A DNA stretch of 64,000 nucleotides, taken from Xanthomonas bonasiae. Its GTDB lineage: Bacteria; Pseudomonadota; Gammaproteobacteria; Xanthomonadales; Xanthomonadaceae. The stretch's first letter is position 1. Every line of letters starts with the position of its first letter. Under the pieces are notes generated by a model. That model saw only the letters and a program-made list of their open reading frames with translations. It did no database searches and was not told the DNA's origin. The stretch covers positions 124,001 through 188,000 of the forward strand of contig NZ_JAFIWB010000006.1 in NCBI RefSeq assembly GCF_017163705.1, given 5' to 3'. Positions 1 to 64,000 of the stretch are shown here, in pieces. A program made the translations under genes and the position numbers.

Positions 1-1
1 A

Positions 2-610
2 CTCGCCTACGCGTCGCGGCGCATGGGCCAGATCCTGGATTCGTACACCGTCTACTTCGACCTGGTGCTGGCCGGCACCGACGGCCGCATCCTCGCCAAC
101 GGCCGGCCGCAGCAGTACGCCTCGGCCGGCAGCGACGTGTCCGGGCAGGCCTGGTTCGAAGACGCCACGCGTACCCGCAGCGGCGAGGAATTCGGCTTCC
201 AGGACGTGCACGCCAGCACCCTGGCCGATGGCGAACGCGTGCTGGTGTACTCGTGCACGGTGCGCGACGGCGGCCGCGTCGACGGGCGCGTGCTGGGCGT
301 GCTCGGCATCGTGTTCCGCTGGGACGCGCTGGCGCAGACGGTGGTGCAGCGCACCCCGCTGTCGGAGCAGGAATGGGGCCGCAGCCGAGTGTGCATCGTC
401 GACCAGCGCGGCCAGGTCCTGGCCGATTCGGCCGGCCGCATGCTGCAGGAACGGATCGACTTCCCCGGCCGCGAAGCGCTGTTCAAGCAACCGCGTGGCG
501 CGGTGCTGAGCGACCTCGACGGGCGTCCGCACTGCATCGCGCACGCAGCCTCGCCCGGCTACGAAACCTATCGCACCGGCTGGCATTCGCTGATTCTGCA
601 GGCGCTGTAG
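2..610 (+). CDS. Cache-domain sensor protein, C-terminal part (5' end outside window)
   Basis: The reading frame is open from base 2, so the gene begins upstream of the window; the ATG at 23 is probably internal. The visible 202 residues read as an extracellular sensing module: an alternating beta/alpha pattern with phrases such as VLAGTDGRILANG, VLGVLGIVFRWDAL and VCIVDQRGQVLADS, typical of double-cache (PAS-like) ligand-binding domains. It ends shortly after a YRTGWHSLI segment with no membrane helix, HAMP, GGDEF, kinase or methyl-accepting domain after the cache, so any output domain must lie upstream. The stop is only 26 bases from the stop of the convergent MDR gene. The fold assignment is moderate; the signal sensed cannot be inferred. 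Confidence 0.6.
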   Translation, partial: LAYASRRMGQILDSYTVYFDLVLAGTDGRILANGRPQQYASAGSDVSGQAWFEDATRTRSGEEFGFQDVHASTLADGERVLVYSCTVRDGGRVDGRVLGVLGIVFRWDALAQTVVQRTPLSEQEWGRSRVCIVDQRGQVLADSAGRMLQERIDFPGREALFKQPRGAVLSDLDGRPHCIAHAASPGYETYRTGWHSLILQAL

Positions 611-636
611 CGCGACGCGGGCGGGCCGGCCAACGC

Positions 637-1638
637 TCAGCGCTGGCCGACCCTGATCACCACCTTGCCCTTGGCACGTCCGCGCTCGACGTAGGCCAGG
701 GCCTGCGCGGTCGCCTCCAACGGGAACACCCGATCCATCACCGGCCTGATGCTGCCGGCCTCGATCAACGCGCCGATCTCGCGCAACTGGTCGCCGTTGG
801 CGGTCATGAACAGGAAGGCGTAGCCGACCCCGTGCCGCCTGGCCTTTTTGCGGATGCCGCTGCTCAGCAGACGGATCGCCTGCCGCAACGGCCACGCCAG
901 GCCTTGTCGCACGGCGAAGTCCGGGTCCGGCGGGCCGGAGATGGAAATGAGCTGGCCGCCGGGCTTCAGCACGCGCAGGGATTTCTCCAGCACGTCGCTG
1001 CCCAGGCTGTGCAGGACCACGTCGTAGCCGTGCACGACGGTCTCGAAGTCCTGCGTGCGGTAGTCGATGACGAGGTCGGCGCCCAGCGCCTTCACCCAAG
1101 CGACGTTGCCGGTGCCGGTGGTGGTCGCGACGAAGGCGCCGAGGTGCTTGGCGAGCTGGATGGCGATGCTGCCGACGCCGCCGGAGCCGGCATGGATCAG
1201 CACCTTCTGTCCCTTCTGCAGCCGCGCCATCTCCACCAGGGCCTGCCACGCGGTCAGCGCGACCAGCGGAACCGAGGCGGCCTCCTCCATGCCGAGGTTG
1301 GCAGGCTTCAATGCCAGCGCGCTTTCCTTGACCACGATACGTTCGGCGAAGCTGCCGATGCGGTTGGCACGCGCGTACACCGCGTCGCCGGGCTTGAAGC
1401 GGCGCACGCCGGCCCCGACCCGCAACACCACGCCGGCCACGTCGTGACCCAGCACCAGCGGAAACCGGTGCGGCAGGATCAGCTTGAACTCGCCCTTGCG
1501 GATCTTCGCGTCGAGCACGTTGACGCCAGCGGCATGCACCTCCACCAGCACATCGTCGTCGCGCACCTCCGGTTCGGGCAGCTCGCCGATCCGGCCCGGG
1601 TGCCTGTTGCCATAGCCGTCGATAAAGAACGCTTTCAT
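637..1638 (-). CDS. NADP-dependent zinc-free alcohol dehydrogenase/quinone oxidoreductase (MDR)
   Basis: A 333-residue medium-chain dehydrogenase/reductase. The N-terminal GroES-like half contains LVLGHDVAGVVLRVGAGV; the Rossmann half has HAGSGGVGSIAIQLAKHLGA, the AxGGVG-type nucleotide-binding loop of quinone oxidoreductases. The structural zinc cysteine cluster of classical alcohol dehydrogenases is absent, so it most likely reduces quinones or enones with NADPH. Its ATG overlaps the TGA of the upstream membrane-protein gene (ATGA, 1635-1638), implying translational coupling. It is the last gene of the oxidoreductase operon that starts near 4795. The substrate is unknown. Confidence 0.85.
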   Translation of the reverse strand: MKAFFIDGYGNRHPGRIGELPEPEVRDDDVLVEVHAAGVNVLDAKIRKGEFKLILPHRFPLVLGHDVAGVVLRVGAGVRRFKPGDAVYARANRIGSFAERIVVKESALALKPANLGMEEAASVPLVALTAWQALVEMARLQKGQKVLIHAGSGGVGSIAIQLAKHLGAFVATTTGTGNVAWVKALGADLVIDYRTQDFETVVHGYDVVLHSLGSDVLEKSLRVLKPGGQLISISGPPDPDFAVRQGLAWPLRQAIRLLSSGIRKKARRHGVGYAFLFMTANGDQLREIGALIEAGSIRPVMDRVFPLEATAQALAYVERGRAKGKVVIRVGQR

Positions 1639-2015
1639 GATGTTTCCCTGACCAGAACGAACCCGAGGACGAACACGATTTCGAGCATCACCGCGACCAG
1701 GATCCCGCGGCCGGCGTGCCCGCTGGCCAGTTCGCCGATGCCCAGCGCCGCCAGCAACGTACAGGCGGTGACGAAGCCCGCCACCAGCGCCGAACGCGCC
1801 GGCGACGGCGCCGCGCCGCGTGCCATGAAGAACATCACGCTCAGGCCCGCATACAACGCGGCCCCGCGTCGCGCCATCAGCTCGGCCGAAGGCGAAGCGC
1901 CGACGTCCCAGTTCGCCAGCATCGCACCCGGCGAGAACATCCAGGTGCAGGCGATCGCCAGGAACAGCAGCGAGGTCAGCACCGACAGCGAGCGGAAACC
2001 CGGGCGCATGACCAT
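1635..2015 (-). CDS. Small membrane protein, DUF4345-like
   Basis: About 126 residues with four hydrophobic segments: an N-terminal helix starting SVLTSLLFLAIACTWMF, then ALYAGLSVMFFMA, a third around VTACTLLAALGIG and a C-terminal one through ILVAVMLEIVFVLGFVLV. The motif MARRGAALYAGLSVMFF resembles DUF4345/DoxX-like integral membrane proteins. The open frame extends further upstream, but the start at 2015 overlaps the stop of the preceding SDR gene as ATGA; an alternative ATG lies at 2009. Its own stop overlaps the MDR start in the same way, so three genes are chained by 4-base overlaps. Function unknown. Confidence 0.65.
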   Translation of the reverse strand: MVMRPGFRSLSVLTSLLFLAIACTWMFSPGAMLANWDVGASPSAELMARRGAALYAGLSVMFFMARGAAPSPARSALVAGFVTACTLLAALGIGELASGHAGRGILVAVMLEIVFVLGFVLVRETS

Positions 2016-2800
2016 CACCGGTTGAGGATGCGCGACAGCACGGCCTGGTGGATCCAGCGCGGCGTCGCCCACATGAAGACCGCGTTCAACTTGTTGATCA
2101 GCCCGGGCACCACGCTGATGCGACCGGCGTCCAGCGCGCGCATGCCGGCACGCACCACCGGCGGCGTCTGCATCATCAACGCCGCGAGCTGCGGCGTGAT
2201 CCGCTGCTGGGCGACGCGCGCGAAGCCGGTGTCGGTCAGCCCCGGGCACAGCGTGGTGACGGTGACGCCATCGCGCGCGAACTCGCGATGCAGCGCCTCG
2301 CCCAGGCGCAGGACATAGGCCTTAGCGGCCGAATACACCGCGAAGTCTTCCACGCCCTGGTAGGCCAGCAGGCTGGCCACCTGCAGGATCTTCCCGTGCC
2401 GGCGCCGCTGCATGTCCTGGCCGAACAGGTGGGTCATCGCGGTCAAGCTGGCGATATCCAGCTGGATCATCGACAGCACCGGCTCCAGCTCGGCCGCCAG
2501 GAACCGCCCCTGCAGCCCGTGCCCGGCATTGTTGATCAGCACCTCGACGTCGATGCCGCGCGCCTGCAGGCCGGCGTGGAGCCGGCGCACCGCCGCGATC
2601 TGCGACAGATCCACCTGCTCGACGAGGATCTCCACGCCGTGCCGCTGCCGCAACGCCTGCGCCAGCGCATCGAGCCGGTCCAGGCGCCGCGCGACCAGGA
2701 TCAGTCTGTGGCCGCGTGCCGCGTACTGCCGGGCGAATTCCTCGCCGAATCCACTCGATGCGCCGGTGATCAGCACCCAGCTGTCGCGTTGCGGTTTCAT
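2015..2800 (-). CDS. Short-chain dehydrogenase/reductase (SDR)
   Basis: About 261 residues from the Met of MKPQRDSWVLITG. The cofactor loop TGASSGFGEEFA is near residues 11-22, followed by VARRLDRLDAL, the NNAG motif, the catalytic Ser in VASLLAYQG and the YSAAK active-site Tyr/Lys. The Arg-rich segment after beta-2 suggests NADPH preference. It resembles the YqjQ/DltE-like classical SDRs with a long hydrophobic C-terminus (LINKLNAVFMWATPRW). An upstream in-frame ATG at 2872 would add 24 residues before the Rossmann fold and is less likely. It lies 40 bases after a second SDR gene and overlaps the next gene. Substrate unknown. Confidence 0.85.
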   Translation of the reverse strand: MKPQRDSWVLITGASSGFGEEFARQYAARGHRLILVARRLDRLDALAQALRQRHGVEILVEQVDLSQIAAVRRLHAGLQARGIDVEVLINNAGHGLQGRFLAAELEPVLSMIQLDIASLTAMTHLFGQDMQRRRHGKILQVASLLAYQGVEDFAVYSAAKAYVLRLGEALHREFARDGVTVTTLCPGLTDTGFARVAQQRITPQLAALMMQTPPVVRAGMRALDAGRISVVPGLINKLNAVFMWATPRWIHQAVLSRILNR

Positions 2801-2840
2801 GGTGATGGTCTCGATCGCGACAGGTGAGGGGCTGCAGGCT

Positions 2841-3629
2841 TCAGGCCGCCGGCCGGTAGCGTTCCGCGGCATTGGCCTGGCGGATGCTTCCCAGCAGCGC
2901 CTGCCTGGCGCCGTCGAGGGTGTCCCAGCGGTCGGCGTCGTGCAGCGGCGGGATGGTCACCAGTTCGCGGCGATCGAAGCCGATCAGCGCCGCATCGACC
3001 AGTTCCTCGACGTCCATCACCTCGGGCAGCGTGTTGACGTCGATGCCCGCGCGCTCCCAGATCTCGGTGCGGGTGGCCGCCGGAAGCACCGCCTGCACGT
3101 ACACGCCCTTGGGCGCCAGTTCCAGGTTCATGCCCTGCGACAGGAACAGCACGAAGGCCTTGGTCGCGCCGTACACGGTCATGCCGAATTCCGGCGCCAG
3201 GCCGACCACCGAGCCGATGTTGACGATCGCGCCGTCGCCGGACTGCGCCAGCCGCGGCGCGATCGCCACCGCCAGCCGTGTCAGCGCGGAGGTGTTGAGC
3301 GCCAGCAGGCGTTCGACGCCCTCGCCCGTCTGCTCGGCGAAACCGCCGGACTGGGCCATGCCGGCGTTGTTGATGAGGATGCCGATGCGCGCGTCGTCGC
3401 GCAGGCGCGCTTCGACCTGCGCAACGTCGGCCGCTGCGGTCAGGTCAGCCTGCAGCACGTCGACCGCGACGTTGTGCTCCGCGCGCAGGCGCGCGGCGAG
3501 CGCGTCCAGGCGGGTCTTGTCGCGTGCGACCAGGACCAGGTCGTGGCCGCGCTGGGCGAAACGCTGCGCGTAGACGGCGCCGATGCCGCTGGAGGCGCCG
3601 GTGATGAGGACGGTGGAGGTGCTGCTCAT
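2841..3629 (-). CDS. Short-chain dehydrogenase/reductase (SDR), second copy
   Basis: 262 residues starting MSSTSTVLITGASSGIG. It carries the TGxxxGIG loop, VARDKTRLDALAARL, NNAG, Ser in NIGSVVG and the YGATK catalytic pair. It shares the VARxxxRLDALA segment with the neighbouring SDR but is clearly diverged, so this is an old paralogy or independent recruitment rather than a recent duplication. It lies between the Old Yellow Enzyme gene (71 bases upstream) and the other SDR. A much longer frame running in from 5027 is a GC-driven read-through; the ATG at 3629 is the first consistent with the fold. Confidence 0.87.
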   Translation of the reverse strand: MSSTSTVLITGASSGIGAVYAQRFAQRGHDLVLVARDKTRLDALAARLRAEHNVAVDVLQADLTAAADVAQVEARLRDDARIGILINNAGMAQSGGFAEQTGEGVERLLALNTSALTRLAVAIAPRLAQSGDGAIVNIGSVVGLAPEFGMTVYGATKAFVLFLSQGMNLELAPKGVYVQAVLPAATRTEIWERAGIDVNTLPEVMDVEELVDAALIGFDRRELVTIPPLHDADRWDTLDGARQALLGSIRQANAAERYRPAA

Positions 3630-3700
3630 GCGAGTGGTCTCTTCGGATCGGAAGGGAAAGTGCGGCCACGACGACGTGGCCGGTGGGACGACGGTGCCGC

Positions 3701-4795
3701 TCAGGCGCTGGCGCTTTCGGCCAGCGTCGGGTAATCGATGTAGCCCTTGGCACCGCCGCCGTAGAGCGTGGCCGGATCCGGGGCGGCCAGCGGCGCGCCG
3801 GCCTGCAACCGCTCGACCAGGTCGGGATTGCCGATGAACGCGCGGCCGAAGGCGAACAGGTCGGCGCTGCCGGCGGCGAGGCTGGCGCTGGCCAGCGCCG
3901 GGTCGTAGCCGTTGTTGGCCAGATAGGTTTGCTTGAAGCGGCTGCGCAGCGCCGCGTAATCGAACGGCGCCACGTCGCGCGGCCCGCCGGTGGCGCCCTC
4001 CACCACATGCAGGTAGACGATGCCCAACGCGCTGAGTTGCGCGGCGATGTAGTCGTACTGCGGCTGCGGATCGCTGCAGGAGATGCCGTTGGCCGGCGAC
4101 ACCGGCGAGATGCGCACGCCGGTGCGCTCGGCACCGATGGCCTCGGCTACCGCCGCGGCGACCTCCAGCAACAGGCGCGCGCGGTTCTCGATGGAACCGC
4201 CGTAGGCGTCGCTGCGCTGGTTGGCGCCGTCCTTGATGAACTGCTCCAGCAGGTAACCGTTGGCGCCATGCAGCTCCACCCCGTCGAAGCCGGCGGCGAT
4301 GGCGTTGACCGCGGCCTGGCGGAAGTCGTCCACGATGCGTGGCAACTCGTCGCGCTCCAGCGCGCGCGGCGCGGACACGTCGGCGAAGCCGTTGTTGACG
4401 AAGGTCTTGGTGGCGGCGGCGATCGCCGAAGGCGCCACCGGCGCGGTCCCGCCGGGACGCAGGTCCACGTGCGAGACGCGGCCGACGTGCCACAGCTGCA
4501 CGAAGATGCGCCCGCCCTTGGCGTGCACCGCATCGGTGACCGCGCGCCATCCGTCGATCTGCGCCGGGGTGTAGATGCCGGGCGTGTCCTGGTAGCCCTG
4601 CGCGTCCGCCGAGATCTGCGTCGCCTCGGTGATCAACAGGCCCGCGGACGCGCGCTGGGCGTAGTAGGTGGCGGCCAGTTCGCTGGGCACCAAGCCCTTG
4701 CCGGCGCGGTTGCGGGTCAGCGGCGCCATGACGATGCGGTTGGCGAGCGTCAGCGGGCCCAGCGGGTACGGCGTGAACAGTGCGGTGTCGGACAT
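3701..4795 (-). CDS. Old Yellow Enzyme-family alkene reductase
   Basis: 364 residues starting MSDTALFTPYPLGPL. It shows the FMN-dependent NADH:flavin oxidoreductase barrel signatures MAPLTRNRAG, FVQLWHVGRVSH, GFDGVELHGANGYLLEQF, NQRSDAYGGSIENRARLL and ENRARLLLEV. The family reduces activated C=C bonds (enones, N-ethylmaleimide, nitrate esters) in the cytoplasm; NemA is the best-known relative. It is first in a five-gene minus-strand operon and divergent from a TetR gene, the arrangement seen for nemRA-type electrophile responses. The frame stays open upstream to 4930, but only this Met fits the family N-terminus. Natural substrate not inferable. Confidence 0.9.
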   Translation of the reverse strand: MSDTALFTPYPLGPLTLANRIVMAPLTRNRAGKGLVPSELAATYYAQRASAGLLITEATQISADAQGYQDTPGIYTPAQIDGWRAVTDAVHAKGGRIFVQLWHVGRVSHVDLRPGGTAPVAPSAIAAATKTFVNNGFADVSAPRALERDELPRIVDDFRQAAVNAIAAGFDGVELHGANGYLLEQFIKDGANQRSDAYGGSIENRARLLLEVAAAVAEAIGAERTGVRISPVSPANGISCSDPQPQYDYIAAQLSALGIVYLHVVEGATGGPRDVAPFDYAALRSRFKQTYLANNGYDPALASASLAAGSADLFAFGRAFIGNPDLVERLQAGAPLAAPDPATLYGGGAKGYIDYPTLAESASA

Positions 4796-4949
4796 GGTGG
4801 CGTTGGTTCTCGAAGGTGGAGGCGTGCCGGCGGCGCGAAGATCGGCACCGCAATGCGGCGCGCCGCGGCGATGGACGGGCGCCCCCGGGAAACAGGTGAA
4901 TCGAAGCAGCCACGTAATGATGACGAACATAATCTAACTTGTCAACGTT

Positions 4950-4969
4950 TTGATGATGACCAGCATCAA
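4950..4969. promoter_or_regulatory. Inverted repeat, candidate TetR operator
   Basis: TTGATG, eight bases, CATCAA form a 6-bp inverted repeat in the 218-base gap between the divergent oxidoreductase operon and the TetR gene. The surrounding stretch, about 4915-4975, is clearly more AT-rich than the genes, as expected for back-to-back promoters. The position 45 bases before the TetR start fits autoregulation and control of the operon. The assignment is inferred from location and symmetry only. Confidence 0.4.
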
Positions 4970-5013
4970 TGTATCCTTGACCCTGGAAAAGGCGACACTG
5001 GAGGGCATCCGCG

Positions 5014-5613
5014 ATGAAGGTCAGCAAGGCGCAGGCGCAGGCGAACCGGGCGCATATCGTCGAAACCGCGTCCGCGCTGTTTCGCGAGCGCGGCTACGAG
5101 GGGATTGGCGTGGCCGATCTGATGGCCGCCGCCGGTTTCACCCACGGCGGCTTCTACAAGCACTTCGCGTCCAAGGCCGACCTAGCGGCGGAGGCGACGG
5201 CATGCGGGATCGCGCAGACGGTGGCCCAGGTCGGTGGAATCGATACGCCGGAATTCGTCCGCCGCTATGTGTCGCGCGCGCACCGCGATACCCGCACGGT
5301 CGGCTGCACCATGGCCGCGCTGGGCGGCGACGCCGCGCGCCAGCCGGAGGCGGTGCGGGCCGCGTTCGCGGACGGCATCGAAGGCGTATTGGCGGCCCTG
5401 GAACGCGAGGACGCTGCAGCGACCGACGGCGGCCCCAACCAAGCGCGCGCCAAGCGCCTGGACATGCTGGCGCACGCCCTCGGCGCGATCGTCATGTCGC
5501 GGGCCTGCCCCGACGATTCGCCGCTGGCGGACGAGATCCTCGCCACCTGCCGCGCCACCCTGCTCGCATCGTTGGACCCGGGCCTGGAGACAGACACGCG
5601 CGGCGCGGCGTGA
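5014..5613 (+). CDS. TetR/AcrR-family transcriptional repressor
   Basis: 199 residues. The N-terminal 60 residues form the TetR helix-turn-helix: RAHIVETASALFRERGYEGIGVADLMAAAGFTHGGFYKHFASKADL, with the conserved GGFYKHF recognition-helix region (written here in part). The C-terminal ligand domain holds two cysteines, in VGCTMAAL and SRACPDD, that could react with electrophiles as in NemR, though this is not shown. A GGAGG ribosome-binding site lies about 8 bases before the ATG. It is divergent from the OYE/SDR/MDR operon, its probable target. It resembles the branch with TetR_C-type domains regulating reductases. Confidence 0.88.
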   Translation: MKVSKAQAQANRAHIVETASALFRERGYEGIGVADLMAAAGFTHGGFYKHFASKADLAAEATACGIAQTVAQVGGIDTPEFVRRYVSRAHRDTRTVGCTMAALGGDAARQPEAVRAAFADGIEGVLAALEREDAAATDGGPNQARAKRLDMLAHALGAIVMSRACPDDSPLADEILATCRATLLASLDPGLETDTRGAA

Positions 5614-5775
5614 TCGCGGCGATCGCGCGCCACACCCAGGCGCCGCGACGTCGGCACCCGGAAAACCCTCGCGAGCAGTGGGAACGGCAGGTCCGCATCT
5701 GCATCGCGGCCGTCGGTCATGGACGTTGCGTACCGAAGCGGATGCACTGGGCGCGCGGCCGGCGTGTCATCAGGC

Positions 5776-5811
5776 AAAAAAAAGCCCGGGCGCGTGACGC
5801 GGCCCGGGCCT
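5776..5811 (-). terminator. Rho-independent terminator of the 5826 gene
   Basis: Read on the minus strand, a GC-rich stem (GCCCGGGC arms with one bulge, short loop) is followed by eight Ts. It sits 15 bases after the stop of the SmpA/OmlA-like gene. Confidence 0.85.
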
Positions 5812-5825
5812 GCTGCTGCGACCGC

Positions 5826-6299
5826 TTATTCGCGGTAGCCGCTGTCGTTCTTGTTGTGGATGATCCAGATCAGGTTGCCGCCGCTGCCCATCGACTTGCC
5901 GGCGAACACCAGGCGGCCCTGGCCCTTGTAGGCCAGTTCGTAACGGTAGCGGTCGCCGCCGTAGAAGAACGGGATGAAGGCCTTGCCGGTGACGTAGGAC
6001 CCCTGGTCGGTCGGTTCGCCGATCAGGTCGGTCACCTGCTTCATCGGCATGCCGATCTTGAGCTGGGTGAACTTGCTGTCGGGTGCCGGCTTGCCGGTGA
6101 TCTCGCCTTCGTAATCGTTGACGCCCTTGACGGTCTCGCCGTAACCAGCCTCGACCTGCGAGGAATTGGTAACTTCGCCATCGGCGTTCATCCAGCTTGG
6201 CGTGCCGCTATGCTTCTTCGCCATCGCCTGCATCGGCAGCGCGGCCGCCATCGCCACGGCCAGCACCAGGGCTCCCGTCCATACACGGTTGATCTGCAT
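5826..6299 (-). CDS. Exported SmpA/OmlA-like (BamE fold) protein
   Basis: 157 residues from MQINRVWTGALVLAV. An N-terminal signal peptide of about 27 residues ends near MQAMA-KKH; there is no lipobox cysteine, so it should be soluble periplasmic rather than a lipoprotein. The segment FTQLKIGMPMKQVTDLIGEPTD is the hallmark of the SmpA/OmlA-type two-layer fold found in BamE and many small envelope proteins. The start is supported by AGGAG 6 bases upstream; an earlier in-frame ATG at 6338 has no such site and would bury the signal peptide. Divergent from the 6543 gene. The precise role is unknown. Confidence 0.7.
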   Translation of the reverse strand: MQINRVWTGALVLAVAMAAALPMQAMAKKHSGTPSWMNADGEVTNSSQVEAGYGETVKGVNDYEGEITGKPAPDSKFTQLKIGMPMKQVTDLIGEPTDQGSYVTGKAFIPFFYGGDRYRYELAYKGQGRLVFAGKSMGSGGNLIWIIHNKNDSGYRE

Positions 6300-6542
6300 C
6301 TTTTCGCTCCTTGCATCCATTGAGTGCCCCCTGTCCATCGTCTGTCATGCCAGCGCGGGAACATCCGCTGGCCAGCGCCGCATTAGTGCATGCGTCGGCG
6401 CCGATGTCCACGCCTGGCGGGCGCCGCCATCGACGCTTGCCTGCATCCGCCGGGCATGCTAAAAAACGCGCCAGCGTGATGCGCATTCCAGGCGCAAGCC
6501 CATGGATCAGGCGCCACCGCCCCACCGCAAGGACGTGCCGTA

Positions 6543-7028
6543 ATGCTCACTTACCGTCGCCCCCGTGTCCTGCCCGCGCTGTGCGCCCTGGCACTGCTGG
6601 GGAGCGCGCCGCTGGCCTCGGCCGACATGTTCGGCAGTCCCGAAGACATCGCCCGCAGTTGGCTCGGCCACGACGCCGCCGAGTTGATGATGCAGTGGCC
6701 GGTGGACCGCGGGCTGTACACCTCGGAGAACACCGAGACCCACGAAACCGCCTACACCTATAACTTCGGTGTCGAGGAGCATTACCGGACCGACTACTGG
6801 ACCGAGCAGGGCGGGGTGATCGGCATGGCCCCCGGCGGCAACGGCGTGGCGCCCACGCCGATCTTCGAGCAGAACCAGCGCAGCCAGACCGTTTTCGTGC
6901 CGGCCGAACACCACTGCGAGATCACCTTCGTCGCCGATGCCGAAGGCATCATCACCCGCTACGATTTCGCCGGCAGCAAGTGCCAGCCGTATATCCGCAG
7001 CTGGGGCCGGCCGAAGAAAAAGAAATAG
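6543..7028 (+). CDS. Exported protein of unknown function
   Basis: 161 residues. A signal peptide (RRPRVLPALCALALLGSAPL) is cleaved near ASA-DM. The mature part begins MFGSPEDIARSWLGHDAAELMMQWP, a WxGxxxxxLxxxWP pattern shared with small exported Xanthomonadaceae proteins, contains an AYTYNFGVEEHYRTDYW stretch and a possible disulfide pair (Cys in HHCEITF and SKCQPY), and ends in a Lys run. The second half, EITFVADAEGIITRYDFAGSKC, reads like a single sandwich domain. The 7079 gene follows 50 bases later. No function can be assigned. Confidence 0.7.
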   Translation: MLTYRRPRVLPALCALALLGSAPLASADMFGSPEDIARSWLGHDAAELMMQWPVDRGLYTSENTETHETAYTYNFGVEEHYRTDYWTEQGGVIGMAPGGNGVAPTPIFEQNQRSQTVFVPAEHHCEITFVADAEGIITRYDFAGSKCQPYIRSWGRPKKKK

Positions 7029-7078
7029 TCGCCGCGCGCGTTGCCGGCTTTCGATTCGCACACACAGGGGAACATCCG

Positions 7079-7537
7079 ATGAGCGCAAAGAATTCACTCG
7101 CCCGTGTCGCCTGGTCGGCGATCGCATTGACGCTGCTGGCGCTGAGCGCCCCGGCGCTGGCCGCAGGTCCGCGCCATGGCGAGATCGTGGCGCTGGAGCC
7201 GATCGAGAACAAGAATACCGACGTGCCCGAGCGGACCAAGACCATCAAAAATGCCGCCGCCAGTCTCGGCGGCCTGGCCGGCGGCTTCCTCGGCCTGAAG
7301 AGCAAGAGCTCGGTGGGCGTCGGCACCGGGCAGGCGGCCGGCGCCGCCGCCGGCGAAACCGTGGGCGCCAAGATCGCCGGCAACGGCCCGGCCGCGCACT
7401 ACATGGTGAAGATCCGCTTCGACAACAAGTCGCAGACTGTGGTGTCCAAGCCAAGCGCCGAAGTGGCCGGGCTGGCGGTCGGCAGCCGGGTCAAGGTCAC
7501 CGGCAGCGGCGAGGACATGCGCATCGAGGCCGAGTGA
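7079..7537 (+). CDS. Exported glycine-zipper (SlyB-like) envelope protein
   Basis: 152 residues beginning MSAKNSLARVAW. The signal peptide ends at ALA-AGPRHGEIV; no lipobox is seen. The centre is a Gly/Ala-rich double segment (ASLGGLAGGFLGL and GVGTGQAAGAAAGETVGAKI), the glycine-zipper 2TM pattern of SlyB/Rcp-type proteins. The C-terminus, YMVKIRFDNKSQTVV then LAVGSRVKVTGSG, matches the domain that follows the zipper in that family. The longer open frame from 6980 has no signal peptide at its start. It is followed by a strong terminator, so it probably ends a two-gene unit with 6543. Confidence 0.72.
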   Translation: MSAKNSLARVAWSAIALTLLALSAPALAAGPRHGEIVALEPIENKNTDVPERTKTIKNAAASLGGLAGGFLGLKSKSSVGVGTGQAAGAAAGETVGAKIAGNGPAAHYMVKIRFDNKSQTVVSKPSAEVAGLAVGSRVKVTGSGEDMRIEAE

Positions 7538-7579
7538 GCAGCACCGGCGCGGCCACTGCGCCCGCGCCGCTCGGCAAGC

Positions 7580-7608
7580 AAAAAAAAGCGCCCTCGGGCG
7601 CTTTTTTT
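7580..7608. terminator. Bidirectional terminator between 7079 gene and gapA
   Basis: A GCGCCC-TC-GGGCGC hairpin flanked by A8 on the left and T7 on the right, so it works on both strands. It separates the convergent glycine-zipper gene and gapA. Confidence 0.9.
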
Positions 7609-7625
7609 GTGGGCGGCGCGGCGGC

Positions 7626-8681
<1,056 letters not shown>

Positions 8682-8725
8682 CTATCAGGCCGGCCGCATC
8701 GCGCCCGGCATGCGCTTCGACGCGT

Positions 8726-8739
8726 TTGATCAGGATCAA
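8726..8739. promoter_or_regulatory. FNR/ANR-type binding site
   Basis: TTGATCAGGATCAA is an exact match to the FNR/ANR consensus TTGAT-N4-ATCAA. It is centred about 63 bases before the ompW start and 105 before gapA. OmpW genes in enterobacteria are known FNR targets, which makes ompW the likelier client. Clp, the Xanthomonas CRP homologue, prefers TGTGA-type sites, so FNR-type recognition is favoured. Confidence 0.75.
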
Positions 8740-8795
8740 GGCGGCGCGGCGACGCCGGCAGGACACTGCGCCCACACCCAAACGAGACACCCATC

Positions 8796-9425
8796 ATGCG
8801 CAAGACCTCCCCTCTCCTGCTGTCTGGCCTGGCGGCCGCCCTCGCGCTGTGCGCCCTGCCGGCGCTGGCGCAGTCGCAGGGCGACTGGACCGTGGGCATC
8901 GGCGCCCACCAGGTCAACCCGAAGTCCGACAACGGCAAGCTGGCCGGCGGTACCCTGCCGCTGAGCATCGGCAGCGACATCAAGCCGACCGTCACCTTCG
9001 AGTACTTCGTGCACCAGGACCTGGGCATCGAGGTGCTGGCCGCGCTGCCGTTCAAGCACGATATCGACGTCAAGGGCGTCGGCAAGGTCGGCAGCACCAA
9101 GCAGCTGCCGCCGGTGGTCTCGCTGCAGTACCACTTCAACAGCGCCGGCAAGGTGTCCCCGTTCGTCGGCGCCGGCATCAACTACACCACCTTCTTCAGC
9201 GAGGACACCACCGGCGCGCTGGCCGGCACCAAGCTCAAGCTGGAGGATTCCTGGGGCCTGGCCGCGCACGTCGGCGTGGACGTCGCGCTCACCGACAAGT
9301 CCGCGCTGCGGGTGGACCTGCGCTGGGCCGACATCGACAGCAAGGTCAAGGTCAACGGCGCCAGCATGGGCACCGCGAACATCGATCCGCTGGTGTACGG
9401 CCTGGCCTATGTGATGAAGTTCTGA
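8796..9425 (+). CDS. ompW: OmpW-family outer-membrane beta-barrel protein
   Basis: 209 residues. A signal peptide ends at ALA-QSQGDW. The mature protein follows OmpW: WTVGIGAHQVNPKSDNG near the start, TVTFEYFVHQDLGIEVLA, the strand VVSLQYHFNSAGKVSPFVGAGINYTTFF (written in part) and an aromatic C-terminus YGLAYVMKF needed for BAM insertion. The family forms eight-stranded barrels with a hydrophobic lateral channel. It is preceded by a perfect FNR box and followed by a second OmpW-like gene, with which it shares SLQYHFN, SPFVG and GLAY motifs. Confidence 0.92.
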   Translation: MRKTSPLLLSGLAAALALCALPALAQSQGDWTVGIGAHQVNPKSDNGKLAGGTLPLSIGSDIKPTVTFEYFVHQDLGIEVLAALPFKHDIDVKGVGKVGSTKQLPPVVSLQYHFNSAGKVSPFVGAGINYTTFFSEDTTGALAGTKLKLEDSWGLAAHVGVDVALTDKSALRVDLRWADIDSKVKVNGASMGTANIDPLVYGLAYVMKF

Positions 9426-9541
9426 GGCTGCGCGGGCGCCGCGCTTCTCTGGCAGACTACGCTCCACAAGGATGTGGATCGGTCGCCGCCGGGCCGACAC
9501 TGGGATTCGCATCCGCCCATTCGCCGTCACCGGGGTCCCCA

Positions 9542-10162
9542 ATGAAGCCACGCCTGTTCCGCCGTCTCGCCGTCGCCGCCCTTGCCGCCATCGCCCTGCC
9601 CGCCGCGGCGCAGTCGGCCGGCCACTTCACCACCAGCTACGGCATCCACGGCATGGTGCCAGGGTCCTCGAACGGCACCCTGAGCGGCAGCGAGCAGCGC
9701 TTCAGCGCCGACACCGCACCGGCGCTCTCGTTCAGCTACGAATACTTCTTCCGCGGCAACCTCGGCGTGGAGATCCAGACCCTGGTCGGGCAGCAGAAGA
9801 TCGGCCTGGAACAGGGCGGCGATATCGGCAGCGCCTGGGCGCTGTCGCCGACGCTCTCGCTGCAGTACCACTTCAACGGCAACGGCGACATCTCCCCGTT
9901 CGTCGGCGTGGGCCTCAACTACACCACCTTCCTGGGCGCCGACGGCAAGGGCGCGTTCTCCCGCGACGACGTCAAGTTCAAGGACAGCGTCGGCCCGGCC
10001 GTGCATGCCGGCGTGGACTTCGCCATCGGCGAGCGCAGCGCGCTGCGCGTGGACGCGCGCTGGACCAGCATGCGCAGCGACGTGGAAGTGGACAGCGGCA
10101 CGCTCGGCAAGGCCAAGCTCGACCCCATCACCTACGGCCTGGCCTACCTGCTGTATTTCTGA
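9542..10162 (+). CDS. OmpW-family outer-membrane protein, second paralogue
   Basis: 206 residues starting MKPRLFRRLAVAALAAIA. The signal peptide ends near AAA-QSAGH. Family strands are recognisable: FSYEYFFRGNLGVEIQ, LSLQYHFNGNGDISPFVGVG, NYTTFLGADGKGAF, HAGVDFAIGERSALRVDARW and a C-terminal ITYGLAYLLYF ending in Phe. The N-terminus lacks the conserved WxVGIGAH strand of the upstream OmpW and has HFTTSYGIHGMVPG instead, so ligand or partner may differ. It is 116 bases after ompW; no separate promoter is obvious, so co-transcription is possible. The paralogues share about half of the barrel core by eye. Confidence 0.85.
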   Translation: MKPRLFRRLAVAALAAIALPAAAQSAGHFTTSYGIHGMVPGSSNGTLSGSEQRFSADTAPALSFSYEYFFRGNLGVEIQTLVGQQKIGLEQGGDIGSAWALSPTLSLQYHFNGNGDISPFVGVGLNYTTFLGADGKGAFSRDDVKFKDSVGPAVHAGVDFAIGERSALRVDARWTSMRSDVEVDSGTLGKAKLDPITYGLAYLLYF

Positions 10163-10267
10163 TCCGCAGGGCCCGCAGCCGCGTCCACGCGGGCGAGGCT
10201 TAGCGGTTGCGCAACGGCGCGATGACGCGGCCATGGCAACGTCATCGGCGCCGGCTAGAATCCGCGC

Positions 10268-11080
10268 ATGAAATCCTCTCTCTTCGTTTCCGCCGCGCTC
10301 GCCGCGGCACTGGCCGCCGCGCCGTCCGCCGCCTTCGCCTGGGGCCCGCTGGGCCATCGCTTGGTCGCAGATCTCGCCGATGCCCAGCTCACCCCGCAGG
10401 CCCGCGCGCAGGTGCAGCAGTTGCTGCAGGGCGAACCCGAGCCGACCCTGGCCGGCGTCGCCAACTGGGCCGACCAATTGCGCGAAAGCGACCCGGACAT
10501 GGGCAAGCGCACCGGCCCCTGGCACTACGTCAACCTCGGCGAAGAGCAGTGCCACTACGAGGAAACCCGCGATTGTCCCGACGGCAACTGCGCGGTCGAG
10601 GCGCTGCGCCGCCAGGCCGCGATCCTCGCCGATCGCAGCCAGCCGCAGGCGGCACGGGCCCAGGCGCTGAAGTTCGTGGTGCATTTCGCCGGCGACATCC
10701 AGCAGCCGCTGCACGCCGGCTACGCCCACGACAAGGGCGCCAACACCTTCCAGATCCAGTTCGAGGGCAAGGGCAGCAACCTGCATTCGCTGTGGGACAG
10801 CGGCCTGCTGCGCAGCCGCGGCCTGGACGAGGCGCACTACCTGGCGCAGCTGCAGGCGCAACCGCTGCCGGCCCCCTCGCCTGCCGGCAGCGCGTTGCCG
10901 CCGCCGGCCGCGGCCTGGGCCGAAGCCTCGTGCCGGATCATGCTACGCCCGGGCTTCTACCCGCCCGGCGCCAAGCTGCCGGCCGACTACGTGGCGACCT
11001 GGCGCCCGGTCGCCGAAGCGCAACTGCGCCAGGCCGGCGCGGATCTGGCGGCGACGCTGAACGCTGCGCTGGCGAAGTAA
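10268..11080 (+). CDS. S1/P1 family nuclease
   Basis: 270 residues. The signal peptide ends AFA-WGPLGH, placing Trp25 at the mature N-terminus, where its amino group and carbonyl ligate zinc in this family. Further trinuclear-zinc ligands are visible: His30, Asp69 (NWADQLR), His86 (PWHYVNL), HFAGDIQQPLH and NLHSLWD. The enzyme is predicted to be a secreted or periplasmic zinc nuclease/3'-nucleotidase acting on single-stranded nucleic acid. Length matches bacterial members. It is convergent with trxC, with the long palindrome at 11099-11166 between them. Confidence 0.92.
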   Translation: MKSSLFVSAALAAALAAAPSAAFAWGPLGHRLVADLADAQLTPQARAQVQQLLQGEPEPTLAGVANWADQLRESDPDMGKRTGPWHYVNLGEEQCHYEETRDCPDGNCAVEALRRQAAILADRSQPQAARAQALKFVVHFAGDIQQPLHAGYAHDKGANTFQIQFEGKGSNLHSLWDSGLLRSRGLDEAHYLAQLQAQPLPAPSPAGSALPPPAAAWAEASCRIMLRPGFYPPGAKLPADYVATWRPVAEAQLRQAGADLAATLNAALAK

Positions 11081-11098
11081 CGCGCGGCCCCTGCTTTT

Positions 11099-11166
11099 TG
11101 TAGGAGCGGCTTCAGCCGCGACAGGCCTTCCCGATAGATCCTGTCGCGGCTGAAGCCGCTCCTACA
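11099..11166. repeat. Palindromic repeat element, copy 1
   Basis: Two perfectly complementary 27-base arms (11099-11125 and 11140-11166) around a 14-base loop. Each arm contains its own mini-hairpin GCGGCT-TC-AGCCGC. The element lies between the convergent S1/P1 nuclease and trxC genes, where it could end transcription from both sides. Related copies are at 42271 and, as a half, at 21200; a decayed one is near 62749. Confidence 0.95.
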
Positions 11167-11212
11167 GGGATACAGGAATACAGGAATGCTGCGGGATTGC
11201 GCGGGGCCGGAC

Positions 11213-11650
11213 CTAGCCGGCATGCCCTTGCGCCCAGCGCACGATCTCGGCAACACCGATCGCACCGCTGTGCCGCGCCAACTCGCGGCCATGCCGCAGC
11301 AAGGCCAGGGTCGGAATGCTGCGGATGCCGAAGCGCCCCGCCAGCGCCGGCTGCGCCTCGGTGTCCAGCTTGCCCAGGCGCATGCGCGGTTCCAGGTGTG
11401 CGGCGGCCGCCTCGAACTGCGGTGCCATGGTCCGGCACGGGCCGCACCACGGCGCCCAGAAGTCCACCAGCAGCGGAATGTCGCTGCGCTCGGCATGGGC
11501 GGCGAAGGTGTCCGCGGTCAGCGCGACCGGCGCGCCGACGAACAGCGCACGATGGCAACGCCCGCATTGCGGTGCCGCCGCCAGGCGTTCGCCCGGCACC
11601 CGGTTCAGCGCCTGGCAGTGCGGGCAGGCGATGTGCAGCGGATCGCTCAC
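11213..11650 (-). CDS. trxC: Thioredoxin 2 with N-terminal zinc ribbon
   Basis: 145 residues with a GTG start that overlaps the osmC stop (GTGA). The N-terminal CPHC (Cys9, Cys12) and CGRC (Cys29, Cys32) pairs form the zinc module that separates TrxC from TrxA. The thioredoxin domain follows, with WCGPC at residues 68-72 and a cis-proline in SIPTLALL. It reduces disulfides in the cytoplasm, often under oxidative stress. Being coupled to an OsmC-type peroxide reductase gives a coherent thiol-stress pair. The start is set by the zinc motif; no ATG lies at that point. Confidence 0.93.
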   Translation of the reverse strand: MSDPLHIACPHCQALNRVPGERLAAAPQCGRCHRALFVGAPVALTADTFAAHAERSDIPLLVDFWAPWCGPCRTMAPQFEAAAAHLEPRMRLGKLDTEAQPALAGRFGIRSIPTLALLRHGRELARHSGAIGVAEIVRWAQGHAG

Positions 11651-12126
11651 GCGCCGGCCTCGATGCTCTTGTCGCCGAGCAACACATTGCCGTGCGCGTC
11701 CTTGACCGTGACCTGCACGTCGATGCCTTGGCGCACGCTCTGGGTGACCACGCAGAACTGCTCGAACTGGTCGAGGATGCGCTGCAGCTGCGCGTAGTCC
11801 TGGTTGCCATCGGGCAGTTGCAGTTCCACCGATGCCTGCGGAATGCGCCAGAACCCTTCCGCGTTGCGCATCGGCGTGGCGGTGATGTGCGCGGCCACCC
11901 CGACCGGATCGTTCTTGAACTTGCGCAGCGCGAACAGCAGGCTCGCCGCCAGGCAGTTGGCGATGCTGGCCAACAGGATGCGCGAAGGGTTGGGCCCGCG
12001 CTCGTGGCCCAGCGGCGCGGTCTCGTCGCCCAGCCACGGCGCCAGATCGGTTTCGTCGAACTGGATGCGGAACGCGAAATCCGCCTCCTGTTCGAGGGTG
12101 ACGCGGATCGGATCGCCGATGGTCAT
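11647..12126 (-). CDS. OsmC-family protein
   Basis: 159 residues. The fold is recognisable from LLASIANCLAASLLFALRK, with the first reactive Cys, and QFCVVTQSVRQGIDVQVTV, with the second Cys: the two-cysteine signature of OsmC/Ohr-like peroxiredoxins. GHERGPNPSRILLASIANC is the typical lead-in to the first helix. The family reduces organic hydroperoxides, though this subgroup is not clearly Ohr. It is translationally coupled to trxC downstream. The promoter must lie in the 99 bases to the RND gene end. Confidence 0.85.
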   Translation of the reverse strand: MTIGDPIRVTLEQEADFAFRIQFDETDLAPWLGDETAPLGHERGPNPSRILLASIANCLAASLLFALRKFKNDPVGVAAHITATPMRNAEGFWRIPQASVELQLPDGNQDYAQLQRILDQFEQFCVVTQSVRQGIDVQVTVKDAHGNVLLGDKSIEAGA

Positions 12127-12225
12127 GCAGAACTCCTCATGCAGGTCTCCAGTGACACAGACAGGGGGAATGCCGACTCTACGCCGGCACCGGAAAGACC
12201 GCGTGGACGCGCATGCGCATCTCGC

Positions 12226-15200
12226 TCACGCCGGCTTGGCAGCGCGGCGCGCCAACGGGTAGTACAGCAGCGGGATCACCAGCAGGGTCAGCGCGGTACT
12301 GATCAGGATGCCGAAGATCAGCGCCACCGCCAGGCCGTTGAAGATCGGATCGTCGAGGATGAAGAAGGCGCCCAGCATCGCCGCCAGCCCGGTCAGCACG
12401 ATCGGCGGCGCGCGCACCGCGCAGGCCTCCACCACCGCCTGCTCGGCGCTGCGGCCCTGCGCCAGCGCCTGGCCGATGAAGTCCACCAGCAGGATCGAGT
12501 TGCGCACGATGATGCCGGCCAGCGCGATCATGCCGATCATGCTGGTGGCGGTGAACTGCGCGCCGAGCAATGCGTGCCCCGGCAGCACCCCGATCACCGT
12601 CAACGGGATCGGCGCCATGATCACCAGCGGCACCAGATAGCTGCGGAACTGCGCCACCACCAGCAGATAGATCAGCAGCAGGCCGACCGCGTAGGCGATG
12701 CCCATGTCGCGGAAGGTCTCGTAGGTGATCTGCCACTCGCCATCCCACTTGACCGCGAAATCGCCGCTGTCGAGCGGTTGCGCGATGAAGGACTGCGCCA
12801 CTGCCTGCCCGCCGACGCGCTGTCGGCGCAGCTGCCCGACCAGGTCGAACATGCCGTACAGCGGGCTGTCCAGGCGCCCGGCCTCGTCGCCGGTGACGTA
12901 CACCACCGGCCGCAGATCCTTGTGCCAGATCGCACCGTCCCACGGCAGCCGCTGCACCGCGACCAGTTCCGACAACGGCACCAGCTGGCCGTCGCCGCCG
13001 CGCACATGCAGCGCCAGCATGCGCGCGACGCCGGCCTGGGCGGCCGCGGCCAGGCGCAGCCGCACCGGTTGCGGGTACTTGGAAGCGCCATCGTGCAGCC
13101 AGGTCGCGTCCACGCCCTGCACCGACGCCGCCAGCGCATCGGCGATCGCCGACTGGGTCACGCCCAGCCGCGCCGCGCGCACCCGATCGACCACGAGCGC
13201 CTCGCGCGTCGCCGCGCTTTCCACGCTGGTATCCACATCGACCACGTTCGGCGTGCGCAGGAAGCGCCGCTCCAAAGCCAGCGCCAGCTGGCGGCTGCGC
13301 GCGTAGTCCGGGCCGTACACCTCGGCCACCAGCGGCGCCAGCACCGGCGGGCCCGGCGGCACCTCCACCACCTTCAGCGCCGCGCCGTGGCGGCGCGCAA
13401 TCGCCGCCAATGCCGGACGCAGCGCGCGCGCAATGGCGTGGCTTTGCCGCGTGCGCAGCTGCTTGTCGACCAGGTTCACCTGCAGATCGCCGACGTTGTT
13501 GCCGCTGCGCAGGTAGTACTGACGCACCAGGCCGTTGAAATTGACCGGCGCCGAGGTACCGGCATAGCCCTGGTAGTCGTGCACGTCCGGGGTGCGGTCG
13601 AGCACGCCGGACAGTTCGACCAGCAGCGCATCGGTGTCCTGCAGGGTGCTGCCTTCGGGCAGATCGACCACGATCTGCAATTCGGACTTGTCGTCGAACG
13701 GCAGCATCTTCATCACCACCCATTGCAACCCGACCAGCGACACCGCCAGCACCAGCAGCGCGGCGATGCCGGCGAACAGCCAGCCGCGCCGCCGCGCGCC
13801 GCGCTCGGGGGCGAGGAAGGGGTGCAGCAGTTTCGAGAAGAAGCGCTGCAGGCGCGGCGATGCAGATGGCGTGGCGCCGTCGGCAGCGGCTGGCGCCGGC
13901 GCATGCCGCGCCAGCAGCTTCAGCGACAACCACGGGGTCACGATCAGCGCGATCGCCAGCGACAGCAGCATGCCGACCGAGGCGTTGATCGGGATCGGCC
14001 GCATGTACGGCCCCATCAGCCCGCTGACGAAGGCCATCGGCATCAGTGCCGCGATCACGGTGAAGGTGGCGAGGATGGTCGGCCCGCCGACCTCGTCCAC
14101 CGCCGGCGGGATCGCCTCGCGCAGGGTCTTGCCGCCGGCGCGCATGTGCCGGTGGATGTTCTCCACCACCACGATGGCGTCGTCGACCAGGATGCCGATC
14201 GAGAAGATCAGCGCGAACAGCGACACCCGGTTGAGGGTAAAGCCCATCGCCCACGACGCGAACAGGGTCAGCGCCAGGGTCAGCACCACCGCGCTGCCGA
14301 CCACGACGGCCTCGCGCCAGCCCAGCGCGAACAGCACCAGCAGCACCACCGAGCCGGTCGCGAACACCAGCTTGTGGATCAGCTTGGCCGCCTTGGCGTC
14401 GGCGCTGGCGCCGTAGTCGCGGGTCACCTCGGCGTGCACGCCTTGCGGGATCGTCTCGCCGCGCAGCTGCTGCAGGCGCGCGGCGACGGCGCGGGTGATC
14501 GCGGCGGCATCGCTGCCGGGCTGCTTGGCGATGGCGAGGGTCACCGCCGGCGCGCGGCCCTGCGCCGGACCGCCGCGGCCCGCCGGTGCGCCGTACCAGA
14601 CATAGCTGCTCGGCAGGTCGGCGCCGGCGCGCACCTGCGCCACGTCGCGCAGATGCAGCGGCTGGCCGTCGTGCACGCCGATCACCAGCGCCGCCACCGT
14701 GTCGGCATCGGCCAGGAAGGTGCCGGCGGCGACCGGGACCGCGCGACCGCCGCCGATGCGCTCGCCGAGCTGGCGCACCGCATTGGCCGCCTGCAGCGAC
14801 TGGCTCAGGTCGGACACGGTCAGGCCGTAGGCGGCCAGCCGCGACGGATCCAGGGTCAACGTCAGCACCCGCTGCGGCGCGCCGATGCTGTAGATATCGC
14901 GCGTGCCGGGGATGCGCTTGAGTTCGCTTTCCAGGGTGTGCGCGACCTCGCCCAGGTCCACCGCGCTGCGCTGCGGATCGTCGCTCCACAACGTCACCGC
15001 CATCACCGGCACGTCGTCGATGCCCTTGGGCTTGATCAGCGGGGTGCCCACGCCCATGCCCTGCGGCAAGGCATCCAGGTTCGAATAGACCTGGTTGTAC
15101 AGCCGCACCAGCGCCGCCTGGCGCGGCACCCCGACCTGAAACTCGACGGTCAGCAGCGCCTGCCCCGGGCGGCTGACCGAGGTCACGTGCTTGACTTCTT

Positions 15201-15444
15201 CGATCTCGGCCAGCTTCTGCTCCAGCGGCGTGCTCAGCAATTGCTCCACTTCGCGCGCATCGGCGCCGGCGAAGGCCACCGATACGGTGGCCATGGTCAC
15301 GTCGATCTGCGGCTCTTCCTCGCGCGGGGTGATCGCCACCGCGGCCAGGCCCAGCAGCAGGCCCAGCAGCGCCAGCAACGGGGTCAGCGGATTGGCCTGG
15401 AACGCCGCTGCCAGACGCCCGGACACGCCCAGTCGCGCCGCCAT
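12226..15444 (-). CDS. RND-superfamily efflux pump, inner-membrane permease
   Basis: 1072 residues. The usual duplicated RND architecture is seen: a TM1 segment NPLTPLLALLGLLLGLAAV, a large periplasmic porter domain (YGLTVSDLSQSLQAANA), TM2-6 with GILVDDAIVVVENI near residues 410-425 carrying the proton-relay aspartates, a second porter domain, and C-terminal helices ending AKPA. It belongs with the HAE/unclassified drug or heavy-metal RND group rather than CusA: the Met-rich metal motif is missing. It needs the lipoprotein adaptor encoded one base upstream and an outer-membrane channel not found here. The divergent persulfide-sensing operon suggests a substrate linked to sulfur stress, which is inference. 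Confidence 0.93.
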   Translation of the reverse strand: MAARLGVSGRLAAAFQANPLTPLLALLGLLLGLAAVAITPREEEPQIDVTMATVSVAFAGADAREVEQLLSTPLEQKLAEIEEVKHVTSVSRPGQALLTVEFQVGVPRQAALVRLYNQVYSNLDALPQGMGVGTPLIKPKGIDDVPVMAVTLWSDDPQRSAVDLGEVAHTLESELKRIPGTRDIYSIGAPQRVLTLTLDPSRLAAYGLTVSDLSQSLQAANAVRQLGERIGGGRAVPVAAGTFLADADTVAALVIGVHDGQPLHLRDVAQVRAGADLPSSYVWYGAPAGRGGPAQGRAPAVTLAIAKQPGSDAAAITRAVAARLQQLRGETIPQGVHAEVTRDYGASADAKAAKLIHKLVFATGSVVLLVLFALGWREAVVVGSAVVLTLALTLFASWAMGFTLNRVSLFALIFSIGILVDDAIVVVENIHRHMRAGGKTLREAIPPAVDEVGGPTILATFTVIAALMPMAFVSGLMGPYMRPIPINASVGMLLSLAIALIVTPWLSLKLLARHAPAPAAADGATPSASPRLQRFFSKLLHPFLAPERGARRRGWLFAGIAALLVLAVSLVGLQWVVMKMLPFDDKSELQIVVDLPEGSTLQDTDALLVELSGVLDRTPDVHDYQGYAGTSAPVNFNGLVRQYYLRSGNNVGDLQVNLVDKQLRTRQSHAIARALRPALAAIARRHGAALKVVEVPPGPPVLAPLVAEVYGPDYARSRQLALALERRFLRTPNVVDVDTSVESAATREALVVDRVRAARLGVTQSAIADALAASVQGVDATWLHDGASKYPQPVRLRLAAAAQAGVARMLALHVRGGDGQLVPLSELVAVQRLPWDGAIWHKDLRPVVYVTGDEAGRLDSPLYGMFDLVGQLRRQRVGGQAVAQSFIAQPLDSGDFAVKWDGEWQITYETFRDMGIAYAVGLLLIYLLVVAQFRSYLVPLVIMAPIPLTVIGVLPGHALLGAQFTATSMIGMIALAGIIVRNSILLVDFIGQALAQGRSAEQAVVEACAVRAPPIVLTGLAAMLGAFFILDDPIFNGLAVALIFGILISTALTLLVIPLLYYPLARRAAKPA

Positions 15445-15445
15445 C

Positions 15446-16528
15446 TCAGCGCTCCGCCAACGCGCGCCGCTGCGCGGCCAGCGCCTGTCCGGCGGCGACC
15501 GGATCGCGCGCCACGCGCTCGCCGGCCTGCAAGCCAGCCAGTACCTCGACCCGCTGCGCATCCTGCCGGCCCACGCGCAGCTGGCGCAGGCTCAGCGTGC
15601 CGGCGGCGAGCACATAGGCCGCGCTGAGTTCGCCACGCTGCAGCAACGCCGCGCGCGGGATCCACAGCGTGGCCGTGGCCGCGTCGGCGCCAGCGTCGGG
15701 GACGGCGAACGCGGCCTTGGCGGTCGTCCCCGGCGCCGGTGCCGGCGCCAGCGCGGGCAACGGCACGCGCACCGTCACGCTGTGGCTGTTCGGATCGGCG
15801 GTGGGGAACACCACCACCTGCGGCACCGTCAGCGCGCGGCCATCGTCTAGCCGCACCTGCGCGCGCGGCGCGGCGCGGATCGCCGCGGCGTCGGACTGCG
15901 GCACCTGCACGTCGATGCGCTGCGCGCCAGGCGCGTACAGCGACAGCAGGGCCTGGCCGGTCGCCACCGCTTCGCCCGGCTGCACCTGGCGTGCGCTGAC
16001 CACGCCGGCGAACGGCGCGCGGATCACCGTGTAGTCGGCCGGCTGCCGCGCCTGCGCCAGTTGCGCGGCGGCGGACTGGCGCGCCGCGACCGCGGCATCG
16101 CGGGTGGCCCGGGCCTGGTCCAGTTGCGCACGCGACACGTACTGCGCGCCGGCCAGCGCGGCGTAGCGGCGGTAGCTGGCCTCGGCCTCGTCGGCGCTGG
16201 CCGCGGCCGAACGCAACTGCGCCTGTGCGCTGTCCACGCTGGCGCGCTGCTCCACCGCGCTGAGCCGCAGCAGCACCTGGCCGGCGGCGACGCGATCGTT
16301 GACGTCCACGCGCACTTCGAGCACCCGCCCGTCGGTCTGCGCCGACAGGTCGGCATGCTCCACCGCGGCGACCACGCCGTCCCAGGCGCGCGCGGCGGGA
16401 TCGGCGAACGCCACCGTGTCGGTCTGCAGCGCGGGCAGCGGCGGCGGCACCGCCGAGGCGGATTCGTGGCGGCACGCCGCGAGCGACAGGCTCGCGGCCA
16501 GCGCGATCGAGAGGGCAAACGGCTTCAC
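15446..16528 (-). CDS. RND efflux periplasmic adaptor lipoprotein (HlyD/MFP family)
   Basis: 360 residues. The signal peptide ends in a lipobox LAAC (Cys19), so the protein should be lipid-anchored. The lipoyl half-motifs flank a helical hairpin (VEQRASVDSAQAQLRSAAAS and YVSRAQLDQARATRDAAVAA), followed by VIRAPFAGVVSARQVQPGEAV and a beta-barrel domain (VQVPQSDAAAIRAAPRAQVRL, in part). This is the standard layout of membrane-fusion proteins bridging RND pump and channel. It is separated from the permease gene by one base. Its promoter faces the rhodanese/ArsR operon across an AT-rich gap, so both may be under the same repressor. Confidence 0.92.
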   Translation of the reverse strand: MKPFALSIALAASLSLAACRHESASAVPPPLPALQTDTVAFADPAARAWDGVVAAVEHADLSAQTDGRVLEVRVDVNDRVAAGQVLLRLSAVEQRASVDSAQAQLRSAAASADEAEASYRRYAALAGAQYVSRAQLDQARATRDAAVAARQSAAAQLAQARQPADYTVIRAPFAGVVSARQVQPGEAVATGQALLSLYAPGAQRIDVQVPQSDAAAIRAAPRAQVRLDDGRALTVPQVVVFPTADPNSHSVTVRVPLPALAPAPAPGTTAKAAFAVPDAGADAATATLWIPRAALLQRGELSAAYVLAAGTLSLRQLRVGRQDAQRVEVLAGLQAGERVARDPVAAGQALAAQRRALAER

Positions 16529-16613
16529 GCGGCGGCTCCAGGACGAGGGTTCGACGGAACCCGGTCGGTGCCAGCGAACCGTCGCTGGCTGCGAGATAAA
16601 TTAGAATTTTCTT

Positions 16614-16633
16614 ATATTAGAGTCAACTGATAT
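16614..16633. promoter_or_regulatory. AT-rich imperfect inverted repeat, candidate BigR-type operator
   Basis: ATATTAG, six bases, CTGATAT form an inverted repeat with one mismatch, inside an AT-rich block (about 16597-16636) that stands out from the GC-rich surroundings. It lies between the divergent RND adaptor and rhodanese genes, just upstream of the rhodanese start. BigR/SqrR repressors are known to bind AT-rich dyads overlapping promoters. The match to a specific consensus was not tested. Confidence 0.5.
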
Positions 16634-16664
16634 TATGAGCGCCGTTCATCCACCGGAGCCCCCA

Positions 16665-17027
16665 ATGCCCCATTCCTCCGCACAAGCCCTGGTCGACAGG
16701 GCACGCCCGCAGATCCACGAGGTCGATACCGACGCCGCCGCCACGCCGCTGCCCGGCGAATGGATCATCGACGTGCGCGAACCCGGCGAGTTCGCCGTCG
16801 GCCACCTGCCCAACGCGATCAACATTCCGCGCGGCATCCTCGAATTCCGTCTCGACACCGACCCGGCGCTGGCCCGGCGCGACCAGCCGATCCTGCTGTA
16901 CTGCGCCAGCGGCGGCCGCTCCACGCTGGCCGCGCTGAGCCTGCAGCACCTCGGCTACAGCGCGGTGCGCTCGTTGAACGGCGGCTTCCTCGGCTGGACC
17001 GCGGCCGGCCTGCCGGTCGCCTTCTGA
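16665..17027 (+). CDS. Rhodanese-like sulfurtransferase
   Basis: 120 residues from MPHSSAQALV. A single rhodanese domain with IIDVREPGEFAVGHLPNAINIP and the active-site loop CASGGRS, whose Cys80 carries the persulfide. The family moves sulfane sulfur between thiols, here probably in concert with the persulfide dioxygenase two genes on. GGAG lies 6 bases before this ATG. An in-frame ATG at 16635 is less likely because it touches the candidate operator and has no ribosome-binding site. First gene of a three-gene unit with the ArsR and metallo-beta-lactamase genes. Confidence 0.9.
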   Translation: MPHSSAQALVDRARPQIHEVDTDAAATPLPGEWIIDVREPGEFAVGHLPNAINIPRGILEFRLDTDPALARRDQPILLYCASGGRSTLAALSLQHLGYSAVRSLNGGFLGWTAAGLPVAF

Positions 17028-17032
17028 GTCCG

Positions 17033-17383
17033 ATGGCCCGCCGCCTGCAACCCGCGATGGATCCTGCGGCGATGCGCGCGCACGCCGGCGAGGCCGCGCG
17101 CCTGCTGAAGGCGCTCGGCAACGAGAAGCGGCTGCTGTTGCTGTGCCTGCTGGTGGACCACGAACACTCGGTGGGCGAACTCAACACGCGCCTGGACCTG
17201 AGCCAATCGGCGCTGTCGCAGCACCTGGCGGTGCTGCGCGAGGACGGCCTGGTGCAGACCCGCCGCGACGGGCAGACCATCTACTATTCGCTGGTCCCCG
17301 GCCCGGCGCAGCGCATCCTCGATACCTTGCACGGCATCTATTGCAGCGCCGGCCCTTCCTCTCCCGCCAAGGCAGGCCCATGA
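17033..17383 (+). CDS. bigR: ArsR-family persulfide-sensing repressor (BigR/SqrR/YgaV-like)
   Basis: 116 residues. The winged helix is clear: LLKALGNEKRLLLLCLLV, then SVGELNTRLDLSQSALSQHL, then VLREDGLVQTRRDGQTIYY. Two cysteines, Cys38 and Cys104, are 66 residues apart, the same spacing as the redox pair reported for BigR (Cys42/Cys108) and SqrR (Cys41/Cys107), which form disulfide or tetrasulfide links with persulfides and release DNA. The ArsR metal motif CxC is absent. It starts six bases after the rhodanese stop and overlaps the dioxygenase start (ATGA). Likely represses its own operon and perhaps the divergent RND genes. Confidence 0.88.
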   Translation: MARRLQPAMDPAAMRAHAGEAARLLKALGNEKRLLLLCLLVDHEHSVGELNTRLDLSQSALSQHLAVLREDGLVQTRRDGQTIYYSLVPGPAQRILDTLHGIYCSAGPSSPAKAGP

Positions 17384-18213
17384 GCCAGGTTCCCCACGTC
17401 CACCCCTTCCACCACGCCGGTTCCGGCACCTGGAGCTATCTGGTCGAAGACGGCCACGACGCCGCGGTGATCGATCCGGTGCTGGACTTCGATGCGGACA
17501 CCGCCACCCTGCGCGAGGCGCCGGTGCAGGGCCTGGCCGAGCTGCTGTCCGCGCGCGGCCTGCAACTGCGCTGGATCCTGGAAACCCATGCCCACGCCGA
17601 CCACGTCTCCGCGGCGCAGTGGTTCAAGCAACGCTGGCCGCAGGCGACGCTGGCGATCGGCGCCGGCATCCGCGCGGTGCGCGCGCGCTTCGCGCCGCAG
17701 TTCGGCCTGGCCGAGGACACCGGCGACGGGCGCTGCGGCTTCGACCACCTGTTCGCCGACAGCGAGCGTTTCGCGATCGGCGCGCTGCAGGCGCAGGTGA
17801 TCGCGGTGCCCGGACATACCGACGACAGCATCGCCTACCTGATCGGCGACGCCTTGTTTCCGGGCGATTCGCTGTTCATGCCCGACAGCGGCACGGCACG
17901 CTGCGATTTCCCTGGCGGCGACGCGGCCACGCTGTTCCGCTCGATCCAAGCGCTCTACGCACTGCCGGCCGCCACCCGCGTGTTCGTCTGCCACGACTAC
18001 GGCGCAGGCGGCCGCGCGGTCGCCTGCGAAACCAGCATCGGCGCGCAGCGCCGCGACAACATCCATGTGCGCGACGGCATCGGCGAAGCCGAGTTCGTCG
18101 CGTTGCGGCGCGCGCGCGACGCGACCTTGGCGCCGCCGCGGCTGATGCAGCCGTCGGTACGCGCCAACATCCAGGCCGGCCGCACCGACGACCTGCACGC
18201 CGCGCCGCAGTGA
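17380..18213 (+). CDS. blh: ETHE1-like persulfide dioxygenase (metallo-beta-lactamase fold; Blh)
   Basis: 277 residues. The metal motif THAHADH (His70, His72, Asp74, His75) and AVPGHTDDSIAYLIGD are present, with LFPGDSLFMPDSGTARCDFPGGDA carrying the conserved Asp and the Arg-Cys-Asp-Phe segment of ETHE1/Blh (written in part). These enzymes oxidise glutathione or other persulfides to sulfite using one iron. In Xylella and Agrobacterium the homologue Blh is co-regulated with BigR, matching the gene order here. The ATG overlaps the repressor stop. The usual TauE-type sulfite exporter of bigR operons is not seen in this window. Confidence 0.9.
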   Translation: MSQVPHVHPFHHAGSGTWSYLVEDGHDAAVIDPVLDFDADTATLREAPVQGLAELLSARGLQLRWILETHAHADHVSAAQWFKQRWPQATLAIGAGIRAVRARFAPQFGLAEDTGDGRCGFDHLFADSERFAIGALQAQVIAVPGHTDDSIAYLIGDALFPGDSLFMPDSGTARCDFPGGDAATLFRSIQALYALPAATRVFVCHDYGAGGRAVACETSIGAQRRDNIHVRDGIGEAEFVALRRARDATLAPPRLMQPSVRANIQAGRTDDLHAAPQ

Positions 18214-18330
18214 AGGCGGTAGGATGCGGGCATGCCGCGCACGATCGCATTGCGCTAGCGACGGCCTGCGCGCCGTGCGCGCCAGGCCAAGCCGATCGCC
18301 GCCCGTCCCCCTGATTCCCGGAGCGCCTCC

Positions 18331-19107
18331 ATGTCCCGTTCGCTACTCCGCCTGCTGTGCCTGCTCTCGCTCGTCGTCGCCCTGGCCGTGCCGCCGGCCT
18401 GGGCACAGGCGCCGCTGACCGTGTTCGCCGCCGCCAGCCTGAAGGAATCGCTGGACGAGGCCGCGGCCGCCTACCAGCAGTCCAGCGGCACGCCGGTGCA
18501 GGTGTCGTACGCGGCCAGCTCGGCGCTGGCGCGGCAGGTGGAACAGGGCGCGCCGGCGGACGTGTTCTTCTCCGCCGACCTGGAGTGGATGGACTATCTG
18601 CAGCAGCGCCGGTTGGTGGATCCGGCGCAGCGCCGCAACCTGCTCGGCAACACGCTGGTGCTGGTCGCGCCGGTGGCGAGCGCCGCCAAGGTCGATCTGC
18701 GCAAACCCGGCACGCTCGCCGCCGCGCTCGGTGCGCAGGGCCGCCTCGCGGTCGGCCAGACCAGCAGCGTGCCGGCCGGCAAGTACGCGCGCGCCGCGCT
18801 GCAGAAACTCGGCCAGTGGGACGGCGTGCAGACGCGCCTGGCCGAATCGGAAAGCGTGCGCAGCGCGCTGATGCTGGTCGCGCGCGGCGAGGCCCCGCTG
18901 GGCATCGTCTACGGCTCCGACGCCAAGGCCGAACCGAAGGTGCGGGTGGTGGCGGTGTTCCCGGCCGACAGCCATGCGCCGATCGTGTATCCGGTGGCGG
19001 CATTGCGCGCTGGCAAGAATCCCGCCGCAGCCGACTTCGTGCGCTGGCTGGGGACCGCGCCGGCGCAGGCGATCTTCCAGCGCCGCGGTTTCTCGCTCGC
19101 GCGCTGA
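18331..19107 (+). CDS. modA: Molybdate ABC transporter, periplasmic binding protein
   Basis: 258 residues. The signal peptide ends in AWA-QAPLTV. The family pattern is present: [45 protein letters not shown], then NTLVLVAP and [17 protein letters not shown]. The Ser and Thr residues that ring the oxyanion in ModA are conserved in AASLKES and AASSALA. It captures molybdate (or tungstate) for the ModBC transporter encoded directly downstream. No Moco riboswitch or ModE-like site was recognised in the 117 bases before it. Confidence 0.93.
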
Positions 19108-19111
19108 GCCA

Positions 19112-19813
19112 TTGCCGTTGTTCGCATTCACGCCGCAAGAGCTCACCGCGATCGCGCTCAGCGTCAAGGTCGCACTGGTCGCGGCCTTGGGCAGCCTGCC
19201 GTTCGGCGTGGCCTGCGGCTGGCTGCTGGCGCGGCGCCGTTTCCCCGGCAAGGCGCTGCTGGATGCGTTGCTGCACCTGCCGCTGGTGATGCCGCCGGTG
19301 GTCACCGGCTATGTACTGCTGATCGTGCTCGGCACGCAGGGACCGGTCGGCGCGTGGCTGCTGGACCACCTGGGCGTGCAGTTCGCATTCCGCTGGACCG
19401 GCGCGGCACTGGCCAGCGCAGTCATGGGATTCCCGCTGATGGTGCGCGCGATCCGCCTGGCGCTGGAATCCACCGACCGCCGCCTCGAGGCCGCCGCGGC
19501 CACGCTCGGCGCCGGGCCATGGCGGGTGTTCTTCAGCATCACCCTGCCCCTGGCCTGGCCGGGGCTGGTCGCCGGCACCGCGCTCGCCTTCGCCAAGGCG
19601 CTGGGCGAATTCGGTGCCACCATCACCTTCGTGTCGAATATCCCCGGGGAAACCCAGACCCTGTCGTCGGCGATCTACGGCCTGCTGCAGGTGCCCGGCG
19701 GCGAATCGGGCATCTGGCGGCTGGCGGCGGTGGCCCTGGCGATCTCGCTGGCCGCGCTGCTGCTGTCCGAATGGCTGGTGCGGCGCCAGCGTGGGCCGGA
19801 GGCGGACGCGTGA
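19112..19813 (+). CDS. modB: Molybdate ABC transporter, permease
   Basis: About 233 residues. Five or so membrane segments are visible, including LALVAALGSLPFGVACGWLLA-type helices near the start, and the EAA loop AAATLGAGPWRVFFSITLPLAWPG that contacts ModC. No ATG is in a suitable place: TTG codons at 19112 and 19118 follow the modA stop, so a TTG start is proposed and the 5' end is uncertain by a few residues. The helix content and length agree with ModB (about 225-230). The frame also runs back into modA out of phase, which is artefactual. Confidence 0.87.
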   Translation: MPLFAFTPQELTAIALSVKVALVAALGSLPFGVACGWLLARRRFPGKALLDALLHLPLVMPPVVTGYVLLIVLGTQGPVGAWLLDHLGVQFAFRWTGAALASAVMGFPLMVRAIRLALESTDRRLEAAAATLGAGPWRVFFSITLPLAWPGLVAGTALAFAKALGEFGATITFVSNIPGETQTLSSAIYGLLQVPGGESGIWRLAAVALAISLAALLLSEWLVRRQRGPEADA

Positions 19814-19898
19814 GCCGGCGCAGCGCCGCTGCAGGCAGTCGGCCAGCGGCGAATGTCCGCGGCGCGCCGCATTCGCCGCACGATGCGAGCGTGCGCCG

Positions 19899-20516
19899 AT
19901 GCTGAGCATCGATATCGAAGTGCAGCGCGGCCGCTTCCAGCGCCGCTTGCGGGTCGAGGAAACGGCGCGCGTGGTCGCGCTGGTCGGCCCGTCCGGCGCC
20001 GGCAAGACCAGCATGCTCAACGCCATCGCCGGCGTGCTGCGGCCGCGCAGCGGACGCATCGTCATCGACGACCGCGTGCTCTACGACAGCGCCGCCGGCA
20101 TCGACGTGCCCACCCACCGCCGCCGCATCGGCTACGTGTTCCAGGACGCGCGGCTGTTCCCGCACATGGACGTCCGCCGCAACCTCGGCTACGGCCGCCA
20201 CGGTCGTGGCCAGGCCGAGCGCTTCGGCTTCGAGGCGGTGGTGGAACTGCTCGGCATCGCGCCGCTGCTGGCGCGGCGCCCGGGCAATCTGTCCGGCGGC
20301 GAGGCGCAGCGCGTGGCGATCGGCCGCGCGCTGCTGTCGCAGCCGGCGATCCTGCTGTTCGACGAACCGCTGTCGGCGCTGGACGCGCAACGCCGCGGCG
20401 AACTGATTCCGTACCTGCAGCGCGTGCGCGACGAGGTGCGCCTGCCGATGCTCTACGTCAGCCACCAGGCCGAGGAAGTGGAACGCATCGCCGACGCGAT
20501 CCATCGGCTGGAGTAG
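19899..20516 (+). CDS. modC: Molybdate ABC transporter, ATPase (short form)
   Basis: 205 residues. The nucleotide-binding domain is complete: Walker A GPSGAGKTS near residue 33, Q-loop YVFQDARLFPH, signature LSGGEAQRVAIGRALL, Walker B ILLFDEPLSALD and the switch His in YVSHQAEEV. It stops soon after the H-loop. Typical ModC proteins are about 350 residues because they carry a C-terminal molbindin/TOBE domain that binds molybdate and shuts transport; this one lacks it. No frameshifted remnant of that domain is visible downstream. An 85-base gap separates it from modB. Confidence 0.9.
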   Translation: MLSIDIEVQRGRFQRRLRVEETARVVALVGPSGAGKTSMLNAIAGVLRPRSGRIVIDDRVLYDSAAGIDVPTHRRRIGYVFQDARLFPHMDVRRNLGYGRHGRGQAERFGFEAVVELLGIAPLLARRPGNLSGGEAQRVAIGRALLSQPAILLFDEPLSALDAQRRGELIPYLQRVRDEVRLPMLYVSHQAEEVERIADAIHRLE

Positions 20517-20584
20517 CGCGCCGACGCCGCGTTCACCGCCGATGGCCAGACTGTGCGCCATCGCAACGAAGCCAGGCCGCCGCC

Positions 20585-21142
20585 GTGCGCCGCTACCGCA
20601 AGCACGATTTCCCGCTCGACCAGGTGCGCCGGTTCCTGGAACCCGGCCCGGTGGTGCTGGTCGGTTCGGCGTGGAAAGGGCAGCGCGACATCATGACCAT
20701 GGGCTGGCACATGGTGCTGGAGTTCTCGCCGTCGCTGATCGCCTGCTGCATCTCCAGCGCCAACCACAGCTTCGAACTGGTCCGGCGCAGCAAGCAATGC
20801 ACGATCAACCTGCCGACCGCTGACCTGCTCGACACCGTGGTCGGCATCGGCAACAGCAGCGGCGCGCAGCTCGACAAGTTCGCGCACTTCGGCCTGACCG
20901 CGGTGGCCGGTACGCACGTCGATGCGCCGTCGATCGCCGAGTGCTATGCCAGCTTCGAGTGCCGCCTGCACGACGGCCGCCAGATCGCCAGGCACAACCT
21001 GTTCGTCTGGGAAGTGGTCAAGGCGCATGTCGCCACGTCGCCGAAACTGCCCAGGACCCTGCACTACCGCGGCGACGGCAAGTTCATGCTGTCCGGCGCG
21101 GAAGTCTCGCGGCGGCGCCTGTTCAAGCCGGAGATGCTGTAA
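20585..21142 (+). CDS. Flavin reductase-like (FMN-binding split barrel) protein
   Basis: 185 residues with a proposed GTG start (VRRYRKHDFPLDQVRRFL). The split-barrel FMN site is recognisable from PGPVVLVGSAWKGQRDIMTMGWHMV and LIACCISSANHSFELVRRSKQCTINLP (each written in part), followed by FECRLHDGRQIARHNLFVWEV. This subgroup includes FMN-binding proteins and flavin reductases of the DIM6/NTAB type; the reaction here is not known. It begins 68 bases after modC and may be co-transcribed. It is convergent with the TonB-C lipoprotein gene, with a half palindromic element between. Confidence 0.8.
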   Translation: MRRYRKHDFPLDQVRRFLEPGPVVLVGSAWKGQRDIMTMGWHMVLEFSPSLIACCISSANHSFELVRRSKQCTINLPTADLLDTVVGIGNSSGAQLDKFAHFGLTAVAGTHVDAPSIAECYASFECRLHDGRQIARHNLFVWEVVKAHVATSPKLPRTLHYRGDGKFMLSGAEVSRRRLFKPEML

Positions 21143-21199
21143 CGCGGCGGCGATCCTGCCGCCGCCCACATGGGGCATCTCTCTCGAGACGCTGCCCTT

Positions 21200-21226
21200 G
21201 CAGGAGCGGCTTCAGCCGCGACAGGC
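21200..21226. repeat. Palindromic repeat element, half copy
   Basis: A single arm of the element at 11099 and 42271: CAGGAGCGGCTTCAGCCGCG followed by ACAGGC. The second arm is missing, leaving only the internal GCGGCT-TC-AGCCGC mini-hairpin. It lies between convergent genes. Confidence 0.85.
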
Positions 21227-21336
21227 TCTACCGGCGACGTCTATCGCAATCGATGGCAAGCACGAATCGCTTCCGCACCCCGCAACCATGACAGCAAGAC
21301 CTTCCAGCGCTCACGGTGCGGCAGCAGCTCACGCAT

Positions 21337-21927
21337 TCAACGCGCGCTTCGACCGCCCACGCGCCCTGCCTGCACGCTGGCCTTGCCCTCGCGCACCTCG
21401 AAGGTGAACGCGTAGGCCAGCGTCACCGGCACCTCCTCCACCGACACGGCATCGTCGCAGCGTCCCTCCACCGCCGGCCGCTGCGCCGGATCGGCATAGG
21501 TGCAGATCGCCGCGGGCACGAAGCGCCAGCGCGCGACCTCCTGCTGTACCGCCTGCAGCAGATCGGCGTTGTCCGCCAGCGCGCCGGCACTGCATTCCTC
21601 GCGGTCGCGCAAGGGCTCGCTGCGCTGCACCGCGCCTTGCGCAGACAGGATCACGCGCACGCACACCGTGGTCGGCGCCAGCGTGCGCCGTGGCGAATCG
21701 GCCGGCAGCTGCGGCGTCGCCGCGTCCAGTGGCTGCGGCATGCGGAACACCTGCTGCGGCTGCATCGTGTAGGCGGTGATGGCGCCGCCCGGGGCACCAT
21801 CGCCGCGTGGCGCAAGCAGGCGCTGGTCCACGGAATCCAGCCGCTGGGTCTGCTCGCGCTGCGGCTGGCTGGCGCAGCTGGCCAGGCACAGGCACGCGCT
21901 GGCCAGGCAGATCCTGTGCAGACTCAT
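21337..21927 (-). CDS. Lipoprotein with TonB-C-like domain
   Basis: 196 residues from MSLHRICLASACLCLASC. The signal sequence ends in a lipobox-like LASC-AS, so a lipid anchor is likely. The C-terminal half resembles the TonB C-terminal fold: TVCVRVILSAQGAVQRSEPL, then LLQAVQQEVARWRFVPA, comparable with VSVDATGSASDVQLRG and ARQWRFVPA in the BlaR1 protein encoded immediately upstream. Its ATG overlaps the blaR1 stop (ATGA), so the two are coupled. It may have arisen as a partial copy of the neighbouring domain, or act with it. Function unknown. Confidence 0.7.
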   Translation of the reverse strand: MSLHRICLASACLCLASCASQPQREQTQRLDSVDQRLLAPRGDGAPGGAITAYTMQPQQVFRMPQPLDAATPQLPADSPRRTLAPTTVCVRVILSAQGAVQRSEPLRDREECSAGALADNADLLQAVQQEVARWRFVPAAICTYADPAQRPAVEGRCDDAVSVEEVPVTLAYAFTFEVREGKASVQAGRVGGRSAR

Positions 21928-23459
21928 CGCTTGGCAGTCTTCAGGGACATGCCGCAATACACACGTTGGGTCGGTCCTTGTCCATCGACGGAGACAACGT
22001 CGCAGGTCTGCTCAGGCGCATCGTCCGACGTCGTATTCACCAGATACCAGCGGTAGTCCGATGCATTGGCGGCTCCTGGTGGCGCGTCCGCAGGCGTCCT
22101 CCCGGATTCGAAGGTGACCGGTATCTCCAACCGCGATGCAACGGCCCGTCCCTGCTTCTGCGCCGGAACGAAGCGCCACTGCCTGGCGGCGGCAATCGCC
22201 GCCTGGTCCAGCGCCGCATGGCCGGTGCCACGACCACGCAACTGCACGTCGCTGGCGGAACCGGTAGCGTCCACGCTGACCAACAGCGTCAGTTTTCCCG
22301 AGGCGCCCTCGTCCAGTGCGTCGCGCGGATAGGCCGGTGGCGGCATGGCCAGCGGTTTGGCCGGTGTGGCCGCATGCTTGGCGGATGTGGTCGCAGCCTC
22401 GGCTGCCGACGCGAGCAGCATTGGCGAGCGCGTTTCAGCGTTGGCCGGCGCCGCGCCTACCGCGGAAGCGGTCCCCGCCTGCGCGCCCGCATCCGGTGCT
22501 TGCGCATCCGCCAGCGCGGGCGCAATGCCGCTTCCTGCCAACGCGGACGCCGGCAGCGGTTGCAACGCCCATGCCGCGCCACCGCCGCAAAGTGTCGCCA
22601 TCGCCACCACGGCGATGCCCGCACGCCGCCGCCAGCCGCTCACGGCCGGCCGCTGCAGCATCCCGATCCGCTGCCGCAAGGTATGCCCCGCCTGCCAGTG
22701 GCAGCCGACCGGCAACGCGATCGCATCCAGCTGGGTCTGCAACATCGCCTCGGCGTAGCTGCGCCGCGAGGCCGGGTGCCGCGCCAGTACCGCCGCATCG
22801 CAGGCCAGCTCCTGGTCGAAGCGGAACCGCGCCGCGGCCCAGTGCAGCAGGGGATTGAACCAGTAAGCACAGCGCAAGGCGGCCAGCAACAGGTTGTGGC
22901 GGGTGTCGCCGCGGGCGATATGCATGCGCTCGTGGGCCAGCACCAGTTCCGACTGTGCGGCCGGATAGCGCCTGGCGAAATCCATCGGCACCACCACGCG
23001 CGGCCGCCAGGCGCCGAGCACCAACGGACCATGCACCGCGTGCTGCGCGTACAGCACCCCGTCGGCGCCGAGCGACAGCCGCCCCAGGCTGCGCCGGTAG
23101 CGCTGCTGCTGCCGCCACAACGCGGCGGCCATCGCCGCCGCGCCAAGCAGCCAGAGGGCAGCGATCCACAGAGCGGCATGGTTGCTCGCCATCGTCATCG
23201 CACCCGCAGCGCCAACCGCCCCCTGCGGCAGCCCGACCCAGACCTGCGGCATCGCCAATGCCGCCGGCAGTGCCGGACGCACATCGGCGGGCAGCAGCAC
23301 GGCGAGCATCGCCATCGGCACCACGCCCCACACTGCGTAGGCGATACCCGCGCCGAACATCCGCCGCAACGGCGCGCGCAGCGCCAACACCGCCACGATC
23401 GCCGCGCTGCCGGACAGCGCCGTGGCCCACATTCCCGCTACGAAGGTATCAACGCTCAT
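21924..23459 (-). CDS. BlaR1/MecR1-type M56 membrane peptidase fused to a TonB-C domain
   Basis: 511 residues. The N-terminal region has three to four hydrophobic helices, then the M56 metallopeptidase core: LVLAHERMHIARGD with HExxH-type HERMH at 176-180 and the third ligand Glu217 in FDQELACDAAVL. A further helix (AGIAVVAMATLCGGGAAWAL) leads to a long Ala/Pro-rich linker and a TonB-C domain around residues 370-455 (YPRDALDEGASGKLTLLVSV, ARQWRFVPAQ). There is no penicillin-binding sensor domain as in BlaR1 of staphylococci. Such proteins cleave BlaI-type repressors in response to envelope signals; the ligand here is unknown. Confidence 0.85.
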   Translation of the reverse strand: MSVDTFVAGMWATALSGSAAIVAVLALRAPLRRMFGAGIAYAVWGVVPMAMLAVLLPADVRPALPAALAMPQVWVGLPQGAVGAAGAMTMASNHAALWIAALWLLGAAAMAAALWRQQQRYRRSLGRLSLGADGVLYAQHAVHGPLVLGAWRPRVVVPMDFARRYPAAQSELVLAHERMHIARGDTRHNLLLAALRCAYWFNPLLHWAAARFRFDQELACDAAVLARHPASRRSYAEAMLQTQLDAIALPVGCHWQAGHTLRQRIGMLQRPAVSGWRRRAGIAVVAMATLCGGGAAWALQPLPASALAGSGIAPALADAQAPDAGAQAGTASAVGAAPANAETRSPMLLASAAEAATTSAKHAATPAKPLAMPPPAYPRDALDEGASGKLTLLVSVDATGSASDVQLRGRGTGHAALDQAAIAAARQWRFVPAQKQGRAVASRLEIPVTFESGRTPADAPPGAANASDYRWYLVNTTSDDAPEQTCDVVSVDGQGPTQRVYCGMSLKTAKR

Positions 23460-23817
23460 CGTCCAGCTCCTGGATCAGTCGTTTGAGTTCGGCGATATCG
23501 GCGTCGCTGAGCTTGCCGCGTTCGCTGAAGTGCGCCACCAGCGGCGCGACGCGGCCGCCGAACAGGCGTTCGAGCAGGCCTTCGCTCTGTTGCTGCACCC
23601 ACTGCTCGCGCTGCAGCAGCGGCGAATACAGATAGCGGCGGCCTTGTTTTTCGGCGCGGATCGCGCCCTTGTTGAGCAGCCGATTGAGCAAGGTCTTGAC
23701 CGTGGGTTCGGCCCAGCCGCCATGCCCGGACAGGGCCGCGAACACCTCCTCGGCACCGAGCGGGCTGCGGTCCCACAGCACCTCCATCACCACGGCTTCG
23801 GCATCGCTGATCGACAT
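23449..23817 (-). CDS. BlaI/MecI-family repressor
   Basis: 122 residues. The winged helix is the Penicillinase_R type: ISDAEAVVMEVLWDRSPLGAEEV, then TVKTLLNRLLNKGAIRAEKQGRRYLYSPL (in part). The C-terminal dimerisation part GGRVAPLVAHFSERGKLSDADIAELKRLI includes the segment usually cut by the M56 partner. It overlaps the downstream peptidase gene by 11 bases, the canonical blaI-blaR1 arrangement. Two TTAC-N4-GTAA palindromes lie immediately upstream, supporting autoregulation. Confidence 0.92.
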   Translation of the reverse strand: MSISDAEAVVMEVLWDRSPLGAEEVFAALSGHGGWAEPTVKTLLNRLLNKGAIRAEKQGRRYLYSPLLQREQWVQQQSEGLLERLFGGRVAPLVAHFSERGKLSDADIAELKRLIQELDDER

Positions 23818-23822
23818 ATCGT

Positions 23823-23859
23823 TTACGCATGTAATTTTTAACGATTACACGGGTAATCG
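23823..23859. promoter_or_regulatory. Tandem BlaI-type operators
   Basis: TTACGCATGTAA at 23823-23834 and CGATTACACGGGTAATCG at 23842-23859 share the TTAC-N4-GTAA core. The second has perfect 7-bp arms. Their centres are 22 bases apart, about two helical turns, so two dimers could bind the same face. They lie 6 bases upstream of the blaI start and 63 bases before the divergent acetyl-CoA hydrolase gene, which may also be controlled. Confidence 0.7.
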
Positions 23860-23921
23860 AATCCATTGTCAAGCGCTTTCGCCAACCGCGGAAGCACGCG
23901 ATCGCGGCGCTCGCCTAAGCT

Positions 23922-25874
23922 ATGCCGATGACCGACTCCCTCGAAGACCTCGACGCCGCTGCCGAGCTGATCCTGCAGCGCATCCCCGGCCCACTGCGCA
24001 TCGGCGCGCCGCTGGGCATCGGCAAGCCGCACCGCCTGCTCAACGCGCTGTACGACCGGGTCGCCGCGAATCCGCAGCGGCCGATGCAGCTCTACACCGC
24101 GCTGTCGCTGAACCCGCCGGCGCCCGGCGGCGGACTGGAAGGCCGCTTCCTGCGCCCGTTCGTGCAGCGCCATTTCGGCGACGACTTCCCGCAGCTCAAG
24201 TACGTGCAGGCCCTGCAGCGCGATGCGCTGCCGGCGCATATCCAGGTGGAAGAGTTCTACATGCAGTCCGGCGCGCTGCTGCGCTCGACGCAGGCGCAGC
24301 GCAACTACACCAGCCTCAACTACACCCATGCGGCCGATGCGGTGGCGCAGCGCGCGCCCAACCTGATCGTGCAGAAGGTGGCGCGCGAACCCGACGGCAC
24401 CCGCCTGTCGTTCTCCTGCAACAACGACATCACCCAGGACACGCTGGACGCAGTGCGCCGGCGCGGCCTGCCGCGGCCGCTGCTGGTCGCCGAGGTGGAT
24501 CCGCAGCTGCCGTGGATCGGCGGCAGCGCGGCGGTGGAGCCGTCGTTCTTCGACGTGGTGGTGAACCCGCCGGGTCCGTATCCGCGCCTGTTCGGACTGC
24601 CGCGGCAGCCGGTGGCCGACGCCGACTATGCCATCGGCCTGTATGCGAGCGCGCTGGTGCGCGACGGCGGCACGCTGCAGATCGGCATCGGCACCCTGGC
24701 CGATGCGCTGTGCCATGCGCTGGTGATGCGGCACACCGACAACGCGCGCTACCGGCAGGTGCTTGCGGCGCTGGATCCGGAACTGGCAACGCACCCCGCG
24801 GTCCAGGAATGCGGCGGGCTCGCGCCGTTCTCGATCGGCCTGTTCGGCTGCAGCGAGATGCTCAACGAAGGCTTCCGCCAGCTGGTCCAGTGCGGGGTGA
24901 TCAAGCGCAAGGTGCTCGACGACGCCGCGCTGATGCAGCGCGTGACCGACGGCAGCGCCGATGCCGACGACCAGGCGCGGCTGCAGCGCGACGGCGAATA
25001 CCTGCAGGGCGCGTTCTACCTCGGCTCGCCCGAGTTCTACGCCTGGCTGCGCGAGATGGCGCCGGAGGCGCGCACCGGCATCGGCATGCACCGGATCAGC
25101 GCGATCAACCAGCTGTACGGCGACGAGCGACTGCGCCGCCTGCAGCGGCGCGAGGCGCGCTTCTTCAACTCGTGCATGATGGCCACCGTGCTGGGCGCGG
25201 CAGTGTCCGACGCGCTGGACGACGGCCGCGTGGTGTCCGGCGTCGGCGGCCAATACAACTTCGTGGCGATGGCGCACGCCCTGGACGACGCGCGCAGCGT
25301 GCTGATGTTCCGCGCCGTCCGCGGCGAGGCGCCCGCGCTGCACTCCAACGTGCGCTGGAACTATGGCCACACCACGATTCCGCGCCACCTGCGCGACATC
25401 TATCTCAACGAGTACGGCATCGCCGACCTGCGCGGCCTGACCGACGAAGACTGCATCGTCGGCATGATCGGCATCGCCGATGCGGCGTTCCAGCCTGCGC
25501 TGCTGGCCGAGGCCAAACAGGCCGGCAAGCTGTGCGCCGACGTCCTCGCGCGACCGCACTGGCAGCGCAACCGCGCCGAACGCGTGGGCGCCGCGCTGGC
25601 CCCGTTCCGCGCCGACGGCACCCTGCCCGACTATCCGCTGGGCAGCGACTTCACCGAGGTCGAACAGCGCCTGCTGCGCGCGCTCACCTGGCTCAAGCGC
25701 AACACCGCAAGCACCGGCACGAAGCTGGCCACCGTGGCGCGCGCGCTGCTGTCGCGCGACCCCGGCGATCCGGCCAGCCTGCAACGCATGGCGCTGGATG
25801 CGCCGCGCGGCATCGGCGAGCGCATGGAGGCGCGCCTGCTGGCCTACGCCTTGCAGCAGACCAGGCCGCACTGA
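23922..25874 (+). CDS. Acetyl-CoA hydrolase/transferase family protein
   Basis: 650 residues, longer than the usual 430-550. The C-terminal catalytic domain is clear: GVGGQYNFVAMAHAL, SNVRWNYGHTTIPRHLRDIY, NEYGIADLRGLTDEDCI. The N-terminal half follows the CoA-transferase fold (RIGAPLGIGKPHRLLNALYD, LQIGIGTLADALCHAL). Members move CoA between acyl groups or hydrolyse acetyl-CoA; which one cannot be told here. An insertion in the middle (residues about 290-400, including MLNEGFRQLVQCGVIKRKV) accounts for part of the extra length. It is divergent from the BlaI repressor and shares its operator region. Confidence 0.87.
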   Translation: MPMTDSLEDLDAAAELILQRIPGPLRIGAPLGIGKPHRLLNALYDRVAANPQRPMQLYTALSLNPPAPGGGLEGRFLRPFVQRHFGDDFPQLKYVQALQRDALPAHIQVEEFYMQSGALLRSTQAQRNYTSLNYTHAADAVAQRAPNLIVQKVAREPDGTRLSFSCNNDITQDTLDAVRRRGLPRPLLVAEVDPQLPWIGGSAAVEPSFFDVVVNPPGPYPRLFGLPRQPVADADYAIGLYASALVRDGGTLQIGIGTLADALCHALVMRHTDNARYRQVLAALDPELATHPAVQECGGLAPFSIGLFGCSEMLNEGFRQLVQCGVIKRKVLDDAALMQRVTDGSADADDQARLQRDGEYLQGAFYLGSPEFYAWLREMAPEARTGIGMHRISAINQLYGDERLRRLQRREARFFNSCMMATVLGAAVSDALDDGRVVSGVGGQYNFVAMAHALDDARSVLMFRAVRGEAPALHSNVRWNYGHTTIPRHLRDIYLNEYGIADLRGLTDEDCIVGMIGIADAAFQPALLAEAKQAGKLCADVLARPHWQRNRAERVGAALAPFRADGTLPDYPLGSDFTEVEQRLLRALTWLKRNTASTGTKLATVARALLSRDPGDPASLQRMALDAPRGIGERMEARLLAYALQQTRPH

Positions 25875-26145
25875 ACATCGCGCCGCCGCGAGGCGGCGAA
25901 GCCGGCACCACGGCCGCACACCTCGGCCATCGCCGAGGTCACCGCATCGCCACATCCACTGCGTAAGGTGGCCTCGCCCGCAGGACGCGGCAACCAACGC
26001 CCGTCCACGACGGCCACTCCATCGGCATGCCGGCCGCGCTGCGCAACGTTTCGCTGCGCGTTCGCTGGCGTGCCGGATGGCGACCGGATGCCGGACGGGG
26101 GCAGCACTTCGCTCATCTCCCCCAAAGACCAAAGGCACCTCGTTC

Positions 26146-27210
26146 ATGCGCGGATTCCGATCGCTCGCTGTGTTGCTTTCCCTGTTGTCGTGCAACTGCC
26201 TACCCGCCTTCGCCGGCACGCAAGCCAATGGTCCCGATTCCTACAGCGGCAGCTACGACCGTCCCGGACGCCCGGCCATCGTCGGCCATCGCGGCGCGGC
26301 GGGGATTCGCCCCGAAAACACCTTGTCTTCGTTTCGCGAAGCGCTGGAACTGGGCGCGGACGCGCTGGAGACCGACGTGCACCTGACCCAGGACGGCGTG
26401 TGGGTCATCAACCACGATTTCTTCCTGAATCCGGATGTCGCACGCGACGGCGACGGCCAATGGAATGCACCCAAGACCCCGCTGTCGGCCATGACCTATG
26501 CGCAGATCGAACGCTACGACATCGGCCGCGCACGCCCGGGTTCGGCCTACGCCAGGGAGCATTCCGCGCTGGTGGCGGTCGACGGCGAGCGCGTGCCCAC
26601 GCTCGATCAGCTGATCGCGCTGATCCGCGGCCACGACGACACGACCCAGTTGTTCCTGGAAATAAAATCCTTGCCGATCGTTCCCGGCTTGAGCGCCGGC
26701 CCCGAGGTGCTGGCCCGCGGGGTGGTCCAGGCGCTGAGCAAGAACGACTTCAAGCAGCGCACCTATGTGCTGTGCTTCGACTGGAACGTGCTGCGCGCGA
26801 TCCACCGCCTCGACCCGTCGATCCGGCTGGTGTTCCTGAGCCAGGACGTCAAGCGTGCGCTCGCCCGCGACGACGCGCGTGCGCTGACCAACAAGGACGC
26901 GCACAGCGTGATGCAGCAGATGAGCGGCCTGGACGGACTGGGCGGACGCTCGGTCGGCGAGGCGGTCCGCGACGAAGGCGGAACCATCTGGGACATCAAC
27001 TATGCCGACATCACCGCCGCCGACCTGGCCCAGGCACGCCACGACCATCTGCGACTCGGCGCGTGGACCGTGGACGATGCCGACACCGCACGCCTGCTGT
27101 ACAACCTGGGCGTGGACTACATCACCACCAATCGCCCGGACGTGATGCTGCAGGCGTTCGGCAAGGATGCCGCCGTGAACGCTCCTCTGCCGCCTGGCGC
27201 CTCGCGCTAG
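26146..27210 (+). CDS. Glycerophosphodiester phosphodiesterase, exported (GlpQ-like)
   Basis: 354 residues from MRGFRSLAVLLSLLSC. A signal peptide precedes AFA-GTQANG. The catalytic region has VGHRGAAGIRPENTL, LETDVHLTQDGVWVINHDF, and later LFLEIKS, which carry the His/Arg, Glu/Asp metal ligands and the second His of the GDPD barrel. WTVDDADTARLLYNLGVDYITTNRPD (in part) closes the barrel. It hydrolyses glycerophosphodiesters, releasing glycerol 3-phosphate, and is predicted to act outside the inner membrane. It precedes the phospholipase C/receptor cassettes, with which it makes functional sense. A Cys at position 16-18 in the signal could form a lipobox, but spacing is poor. Confidence 0.9.
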   Translation: MRGFRSLAVLLSLLSCNCLPAFAGTQANGPDSYSGSYDRPGRPAIVGHRGAAGIRPENTLSSFREALELGADALETDVHLTQDGVWVINHDFFLNPDVARDGDGQWNAPKTPLSAMTYAQIERYDIGRARPGSAYAREHSALVAVDGERVPTLDQLIALIRGHDDTTQLFLEIKSLPIVPGLSAGPEVLARGVVQALSKNDFKQRTYVLCFDWNVLRAIHRLDPSIRLVFLSQDVKRALARDDARALTNKDAHSVMQQMSGLDGLGGRSVGEAVRDEGGTIWDINYADITAADLAQARHDHLRLGAWTVDDADTARLLYNLGVDYITTNRPDVMLQAFGKDAAVNAPLPPGASR

Positions 27211-27292
27211 CCGACAACGCATCCCGCCCGTTGCGCCAGCGCGACGCAGCGGGCCATGCAGAGGGTGAACATGGCAACGTGTGACGCGGCGC

Positions 27293-27309
27293 GGCAACAA
27301 GACGGAAAG
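27293..27309 (+). promoter_or_regulatory. Conserved upstream block of cassette 1
   Basis: GGCAACAAGACGGAAAG lies exactly 73 bases before the ATG of the first phospholipase gene. The same block, with one change, is 73 bases before the second copy (31550-31566). A GCGTCAAGCTG stretch follows in both. Conservation in an otherwise diverged intergenic region suggests a promoter or leader function. Confidence 0.5.
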
Positions 27310-27365
27310 CATTGCGTCAAGCTGCATCGGGATGATCATCACATCTTGTTCTTCGGTCTTGCCGC

Positions 27366-28544
27366 ATGCACCTCCGTTCATCCGCCCATCCGACGCCGGA
27401 TAGGGCCCGTCGCTTTGCGGCGCATGGCGCCCTGGCCAAACGTATCGAACGTATCAAACGTGCACTGCTTGGCCTGTTGGCGCTCGCGCCGCTCGCGTTG
27501 CACGCCGCACCGCGGCTCAACGAACTGCAATACATCGGCAGCCACAACAGCTACCACGCCGGCTTCGCGCCCAGCGAAGCCGAACTCTGGAAACGCACCG
27601 ATCCGGCCGTGTTCGCGACTCTGGATTACCGCCATCCGCCGCTGACGCAGCAATTCGACGACGGCGTCAGGCAGATCGAGCTGGATATCTATGCCGATGC
27701 CAAGGGTGGCCGCTATGCGCACCCGGCAATCGTCGGGCAGATCGCCAAGGCCGGCCTGCCGCCGGCGCCGGCCATCGCCGCGCCCGGGGTGATGGAAACG
27801 CCGGGATTCAAGGTCATGCACGTGCAGGACCTGGACCAGCGCAGCACCTGCCAGCCGCTGGTCGCCTGCCTGCAGCAAGTGCGCGCATGGTCCACACAGC
27901 ATCCGGGCCATCTGCCGGTGTTCGTGCTGCTGGAAACCGAGGAGTCGTCGTTGCAGTTGGCGTTCCCGACCGTGCAGCCCGAACCCTTCGATGCCGCCGC
28001 GATGGATGCGCTGGATGCGGAAATCCGCTCGGTCTTCCGGCCCGACGAGTATCTGAGTCCGGACCAGGTGCGCGGCACGGCGCCCACGCTCAACGCCGCG
28101 ATTCTTGCGCACGGCTGGCCGTCCCTGTCCGAAGCGCGCGGCAAGATCGTGTTCCTGCTCGACCAGCATTCGGTGGGCCGGCATTACCTGCCCGGCCATC
28201 CTTCGCTGCGCGGCCGCGTGTGCTTCACCAACGCCATTCCGGGCGAAGCCGATGCGGCCTTCACCGAGCGCAACGACGGCAGCGCGGAAGAGATCGCGCG
28301 CCTGGTGAAGGCCGGATATCTGGTGCGTACGCGCACCGATGCGGACCTGAAGGAGCCGGCGCGCGGCGACACCACACGCCGCGACAGCATGCTGGCCAGC
28401 GGCGCGCAACTGCTCAGTACCGACTATCCGGACCACGAACCGGCCGCCTCCGGCTATGTGCTGCGCTTCGCCGGCGACGCGGCGGCGCGCTGCAATCCGC
28501 AATTCCCGGCGGCGCACTGCGCCGGCTACGACCTGACGCACTAA
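27366..28544 (+). CDS. PI-PLC-C1-like secreted phospholipase C, copy 1
   Basis: 392 residues. A long N-region is followed by the signal core RALLGLLALAPLALHA and mature APRLNELQ. Catalytic residues of the calcium-dependent phosphatidylinositol phospholipase C-like family are visible in YIGSHNSYHAGF (first His), QIELDIYAD (metal Glu/Asp) and KVMHVQDLDQRSTC (second His), with FVLLETEESSLQL later. The real substrate in bacteria is not established; phosphoinositides or inositol-phosphate esters are plausible. The start is supported by conservation of GCCGCATGC around the ATG in both copies. It is followed by a TonB-dependent receptor and forms cassette 1 of a tandem duplication. Confidence 0.85.
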   Translation: MHLRSSAHPTPDRARRFAAHGALAKRIERIKRALLGLLALAPLALHAAPRLNELQYIGSHNSYHAGFAPSEAELWKRTDPAVFATLDYRHPPLTQQFDDGVRQIELDIYADAKGGRYAHPAIVGQIAKAGLPPAPAIAAPGVMETPGFKVMHVQDLDQRSTCQPLVACLQQVRAWSTQHPGHLPVFVLLETEESSLQLAFPTVQPEPFDAAAMDALDAEIRSVFRPDEYLSPDQVRGTAPTLNAAILAHGWPSLSEARGKIVFLLDQHSVGRHYLPGHPSLRGRVCFTNAIPGEADAAFTERNDGSAEEIARLVKAGYLVRTRTDADLKEPARGDTTRRDSMLASGAQLLSTDYPDHEPAASGYVLRFAGDAAARCNPQFPAAHCAGYDLTH

Positions 28545-28655
28545 CCGCGGCGGCCGTTGCGCAACGCACGCGTGATCGCGATGGCGTTCGCCGCTGGACG
28601 CGTGCGCGCGATCGGGTCCGACCGATCCACCCAGACTCCCACCCGAGCTACCGAC

Positions 28656-31373
28656 ATGCAGCGCACCCACACGATCAGCCGCTTGGCCTGCTCCATCGTA
28701 CTGGCGCTGTCCGCGCCGGCATTTGCGGACACCCCGGACCAGAATCCCAAGACCCTGGCGTCGGTCAATGTGGAAGCGGACCAGACCCCGGCGCCGGGGT
28801 CGATCAACGAACAGCGCCTGTCCAACAGCGTCAACAGCGTGATGGACAAGGAGCAGATCGACGCCATTCCGTCGGCCGGCATCGCCGACGTACTCGCGCA
28901 CATGCCGGGACTGTCGGCCTACAGCGACATGCACCTGGGCCAGGCCGCCACCGGCGAGAACGCCTACGTCAGCATCCGCGGCATGGACGCCAGCTACAAC
29001 GCCTACACCCTCAACGGCTTCGGCATGCCCGAAACCGATTCGTCGACGCGCGCGATCTCGTTGAACATGCTGGCACCGTTCGGCATCCAGTCGGTGCAGG
29101 TGTCCAAGGCGCCGACCCCCGACATGCCCGGCGATGCGATCGGCGGCGCGATCGACATGCGCACGCCCAGCGCATTCGACTTCGACCGCGATTTCTATGC
29201 CAAGACCACCGCGCAGGGCAAGCTGAGCGCACTGGCCTCGGACCTGGGCACGAAGGACAAGGGCGGCACGCTGCAGCAGGAACTGGCCTGGAAATTCGGC
29301 GAGCACCAGGCGTTCGGCCTCTACCTCTCCGGCTACTACGGCAAGTCGAACACCCTGGCGCAGGCCACCTCGCCCAACACCCCCTACACCCCGGTCGATC
29401 CGGCGCAGGCCGATGCCACCGACCTGCGCGCTGTCGGCCCGCTGGTCGACACGCAGTACAAGTACAGCCTCTATACCAACCAGATCGAACGCTACGGCGG
29501 CAACCTCGCGCTCGATTGGCAGGGCGAGCACAGCACGCTGTACGCCCGCGCGATCTATGGCGCCTACAACGTCACCGGACAACAGGATCAGGCCGGCGCC
29601 GCATCGGCGAGCAGCGGCGGCGCGCCGATCGCGGTACGCGGCGAATACTTCAACACGCGCGACATCCAGGAAAAGCTGGCGACGCTGCAACTGGGCGGCA
29701 AGACCACGCTCGACAAGCTGCAGTTCGACTACGGCACCTCGTTCGGCCGCGGCACCCGCAACCGTCCGGACTACGTCGAAGCGAGCATGTATGCGCTGAC
29801 CGCCGGCAACTACGCGTTCGACCTCAGCGACCCGACCTATCCGAACCTGGCGCCCAGCTCCGACGCGCTGAAACGCTACTTCTACGACCTGGACACGCCA
29901 CACTTCTGGAAAGTGCAGGGCCACGACGCTGGCAGCCACGACAACCGCGCCAACGCGCATGTCGACATCGCCTACCGCGTGGACGACAGCGTGCTGGAGA
30001 GCGTCAAGGTCGGGCTGTCCGCCGACCATTCCGAGCGCGGCGCCTACGATCACGCCTTCTTCCACAACGACAACAACTTCGTCTACGGCGGCCCCTACTT
30101 CGGCGGCCCCGACTATCCGTTCTATGCGGCCGGCGGCCCCACCCTGTCCGCGTTGCCCGGCAAGATCGTCAACGGCGGCTTCGACGGCAGGTTCGCCGGT
30201 CCGCTCAAGATCGTGGACCGCAACTGGGTGCTGGCGCAGGCCGTGCCCTACAAGTACGTCGACGATCCCAACGGCGCAGGCGTCTACACCGCCAACGACT
30301 ACAACGCCAACACCACCTCCAGTACCGAAGCGATCTATTCCGGCTATGCGATGGCCACGCTGCACCTTGGCGAGGTGACCGTGCTGCCTGGCGTGCGCTA
30401 CGAACTGACCCGCTACTCGGCCGATTCCTGGCAATCCAACGGCGACGATGCCACCGGCCGCTTCGTCGGCACCGGCCGCACCTATGGCGAAGTGCTGCCG
30501 GGGATCAGCCTCAACTATCGCCCGGACGATCTCACCGTCTATCGCGCCTCGCTGCGGCGCAGTTTCAGCCGTCCGGCCTTTGGCCTGATTTCCGGCGAGA
30601 CGGTGTACTCGATCGATGACACCAGCGGCAAGCTGCTGGGCATTTCCAAACCCAATCCGGATCTGAACCCGAGCAAGGCCGACAACGCCGATCTGTCCGC
30701 GGAGTTCTACGACGCGCACGGCGGCATGCTCAGCGCCTCGACCTACTACAAGCGCATCACCGGCTTCGTCTACACCTCGCAATCGTCCACCAGTAACGAC
30801 AACACGCTCGGCGGCCTGGTCCCTACCGGCACCACGCTGGAAAACGGCGTGCCGGTGACCATGCCGCAGAACGGCGGCACCGCCAAGCTCTACGGCGTGG
30901 AACTGGCGTTGAGCAAGCGCCTGCAGGATTTGCCCGGCATCTGGGGCAATTTCGGCGCCACCGCCAACCTGACCCTGCAGCACAGCTCGGCCGACAGCAA
31001 GCGCGCCGACCAGCCGGAGAACACCTGGTTGCCGCGCGCACCGGAGCGCATCTACAACCTGGGCCTGTTCTACGACGACGCGCAACTGCGCGCCGACCTG
31101 AGCTACAACTACACCGGCCTGCAGCTGCTCGGCCTGACCAGCGACCGGCTCAACTACTACCTACAGCCGGTGAAGTCGCTGGACTTGAACGCCACCTACC
31201 ACCTGCCGCACGGCATCGACGTCGGCGTGTCGGTCAAGAACCTGCTCGACGAAGCGACGTTCTACGAAACCCAGGGCAAGTCCAAGCGCTACCTGGCCTA
31301 CGATCCCGGCGCCGACGGCGCCTACGTCGAGACCGGGCGGGTGTACATGCTGACGCTGGGCTACACCTACTGA
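28656..31373 (+). CDS. TonB-dependent outer-membrane receptor, copy 1
   Basis: 905 residues from MQRTHTISRLACSIVLAL; signal peptide ends AFA-DTPDQ. A TonB-box-like TLASVNVEA precedes the plug domain (IPSAGIADVLAHMPGLS, YVSIRGMDASYNAYTLNGF in part). The 22-strand barrel follows, with SFSRPAFGLISGETVYS and the C-terminal LTLGYTY. It is energised by TonB-ExbBD. It is 111 bases after the phospholipase gene, so a joint job in capturing the lipase product or lipid-bound ligand is likely. It is nearly identical to copy 2 in the plug but differs in several surface-loop segments. A longer open frame from 28557 lacks a signal peptide. Confidence 0.92.
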   Translation: MQRTHTISRLACSIVLALSAPAFADTPDQNPKTLASVNVEADQTPAPGSINEQRLSNSVNSVMDKEQIDAIPSAGIADVLAHMPGLSAYSDMHLGQAATGENAYVSIRGMDASYNAYTLNGFGMPETDSSTRAISLNMLAPFGIQSVQVSKAPTPDMPGDAIGGAIDMRTPSAFDFDRDFYAKTTAQGKLSALASDLGTKDKGGTLQQELAWKFGEHQAFGLYLSGYYGKSNTLAQATSPNTPYTPVDPAQADATDLRAVGPLVDTQYKYSLYTNQIERYGGNLALDWQGEHSTLYARAIYGAYNVTGQQDQAGAASASSGGAPIAVRGEYFNTRDIQEKLATLQLGGKTTLDKLQFDYGTSFGRGTRNRPDYVEASMYALTAGNYAFDLSDPTYPNLAPSSDALKRYFYDLDTPHFWKVQGHDAGSHDNRANAHVDIAYRVDDSVLESVKVGLSADHSERGAYDHAFFHNDNNFVYGGPYFGGPDYPFYAAGGPTLSALPGKIVNGGFDGRFAGPLKIVDRNWVLAQAVPYKYVDDPNGAGVYTANDYNANTTSSTEAIYSGYAMATLHLGEVTVLPGVRYELTRYSADSWQSNGDDATGRFVGTGRTYGEVLPGISLNYRPDDLTVYRASLRRSFSRPAFGLISGETVYSIDDTSGKLLGISKPNPDLNPSKADNADLSAEFYDAHGGMLSASTYYKRITGFVYTSQSSTSNDNTLGGLVPTGTTLENGVPVTMPQNGGTAKLYGVELALSKRLQDLPGIWGNFGATANLTLQHSSADSKRADQPENTWLPRAPERIYNLGLFYDDAQLRADLSYNYTGLQLLGLTSDRLNYYLQPVKSLDLNATYHLPHGIDVGVSVKNLLDEATFYETQGKSKRYLAYDPGADGAYVETGRVYMLTLGYTY

Positions 31374-31549
31374 GCGAGGCGTGCAGGCGCTGCAACGCGC
31401 TCGCGTTGTCGCGCAGCACACAGCACGCGCGAGGCGGATCTTGCGGCGATCGCTTGCCACGGATGGCACGCGCGCCGATCGAGCGGCGCCATCGCAACTG
31501 CGGCAGCGGCCTTACGCATGGCGAACTGTCGCAATGCATGACGCCGTGT

Positions 31550-31566
31550 GGCAACAAGATGGAAAG
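31550..31566 (+). promoter_or_regulatory. Conserved upstream block of cassette 2
   Basis: GGCAACAAGATGGAAAG, 73 bases before the second phospholipase start, matching the block upstream of copy 1 at one-base difference. The remainder of the 249-base gap after the first receptor gene shows no gene. Confidence 0.5.
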
Positions 31567-31622
31567 ATGCGCGTCAAGCTGGCGGCTGATGATAGCGGGG
31601 TCTTGTTTTCCGGCTTTGCCGC

Positions 31623-32801
31623 ATGCGCCCCTTTTCATCCGTACTGCAGGCGCTGGAATCGGTCTGTTTCACCGCACCGCCAGCGGCGCGCTCACAACGT
31701 CGCAAACGTATCGAAAGCGTCCTGCTCGGTCTGTTGACGATCGTCCCGCTCGCGCTGCACGCCGCACCCAAGCTCAACGAACTGCAGTACATCGGCAGCC
31801 ACAACAGCTACCACGCCGGTTTCGCGCCCAGCGAAGCCACGTTCTGGAAACGGATGGACCCGGCATCGTTCGCGATGCTGGACTACCGCCATCCGCCAAT
31901 GGCGCAACAGCTCGACGATGGCGTCAGGCAGATCGAACTGGATCTCTATGCCGATGCCAAGGGTGGCCGCTATGCGCACCCGGCGATCGTGGAACAGATC
32001 GCCAAGGCTGGACTGCCGCCAGCCCCGGCCATCGCTCCCGCCGGCGTGATGGAGAAGCCCGGAATCAAGGTCATGCATGTGCAGGACCTGGACCAGCGCA
32101 GCACCTGCCAGCCGCTGGTCGCCTGCCTGCAGGACGTGCGCGCCTGGTCCAGGCGACACCCGGGGCATCTTCCGATCTTCATCCTGCTCGAAACCAAGCA
32201 ATCGCCGCTGCAGCTCGGCTTTCCCACCGTGCAGCCCGAACCGTTCGATGGTGCCGCGATGGATGCGCTGGATGCAGAGCTGCGCTCGGTGTTCGCGCCC
32301 GGCGAGTATCTGAGCCCGGACCAGGTGCGTGGCGATGCGCCCACGCTCAATGTCGCCATCCTCGCCCGTGGCTGGCCAGCCTTGGCCGAGACGCGCGGCA
32401 AGGTCGTGTTCCTGCTCGACCAACGTTCGGCCGGCAGCAGCTATCTGCCTGGCCACCCTTCGCTGCGCGGCCGGGTGTGCTTCACCAATGCCGTTGCGGG
32501 CCAAGCCGACGCTGCCTTCACCGAACGCAACGACGGCAGCGCGGAAGAGATCGCGCGCCTGGTGAAAGCCGGATATCTGGTGCGCACGCGCACCGATGCG
32601 GACCTGAAAGAACCGGCGCGCAACGACACCACGCGCCGCGACGGCATGCTCGCCAGCGGCGCACAGTTGCTCAGCACCGATTTCCCCGCTCACGAAGCGG
32701 CCGCTTCCGGCTACGTGGTGCGCTTCGATGGCGACGCGGCCGCCCGCTGCAATCCGCAATTCCCGAACGCACGCTGCGACGGCGTCGATCTGACGCATTG
32801 A
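31623..32801 (+). CDS. PI-PLC-C1-like secreted phospholipase C, copy 2
   Basis: 392 residues, the same length as copy 1. The N-terminal 45 residues differ (MRPFSSVLQALESVCF and RKRIESVLLGLLTIVPLALH), while the mature parts align without gaps: YIGSHNSYHAGFAPSE, IELDLYADAKGGRYAHPAIV and KVMHVQDLDQRSTCQPLVAC are shared, with catalytic His residues kept. About nine residues in ten match by eye in the core. Conservation of active-site residues argues that both copies are functional. It begins cassette 2 and is followed by the second receptor after 136 bases. Confidence 0.85.
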   Translation: MRPFSSVLQALESVCFTAPPAARSQRRKRIESVLLGLLTIVPLALHAAPKLNELQYIGSHNSYHAGFAPSEATFWKRMDPASFAMLDYRHPPMAQQLDDGVRQIELDLYADAKGGRYAHPAIVEQIAKAGLPPAPAIAPAGVMEKPGIKVMHVQDLDQRSTCQPLVACLQDVRAWSRRHPGHLPIFILLETKQSPLQLGFPTVQPEPFDGAAMDALDAELRSVFAPGEYLSPDQVRGDAPTLNVAILARGWPALAETRGKVVFLLDQRSAGSSYLPGHPSLRGRVCFTNAVAGQADAAFTERNDGSAEEIARLVKAGYLVRTRTDADLKEPARNDTTRRDGMLASGAQLLSTDFPAHEAAASGYVVRFDGDAAARCNPQFPNARCDGVDLTH

Positions 32802-32937
32802 ATCGACGCCGCTCGCCCCGTTTCGTACCGCACCACCTCCACACACCTGTCGCAATGGAACGCATGGGCGATGCAATCGCCTGCGCCCGCATCGCCGGGG
32901 CCAGGGTACCCAAGCTCACCAACCGCGAGTTCTCTAC

Positions 32938-35661
32938 ATGCAGTCCACCCGTTCCATCAGCCGCCTGACCTACGCCATCAGCATCGCCCTGACGTTCTGC
33001 GCACCCGCGTTCGCGGAGGACGCGAGCCCACGCACCCCCACCACGCTGGATTCGGTCAACGTGCAGGCCGACCAGGCGCCCGCGCCCGGTTCGATCAACG
33101 AACAGCGCCTGTCCAACAGCGTCAACAGCGTGATGGACAAGGAGCAGATCGACGCCATTCCCTCGGCCGGCATCGCCGACGTGCTCGCGCACATGCCGGG
33201 ATTGTCGGCCTACAGCGACATGCACCTGGGCCAGGCCACCACCGGCGAGAACGCCTACGTCAGCATCCGCGGCATGGACGCCAGCTACAACGCCTACACC
33301 CTCAACGGCTTCGGCATGCCCGAAACCGACTCCTCGACCCGCGCGATCTCGTTGAACATGCTGGCGCCGTTCGGCATCCAGTCGGTGCAGGTCTCCAAGG
33401 CGCCGACACCCGACATGCCCGGCGACGCGATCGGTGGCGCGATCGACATGCGCACGCCCAGCGCGTTCGACTTCAACGGCGATTTCTATGGCAAGACCAC
33501 CGCGCAGGGCCAGTTCAACGCGCTCGCCTCGGACCTCGGCGGCAAGGACAAGGGCGGCACGCTGCAGCAGGAACTGGCCTGGAAGTTCGGCGACAACCAG
33601 GCCTTCGGCCTCTACGCGTCCGCCTATTACGGCAAGAACAACAACATGGCGCAGGCGCCTGCGCCCAACAGCAAATACGTTCCGGCCGATCCGGCACAGG
33701 CCAATGCCACCGATCTGCGCGATGTGGGCCCCCTGGTCAGCACCCGCTACAAGTACAGCGTCTACACCAGCCAGATCGAACGCTACGGCGGCAACCTCGC
33801 GCTCGACTGGCAGGGCGAGCATAGCGCGCTATACGCCCGTGCCATCTACGGCAGCTACCGTGTCACCGGGCAGCAGGACCAGTCCAGCGCGCGCCTGGAA
33901 ACCTATCTGAACCAGCCCACGGCCGTGCGCGGCGGCTACTTCAACACGCACGACATCGACGAGAAGCTGGCGACGCTGCAAGTGGGCGGCAAGACCACGC
34001 TGGACCGCCTGCAGTTCGACTACGGCAGCTCGTTCGGCCGCGGCACCCGCAGCCGGCCGGACTACGTCTCGGCCAGCCTGTACGGTTTCACCCCCGGCAG
34101 CTTCGCCTTCGACCTCAGCGACCCGACCTATCCGAGCATCGGTCCCAGCTCCGACGCGCTGAAGAACTATTTCTACAACCTGGATTCTGCATTGCTATGG
34201 AAGGTGCAGGGCCATGACGCCGGCAGCCACGACAACCGCGTCAATGCGCACACCGACATCACCTACCACGTGGACGACAGCGTGCTGGACAGCGTCAAGG
34301 TCGGGCTGTCCGCCGACCACGCCGACCGCGGCGCCTACGACCATCCGTTCTTCCACAAGGATGGCAACTTCGTCTCCAACGGCCCTTACTTCGGCGGCCC
34401 CAACTACGCCTTCCCCACCGCCGGCGGCCCGCCGCTGAGCGCGATCCCGGGGCGGGTGACCTACGGCGCCTTCGATGGCCACTATGCCGGCCCGTTCAAG
34501 ATCCTGGACCGCAACTGGATGCTGGCGCAGGCCGTGCCCTACAAGTACATCGACGATCCCAAGGGCGCCGGCGTCTATACCGCCAACGACTACAACGCCA
34601 ACACCACCTCCAGCACCGAGGCGATCTATTCCGGCTACGCGATGGCCACGCTGCACGTCGGCGACGTGACCTTGCTGCCTGGCGTGCGCTACGAGCTGAC
34701 CCGCTACTCGGCCGATTCCTGGCAATCCAGCGGCGACGGCATCAATGGCCGGTTCGTCGGCAACGGCCGCACCTATGGCGAAGTGTTGCCGGGGATCAGC
34801 CTCAACTATCGCCCGGACGATCTCACCGTCTATCGCGCCTCGCTGCGGCGCAGCTTCAGCCGCCCGGCCTTCGGCCTGATTTCCGGCGAGACGGTGTACA
34901 CCATCGACCCCAACAACACGGTCATCGGCATTTCCAAGCCCAATCCCGACCTCAATCCGAGCAAGGCCGACAACGCCGACCTGTCCGCGGAGTTCTACGA
35001 CCATCATGGCGGCGTGCTCAGCGCGGCGACCTACTACAAGCGCATCACCGGCTTCGTCTACACCTCGCAGTCGGCCACCAGCAACGACAACACGCTCGGC
35101 GGCCTGGTTCCCACCGGCACCACGTTCGAGAACGGTGTGCCGGTGACCATGCCGCAGAACGGCGGCACCGCCAAGCTCTACGGCGTGGAACTGGCGGCCA
35201 GCAAACGCCTGCAGGACCTGCCCGGCATCTGGGGCAATTTCGGCGCTACCGCCAACCTCACGCTGCAGCACAGCGAAGCGGACAGCAAGCGCCCGGATCA
35301 ACCGGAAACGACCTGGTTGCCGCGCGCGCCGGAACGCATCTACAACCTGGACCTGTTCTACGACGACACGAAGCTGCGTGCGGACCTGAGCTACAACTAC
35401 ACCGGCCTGCAGCTGCTCGGCCTGACCAGCGACCGGCTCAACTACTACCTGCAGCCGGTGAAGTCGCTGGACTTGAATGCCACCTACCACCTGCCGCACG
35501 GCATCGACGTCGGCGTGTCGGCCAAGAACCTGCTCAATGCGGCCACCTTCTACGAGACCCAGGGCAAGTCCAAGCGCTACATGGCCTACGATCCCGGCGC
35601 CGACGGCGCCTATGTCGAGACGGGCCGGGTGTACATGCTGACGGTGGGCTACACCTACTGA
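32938..35661 (+). CDS. TonB-dependent outer-membrane receptor, copy 2
   Basis: 907 residues from MQSTRSISRLTYAISIAL; signal peptide ends AFA-EDASP. TonB-box-like TLDSVNVQA, then a plug identical to copy 1 apart from one residue over more than 100. Differences cluster in likely extracellular loops: SARLETYLNQPTAVRGG replaces AGAASASSGGAPIAVRG, KDGNFVSNGPYFGGPNYAF replaces NDNNFVYGGPYFGGPDYPF, and TIDPNNTVIG replaces SIDDTSGKLLG. The barrel end LTVGYTY is kept. It probably takes up a related but not identical ligand. Confidence 0.92.
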   Translation: MQSTRSISRLTYAISIALTFCAPAFAEDASPRTPTTLDSVNVQADQAPAPGSINEQRLSNSVNSVMDKEQIDAIPSAGIADVLAHMPGLSAYSDMHLGQATTGENAYVSIRGMDASYNAYTLNGFGMPETDSSTRAISLNMLAPFGIQSVQVSKAPTPDMPGDAIGGAIDMRTPSAFDFNGDFYGKTTAQGQFNALASDLGGKDKGGTLQQELAWKFGDNQAFGLYASAYYGKNNNMAQAPAPNSKYVPADPAQANATDLRDVGPLVSTRYKYSVYTSQIERYGGNLALDWQGEHSALYARAIYGSYRVTGQQDQSSARLETYLNQPTAVRGGYFNTHDIDEKLATLQVGGKTTLDRLQFDYGSSFGRGTRSRPDYVSASLYGFTPGSFAFDLSDPTYPSIGPSSDALKNYFYNLDSALLWKVQGHDAGSHDNRVNAHTDITYHVDDSVLDSVKVGLSADHADRGAYDHPFFHKDGNFVSNGPYFGGPNYAFPTAGGPPLSAIPGRVTYGAFDGHYAGPFKILDRNWMLAQAVPYKYIDDPKGAGVYTANDYNANTTSSTEAIYSGYAMATLHVGDVTLLPGVRYELTRYSADSWQSSGDGINGRFVGNGRTYGEVLPGISLNYRPDDLTVYRASLRRSFSRPAFGLISGETVYTIDPNNTVIGISKPNPDLNPSKADNADLSAEFYDHHGGVLSAATYYKRITGFVYTSQSATSNDNTLGGLVPTGTTFENGVPVTMPQNGGTAKLYGVELAASKRLQDLPGIWGNFGATANLTLQHSEADSKRPDQPETTWLPRAPERIYNLDLFYDDTKLRADLSYNYTGLQLLGLTSDRLNYYLQPVKSLDLNATYHLPHGIDVGVSAKNLLNAATFYETQGKSKRYMAYDPGADGAYVETGRVYMLTVGYTY

Positions 35662-35837
35662 GCGCGGCCTGCCTCCGGCCAAGCGCGCCGGAGGCGTCGC
35701 GGCTCGGTTCTTGGAAGCGAGACGGTTGCGCGGCCCGGCAGTGCCGGCCGCGCTGCGGTCAGCGGGCAGCCAGACATTTCACGCTGGCTAGTCGCGACGC
35801 TTAGGCATGGTGGCTGCAATTCATGCCGGAGTCGCCG

Positions 35838-36797
35838 ATGTCCCGCCTATCGCTTCCACTCGCCTGCCTCGCCGTGCTGTTCGCGAGCGCCGTCGGCACT
35901 GCATCGGCGCAGCCGCCCGCCAAGGCCGCGGCCTCCACCGCAGCCCCGGACAGCGGCGAACGTTCGCCGCTGCGCGCACAGGTGCTGCTGGACCGCGCGC
36001 ACTTCTCCCCGGGCGAGATCGACGGCCAGCCGGGCTCCAACCAGCGCCGCGCGGTCTCCGGCTTCCAGCAGGCGCGCGGACTGACCGCAAGCGGCGAACT
36101 CGACGACGCCACCTGGCAGGCGCTGGCGCAGGACAGCGCGCCCGCGCTGATCGCCTACACACTCACCGCCGAGGACGTGGCCGGTCCGTTCCCCAAGATC
36201 CCCGAGGACACCGCGGAGAAGGCCAAGCTGCCGGCGCTGGGCTACGAATCGGTGGAAGAGCGCCTGGGCGAACGCTTCCACGCCGCGCCTGCGCTGTTGC
36301 GCGCGCTCAACCCGTCGGTCGACTTCAGCCAGGCTGGCGCCAGCGTGCAGGTGCCGAACGTGCTCGGCACCGCGGCGCTGCCGAAGGCGGCCAAGCTGGT
36401 GGTCGACAAGTCCGATTCCACCGTGCGCCTGCTCGACGCCGGCGGCGCGATCCTGGCCCAGTTCCCCGCCTCCACCGGCAGCGAGCACGATCCGCTGCCG
36501 ATCGGCGACTGGAAGATCAAGGGCGTGGTGCGGCAGCCGACCTTCCACTACAACCCCAAGCTGTTCTGGGACGCCGACAAGTCGGACAAGAAGGCCACGT
36601 TGGCCGCAGGCCCGAACAATCCGGTCGGCGAGGTGTGGATCGACCTGTCCAAGGACCACTACGGCCTGCACGGCACGCCGGATCCGGCGCGGGTCGGCAA
36701 GGCGCAATCGCATGGCTGCGTGCGCCTGACCAACTGGGACGCGCTGACCGTGGCCGCCGCGGTGAACGCGTCGGTGCCGGTGACCATGCAGGAGTGA
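35838..36797 (+). CDS. L,D-transpeptidase with N-terminal peptidoglycan-binding domain
   Basis: 319 residues from [16 protein letters not shown]; signal peptide ends [11 protein letters not shown]_binding_1 module ([36 protein letters not shown]) comes first, a LysM-like middle ([19 protein letters not shown]) next, then the YkuD domain: [28 protein letters not shown] and the catalytic SHGCVRLTN. It forms 3-3 peptidoglycan cross-links or attaches proteins in the periplasm. GGAG six bases before this ATG favours it over the ATG at 35823. It is followed four bases later by an M23 peptidase gene, suggesting coordinated wall remodelling. Confidence 0.92.
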
Positions 36798-36801
36798 GCG
36801 G

Positions 36802-37512
36802 ATGAAGACCGTGCTCAGCCTGGCGGCGCTGGTAATGGCGGTAGCGCTCGGCTACTGGGTGCTGCGCGCCGGCGTACAGGTGCGCCCCAGCGCAGCCGCG
36901 GCCGGCGACGCAGCGGCCACGCTCGCAATGTCCCCTGCCACAGCGCCAGCAGCGGCACCGGCACAGCGCGAGGCGACCGCGCCGGCGCCTTTGCCAATGT
37001 CGATAGACACCCCGCCGGCGGCGGCGCCTGCCGCGGCCGCAGCGCCCCCCGCGGCCACGTCGGCGAACGCTTCCGACGACCTGCTGATCCCCGTACAAGG
37101 CGTGCGTCGCGACCAGCTGCAGGACACCTTCACCGACGCGCGCAGCCAGGGCCGGCACCACGACGCGATCGACATCCTGGCGCCGGCCGGCACGCCGGTG
37201 CTGGCGGTGGCCGACGGCAGCGTGGAAAAGCTGTTCGACAGCGAGCGCGGCGGCCTCACCGTGTACCAGTTCGAACCCAGCGGCCGCTACGCCTACTACT
37301 ACGCGCACCTGCAGCGCTACGCGGATGGACTGGCGGAAAAACAGACGCTCCGCCGCGGCCAGGTGCTCGGCTATGTCGGCAGCACCGGCAATGCCGATCC
37401 TGGCGCGCCGCACCTGCATTTCGAGATCCACCGGCTGGGCCCGGAAAAGCAGTGGTGGAAGGGCGAATCGCTCAATCCGTATCCGCTGCTGCGCGGCGAG
37501 CAGCGCCTGTAG
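36802..37512 (+). CDS. M23-family peptidoglycan endopeptidase (LytM-like)
   Basis: 236 residues. An N-terminal membrane anchor or signal (VLSLAALVMAVALGYWVLRA) is followed by an Ala/Pro-rich linker of about 70 residues, then the LytM domain. The zinc motif is visible in GRHHDAIDILAPAGTPVLA (His and Asp) and HLHFEIHRL (HxH), with YYYAHLQRYADG between. An intact site suggests an active endopeptidase rather than an EnvC-like activator. It starts four bases after the L,D-transpeptidase stop, so the pair is one operon that makes and cuts wall cross-links. Confidence 0.9.
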   Translation: MKTVLSLAALVMAVALGYWVLRAGVQVRPSAAAAGDAAATLAMSPATAPAAAPAQREATAPAPLPMSIDTPPAAAPAAAAAPPAATSANASDDLLIPVQGVRRDQLQDTFTDARSQGRHHDAIDILAPAGTPVLAVADGSVEKLFDSERGGLTVYQFEPSGRYAYYYAHLQRYADGLAEKQTLRRGQVLGYVGSTGNADPGAPHLHFEIHRLGPEKQWWKGESLNPYPLLRGEQRL

Positions 37513-37781
37513 GCGCAGGCGCGGCCCGACGCTGCGTCTCGGGAGGCTGCGCGATCGCAGGCGCCTCCGCATCACGCCTGGACCTGCCGACGGCTCGATG
37601 CCTTGACTCGCGGGCCTCAGCCCCACCCCGCCAGGCCGGGGCGTGCCAGGGCTGGCGGCAACCCGGCAACGGCAGCTTGAACCGCACCGGACCGGCGGGG
37701 CGGCTTTCGGGCCGCCGCCGGGGTTGCCGGCCGGCCCGCCATGTCATTCGCGTGTAAAATTCCCGGTTTTACCCAGAAGCA

Positions 37782-38513
37782 ATGGCGAAAGCTCTTCCAC
37801 GGCCGCCTGTCCCGGGCCCGGCGTTCATTCGCCTCCTCGCACGTCTCACCGACGCCGACATCGCGCCGTCCAGCCCCGCGCTGGCCGACCGGCTCGGCCA
37901 ATGGATCGACTGGACGCGCGCCGTGGCCGTGTCCAGGGCGCTGGACGGGAGGCTGCCCGCGATCGACGCCGACGCGCCATTCGAGGGCGCCGACGCGCAC
38001 GAGTGCGCACGCGTGCGCCGCGCGCTGGAGGAGGCGATTTCCAGCGACACCGCCGCGGACGCCGGCAAGCAAGGCCCCCGGCCTGGCCATGCCGCCGACG
38101 CGAACGCGCCGCTCGACTACGCGCCGTTCCGCCAGCGTTACCTGTCGCTGCAGCGGACGATGCTGACCGCGACCGGCCGCCTGCGCGGCCAGCTGCGCGA
38201 CACGCTGGCGCGGACGTCGGCCGACATGGCGCGGCTGGCGGAGGTGGATGCGGTCATGGAGCTGACCCTGAGTCCGCGCGAACAGACCCTGCTGGCTGCC
38301 GTGCCGGCGCTGCTGCAACAGCATTTCGAACGCCTGCGCGAGACCGAGCCCACCGCGGCGGCCGACACGCACACGGCGGACACCGCTCAGGCACCGACCG
38401 CCAACGCCTGGCTGGACGTGTTCCGCCAGGACATGCGCAGCGTGCTGCGCGCCGAGCTGGATGTCCGCTTCCACCCCATCGACGCGCTGCTCGCAGCGCT
38501 GCGCCCCCGCTGA
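37782..38513 (+). CDS. DUF3348-family protein, first gene of stator-like operon
   Basis: 243 residues, predicted cytoplasmic, no signal or membrane helix. The N-terminus FIRLLARLTDADIAPSSPAL then LADRLGQWIDWTRAVAVSRAL is the DUF3348 signature, as I recall it. The middle is helical (YLSLQRTMLTATGRLRGQLRD) and the C-terminus ends RAELDVRFHPIDALLAALRPR. No catalytic motif is seen. It is ten bases before the MotA/TolQ-like gene, so it probably works with that complex, perhaps as a cytoplasmic adaptor. The 269 bases upstream hold the only obvious promoter region of the operon. Confidence 0.75.
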   Translation: MAKALPRPPVPGPAFIRLLARLTDADIAPSSPALADRLGQWIDWTRAVAVSRALDGRLPAIDADAPFEGADAHECARVRRALEEAISSDTAADAGKQGPRPGHAADANAPLDYAPFRQRYLSLQRTMLTATGRLRGQLRDTLARTSADMARLAEVDAVMELTLSPREQTLLAAVPALLQQHFERLRETEPTAAADTHTADTAQAPTANAWLDVFRQDMRSVLRAELDVRFHPIDALLAALRPR

Positions 38514-38523
38514 CCGAGACCTC

Positions 38524-40860
38524 ATGTTCAAGAACTTCTTCAATTCCGTCGTGTTCCTGGCCGGCCTCGCCGCCGTGTGCTGGATCGGCGTGGGCTATCT
38601 CGGCACCAATCCGCTGGGCGTCGGCTTCGCGCTGCTGATCGGCGCGTGCTACGTGGCCGGCGCGCTGGAGCTGTACCGCTACCGGCAGGCCACGGCCACG
38701 CTGGTCCACGCCGTGGCCGACGCGGACGCGGCGCAGTCCGACCTGGGCGGCTGGCTGCAGCGCCTGGATCCGAGCCTGCGCAATGCGGTGCGCCTGCGCA
38801 TCGAGGGCGAGCGCGTCGCCTTGCCGGCGCCGGGACTGACCCCGTACCTGGTCGGCCTGCTGGTCCTGCTGGGCATGCTCGGCACCTTCCTGGGCATGAT
38901 GGCGACCCTGCGCGGTACCGGCCTGGCGCTGGAAAGCGCGACCGACCTGCAGGCCATCCGCGACTCGCTGGCCGCACCGGTCAAGGGCCTGGGCTTCGCG
39001 TTCGGCACCTCCATCGCCGGCGTGGCCAGTTCGGCGATGCTCGGCCTGCTCGCCGCGCTGTGCCGGCGCGAGCGGCTGCAGGCGGTGCAAGGGCTCGACC
39101 TGGCCATCGCGACCACGCTGCACGTCCATTCGCAGGCGTTCCAGCGCAGTGAAGCGTTCAAGCTGCTGCAGCGGCAGACGGAACTGATGCCGGCCTTGAT
39201 CGACCGGCTGCAGGCGATGGCGACCGGTATCGAGCAACAGGGCGCCGCCAGCGGCGAACGCCTCGCAAGCAATCAGGACGCCTTCCACGCCAGGACCGAG
39301 GCCGCCTACACGCGCCTGGCCGGCGCGGTGGAGCAGTCGCTGCAGGCCGGCGTCGCGGAGAACGCGCGCGCGCTCGGCGCGGCGCTGCAGCCGGTGGTGC
39401 AGGCCACCCTGGACGGCCTGGCGCGCGAAACCGCGACGCTGCACGAGCACGTCGGCCAGGCCGTGCAACGCCAGCTGGACAGCCTGGCCAGCGGCTTCGA
39501 GAACGCCGCCGCGCGCGCCGCACAGGCGTGGGATGCCGCGCTGGCCGGCCAGCGCGACACCAACCAGGCGCTGGTCCAGGATCTGCGCAGCGCGCTGGAC
39601 GGCTTCGGCGACAGCTTCGCGATGCGCTCGAACGGCGTGCTGGATGCCGTGTCGGCGCGCCTGGACGCCACGGCGGACGGCGCCAAGCAGGCATGGAACG
39701 ATGCGCTGTCGCGCCAGCAAGAGATCAACGCGCAATTGGCAGCGCGCAACGCACAGGCGCTGGATGCGATCTCGGTACGCCTCGACGCCACCGCCGATGG
39801 CGCCAAGCAGGCCTGGAGCGATGCGCTGTCGCGCCAGGAAGCGATCAACGAACAGCTGGCGGCGCGCAACGCACAGGCGCTGGATGCGATCTCGGTACGC
39901 CTCGATGCCACCGCCGATGGCGCCAAGCAGGCCTGGAGCGATGCGCTGTCGCGCCAGGAAGACGTCAACGCCGCCCTGGCCGAGCGCAACGCAAAGGCGC
40001 TGGACGCGGCCGCAGCGACGCTGGAACAACGCGCGGCGGCGCTGGTCGAGGTCATGCAGCACTCCCACGCGCAATTGCAGGACGCGCTGCAAGCGCGCGA
40101 CCAGGCGCGCCTGGCCACGTGGACCGACACGTTCGCCGCGATGGTCGCCGCCTTGAACGCGGAGTGGGAGCGCAACGGCGAGCACATCGCGCAGCGCCAG
40201 CAGGACATCTGCGCCACCCTCGAACGCACCGCAGGCGCGATCGCGGCGCAGACCCAGGCGCATGCCAGCGAGACCATCGCCGAGATCTCGCGCCTGGTGC
40301 AGACCGCGTCGGAAGCGCCGAAGGCCGCCGCCGATGTCGTCGCCGAGCTGCGCCAGAAACTCTCCGAGAGCATGGTCCGCGACACCGCGATGCTGGAAGA
40401 GCGCAGCCGCCTGCTGGACACGCTGCACACCTTGCTCGACGCGGTGAATCACGCGTCCACCGAGCAACGCACCGCGGTGGACGCCCTGGTCACCACCTCG
40501 GCGGATCTGCTCGAACGGGTCGGCACCCGCTTCACCGACCACATCGAAGCCGAGACCGGCAAGCTCGAATCGGTCGCCGCGCAGGTCGCGGTCGGCGCCA
40601 CCGAAGTGGCGAGCCTGGGCGATGCGTTCGGCGGCGCGGTGGAGGCGTTCGGCCACTCGAACGCGGCGCTGCTGGAGCGCCTGCAGGGCATCGAACAGGC
40701 GCTGGACAAGTCGCTCGCGCGCAGCGACGAGCAACTGGCCTACTACGTGGCCCAGGCGCGCGAAGTCATCGACCTGAGCATGCTGTCGCAGAAGCAGATC
40801 ATCGAGGAGTTGCGCCAGCTGCCCGGCCAGCACGCCGACGGCGGAGCCGAAGCGGCATGA
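38524..40860 (+). CDS. MotA/TolQ/ZorA-like membrane protein with long coiled-coil tail (DUF802)
   Basis: 778 residues. Four membrane helices: about 8-26, 31-51, 106-127 (LVGLLVLLGMLGTFLGMMAT) and 156-180 (FGTSIAGVASSAMLGLLAAL). The GTFLGM and TSIAGVASSAMLG motifs match the pore helices of the MotA/TolQ/ExbB proton-channel fold, with the cytoplasmic loop between TM2 and TM3. From residue 181 to about 760 the protein is one very long Ala/Gln/Glu-rich helical tail, containing three 40-residue repeats (380-499). This is the design of ZorA in Zorya defence systems. Its stop overlaps the MotB-like start (ATGA). Function undescribed as far as I know. Confidence 0.8.
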   Translation: MFKNFFNSVVFLAGLAAVCWIGVGYLGTNPLGVGFALLIGACYVAGALELYRYRQATATLVHAVADADAAQSDLGGWLQRLDPSLRNAVRLRIEGERVALPAPGLTPYLVGLLVLLGMLGTFLGMMATLRGTGLALESATDLQAIRDSLAAPVKGLGFAFGTSIAGVASSAMLGLLAALCRRERLQAVQGLDLAIATTLHVHSQAFQRSEAFKLLQRQTELMPALIDRLQAMATGIEQQGAASGERLASNQDAFHARTEAAYTRLAGAVEQSLQAGVAENARALGAALQPVVQATLDGLARETATLHEHVGQAVQRQLDSLASGFENAAARAAQAWDAALAGQRDTNQALVQDLRSALDGFGDSFAMRSNGVLDAVSARLDATADGAKQAWNDALSRQQEINAQLAARNAQALDAISVRLDATADGAKQAWSDALSRQEAINEQLAARNAQALDAISVRLDATADGAKQAWSDALSRQEDVNAALAERNAKALDAAAATLEQRAAALVEVMQHSHAQLQDALQARDQARLATWTDTFAAMVAALNAEWERNGEHIAQRQQDICATLERTAGAIAAQTQAHASETIAEISRLVQTASEAPKAAADVVAELRQKLSESMVRDTAMLEERSRLLDTLHTLLDAVNHASTEQRTAVDALVTTSADLLERVGTRFTDHIEAETGKLESVAAQVAVGATEVASLGDAFGGAVEAFGHSNAALLERLQGIEQALDKSLARSDEQLAYYVAQAREVIDLSMLSQKQIIEELRQLPGQHADGGAEAA
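39661..40020 (+). repeat. Three 120-bp in-frame tandem repeats
   Basis: Units start at 39661, 39781 and 39901, each exactly 120 bases (40 residues, core DATADGAKQAW and DALSRQE). Units 1-2 and 2-3 differ at few positions, units 2 and 3 being almost identical. They fall inside the coiled-coil tail and keep the heptad register, so copy number would change tail length. A period of 120 bases was read directly from the sequence. Confidence 0.95.
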
Positions 40861-41507
40861 GCGACGAGCTCGAGATCGAAGCCGACGCCGGCGCGCCGAT
40901 CTGGGCCGTGTTCGGCGACCTGATGTCGGTGCTGCTGGGCGCGTTCGTGCTGATCCTGATCGGCGTGATCGGCGTGCAGCTGCAGCTGTCGCACAAATTG
41001 GACGAGGAAGTCCGGCAGCGGCAGGCCGAGGCGCGGCAACGCAAGACCCTGGAACAGGCGCTGGCCGCGCCGCTGGCTGCAGGCCGGGTGACCCTGGTCG
41101 ATGGCCGCATCGGCATTCGCGGCAGCGTGCTGTTCGCGCTCAATTCCGATCAGTTGCAGCCCGAAGGACGCGAAGTGCTGAAGAGCCTGGCCGCGCCGCT
41201 GGCCGGCTACCTCAAGGCGCGCGGCGAGATCCTGATGGTCAGCGGCTTCACCGACGACCGCCAGGTGCGCGACAGCAATCGCCAGTTCGCCGACAACTGG
41301 GAACTGTCGGCGCAGCGCGCGCTGACCGTGACCCGTGCGCTGATCGACGAAGGCGTACCGGCCGATGCGGTGTTCGCCGCCGCGTTCGGCGCGCAGCAAC
41401 CGGTCAGCCCGAACACCGACGAAGCCGGACGCGCCAGCAACCGGCGCGTGGAAATGGCGCCGCTGCCGAAGCTGTCCACGTCTGCCGCCAGACCGCATGC
41501 GCGATAA
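40857..41507 (+). CDS. MotB/ZorB-like OmpA-family protein
   Basis: 216 residues. A short cytoplasmic N-terminus is followed by one membrane helix, WAVFGDLMSVLLGAFVLIL, with Asp21 placed like the ion-binding aspartate of MotB/ZorB. After a coiled linker comes an OmpA peptidoglycan-binding domain: LFALNSDQLQPEGREVLKSL, GFTDDRQ, NWELSAQRALTVTRAL and ASNRRVEM. The pairing with a TolQ/MotA-like protein in the preceding gene, overlapping by four bases, strongly suggests an ion-driven stator anchored to the wall. It is smaller than flagellar MotB and has no signal peptide, as expected for the topology. Its stop lies within the next gene. Confidence 0.85.
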   Translation: MSDELEIEADAGAPIWAVFGDLMSVLLGAFVLILIGVIGVQLQLSHKLDEEVRQRQAEARQRKTLEQALAAPLAAGRVTLVDGRIGIRGSVLFALNSDQLQPEGREVLKSLAAPLAGYLKARGEILMVSGFTDDRQVRDSNRQFADNWELSAQRALTVTRALIDEGVPADAVFAAAFGAQQPVSPNTDEAGRASNRRVEMAPLPKLSTSAARPHAR

Positions 41508-42207
41508 CGCGACATCCGCGAGCGAACTGCTCGGCGCATGGCGGCAGCGGCAGGCCGAGCGCCTGGATCCGCTGCGCTTCCGCTTCATCGAAGCACTGGC
41601 GCGGCGTGTCGATACGCATCATGGCCAAGCGCGGCGCCTGCTGGAGCAGAAGCTGTCCGCGCTGCTCGACGCCTATGCCGCGGACCTGGCCAGGATGCCG
41701 GCCGCGACAACCGCCGACGCCGAAAGCGATACCGACGACGGCACGGCCATCGCCGATACCGATACCGCGCCTCCCGCGACCGCGACTGCGACCGCGCGCA
41801 GCCCGCTCGGCGAACTGCTGCAGCGGTTCGCCGGCGGCGCCGCGCATGACGCGCATGACGCGAACGACACGGCAAACGCCATGCCGCCGCAGCCTGCGCA
41901 GCAACTGCCCGCACTCGACGATGCGCGCAGACTGTGGACCGAGCTGCGCAGCCGCAGCCAGCTGCGGCAATCGCTGCAGCAGGCCCCTGCCGATGCCGGC
42001 CCGCTGAATTCCGGCGTGCTGGTGCATCGCGCGCTGGCGCTGATGCGCACCCTGTCGCCGGGCTATCTGCAGCATTTCCTCGCCTACGTCGACGCATTGT
42101 CGTGGCTGCAACAGATGCACGACGATGATGTGCTCGCGACGCAGCAGAAACCCGGCGCGGATGTCGGCAAGAAGCCGACGCGCGGCAAGCCGCGCAAGCG
42201 CGGCTGA
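41497..42207 (+). CDS. DUF2894-family protein, last gene of stator-like operon
   Basis: 236 residues. The N-terminal helix region SELLGAWRQRQAERLDPLRF and RFIEALARRVDTHHGQARRL matches the DUF2894 family, as I recall it. A low-complexity Asp/Thr/Ala stretch spans residues about 70-100, then a conserved C-terminal part (LNSGVLVHRALALMRTLSPG, YLQHFLAYVDALSWLQQM) and a basic tail (KKPTRGKPRKRG). No membrane helix or signal peptide, so it is cytoplasmic. It overlaps the MotB-like gene by 11 bases. Function unknown; the basic tail could contact nucleic acid or the membrane surface. Confidence 0.75.
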   Translation: MRDNATSASELLGAWRQRQAERLDPLRFRFIEALARRVDTHHGQARRLLEQKLSALLDAYAADLARMPAATTADAESDTDDGTAIADTDTAPPATATATARSPLGELLQRFAGGAAHDAHDANDTANAMPPQPAQQLPALDDARRLWTELRSRSQLRQSLQQAPADAGPLNSGVLVHRALALMRTLSPGYLQHFLAYVDALSWLQQMHDDDVLATQQKPGADVGKKPTRGKPRKRG

Positions 42208-42270
42208 AACACGGCCCACGCGCTGGCCGCAATGCGTGCCCGGCGCACAATCCAATCCAGGCCGATAACG

Positions 42271-42346
42271 CCCCTGTAGGAGCGGCTTCAGCCGCGACAG
42301 GCTGCATCCGTAAAGCCCGTCGCGGCTGAAGCCGCTCCTACAGGGG
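42271..42346. repeat. Palindromic repeat element, copy 2
   Basis: Perfect 28-base arms (42271-42298 and 42319-42346) around a 20-base loop. The arms are the same as in copy 1 except that the left end is extended by CCCC. It lies between the convergent DUF2894 and tkt genes. Confidence 0.95.
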
Positions 42347-42375
42347 ACGCGCCTGAATTGCGCAACAACGCAAGC

Positions 42376-42407
42376 AAGAAAAAGGCCGGCTTGCGCCGGC
42401 CTTTCTC
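42376..42407 (-). terminator. Rho-independent terminator of tkt
   Basis: GGCCGGC-TTGC-GCCGGCC stem followed on the minus strand by a T-rich run (TTTTTCTT), 22 bases after the tkt stop. A short T run on the other side could serve the plus strand too. Confidence 0.85.
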
Positions 42408-42428
42408 GTTGCCGCGGAAGACGCTGCG

Positions 42429-44429
42429 TTACAACGCCTTCGCCGCCGCGACCACGTGCTCGGCGGTGATCTCGAAGTACTTGTACAGCTCGTCGGCCGG
42501 TGCCGAGGCGCCGAAGGTGTCGATGCCGACCACCGCACCGTCCAGGCCCACGTACTTGCGCCAGAAACCGGTGACGCCGGCCTCCACCGCCACCCGCTTG
42601 CGCACCGCGTTCGGCAGCACCGATTCGCGATAGGCCGCATCCTGGCGGTCGAACACGTCGGTCGACGGCATCGACACCACGCGGGTCTTCAGGCCCGCGG
42701 CATCCAGCACCTTCTTCGCGTCCACGGCCAGCCCGACTTCCGAACCGGTGCCGATCAGGATCACGTCCGGCGCGCCGCCCTCGGCATCGGCCAGCACGTA
42801 GCCGCCGCGTTCGATCTGCTTGATCTGCGCGTCGCTGCGCACCTGGAACGGCAGGTTCTGACGACTGAACACCAGGCAGCTCGGGCCGTCCTGGCGGGTG
42901 ATCGCGGCCTTCCAGCTCACCGCCGACTCGACCGTGTCGCAGGGGCGCCATACGTCGTTGTTGGGGATGTAGCGCAACGAGGCCAGGTGTTCCACCGGCT
43001 GATGGGTCGGGCCGTCCTCGCCCAGGCCGATCGAATCGTGGGTGTACACGTGGATCGCATGCGCCGGGTTCAACGCGCTCATGCGCACGCCGTTGCGCGC
43101 GTAGTCGCTGAACACCAGGAAGGTGGCATCAAACGGGATGAAGCCGCCATGCAGCGCAAGCCCATTGGCGATCGCGGTCATGCCGAACTCGCGCACGCCG
43201 TAGTACACGTAGTTGGCGTTCGGGTCGTCGGTGGCGACCGACTTGCTGGCCTTCCACAGGGTCAGGTTGGAATGCGCCAGGTCGGCCGAACCGCCGACCA
43301 GTTCCGGCAGCAGCGGCGCGAACGCCTCGATCGCCATCTGCGAGGCCTTGCGCGAGGCGATGGTCTGCGCCTCGCTCGCCTGCTTGGCGATGTAGGCATC
43401 GGCCTGGGCGATGAAGTCCTCCGGCAACTCGCCATGCGAGCGGCGGGTCAGCTCCGCGGCCTCGGCCGGGAACTGCTTGGCGTACTTGTCGAACGCCTGC
43501 TCCCACTCGGCCTGGCGCAGCGTGCCGGCGCCACCGGCGCGCCAGCCGTCGTAAATCTCCTGCGGGATCTCGAACGGGCCGTACGGCCACTGCAGCGCCT
43601 TGCGCGCGCCTTCCAGCTCGTCCTTGCCCAGCGGCGCGCCGTGCGAGGATTCCTTGCCGGCCTTGCTCGGCGCACCGAAGCCGATGGTGGTGCGGCAGCA
43701 GATCAGGGTCGGCTTGTCGCTCTCGCCGATGGCGGCCTCGATCGCGGCCTTGATCGCGTCGGCATCCTGCCCGTCGACATCGCGCAGCACGTGCCAGCCA
43801 TAGGCCTCGAACCGCGCCGGAGTGTCGTCGCTGAACCAGCCGGCGGTGTTGCCGTCGATGGAGATATGGTTGTTGTCCCAGAACGCGACCAGCTTGCCCA
43901 GGCCCCAGGTGCCGGCCAGCGAGGCGGCTTCGTGCGAGATGCCTTCCATCATGCAGCCGTCGCCCATGAACACCCAGGTACGGTGGTCGACGATCTGGTG
44001 CTCGGGGCGGTTGTAGCGCTGCGCCAGCAGCTTCTCGGCCAGCGCGAAGCCGACCGCGTTGGCGAAGCCCTGGCCGAGCGGACCGGTGGTGGTCTCCACC
44101 CCGGGGGTCTCGCTGCGCTCGGGGTGGCCGGCGGTCTTGCTGTGCAGCTGGCGGAAGCGCTTCAGCTGGTCCAGCGGCAGGTCGTAGCCGGACAGGTGCA
44201 GCAGCGCGTACTGCAGCATCGAGCCGTGGCCGTTGGAGAGCACGAAGCGGTCGCGGTTGAACCACTTCGGATTGTTCGGGTTGTGGCTGAGGAAGTCGTT
44301 CCACAGCACTTCGGCGATGTCGGCCATGCCCATCGGCATGCCGGGATGGCCGGACTTGGCGGCCTCGACCGCATCGGCGGCGAGGAAGCGGATCGCGTTG
44401 GCGAGCTGGCGGCGGGTAGGCGTCGTCAT
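42429..44429 (-). CDS. tkt: Transketolase
   Basis: 666 residues, the normal length. The start [20 protein letters not shown] gives the family N-terminus, with [18 protein letters not shown] for substrate binding, the thiamine diphosphate region [18 protein letters not shown] and the C-terminal [12 protein letters not shown]. It exchanges two-carbon units in the pentose phosphate pathway in the cytoplasm. No strong ribosome-binding site is visible before the ATG. It is transcribed away from the dicarboxylate symporter gene with which it shares strand, but the 132-base gap suggests its own promoter. Confidence 0.96.
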
Positions 44430-44561
44430 GTGGATTCTATTGGACCGGGAGCGGGCGCGGGGGCGTCGGGTCCACCATTGTCCCACAGCCCGGGGCGCAG
44501 GACAGTCACCGGACCTGGACCCGCGGCGGCGGCGGCCTGGAACGCCGCCGCGACCGGCCGA

Positions 44562-45875
44562 TCAGCCGACCGCGGCCGCCCGTGGCGCGGCGGCGTCCCC
44601 CTCACCCTTCGCCACCAGGGTGGTCAGCGCCAGGTCGCCGGTCACGTTCAGCGCGGTGCGGCACATGTCCAGGAAATGGTTGACGCCCAGGATCATGCCG
44701 ATGCCGACCGGGTCCACCCCGACCATCGCGCAGATCAGCGCCACCACCGGCAGCGAGCCGGACGGCACGCCGGCGGTGCCGATGCCGCCGAGGATGCACA
44801 CCAGCATCACCATGAACTGCTGCGCGATGCTCAGCTCCACGCCGAAGAACTGGGCCAGGAAGATCACGGTGACGCCCTCGAACAGCGCGGTGCCGTTCTG
44901 GTTGGCGGTGGCGCCGACGGTCAGCACGAAGCGCGACACCTTGCTCGGCAGGCCCATCTCGTCGGCCACGCGCAGCGCGGTGGGCAAGGTCGCGTTGCTG
45001 GAAGCGGTGGAGAACGCCATCACCGTGGCCTCGCGGGTGGCGCGGAAGAACGCCAGCGGCGAGCGCCCGGCCAACTTCACCGCCAGCCCGTAGGTCACCA
45101 CCATGTGCAGGCCCAGCGCCAGCACCACCACGCCGACGTAGGCGCCGAGCCGGATCAGCAGTTCGAAGCCGAACAGCGCCGCCAGGTTGAACATGAAGCA
45201 GGCCACCGCGTACGGCGCCAGGCGGATCACCAGCCCGATCAGGGTCATCGAGATCTCGAAGATGCCCTCGATGCCGCGCCGCAGCGTCGCCACCTTGGCA
45301 TCGTCGCTGAGCACCATGCCCACGCCGAACATCACCGCGAAGAACATCAGCGACAGGATCGCGCCGTTGCTGGAGGCGGCGGCGACCACGTTGTCGGGCA
45401 CGATCGCCAGCAGCATGTCCATGCCGCGCGGCTGCTGCTTGCTCTGGTCGACGATCTGCGCGGCGCGCTCCGCGTTCTGCTGCAGCAGTTGCTGCGCCAA
45501 TGCGTGGTCCACGCCGATGCCCGGCTTGAGCACGTTGACCAGCACCAGCCCGAGCAGCACCGCGATCCCCGACAGCACCACCGTATAGCCGAGCGTCTTC
45601 CAGCCGATCCGGCCCAGCGCGCGGATGTCGCCCATCTCGGAAATGCCCATCACCAGCGCCGAGAACAGCAACGGCACGATCAGCATGAAGATCAGGCTGA
45701 GGAACAGCTTGGACAACGGCGTGGTCAGGTAGGTGGTCAGCGCCTGCACCCAGGCCGCATCGCCGCCCACGCTCATGTGCACGGCCAGACCGAACACCAG
45801 CCCGACAGCGAAGCCGATCGCCATTTTCCAATGCAAAGGCATGCCGGTCTTGGCCTTCACGGGGGTGTCGGTCAT
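44562..45875 (-). CDS. Dicarboxylate/amino acid:cation symporter (DAACS, DctA/GltP family)
   Basis: 437 residues with eight membrane segments plus re-entrant loops. The start is MTDTPVKAKTGMPLHWKMAI. The family signatures are FSTASSNATLPTALRVADEMG (serine-rich hairpin), VLTVGATANQNGTALFEGV and GGIGTAGVPSGSLPVV (second hairpin), then GVNHFLDMCRTALNVTGD with the Asp and Asn that bind substrate and sodium. The substrate is a C4-dicarboxylate, glutamate or aspartate; the Arg in helix 8 that reads the distal carboxylate is present in MCRTALN. A long frame running in from 48755 is out of phase with the Bat genes and not real. Confidence 0.92.
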   Translation of the reverse strand: MTDTPVKAKTGMPLHWKMAIGFAVGLVFGLAVHMSVGGDAAWVQALTTYLTTPLSKLFLSLIFMLIVPLLFSALVMGISEMGDIRALGRIGWKTLGYTVVLSGIAVLLGLVLVNVLKPGIGVDHALAQQLLQQNAERAAQIVDQSKQQPRGMDMLLAIVPDNVVAAASSNGAILSLMFFAVMFGVGMVLSDDAKVATLRRGIEGIFEISMTLIGLVIRLAPYAVACFMFNLAALFGFELLIRLGAYVGVVVLALGLHMVVTYGLAVKLAGRSPLAFFRATREATVMAFSTASSNATLPTALRVADEMGLPSKVSRFVLTVGATANQNGTALFEGVTVIFLAQFFGVELSIAQQFMVMLVCILGGIGTAGVPSGSLPVVALICAMVGVDPVGIGMILGVNHFLDMCRTALNVTGDLALTTLVAKGEGDAAAPRAAAVG

Positions 45876-45994
45876 GGTGTGCGCCTTGCAGAAGGGAACT
45901 CCGAGCTTAACAAACCCGCACCGGCGGGCCGCAAGCCCGCGCCACCTGGCGAGTGCGCTGCGGGCCGCGTCGCCCAGGCCCGCGACGACGCTGC

Positions 45995-47764
45995 TTACGC
46001 GTCGCGCGGATACAGCGGCGGCAGTTCGTCCTTGCCGTGCTTGCGCGGCGCATCGCGCCAGCGCGGCCCGGCCCAGAACGCCTGGCGCAGCGCGGCGCGC
46101 GCGCCAGGCACATCGCCGGCACCGCCCCAACGCGCGCGTTGCAGGCGCAGCACCGCCTCGCGTTGCGCCGGATCGTCCAGGCGGGTCAGCAGCGCATCGA
46201 GATCGGCGACGCCGGCCTGCGCGCACAGGATCGCCGCGACCTCGTCCAGGCCGCCGGCATCCAGTGCCTTGCGCAGGTCGGGCAGGCCGTAGCGGGCGCG
46301 TGGCGCAGCGCCCGCCGCAGCCGGCGCAGCGTGTGCGCCGGCCGGTGCACGCGCACCGCGGCTGCGGCGCCAGGCCCAGACCAGCGTCGCCAGCCACAAC
46401 AGCGCGAACAGCGCGGCAAGCGCCATCCACAGCGGCAACGACCCGGCCCACCCGGACACCGCGTGGGTCGGTGTCACCGCGTTGCCGGCCGGCGCGGCGT
46501 CCACGCGCGGCACCGCTGCGCTGGCCGGCGCGGCCGGCGCGACGGGTGCGGCACGCCCGGGCAGCACCTGCAGGTCCAGATCGGGCAAGCTGGCCTCGCG
46601 CGCGCTGCCGGCCGCCACGTCCCACCATGGCACGCGCAGCCCGCTGACCCGCAACGGCCCCGCGGTTTGCGGCACGATCGAGTAGCGCCGGGTGATCTTC
46701 AGTTGCGGGCTGCCGTCGACGAACGTCTCGTCGAACTGCGGCGGCTCGGCGAACACCTGCGCGCCATCGACGCTCGGCGTCGGCAGTTCCGGGAACTGCG
46801 CCTGGGTGGCGCCGCGCGCGCTGGCCTCGACCACGATGTCGGCGGCCTCGCCCACCGCCGCACGTTGCGGCGTGGCGGTGTAGCGCAGGCGCAGGTCGTG
46901 CAGCGGCAGCCACGGCTGCGGCGCATTGGCCGGTTGCGCGCGCACCTGCAGGGTCTGCGCCGCACTGCGCGCGCTGAGGTCGCCGCCGCGGCCGAAATAA
47001 TCGTCGAAGAAGCCGCTGGGGCCGCGGCCGCGGAAGCGCGCGCCGGGCAGCGACAACGGCCCGCTGCGCTCGGGCACCAGCAGGTAGCGGCGCTCGACGA
47101 TGGTGAACATGCGTCCGTCGATCTCGCGCCGGCTCTGCACATCGTCGCCGATGCGCTGCAGCGCGGCGCCGGCGGGCGGATCCAGGTCCAGTTCGCCGGA
47201 GGTCAGCGGCACGCCCAGATACAGCCGCACCACCACGCCCACGCTCTGCTGCACATACGGCTGCGCGTCGTCGGCCACGGTCTGCACGAACACGTCGGCG
47301 TTGCCGAGCTGCGCCGGATCGCCGGCGCGGGTGCTGCCGGCCGGCGCCGGCGCGGCCGCGGCGACCTGCAGCCGCAGCGGTGCGGTGCGCTCGTTGCCCA
47401 CGCGCAACGACGGGATGTCGAGCGTGCCGGTGCCGCGCGGGGTCAGCGCCACGCCGAACAGCGACTTGGCCGTGACCTGGCCGTTGACCATCTGCATCTG
47501 CCGGCTGTTGACCTCGTCGCTGAGCGCGAACTGCGCGCGCAGCGGCGCGTACTCCGGCGCCGCCAGGCCCTGGTCGGTCTCGATGTTGAGGGTGACGCTC
47601 TCGCCGGCGCCGATGCTGTCGCGGTCCAGCCAGGCGCGGGTGGCGGCCGCGGCCGGCAGCGCCAGCGCGGCCAGCAGCAGCCCCGCCCACAGGGTCAGCA
47701 TCGCCGACCGCATCCGCGTGGCGGACGCGTCCCGGCGCCAGCGGCGTTGCTTGCGTTCGATCAT
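45995..47764 (-). CDS. batD: BatD-like protein
   Basis: 589 residues. The N-terminal signal (MLTLWAGLLLAALALPAAAA) follows a basic lead; an extracytoplasmic region of about 420 residues contains repeated Ig-like domains (AWLDRDSIGAGESVTLNIET, VNGQVTAKSLFGVALTPRGTG in part, and ATPQRAAVGEAADIVVE). A membrane helix LPLWMALAALFALLWLATLVW near residue 470 and a cytoplasmic C-terminus complete the BatD layout. It is the last gene of the Bat operon and its ATG overlaps the batB/C stop. Bat proteins are linked to oxidative or envelope stress tolerance in several bacteria; their biochemistry is not known. Confidence 0.88.
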   Translation of the reverse strand: MIERKQRRWRRDASATRMRSAMLTLWAGLLLAALALPAAAATRAWLDRDSIGAGESVTLNIETDQGLAAPEYAPLRAQFALSDEVNSRQMQMVNGQVTAKSLFGVALTPRGTGTLDIPSLRVGNERTAPLRLQVAAAAPAPAGSTRAGDPAQLGNADVFVQTVADDAQPYVQQSVGVVVRLYLGVPLTSGELDLDPPAGAALQRIGDDVQSRREIDGRMFTIVERRYLLVPERSGPLSLPGARFRGRGPSGFFDDYFGRGGDLSARSAAQTLQVRAQPANAPQPWLPLHDLRLRYTATPQRAAVGEAADIVVEASARGATQAQFPELPTPSVDGAQVFAEPPQFDETFVDGSPQLKITRRYSIVPQTAGPLRVSGLRVPWWDVAAGSAREASLPDLDLQVLPGRAAPVAPAAPASAAVPRVDAAPAGNAVTPTHAVSGWAGSLPLWMALAALFALLWLATLVWAWRRSRGARAPAGAHAAPAAAGAAPRARYGLPDLRKALDAGGLDEVAAILCAQAGVADLDALLTRLDDPAQREAVLRLQRARWGGAGDVPGARAALRQAFWAGPRWRDAPRKHGKDELPPLYPRDA

Positions 47765-49575
47765 GGTCCTTCCCGCTGCCTGCGTTCGTGTTCGAGCTTG
47801 AATTTGGCGCGCAGCAGGTTGCCCGGATCGTCCGGCACCCGCCGCAGCCACGCCTCCACCGCCTGGCGCTGTTCGCGCTGCTGCGGGGTTTCCGCGGCGG
47901 CCGCGGCGGCGCGTGCGGCCGCCTCCTTGCCTGCCGCGCCCTGCTGCGCCATCGCCTGCTGCATCTGCTGGCGCTGCGCCGCGTCGGCCTGCTGCTGCGC
48001 CTGCGCATCGCCCGGCTTCGGTGGCCCCGGCGGCGGCGCATCCTTGTCCTTGGACCCCGCCTGCGACGGCGCCTTCTTCTGTCCCGGCTGGCCTTGCGCA
48101 TCCGCCGGCGACGGCGCCTTGGCCTGCGACGGGTCCTGGCCCTTGGGCGCGCCGCCGGCGCCCGGCTGCGGCTGGCCCTTCTGGTTCTGCTGCGATTGGT
48201 CCTTGCCCTGCTGTCCCGGCTTGTTCTGCCCGGAGTCGTTCTGCCCGGACTGGCGCTTGCGCGCGGCATCGACCGCGGCGCGGTTGGCGATCGCATCGGC
48301 CATCTGCGGATGCTGCCGCAACGCCTTGTCGTAGGCGTCGATCGCCTCGTCGTAGCGGCCCTGGCGGGCCAAGGCATTGCCCAGGTTGTACCAGCCCTGG
48401 TCGCTGTCGATGCCCTCGAACTGCTGTTGCGCGGCGGCAAAATCGCCCTTGCGATAGGCCTGCACGCCCGCGTCCAGACGCTGCTGGCGCACCTGGTCGG
48501 GACGCCGCCACCAATCGCCGCCGACCGCCTCGGCCGCCGCCGCACGCGCCGGCAGCGGCATCGCCAACGGCAGCAGCAACACCAGCAGCAACGCAGCGCC
48601 ACCGCGGCGGCGGAACGCGAACAGCGCCAGCAGCAACAGCGGCGGCAGCAGCCAATAGCCCTGATCCACCCAGACCCGTCCACTGTGCTCGCCGGCGGCC
48701 GTCGCGTCCTGCTGCTGCGCCGGTTGCAGCACGCCCAGCTCGCGCAGATCGGCATCGGTGGGCGTCAGCGCGGCGTAGCGGCCGTTGCCGGCGCTCGCCA
48801 GCGCTTGCAGCGAGCCCGGATCCAGTTGCGCGTGGCCGACGCCGCCCTGGCCATCGCGATAGGCCGCGCCCTGCGTGGTTCCCAATCCCAGCGCCGACAC
48901 CCGGTAGCCCTGCCCGGCCGCGCGCGACGCGGCCTGCTGCGCCTGCGCGTCGGCCTGGTCGCTGAGCAACAGGATGTCGCCGCGGGTGAAACCGGCCTGG
49001 CGCAGCAGCTGTGCCGCCCAATCGATCGCCAGGTCGGTGCGCTGCCCAGGCGCCGGCATCACCTGCGGCGACAGCGCATCCAGGAACAGGGCGACGTTGG
49101 CCGCGTCGTCGGTCAGCGGCGCGACGGTGTAGGGTTCGCCGGCGTAGGCCAGCAACGCGACTTCGCCGCCGGCACGCTCGCGCAGCAGCGTCGCCAGCTT
49201 GGCGCGCGACTGCAGCAGGCGCGACGGCGGCAGGTCGCCGGCCTCGATCCGCGGCGACAGATCCAGCGCGATCACCAGCGGCGTGCGCGACTGCCACAGC
49301 GGCTGCTGTTCCTGGCGCCAGCTCGGCCCGGACAGCGCCACGACCGCAAGCACGTAGCCGAGCGCGGCCAGCCACAACCCGGACAGCGATTGGCGGCCAT
49401 CCTCCTTCGCCAGCAGATGCGGCAGCAGATGCGCGTCCACATTGTGTCGCCACACATTGCGGCGCCGGCGCCGGCGCAGCCAGCTCCAACCCAGCAACGG
49501 CAGCAACGACAACGCCCACAGCCACTGCGGACGCAGCAGATGCAACGCCTCCAGGAAACCGAGCACCGCGTTCAT
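47761..49575 (-). CDS. BatB-BatC fusion: von Willebrand factor A domain plus TPR
   Basis: 604 residues. The N-terminal half is BatB-like: membrane helix PQWLWALSLLPLLGWSWL, a second helix, a vWA domain and a closing helix. The vWA metal site is degenerate: the first motif reads ALDLSPRIEAGD with Arg where the second Ser of DxSxS should be. The C-terminal half is BatC-like, with TPR helices (QRLDAGVQAYRKGDFAAAQQQFE, WYNLGNALARQGRYDEAIDAYDKAL, each in part) and a Gln/Pro/Gly-rich tail. batB and batC are separate genes in some bacteria. It overlaps batA and batD by four bases each. Confidence 0.87.
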   Translation of the reverse strand: MNAVLGFLEALHLLRPQWLWALSLLPLLGWSWLRRRRRRNVWRHNVDAHLLPHLLAKEDGRQSLSGLWLAALGYVLAVVALSGPSWRQEQQPLWQSRTPLVIALDLSPRIEAGDLPPSRLLQSRAKLATLLRERAGGEVALLAYAGEPYTVAPLTDDAANVALFLDALSPQVMPAPGQRTDLAIDWAAQLLRQAGFTRGDILLLSDQADAQAQQAASRAAGQGYRVSALGLGTTQGAAYRDGQGGVGHAQLDPGSLQALASAGNGRYAALTPTDADLRELGVLQPAQQQDATAAGEHSGRVWVDQGYWLLPPLLLLALFAFRRRGGAALLLVLLLPLAMPLPARAAAAEAVGGDWWRRPDQVRQQRLDAGVQAYRKGDFAAAQQQFEGIDSDQGWYNLGNALARQGRYDEAIDAYDKALRQHPQMADAIANRAAVDAARKRQSGQNDSGQNKPGQQGKDQSQQNQKGQPQPGAGGAPKGQDPSQAKAPSPADAQGQPGQKKAPSQAGSKDKDAPPPGPPKPGDAQAQQQADAAQRQQMQQAMAQQGAAGKEAAARAAAAAAETPQQREQRQAVEAWLRRVPDDPGNLLRAKFKLEHERRQREGP

Positions 49576-50600
49576 TGCCGCCTCCAGGGCCACACGAAGG
49601 CGATCAGTCCCAGCAGCAGCGCCGCACCCAGCGGCCACGCATAGCGCTCGATCCGCGGGCGTACCGCCGGGCCGGCCGAACGCACCGGTTCCAGGCGCTC
49701 CAGCTCGGCGTAGATCGAGACCAGCTGATCGGTATCGCGGGCGCGGAAGAAACGGCCGCCGGTGTCCTGCGCGATCTTGCGCAAGGTGTCCTCGTCGACC
49801 TGGTCGTCGCCGCCGCCACCGGGCATCGGCAAACCGAACAGCGAATAGCCGCCGGCGCCGCCGAAGGCGATGGTGTAGACACGCACGTGTTCGGCCTTGG
49901 CCAGCTCCGCCGCCTTGATCGGTTCCAGCACGCCGGCGGTGTTGACGCCATCGGTCAGCACGATCAGCACCCGGTCGCCCTGCGGCTGCTCGCGCAGGCG
50001 CTTGACCGACAGCGCGATCGCGTCGCCGAGCGCGGTCTCGCGTCCGGCCAGGCCGACCACGCTGTCGCGCAACTGATCGCGCACCGTCGCCAGGTCGGCG
50101 GTCAGCGGGGTCAGCGCATACGCCTGCTGGCCGAACACCAGCAGGCCGATACGGTCGCCGTCGCGGCGGTCGAGGAAGTCGGCCAGCACCGCCTTGGCCG
50201 CGGTCAACCGATCCACCACACGCCCGCCCAGGGTCATGTCCGGTTCGCTCATGCTGCCGGACAGGTCCACCGCCAGCATCAGTTGCCGCGCCTGCTGCGG
50301 CGGCGAGATCGGCTCGCCCAGTTGCAGCGGCCGCGCCGCCGCACCGCACAGGCAGAACCAGGCCAGCCATGTCAGCCACAGACCGACCCGCCACAGACCG
50401 CCGCGCGCTGGCGCAGCCGCCACCGCCTGCAACTGGGCGCCATACGGCACGCGCAAGGCCGGCGCAGTGCCGCGCTGCGCCGGCAGCAACAGGCGCGCCA
50501 GCAGCGGCAACGGCATCGCCAGCCACATCCACGGCCAGGCGAACCCGGCAAGCAGATCGCTGAGGTTTTGCCAGTGCAGCGAAAGCATGCTCATCGCCAT
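49572..50600 (-). CDS. batA: BatA: membrane von Willebrand factor A protein
   Basis: 342 residues. Helices: WPWMWLAMPLPLLARLLL at the N-terminus, GLWLTWLAWFCLCGAAA, and WPLGAALLLGLIAFVWPW at the C-terminus. The vWA domain between has an intact metal-ion site: LAVDLSGSMSEPD, then GRETALGDAIALS and VLIVLTDGVNTAG. Among the possible starts (50600, 50594, 50588) the first is preferred because it overlaps the stop of the DUF4381 gene as TGATG. It is the canonical partner of BatB, encoded next. Confidence 0.88.
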   Translation of the reverse strand: MAMSMLSLHWQNLSDLLAGFAWPWMWLAMPLPLLARLLLPAQRGTAPALRVPYGAQLQAVAAAPARGGLWRVGLWLTWLAWFCLCGAAARPLQLGEPISPPQQARQLMLAVDLSGSMSEPDMTLGGRVVDRLTAAKAVLADFLDRRDGDRIGLLVFGQQAYALTPLTADLATVRDQLRDSVVGLAGRETALGDAIALSVKRLREQPQGDRVLIVLTDGVNTAGVLEPIKAAELAKAEHVRVYTIAFGGAGGYSLFGLPMPGGGGDDQVDEDTLRKIAQDTGGRFFRARDTDQLVSIYAELERLEPVRSAGPAVRPRIERYAWPLGAALLLGLIAFVWPWRRQ

Positions 50601-51055
50601 CACGCGCGACGCCCGCCCATCAGCTCGAGGAAGCGGCGCCGCGCCAGCGGCAGCAGCGCTTGCAGTTGCGCGTGATCCAGTTCGCGCCGATAGCCGCCAT
50701 CGAGCAGCACGCGGCCCGGTCCCGCAGAGAAGTCCTGGCGCTTGCCGCCGTCCAGGAAGCGCAGCCATGGCTCGCCCTGCAACGCGGCGGCGCCCGGGTC
50801 GCGCCGCCGCGCCGCGCGGCGCAGCAGTTCCGACACCGCGGCCACTTGCGCCGGCGCGGCGCCGGTGGCGAGCGCTGCATCGAACTGGCGCTGCCAGCGG
50901 CGCCGCCGCGCGCGCCGCCAGGCCCACAGGCCGAGCGCGATGCCCAGCGCCAACACCACCGCTGCGCCAAGCAGCAACCAGCCTGGCGCCGGCGGCCACC
51001 ACGGCGGCGCCGGCGGCAGATGCACGTCGCGCAGCGGCAGTTGTTGCGGCGTCAT
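50600..51055 (-). CDS. DUF4381-family membrane protein
   Basis: 151 residues. A short N-terminus (QQLPLRDVHLPPAPPWWPPA) leads to one membrane helix, GWLLLGAAVVLALGIALGLW, and a cytoplasmic helical domain containing VAAVSELLRRAARRRDPGAA and GEPWLRFLDGGKR. This is the DUF4381 pattern always found between DUF58 and BatA genes. No enzymatic motif. It overlaps the DUF58 stop upstream (ATGA) and touches batA (TGATG), so it is made in fixed order with them. Role in the complex unknown. Confidence 0.85.
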   Translation of the reverse strand: MTPQQLPLRDVHLPPAPPWWPPAPGWLLLGAAVVLALGIALGLWAWRRARRRRWQRQFDAALATGAAPAQVAAVSELLRRAARRRDPGAAALQGEPWLRFLDGGKRQDFSAGPGRVLLDGGYRRELDHAQLQALLPLARRRFLELMGGRRA

Positions 51056-51996
51056 CGCGGCGCGCTCCCGCCGGGCACCGGCAGCAGCCAGGATTCGCTG
51101 GCCGCGTCGCTGCGCAGCACGCGCACCTGCACGCCGCGGCCGGGCAGTTCGGCCGCCAGGGTTTCCAGCGGCGCGACGAATTGTTCGTGCCAGCGCTGTT
51201 GCGCGCTGGCCGCCTGCAAATCGATTTCCACCCGACGGCCGCCGGCCCAGAACGGCAGCGCCGCCCGCGGCGGCTGCAGTTCCAGCGCGTCGGCCAACAG
51301 CAGCAGCACCACGTCGTTGTGCAGCGCCAGCCCGGCCCAGCGCGACGCAGGAATCGCATTCGCGCTGGCCGGATCGGCCAGCACCACCAGCCGCGAGCCC
51401 GGCCGCAGCAGCTTGGCCGCGTGTTCCAGCGCCACGCCGAGGCCGGCATCGTCCTGCGGCGGCTGCGCGTACCAGCGCGCCAGCGCGTCGAGTACGCGCA
51501 AGGCGCCGCGCGGCCCGGCCGCCGGCGGTACCGGCGCCTCGCTGCGACTGCCGCGCAAGGCGGCCAGGCGGTCGCCCTGGCGCTGTGCGGTCCACGCCGC
51601 CACCGCCCCCGCACGCGCCGCCTGCACCGACTTGAAGCGCACGCGGGTGCCGAAATACAGCGTCGGCGCGGTATCGGCCACGATCAGGCTGAGCCGCTCG
51701 CGCTCGGCCTGGAACAGCTTGGTATGGGTGCGCCCGCTGCGCGCGGTGAGCCGCCAGTCGATGTGGCGTACATCGTCGCCGGCCACGTATTCGCGCGACT
51801 CGGCGTACTCCATGCCGCGACCGCGCAGCGCCGCCGGCGCACTGCCGCTGAGGCCATGGCGGCCGCGCCGCGGCGGCGGCACCCGCGCCACCGTCGCGCG
51901 CAGCGCCACCAGCTCGGCCAGGGTCGGCCGCACGCCGTCCGCGCCGGTCGCGGCGTCGGCGCGTGGCGTCTGCGGAGGCATCACCTGCACCGCCAT
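51052..51996 (-). CDS. DUF58-family protein
   Basis: 314 residues. The family motif GMEYAESREYVAGDDVRHID and the following WRLTARSG are present near residues 62-88, along with TKLFQAERERLSLIVADTAP, a vWA-like beginning with degenerate metal site. No membrane helix is seen. Starts at 51996 or 51981 are both possible (MAVQVM or MPPQTP). The protein is encoded between the MoxR ATPase and membrane Bat proteins, matching the MoxR-DUF58-BatA modules thought to act like AAA+/vWA chaperone pairs. Confidence 0.87.
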   Translation of the reverse strand: MAVQVMPPQTPRADAATGADGVRPTLAELVALRATVARVPPPRRGRHGLSGSAPAALRGRGMEYAESREYVAGDDVRHIDWRLTARSGRTHTKLFQAERERLSLIVADTAPTLYFGTRVRFKSVQAARAGAVAAWTAQRQGDRLAALRGSRSEAPVPPAAGPRGALRVLDALARWYAQPPQDDAGLGVALEHAAKLLRPGSRLVVLADPASANAIPASRWAGLALHNDVVLLLLADALELQPPRAALPFWAGGRRVEIDLQAASAQQRWHEQFVAPLETLAAELPGRGVQVRVLRSDAASESWLLPVPGGSAPR

Positions 51997-52103
51997 CGTC
52001 GCTTACCTCGCCTGCGCCACGCTGCCGCGCGCTGGCCGCACGGCGGCGCGGTGCACCGGCGTGCTGCGGCGCTGCGGCCGCCCGGATTGGCGCTGCCGCT
52101 CGC

Positions 52104-53123
52104 TCAAGGCGGCGGCACCTTGTCCAGCAGCGCGGCGACCAGACGATCGCCATCCCAGCCCTCGGCCGTGGCCTCGTAGCTGGGCAGCACGCGATGGCGC
52201 AACACGTCCGGCGCCACCGCACGTACGTCGTCCGGGGTGACGAAATCGCGTCCCGCCAGCCAGGCACGTGCGCGCGCGCAGCGCTCCAGCGCGATCGAGC
52301 CGCGCGGGCTCGCGCCCCAGGCGATGCGCCGCGCCAGTGCCGGGTCGTAGCCGCTGGCATCGCGCGAGGCCAGCACCAGTTCGATCAGATAGCGCTCCAG
52401 CGGCGGCGCCATGTGCAGCGACAGCACCGCGCGCCGCGCGGCGAACACGTCGTCCAGCGGCATCCGCGGCGGCGGCGCCTCGCCATGGTCCAGGGTTTCG
52501 CGCGCACGCTCGCGCGCCAGGCGCAGGATCTCGGCCTCGGCGGCGGCCTCCGGATAGCCGATCCGCACGTGCATCAGGAACCGGTCCAGTTGCGCTTCCG
52601 GCAGCGGGAACGTGCCTTCCTGCTCGATCGGGTTCTGCGTGGCCATCACCAGGAACAGCTTCGGCAGCGCATAGGTATGCCGGCCGACGGTGACCTGGCG
52701 CTCGCCCATGGCTTCCAGCAACGCCGACTGCACCTTGGCCGGCGCGCGGTTGATCTCGTCGGCAAGCAGAATCGGATGGAAGATCGGCCCGGGCAGGAAC
52801 TCGAAGCGGCTTTCCTGCGGACGCCACACCTCGGTGCCGGTCAGGTCGGCCGGCAACAGGTCCGGGGTGAACTGGACACGGGCGAAATCCGCTTCCAGCC
52901 GCGCTGCCAGCGCGCGGATCGCGGTGGTCTTGGCCAGGCCCGGCGCGCCTTCGACCAGCAGGTGGCCGTCGGCGAGCAGCGCGATCAGCAGGCGCTCCAC
53001 CAACGCGGACTGGCCGACGATGGTTTCGGACAGGCCGTCGCGCAGGGCGAGGAACGCCGCATGCAGGCGCTGCTGCTCGGACGCGGCGGGAGTGGGATCG
53101 AAGCTGGAGGGCGTGGTGTTCAT
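52104..53123 (-). CDS. MoxR-family AAA+ ATPase
   Basis: 339 residues. Walker A is GAPGLAKTTAI, Walker B ILLADEINRAP, and the sensor region MATQNPIEQEGTFPLPEAQLD (in part) is typical of MoxR proteins. FLMHVRIGYP and the C-terminal lid ERCARARAWLAGRDFVTPDDV follow. The family helps mature or disassemble partner complexes, usually through vWA proteins such as those encoded downstream. It is first in the six-gene moxR-DUF58-DUF4381-batA-batBC-batD operon. The stop is 107 bases before the DUF58 start. Confidence 0.93.
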   Translation of the reverse strand: MNTTPSSFDPTPAASEQQRLHAAFLALRDGLSETIVGQSALVERLLIALLADGHLLVEGAPGLAKTTAIRALAARLEADFARVQFTPDLLPADLTGTEVWRPQESRFEFLPGPIFHPILLADEINRAPAKVQSALLEAMGERQVTVGRHTYALPKLFLVMATQNPIEQEGTFPLPEAQLDRFLMHVRIGYPEAAAEAEILRLARERARETLDHGEAPPPRMPLDDVFAARRAVLSLHMAPPLERYLIELVLASRDASGYDPALARRIAWGASPRGSIALERCARARAWLAGRDFVTPDDVRAVAPDVLRHRVLPSYEATAEGWDGDRLVAALLDKVPPP

Positions 53124-53220
53124 GTGCCGAGTTTGACCCATCGGCGGTGAAATGGTTCTGCGTCCGGCGCAACAATCGGCCGCAAATTCAGATTTGCCTC
53201 ATCCGCCGGCACAAACGACG

Positions 53221-53246
53221 ACGGGAGAAGCAGAGGCTTCTCCCGT
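53221..53246 (-). terminator. Stem-loop after pilQ
   Basis: ACGGGAGAAG, six bases, CTTCTCCCGT form a perfect 10-bp stem 56 bases beyond the pilQ stop. On the minus strand it is followed by CGTCGTTTG rather than a T run, so termination would be weak. It may instead separate the pil and moxR transcripts. Confidence 0.5.
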
Positions 53247-53301
53247 CTCGGGACCAGCGTGGTTGTTGGCAGGCGCGCCGTCTTTCGGCACGGCCGGCGC
53301 G

Positions 53302-55203
53302 TCAGCCGGCGGCAGGCGCGCGCTTGGCCACGCGCATCACCTTCGGGGTCACGAAGATCAGCAATTCGGCCTTGCTCTTGCTGCGGCCGCGCTTCTTGAA
53401 CAGATTGCCCAGGAACGGGATATCGCCCAGGAACGGCACCTTGGAAATGCTGTTGCGGTCGGTGAACTCGTACACGCCGCCGATCACCACGGTCTGGCCG
53501 TCGTCCACCAGCACCGCGGTATTGACCTCGCGGCGATTGATTTCCGGGATGGTGCCGTAGCCTTCGAGCACGCGGTACTGGTCGACCTCGTCTTTCTTCA
53601 CGTTCATGTTCAGGAAAACGCGATTGTCGTCGGTGATGGTCGGGGTGACCTTCAGCTCCAGCACCACTTCCTTGAACTGCACGTTCGGCGTCGCCGCAGT
53701 CCCGGCGGTGCCGCCGGTAATGGTGACGTAGCCGATTTCCTTGCCCTGCTTGATCACGGCCTCGCGCTGATTGGAGGTGACGATACGCGGGTTGGAGATC
53801 ACTTCGCCACGGCCCTCTTCCTGCAGCGCCGATAGCTCCAGATCCAGGTTGAAGTTGGATCCGAGCAGCGTATAGGCCAGGCTAGGCAAGGTCGTCGCAT
53901 TGGTGAAAGTGGTGCCGCCCAGATCGACGTTGAGCCCGCGGGTGGCCGCGGTGCCGCCGCCGGTCGCGCCGCTGCCGACGGTCGCGGTGTTGTCGCCGTA
54001 GGTATGGGTGCCGCCGATGCCGAACTTGGCGCCCAGGTCGCGGGCGAAGGTATCGGTGGCGATGACGATGCGTCCCTCGATCAGCACCTGGTCGACCGGA
54101 CGGTCGATCACGTTGATCAGCTCGCGCATCTGCGCGATCTTCTTCGGGATGTCGCTGATCATCAGCGTGTTGGTGCGCTCGTCGGCGACGATGCGCCCGC
54201 GCGGCGACAGGAAGCCGTTGTCGGTCTGACCGCTGCCACCGCCACCGCCACCGCCGCCACCGCCGCCGCCACCGATCCCCTTGGCCTCGGTCAGCGCTTT
54301 GAAGATCGTGGTGGCGCTGTGGTAGTTGATCTGGATGTAGTCGGTGCTCAGGTCCTCGCGGTTCTCGATCGCGATCCGCGCGTCTTCCTTGTCCTGCTCG
54401 AACTTGGCCAGTTCCTGCTGCGGCGCGACCCAGACCACGGCGCCGTCGCGGCGCTTGTCCAGGCCCTTGGCGCGCAACACGATGTCCAGCGCCTGGTCCC
54501 ACGGCACGTTGACCAGGCGCAGGGTGACGCTGCCCTGCACGGTGTCGGAGGCGACGATGTTGAGGTTGGATTCCTCGGCGATCAGCTGCAGCACGGTGCG
54601 CACCGGCACGTCCTGGAAGTTGAACGTCACCGGGCGGCCGCTGTAGCCGCGCGCGGCGACCTGCGCCGCCGCCTGGCTGACCGTGGCCGCGCTGACCGCG
54701 CCCACCGCCGGCGCGGAGGTCCGCGGCGAAATCTCCACCACGTACTCGTTCCCCGACTGGTAAGCCAACGACTCGAAGGCGCCGTTGGTGCTCAACACCA
54801 GCTGCGCGCCACCGGCGTACGGCTTGGCGTCGATGCGCTGCACCGGGGTGGCGAAATCGGTGACGTTGAGCGGACGCTGCAGTTCCGCCGGCAACGAGGC
54901 GTTGCCGACGTCGACCACCACGGTGTTGCCCTGGGTGCGCAGGTCGGGACTGGCGCCGGCGCCGCTGAAGTGCAGGATCAGCCGCCCCGCATCGCCGTCG
55001 CCGCGCTTGAAGTCGATCTTCGACACCGTGAGCTTGGCCGGTGCCTGCGCCGGTGCCTGCGCCGGACCCGCCGCAGGCGTTGCCGCCAGCGCCGTGCCCA
55101 TCGCGGCCGAACTTCCCAGCAGCGCCGCCAACCCCAATGCGCGTAGCCGCACCGTCGCGTGGCGCCGGATGGGACGCAGGCTCAGGGCTTTGGAAAAAGT
55201 CAT
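53302..55203 (-). CDS. pilQ: Type IV pilus secretin PilQ
   Basis: About 633 residues. The signal peptide ends near ALA-ATPAAG. Two AMIN domains occupy the first 200 residues (KLTVSKIDFKRGDGDAGRLI, LVLSTNGAFESLAYQ), then an N0/STN domain (FNFQDVPVRTVLQLIAEESN), an N1 KH-type domain and the secretin pore (VLIEGRIVIATDTFARDLGA, VFLNMNVKKDEV, PFLGDIPFLGNLFKKR). A 13-glycine run interrupts the N1 region. It forms the outer-membrane channel for the pilus. The start at 55203 gives a normal signal peptide; the ATG at 55227 overlaps the pilP stop and is an alternative. Confidence 0.94.
   Translation of the reverse strand: MTFSKALSLRPIRRHATVRLRALGLAALLGSSAAMGTALAATPAAGPAQAPAQAPAKLTVSKIDFKRGDGDAGRLILHFSGAGASPDLRTQGNTVVVDVGNASLPAELQRPLNVTDFATPVQRIDAKPYAGGAQLVLSTNGAFESLAYQSGNEYVVEISPRTSAPAVGAVSAATVSQAAAQVAARGYSGRPVTFNFQDVPVRTVLQLIAEESNLNIVASDTVQGSVTLRLVNVPWDQALDIVLRAKGLDKRRDGAVVWVAPQQELAKFEQDKEDARIAIENREDLSTDYIQINYHSATTIFKALTEAKGIGGGGGGGGGGGGGSGQTDNGFLSPRGRIVADERTNTLMISDIPKKIAQMRELINVIDRPVDQVLIEGRIVIATDTFARDLGAKFGIGGTHTYGDNTATVGSGATGGGTAATRGLNVDLGGTTFTNATTLPSLAYTLLGSNFNLDLELSALQEEGRGEVISNPRIVTSNQREAVIKQGKEIGYVTITGGTAGTAATPNVQFKEVVLELKVTPTITDDNRVFLNMNVKKDEVDQYRVLEGYGTIPEINRREVNTAVLVDDGQTVVIGGVYEFTDRNSISKVPFLGDIPFLGNLFKKRGRSKSKAELLIFVTPKVMRVAKRAPAAG
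54235..54273 (-). repeat. Poly-glycine tract in PilQ
   Basis: Thirteen consecutive glycine codons (GGT/GGC mixed) encoded between AKGI and SGQTDN. As a triplet run it can change length without breaking the frame. It falls in a flexible loop of the periplasmic N1 region. Confidence 0.95.
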
Positions 55204-55223
55204 CGTGCTATCCCCATAATCAA

Positions 55224-55763
55224 TCATTGATCGTCCAGCGCCACGGCGGCCGGACGTTCCAGCCAACCGCCAGCGCCATCCGGCACCAGTTCAATCAAAT
55301 CGATGCGATCCTCGTGCACCCCGGTCACGCGGCCATCGCTCTGCCCCATGTAGATGCCGGGACGGACCCGATACGTCACCTTGTCCGGCGCCATCACCAG
55401 CGCCACCAGGCCCGCGCCGTTGCCCAGCGTGCCGACCATCTTCAGGCCGTCCAGCGGGAACTGCTCCAGCGGCTCCTTGCGCCGGTTCGGATCCGGGCGC
55501 AGCCCGTTGTTGCCGTCCGGACTCGTCCAGGCATCGCTGAACGGATCGCGCAGGCCCTGCGCCGCATATTCGAAGGTCTCGAACTGCTGCATCACCGGCA
55601 GCGGCTCCAGCGGCTGCGCCGGCCGCGCGCGCACTTCCTTGACCCAGTTCTCCAGGTTCGACGCCTCGCCCGGGCCACTGGTCACGCCACGGCCGCAACC
55701 GCCGAGCAGCGCCACCAGCGCCAGCCCCGCCAAGCACTCGAATGCCCTGGTCCGCCGCTTCAT
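55224..55763 (-). CDS. pilP: Type IV pilus lipoprotein PilP
   Basis: 179 residues. The signal ends in a lipobox LLGGC (Cys23). The conserved domain has LRDPFSDAW near residue 72, FPLDGLKMVGTLGNGAGLVALVMAPDKVTYRVRPGIYMGQSDGRV (in part) and DRIDLIELVPDGAGGW. PilP links the inner-membrane PilNO complex to PilQ. Its ATG overlaps the pilO stop (ATGA). Confidence 0.93.
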   Translation of the reverse strand: MKRRTRAFECLAGLALVALLGGCGRGVTSGPGEASNLENWVKEVRARPAQPLEPLPVMQQFETFEYAAQGLRDPFSDAWTSPDGNNGLRPDPNRRKEPLEQFPLDGLKMVGTLGNGAGLVALVMAPDKVTYRVRPGIYMGQSDGRVTGVHEDRIDLIELVPDGAGGWLERPAAVALDDQ

Positions 55764-56434
55764 GCGCCACCGCCTTGCTTGGAACCCTTCTTCGCCGCAG
55801 CCGCCGCCTTTTCCTGGTCCGCCATCTCCTTGTCGTCCAGATAGCGGTAGGTCTTGACCGTGCCGGACAGCTCCAGTTCGCCGCGCGTGGTGATGCCGGC
55901 CTTCTTGTCCTTGGGCTTCAAATTGATGTCGTGCATGGTCAGGATCACCACCCGCGGCAGCGACGCCACGCCGCTGACGAAGGCACCGAACTGGTGGTAG
56001 CTGCCGACCATGCGCAGCGCGATCGGCTTCTCCGCGTAGAACTCCTTCGGCGACTCCGGGCCCGGCTGGAACAGTTCGTTGGCCAGGCCGCTGGACAACG
56101 CGGTCTGCGAGATGTCGATGATCAGGTCCGGCATCTCGGTCTTGCTCGGCAGCTGCCGCAGCATCTGTTGCAGCACCTGCTCCATCTGCGCCAGCTGCTG
56201 CTTCAGTGGCTGCAGATTGACCGCTCGGCTCTGCTCCTTCTCGAACGAAGCGCGCAGCTCGGTTTCCTTCTGCTCCAGCGTTCCCAGCTCGTCGCGCTTG
56301 TCGCTGAGCAGCAGGAACCAGGACAGGATCAGGATGAACAGCGTAACCAGCACGCAGAAGCCGATCTTGGCCTGCTGCGGCCAGTTGCCGAGATTGTTGA
56401 AGTCCAGGTCTTTTACGTTGAATTTCTTGCTCAT
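55760..56434 (-). CDS. pilO: Type IV pilus inner-membrane protein PilO
   Basis: 224 residues. A cytoplasmic N-terminus (FNVKDLDFNNLGNWPQQAKI), one membrane helix (FCVLVTLFILILSWFLLL), a coiled coil (ELGTLEQKETELRASFEKE) and a ferredoxin-like C-terminal domain (IALRMVGSYHQFGAFVSGVA). The end is Lys/Ala-rich. It pairs with PilN in the alignment complex. Start overlaps the pilN stop by four bases. Confidence 0.94.
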   Translation of the reverse strand: MSKKFNVKDLDFNNLGNWPQQAKIGFCVLVTLFILILSWFLLLSDKRDELGTLEQKETELRASFEKEQSRAVNLQPLKQQLAQMEQVLQQMLRQLPSKTEMPDLIIDISQTALSSGLANELFQPGPESPKEFYAEKPIALRMVGSYHQFGAFVSGVASLPRVVILTMHDINLKPKDKKAGITTRGELELSGTVKTYRYLDDKEMADQEKAAAAAKKGSKQGGGA

Positions 56435-57188
56435 GACGCCGGTCCCTGTTGCGCTGGCGTGGCCGCTGGCGTCGCCGGCGCGGCGGCCGGCGGCGGCGCA
56501 GGTGCAGTCGGTGCAGTCGGCGCGGCAGGCGCGGGAACGGCAGCGGGTGCCGGCGCGGCGGCGGCGCCCGGAACCGGGGCTGCGGCAGGTGCGCCCGTCG
56601 CCGCGTCCGAACCATCGCCCGGCACCGGCAGCTTGACCTTGAGGGTGAACACGTAGGGCAAGGCCTTGGCGTCGACGATCGGCCCCTTGACCTCCTTGTC
56701 CTGCGCCTTGGCCTCGATCACCGACAGCTCCGGATTGGTCATCCAGCCCGAGCCCTCGAGGTTGCGCATGTAGGCGCTGACCCGCGCATTGGATTGCGAG
56801 CGCCCTTCCAGCGTCAGGATGTCGCCTTCCTGCTTGACTGCGGTCAGCACCACGCCGTCGGGGATCGTGCGCACCAGCGAATCGAACAGGTGCACCATCT
56901 GCGAGCGCTTGGCCTGCAGTTCCTCGATGACCCGCTTGCGCGCCAGCAGTCGCCGCTTCTGCTCGTCGAGCTTGTCGATTTCCTTGTTCTGCGCCTTGAC
57001 CTTGTCGATCTCGGTCTGCAGGTAGGCATTGCGCTCGTTCTGCCCGGTGATCTGGCGGTCGTAGTAGAACCAGATCAGCAGCGCCAGCAGCACGCCGGCC
57101 AGCGCAGCGAAGCCCAGCATCGAGTAGAACTCACGCTCGCGCTGCTTGCGCCGCTCCGCCCGCCAGGGCAGCAGATTGATTTTTGCCA

Positions 57189-57189
<1 letters not shown>
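56431..57189 (-). CDS. pilN: Type IV pilus inner-membrane protein PilN
   Basis: 252 residues. The N-terminus MAKINLLPWR is the short peptide that binds PilM. A membrane helix (GFAALAGVLLALLIWFYY) is followed by a coiled coil and the ferredoxin-like domain (VRTIPDGVVLTAVKQEGDIL, SAYMRNLEGSGWM). A Pro/Ala-rich tail of more than 50 residues at the C-terminus is longer than usual and low in complexity. The ATG shares its A with the pilM stop (TGATG). Confidence 0.94.
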
Positions 57190-58346
<1,157 letters not shown>

Positions 58347-58422
58347 TTACGTCACAACGCATCCCGTGGCAGCAAACCCGTCGCATCCCCGGAATCGGCC
58401 CCAGCCTTTCCCCGGCGTACTC

Positions 58423-58428
58423 TATACT
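58423..58428 (+). promoter_or_regulatory. Candidate ponA -10 box
   Basis: TATACT, one base from consensus, lies 36 bases before the ponA ATG. No clear -35 hexamer is seen upstream. Confidence 0.4.
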
Positions 58429-58464
58429 CTGCGCCCAAGAAATCTGCAATCGGAATCTCTCTCG

Positions 58465-60900
58465 ATGCCCCGTTTTCGTCGTTGGCTGCGCTGGGCGCTG
58501 GTCACGTTCGTCGTTCTCGCCCTGATCGGAGCCGCCGCCGCCGGCGGTCTGTATTACGTCGTTTCCTCCAAGCTTCCCGACGTGCAGACGCTGCGTCAGG
58601 TGGAGCTGCAGGAGCCCATGTACGTGTATGCCAGCGACGGCAAGCTGATGGCCCTGTTCGGCGAGACCCGGCGCTATCCGATCACCATGAAGGACGTGCC
58701 GGAGCGGCTGAAGCAGGCGTTCCTGGCCACCGAGGACGCGCGCTTCTACCAGCACGGCGGGGTCGACTACAAAGGCATCGCCCGCGCCGTGTGGCTGCTG
58801 GCCACGACCAACGACAAGCGCGTGCCGGGCGGCTCGACCATCACCCAGCAGGTCGCCCGCCAGTTCTTCCTGAGCTCCGAATACAGCTATACCCGCAAGC
58901 TGGCCGAGATCCTGCTGGCCCGCAAGATCGAGGCCGAACTGAGCAAGGACGAGATCTTCGAGCTGTACCTCAACAAGAGCTTCTTCGGCAACCGCGCCTA
59001 CGGCATCGCCGCCGCGGCCGAGTACTACTACGGCAAGAAGCTCAACGAACTGAGCCTGGACGAGATGGCCTCGCTGTCCAGCATCCCCAAGTTCCCGTCC
59101 AGCGGCAACCCGATCAGCAATCCCGAGCGCGCCAAGCAGCGCCGCGACAACTACGTGCTCAGCCGCATGGCCGCGCTGGGCTTCGTCACCCAGGCCGAGG
59201 CCGACGCCGCCAAGGCGGTGCCGATGCACGCGACCCCGCACGAGCGCCCGGTCGAGGTCGAATCGCCCTACGTGGCCGAGCTGGTGCGCCAGGAGATGAT
59301 CGCGCGCTTCGGCGGCGACGTGCTCGACAAGGGCTACCACGTCACCACCACCATCGACACCGAGCTGCAGACCGCGGCCAACCATGCGGTGCGCCAGGGC
59401 CTGGTGATCTACGACCGCCGCCATGGCTGGAACGGCGTGGAGAAGCATTTCGACGTCGCCGCCGATGCCGACGCGGCCGCGCTGGCCAGCCACCTGGCCG
59501 GGATCAATGCGCAGGGCGGCATGCTGCCGAGCATCGTCGCGGCCACCGGCAGCGACGGCAGCGCCACCGTGGTGCTGGCCAACAAGAGCGAACTGGTGCT
59601 GCCGGTCGCGTCCAGCCGCTGGACCGGGCGCAGCCCCGCCACCCTGCTCAAGCGCGGCGACCTGGTGCGGATCCAGGCCGGCGACAAGCCGGGCGAGTGG
59701 GAAGTCACCCAGCTGCCACGCGGGCAGTCGGCGCTGGTGTCGCTGGACGCCAGCAACGGCGCGCTGCGCGCCCTGGTCGGCGGCTTCAGCTATGCCGGCA
59801 ACAAGTTCAACCGCGCCACCCAGGCGCGGCGCCAGCCGGGTTCCAGCTTCAAGCCGTTCCTGTACGCGGCCGCGTTCGAGAAGGGCTTCAACCCGGCCTC
59901 GATCGTGCTCGACGCGCCGGTGGTGTTCCGCGACCGCCGCGGCAAGACTTGGTCGCCGCAGAACGACGGCGGCGGCTTCCGCGGCCCGATGCGCTTGCGC
60001 GAAGCGCTGGTGCAGTCGCGCAACCTGGTCTCGGTACGCCTGCTCGACAGCATCGGCGTGGACTTCGCGCGCAAGTACATCAGCCAGTTCGGCTTCCAGG
60101 AGGCCGAGCTGCCGCCCAACCTGTCGATGTCGCTGGGCACCGCGTCGCTGACCCCGCTGTCGGTGGCGCGCGGCTATGCGGTGTTCGTCAACGGCGGCTC
60201 GCGGGTGGATACCTGGATCATCGACAAGGTCACCGACCGCGACGGCAACGTGCTGTTCCAGGAGCACCCGCCCACCGCCTGCCGCAGCTGCGGCAGCGTC
60301 GGCGGCAGCGCCACCCCGGCCAGCCAGGTCGTCGACGGCTTCAACTTCGGCAGCGCCGCGCCGCCACCGCCGCCCAAGCCCGCGGCCACCGCCGCCGCCA
60401 CTCCGACCCCGGCCGACACCGCGCCGGCGACCGACCCCGACGCCAAGGTGGCGCCGCGCGCGATCGACGAGCGCACCGCCTACCAGCTGGTCTCGATGAT
60501 GCGCGACGTGGTCCAGCGTGGCACCGGCACTGCGGCCAAGGTCCTGGGCCGCGCGGACGTCGGCGGCAAGACCGGCTCCACCAACGACCATCGCGATGCC
60601 TGGTTCTCCGGCTTCGGCGGCCCCTACGTGACCACCGTGTGGGTCGGCCGCGACGACTTCCGTTCGCTCGGCTACCGCGAGTACGGCGGCAAGGCGGCGC
60701 TGCCGATCTGGATCGAGTACATGCGCGTGGCGCTGAAGGACAAGCCGATCGCCAGCAACGACCCGCCGGCCGGCATGGTCCAGGCCACGCTCAACGGCGC
60801 CACCGAGTGGGTCAAGGTCGAGGACATGGATCGCATCCAGGAGTTCGACTACGGCCTGCAGGACCAGAAGACCGACGACGCCGCGTTCGATATTTTCTGA
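58465..60900 (+). CDS. mrcA: Penicillin-binding protein 1A
   Basis: 811 residues. One N-terminal membrane helix ([21 protein letters not shown]), then the GT51 glycosyltransferase domain with catalytic Glu90 in [12 protein letters not shown] and [15 protein letters not shown]. The transpeptidase domain has the acylated Ser460 in [10 protein letters not shown], the second motif in SRN and KTG at 702-704 in GGKTGSTND. It polymerises and cross-links peptidoglycan. An Ala/Pro-rich insertion with a double-Cys CRSCGS lies between strand segments near residue 610-660. Its gene is divergent from pilM, a conserved arrangement in pseudomonads and xanthomonads. Confidence 0.95.
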
Positions 60901-60907
60901 GGCGCGC

Positions 60908-60940
60908 GGGACTCGGGACCGGGGACTCGGGACTCGGCGG
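60908..60940. repeat. Short direct repeats of a GGGACTCGG type
   Basis: Three near copies of CGGGACTCGG occur just after the ponA stop. Such G-rich direct repeats are frequent between Xanthomonadaceae genes. No function is visible. Confidence 0.6.
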
Positions 60941-61108
60941 GTCCCGCTGCCGAGGCGGCGCTGGCTGGCGGGATCGCCACGGGGCGGATGCCGCGTCGCC
61001 GCGGCCGGTCGAGCGGACTGCAGCGGCTGTCCAGCGCGTCAACCGCGCCGCATGCCGATGTCACCGCGCTGTTGTACAGTCGGGGCAGGCTTTCAGGGAG
61101 GCGGCCCC

Positions 61109-61756
61109 ATGCACCACGCTCGGCAACATGCCCAGACCCGCACGCACGAACGCCGCCGCCGGCTGGCCCACGAAGCCGCCCGGCTGATGGCCGAAGGCGG
61201 CATCCGCGACTTCCACCAGGCCAAGCTGAAGGCCGCCGAGCGGCTCGGCATCCACGACGACGCCTCGCTGCCGCGCAACCGCGAGATCGAGGATGCGCTG
61301 CGCGAGTACCAGCGCCTGTTCGCCGGACCCGACCACGCCGGCGGCCTGCGCCTGCGCCGCGAGGCCGCGTTGCGCGCGATGGACTTCCTGCATGGCTTCG
61401 CCCCGCGCCTGGTCGGCCCGGTGCACGACGGCACCGCCGATGCCAACAGCCCGGTGCAACTGCACCTGCACAGCGACGACGCCGACGCGGTGGCGCGCTT
61501 CCTCGAAGAACACCGGATCCCGGCCGAATCGCGCACGCGCCGGCTGCGCCTGGACCGCGAACGCAGCGAGGACTTCCCGGTGTGGCTGTTCGCCGCCGAG
61601 GAACTGACCTTCGACCTGACCGTGCTGCCCTACGATGCGCTGCGCCAGGCGCCGCTGTCGCAGGTGGACGAGAAGCCGATGCGGCGCGCCTCAGAAAGCC
61701 AGCTGCGGCAGCTGCTGACCGAACAGGACATCGCCGACTACCAGCAGCGCCGCTGA
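61109..61756 (+). CDS. Protein of unknown function (nucleotidyltransferase-like fold possible)
   Basis: 215 residues from MHHARQHAQTRTHERRRRLA. AGGGAGG seven bases upstream supports this start over the ATG at 61052. The N-terminal part (AARLMAEGGIRDFHQAKLKAAERLG) is helical and Arg-rich. The region LHLHSDDADAVARFLEEHRI, then DFPVWLFAAEELTFDLTVLP, has the rhythm of small nucleotidyltransferase-like proteins, but the catalytic GS-x-DxD motif is not seen. No signal peptide. The only clue from context is its place between ponA and a DUF4375 gene. Function unassigned. Confidence 0.65.
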   Translation: MHHARQHAQTRTHERRRRLAHEAARLMAEGGIRDFHQAKLKAAERLGIHDDASLPRNREIEDALREYQRLFAGPDHAGGLRLRREAALRAMDFLHGFAPRLVGPVHDGTADANSPVQLHLHSDDADAVARFLEEHRIPAESRTRRLRLDRERSEDFPVWLFAAEELTFDLTVLPYDALRQAPLSQVDEKPMRRASESQLRQLLTEQDIADYQQRR

Positions 61757-61813
61757 GCGCCCGCGCGCGCCGCGCCCGGCGCACCGCTTCCTTTCCGCCA
61801 ACGGACCCGCTGC

Positions 61814-62632
61814 ATGCCCGCCATTCCGCCCGACGCCATCGTCGTCTCGCGCAACAGTCTCGACAGCGACGACGCGTACGCGCCGATCCAGTCCAACATC
61901 AGCTTCATCAACGCCCAGCTCGACCAGTGGCTGCGTCCGGACGAGATCGCCGCCGATGCGATGTGCAGTTATTACGTCGACTTCTACGTGGCGCAGGTGG
62001 AAAACGGCGGCTTCGCCCAGTTCGTCTACAACTGCAACGCCGATCCGCTGGTGCTGGACCAGGTCGGGCGCGGACTGCAGGCGATGCGGGCAACCCGGCA
62101 TGCGGCGCTGTACGCGGCCAGCCGCGCGCTGCTCGAACAGATGGACGACGCCACGTTGCAGGCGTTCATGGACGGCCAGTACTTCGGCGACAACCCGGCG
62201 CGCGATGCGCTCGACCGGCATGGCGACGCGTTCTTCGCGCTGGCGGAAGAAGAGGATCTGATCGCACTGAATTCGGCCTGGCTGCGCGCGCATCCGCAGC
62301 TGGTGGCGCTGTCGATTCCGGAGATGCAGGCCGAGGTCGAGCGCCGCGGCGCCGCCCTGCCCGATCGCCTCGAGCGCATCGCCGCGGCGCTGGAGAACGA
62401 ACCGCGCTACATGAAACTGATCCGCCGCCTGTGCGCCGACAGCGGGCACACGCTGGACCGCGTCACCGCCGGCGATCCCAGCCATGCGCACGACGGCAGG
62501 CAGGTACTGGCCTGGCACTTCCTGACCGACCGCGGCCACTTCTACCTGCTCGACCTCGACGGCATCGCGCGCATGCACGACGCCGACAGCCATGCGTTGG
62601 TGGCGCAGATCGACGTGCCGGCGCAGTTGTAG
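61814..62632 (+). CDS. DUF4375 (DMP19-like) protein
   Basis: 272 residues. The segment ADAMCSYYVDFYVAQVENGG followed by FAQFVYNCNAD is the hallmark of DUF4375/DMP19-type proteins. The N-terminal half is helical (LDQVGRGLQAMRATRHAALY). The C-terminal part (RRLCADSGHTLDRVTAGDPS, then HFLTDRGHFYLLDLDGIARM) is an extra domain not usual for the shortest members. No membrane or export signal. The DMP19 family includes DNA-mimic proteins with acidic surfaces; whether that applies is not known, although Asp and Glu are frequent here. Confidence 0.75.
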   Translation: MPAIPPDAIVVSRNSLDSDDAYAPIQSNISFINAQLDQWLRPDEIAADAMCSYYVDFYVAQVENGGFAQFVYNCNADPLVLDQVGRGLQAMRATRHAALYAASRALLEQMDDATLQAFMDGQYFGDNPARDALDRHGDAFFALAEEEDLIALNSAWLRAHPQLVALSIPEMQAEVERRGAALPDRLERIAAALENEPRYMKLIRRLCADSGHTLDRVTAGDPSHAHDGRQVLAWHFLTDRGHFYLLDLDGIARMHDADSHALVAQIDVPAQL

Positions 62633-63004
62633 GACATCTCGATCCAGGTCATGCACTCCACGCTGCCCCGCGGAAACGGCACCGGGCGCCCTCGGGCCAT
62701 CCGGAGTTGCTGCCGCAGTGCACCCAGCGAGTTGGCCGCACGTCTCTGCAGGAGCGGCGTCAGCCGCGACGAACGCAGCGGCAGACCTTCCGTCCGCAGA
62801 TCCTGCCGGAGCCGAAGCCCCTCCCGCATGAAAAGCGCTTCAGCGCGTTGCATGCATGCAGGTTTATGGGAGCGACTCCGGGTGGCCTCGGGCCATCCGT
62901 CGCGACGAGAGGCCCGCGGAAAAGCCGTCGCATCGCGCTTCGCCGCATAAAAAAACGCCCCGCGAAGCGGGGCGTTCGATTGCGACAGACCAGCGGCAGC
63001 GCGA
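62633..63004. other. Gene-free stretch with decayed palindromic elements and terminator
   Basis: No gene is seen over 372 bases. A degenerate version of the palindromic element begins with CAGGAGCGGCGTCAGCCGCG near 62749 and its second arm is scarcely recognisable near 62805-62828. A second decayed element follows near 62870-62930. CTCGGGCCATCCG occurs twice (about 62691 and 62888). The gltA terminator lies at the right end. Confidence 0.7.
62949..62976 (-). terminator. Rho-independent terminator of gltA
   Basis: CGCCCCGC-GAA-GCGGGGCG hairpin followed on the minus strand by seven Ts, 28 bases after the gltA stop. Confidence 0.92.

Positions 63005-64000
<996 letters not shown>

Follow-up and report, generated by a model that had tools for sequence, protein, structure and literature searches.

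A Zorya type III operon in Xanthomonas bonasiae: motor core, ZorA tail and distribution

The operon at 37782-42207 of the window is a copy of Zorya type III, an already known system, and this identity is secure. The window is the whole 64,000-nucleotide stretch of Xanthomonas bonasiae DNA that was analysed. The operon consists of four close-packed ORFs on the same strand, which lie where the preliminary description of this DNA had placed them. PADLOC Zorya type III models match all four proteins, as ZorA3, ZorB3, ZorF3 and ZorG3 (E=0 to 4.6e-73). The value of the locus lies in correct annotation and not in discovery; the fresh points are near-fixation in some genera, a loss allele, and a phase-keeping ZorA tail. 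The four genes quite probably encode a Zorya type III machine made of a peptidoglycan-anchored, ion-driven ZorA5-ZorB2 motor, a long cytoplasmic rod, and two helical cytosolic partners. The features are as follows:

37782..38513, + strand: DUF3348 gene, 243 aa; Pfam PF11828 (6.8e-87), PADLOC PDLC00658 (4.2e-90)
38524..40860, + strand: zorA3, MotA/TolQ/ExbB-like core with a 597-residue tail, 778 aa; PADLOC PDLC00650 (E=0, 1169 bits)
38524..39168, + strand: ZorA motor core, residues 1-215, with polar T121, T162 and S163; from hydropathy and the alignment of 77 homologues
39639..40008, + strand: variable middle of the ZorA tail, a 120-bp (40-residue) tandem repeat in 3.1 copies; Tandem Repeats Finder
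40264..40791, + strand: conserved distal ZorA tail, residues 581-756; from conservation in 20-residue blocks
40857..41507, + strand: zorB3, one membrane helix with Asp21 and an OmpA/MotB-type domain, 216 aa; PADLOC PDLC00651 (2.5e-115)
40917-40919, + strand: ZorB Asp21 codon
41497..42207, + strand: DUF2894 gene with a basic C-terminus, 236 aa; PF11445 (4.4e-62), PADLOC PDLC00652 (4.6e-73)

ORFs, Pfam and PADLOC agree on a motor gene pair flanked by DUF3348 and DUF2894, as first described. The genes do overlap or nearly touch: a 10-nt gap separates the DUF3348 gene from zorA, zorA and zorB overlap by 4 nt, and zorB and the DUF2894 gene overlap by 11 nt. Pfam also finds DUF802 repeats on ZorA (8.1e-37). 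All four genes are called in 106 of the 120 loci examined (103/117 if three doubly fetched records are counted once), and gene order and strand are identical in all 106. Among the remaining 14 loci, five start at a contig edge, eight have a short DUF2894 frame, and one (L132, below) is a loss. In the eight, the conserved part of DUF2894 is found by BLAST; the start is not called at the usual place. These loci (L068, L071, L072, L075, L079, L087, L088 and L091) come from records titled Stenotrophomonas maltophilia and near species.

Zorya type III was named in 2021 by Payne et al., with this four-gene set as its definition; its defining trait is the presence of two DUF genes where the other types carry zorC, zorD or zorE (PMC8565338). 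The preliminary description had taken the motor to be undescribed. That reading is rejected, as all four proteins fit the type III models of a system published in 2021 (PMC8565338). The same description was right that zorC, zorD and zorE do not accompany the motor (PADLOC matches none of them in the operon or in 20 further ORFs of the window), but wrong to conclude that the operon is not a known Zorya type. Names for the two partners conflict. The text of PMC8565338 has DUF3348 as ZorF and DUF2894 as ZorG, and PADLOC-DB has them reversed (DUF3348 is ZorG3, DUF2894 is ZorF3); the proteins are therefore named here by DUF number. PMC8565338 also writes zorBC for the motor pair. The published defence result for type III in that paper concerns one cloned system, from Stenotrophomonas nitritireducens DSM 12575, which reduces phage plating when expressed in E. 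coli BL21-AI (PMC8565338). Type III is mentioned in a 2025 structural paper (PMC11890865), and in B. cenocepacia K56-2 the expression of the first one or two Zorya III genes is described as shifting upon infection (PMC12584637).

The window operon has a type III ZorA, a ZorB with a membrane Asp and an OmpA-type domain, and DUF3348 and DUF2894 genes flanking zorAB. Set against type III as described in PMC8565338, all four components and the gene set are alike and there is no type-defining difference; the window ZorA carries the 3.1 copies of its 40-residue tail unit. The likeness to type I (ZorABCD; structure 8VVN) is confined to the ZorA core and ZorB Asp. Against NCBIfam ZorA_1 the window ZorA scores 16.7 bits, a long way short of the cut-off of 190. 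Neither zorC nor zorD is matched in the operon or in the 20 other ORFs scanned, which places the operon outside type I. The motor core is also related to that of type II (ZorABE; PADLOC ZorA2, 1.7e-8), from which the operon is likewise separated by the lack of a ZorE match in the same ORFs. The window ZorA has 778 aa; the type II ZorA of S. kujiense is described up to residue 378 (PMC11890865).

The locus has the motor core of types I and II, with the ion-site residues and the four-gene order kept. Hydrophobic windows in ZorA cover residues 1-51 (read as two helices), 97-131 and 158-181. This agrees with the four-helix core and tail of almost 600 residues ascribed to the second gene; 597 residues follow residue 181. 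ZorB has one hydrophobic window (residues 11-48), and the third gene was correctly read as one helix with Asp21 plus an OmpA domain (PF00691, 7.3e-19). The DUF3348 and DUF2894 proteins have no hydrophobic windows. Pfam MotA_ExbB is below threshold on ZorA (E=0.88); residues 109-183 match the solved type I ZorA (8VVN chain C, 7.7e-6). In the N-terminus of ZorB, Asp21 aligns with D24 of the 8VVN type I ZorB, a residue crucial for defence according to the 2025 structural paper (PMC11890865).

Conservation was read from 81 ZorB rows (the window and 80 named loci, chosen as the best among 580 confirmed candidates) and 77 ZorA rows, four of the 81 having been dropped (three cut by contig edges, and L100, which has unread bases). 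ZorB D21, D133, R154, N195, R196 and R197 are present in 81/81 aligned proteins, and position 132 is T in 78 and S in three. ZorA T121, T162, S163 and S170 are present in 77/77. When the four distant relatives aligned, which are 53-62% identical to the window protein, are included, D21 is found in 17 of 17 ZorB proteins. Absence of this Asp from homologues had been named as an observation that would speak against a motor; its retention in every aligned row leaves the motor reading unrefuted. The ZorAB/MotAB-like stator assignment is supported by PADLOC, the 8VVN matches and the conserved ion-site residues. Types I and II are 5:2 motors in which the ZorB Asp, peptidoglycan binding and the ZorA tail are needed for defence (PMC11890865). 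By analogy, and on the strength of the conserved residues, the same motor mechanism is likely for type III.

Other stators share parts of this plan. MotAB/PomAB, TolQR and ExbBD have the four-helix plus one-helix core and the membrane Asp, and MotB has the OmpA-type domain; the window system differs from them by its long tail and its two DUF partners. By the curated MotA and MotB cut-offs among the matches listed, the pair does not qualify as a flagellar MotAB stator. NCBIfam MotA does not match the window ZorA up to E=1. Among the 25 of 43 NCBIfam matches listed for ZorB, those to MotB, MotD and MotS are all below cut-off (MotD, 86.2 of 283 bits), and NF006547, a hypothetical-protein family, is alone above it (379 of 194 bits). 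Six further MotA/ExbB-family genes are found elsewhere in the genome.

Conservation along ZorA is two-humped: in 20-residue blocks over the 77 rows it is 0.88-0.95 for residues 101-180 and 0.78-0.90 for most of 581-760, with a dip to 0.66 at 701-720, within the distal tail. At residues 381-460 (window numbering), between two thirds and three quarters of the rows have gaps. The part corresponding to 375-559 ranges from 105 to 629 residues (sd 85.5 aa), whereas the part from 560 on is held at 213 to 249 residues (sd 5.9 aa). Full-length ZorA ranges from 629 to 1229 aa; the commonest length is 698 aa (26 of 110 distinct sequences). In types I and II component sizes are well conserved within each family according to PMC11890865, whereas the length of type III ZorA is variable here. 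In the window the 3.1 copies of the tail unit show 88% matches and 0% indels. Tandem units are frequent in longer tails, and the unit differs by lineage. One ZorA in the set, from Achromobacter pulmonis (L100:3854-8022), matches in three reading frames and holds unread bases; either the gene is broken or the record is flawed.

Tail length seems to vary by whole helical turns. In the middle tail, hydrophobicity has its strongest periodicity at 3.64 residues per turn. Twelve tail units give R=0.847 at 3.645 residues per turn (scan p=0.0004). For the ten strong units R=0.835 (scan p=0.0098; p=0.0001 at fixed 3.64), with one of the ten out of phase; R rises to 0.954 for nine units when that of L100 is excluded, a post hoc choice. 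Strong units of 22, 29, 40, 51, 62, 69, 84, 87 and 131 residues are at most 0.13 off whole turns at 3.645. The phase-keeping units and the conserved tip support a continuous helical rod. Such a rod agrees with that of types I and II, in which five helices are visible at low resolution (PMC11890865). The natural series of lengths can be used to ask whether the Zorya rod is a shaft, a spacer or a tether.

The two partners are more divergent than the motor. Median pairwise distances are 0.206 for the motor core, 0.198 and 0.305 for the first and second halves of the distal tail, 0.473 for DUF3348 and 0.573 for DUF2894. In a mirror-tree analysis, the partial correlations of the tail tip with the DUF proteins (-0.24 to 0.22) do not support simple docking of these proteins at the tip. 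The AlphaFold2 model of DUF3348 is an all-helical bundle (pLDDT 82.6) with four long helices after residue 113; residues 60-243 of it have no specific fold relative among those listed. DUF2894 is predicted as helices joined by a loose linker (pLDDT 75.4, pTM 0.41), again with no specific fold relative. It has a conserved GPLNS...SPGY region, and its last 22 residues carry a net charge of +7 in the window and of +3 or more in 102/108 distinct homologues. Searches with Pfam, NCBIfam and PADLOC find no nuclease or helicase family over threshold in either protein. DUF2894 residues 104-180 give one weak, far sub-threshold match to exodeoxyribonuclease X (E=0.028, 13.5 of 202 bits), so a nuclease is conceivable. 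The view that DUF3348 and DUF2894 have no known function stands.

In the proposed mechanism, envelope damage during phage entry would be sensed via ZorB, and ion flow would rotate or strain the ZorA rod. The conserved far end of the rod might then relay the signal, aided by DUF3348 and DUF2894, the basic tail of the latter perhaps contacting DNA or membrane. Since no nuclease is recognised in the operon, the effector would be a disguised nuclease, a host protein, or the ion leak itself. If one of the DUF partners were an unrecognised nuclease or a nuclease adaptor, the mode of action would resemble that of type II, with an effector that has diverged. For types I and II, action via recruited nucleases has been proposed (ZorCD and ZorE respectively; PMC11890865), and the basic DUF2894 C-terminus and the exodeoxyribonuclease X match point the same way; this reading is improbable. 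The ion leak belongs to an older abortive-infection idea for ZorAB, quoted in PMC8565338, in which the motor opens upon phage infection and depolarises the cell, the rod and partners serving as a gate only. Invariant ion-site residues would suit it, as would the lack of a recognised nuclease or of a specific fold relative for the partners. However, a 600-residue rod with a conserved tip and phase-keeping lengths is hard to square with a mere gate, and types I and II require components besides ZorAB (PMC11890865). A gated leak is a doubtful account of type III.

The distribution of the locus is uneven. DUF3348 is near-fixed in some genera and absent from most others. It is found in 20/20 species genomes of the window's genus (in one, G019, the motor itself is lost), in 35/35 of a second genus, and in 87/91 of a third. 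In the third genus, 47/91 genomes have a type I restriction domain and none of the 91 reaches the cut-off of the type I ZorA model; among good-quality genomes of that genus 3/86 lack DUF3348. Family-wide, 198/395 genomes and 19 of 54 genera carry it, and it is absent from the sampled genomes of the other 35 genera. At least three genomes have two DUF3348 matches, which in G394 lie within one gene. A class-wide draw finds it in 8/369 genomes. Defence systems are not usually this close to fixation in three genera, which counts against the type III defence reading. PMC11890865 describes the distribution of the three Zorya subtypes as typical of anti-phage systems; the within-genus counts for type III point the opposite way. 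By these counts type III appears not to behave as mobile defence systems typically do, a point of relevance to the interpretation of defence-gene counts.

The locus resembles a stable piece of the chromosome more than it does a mobile defence gene. Of the 19 loci fetched from the window's genus, 18 have transketolase downstream of the operon. The exception is Xanthomonas sp. AmX2 (L022/L128), whose ZorAB also lies apart from that of the window in the tree; transfer or relocation thus occurs, and inheritance is not strictly vertical. In the ZorAB tree, which uses only the best 80 named loci, the window pairs with X. albilineans (SH-aLRT 99), and it most likely comes from the albilineans side of the genus. 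The 77 rows cluster by genus, with 21 label changes against a least possible 14 and a shuffled mean of 51.8, a count reached in 0/200 shuffles. A ZorB relative is found in 27 of 72,556 plasmid records (E limit 1e-30), all of them large (366 kb to 3.5 Mb); 20 of the 27 are predicted to be non-mobilizable and seven mobilizable. None is found in 50,697 phage records (E limit 1e-10). A ZorA1-like control protein likewise finds nothing in plasmid or phage records, so these absences do not separate Zorya types.

The loss allele is at L132, in genome G019 of the window's genus. At 9903-11501 one frame joins ZorA up to residue 427 to DUF2894 from residue 128, with the fusion point in the ZorA repeat zone. 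zorB is gone; DUF3348 and transketolase are in place. Either the motor is dispensable in this genome or the assembly is at fault.

These observations bear on a somewhat unlikely alternative, in which the motor is a resident of Xanthomonadaceae and Burkholderiales with a non-defence job (envelope tension, chromosome or division) and phage restriction, as seen on overexpression, is secondary. The near-fixation in three genera, the transketolase neighbour, the rarity on plasmids and absence from phages, and the clustering by genus all argue for it. So does the first half of the distal tail, which is conserved like the core while the partners diverge, as if the tip met something conserved. Against it are the published anti-phage activity (PMC8565338) and the signs of transfer or relocation in Xanthomonas sp. 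AmX2; moreover, the plasmid and phage absences are shared by the control. The loss in L132, together with the 3/86 third-genus genomes, 35 of 54 genera, and 361/369 class genomes without a match, indicates that the motor is not essential. A more specific form of the idea is less probable still, though worth stating: a resident, mostly vertically inherited motor whose rotating rod is a drive shaft, with ends fixed by partners and a length that drifts only by whole turns owing to torque or bundle packing. If this were true, phage defence would be one output among others of a machine that resides in the cell and senses the envelope, and the rod tip would meet a conserved host factor outside the operon.

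The surroundings of the operon also count against the type III defence reading, as it is not in an evident defence island: PADLOC gives no match on 20 other ORFs of the window (of 49 picked by a crude rule). Genes for a YkuD L,D-transpeptidase and an M23 peptidase lie just upstream (35823-37512). They were dropped as candidate members of the system, as 8/19 loci of the genus have a TonB receptor without either of them; in five genomes lacking YkuD and M23, about 0.2 kb separates the end of the receptor frame from the frame of DUF3348. A fifth conserved component was also sought among the flanking families. None of the 25 families listed, drawn from 4258 flank frames unfiltered for real genes, was constant in side and distance over many genera. 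A REP-like palindrome (42276-42341; folding energy -75.5 kcal/mol, z -12) separates the DUF2894 gene from transketolase. Its 23-base arm has 607 genome matches with at most two mismatches, and 0 in the reversed control. Further upstream, at 27366-35661, a PI-PLC-C1 gene followed by a TonB-dependent receptor gene is present twice in tandem; the PI-PLC-like proteins of the two copies share 83% identity over 371 residues.
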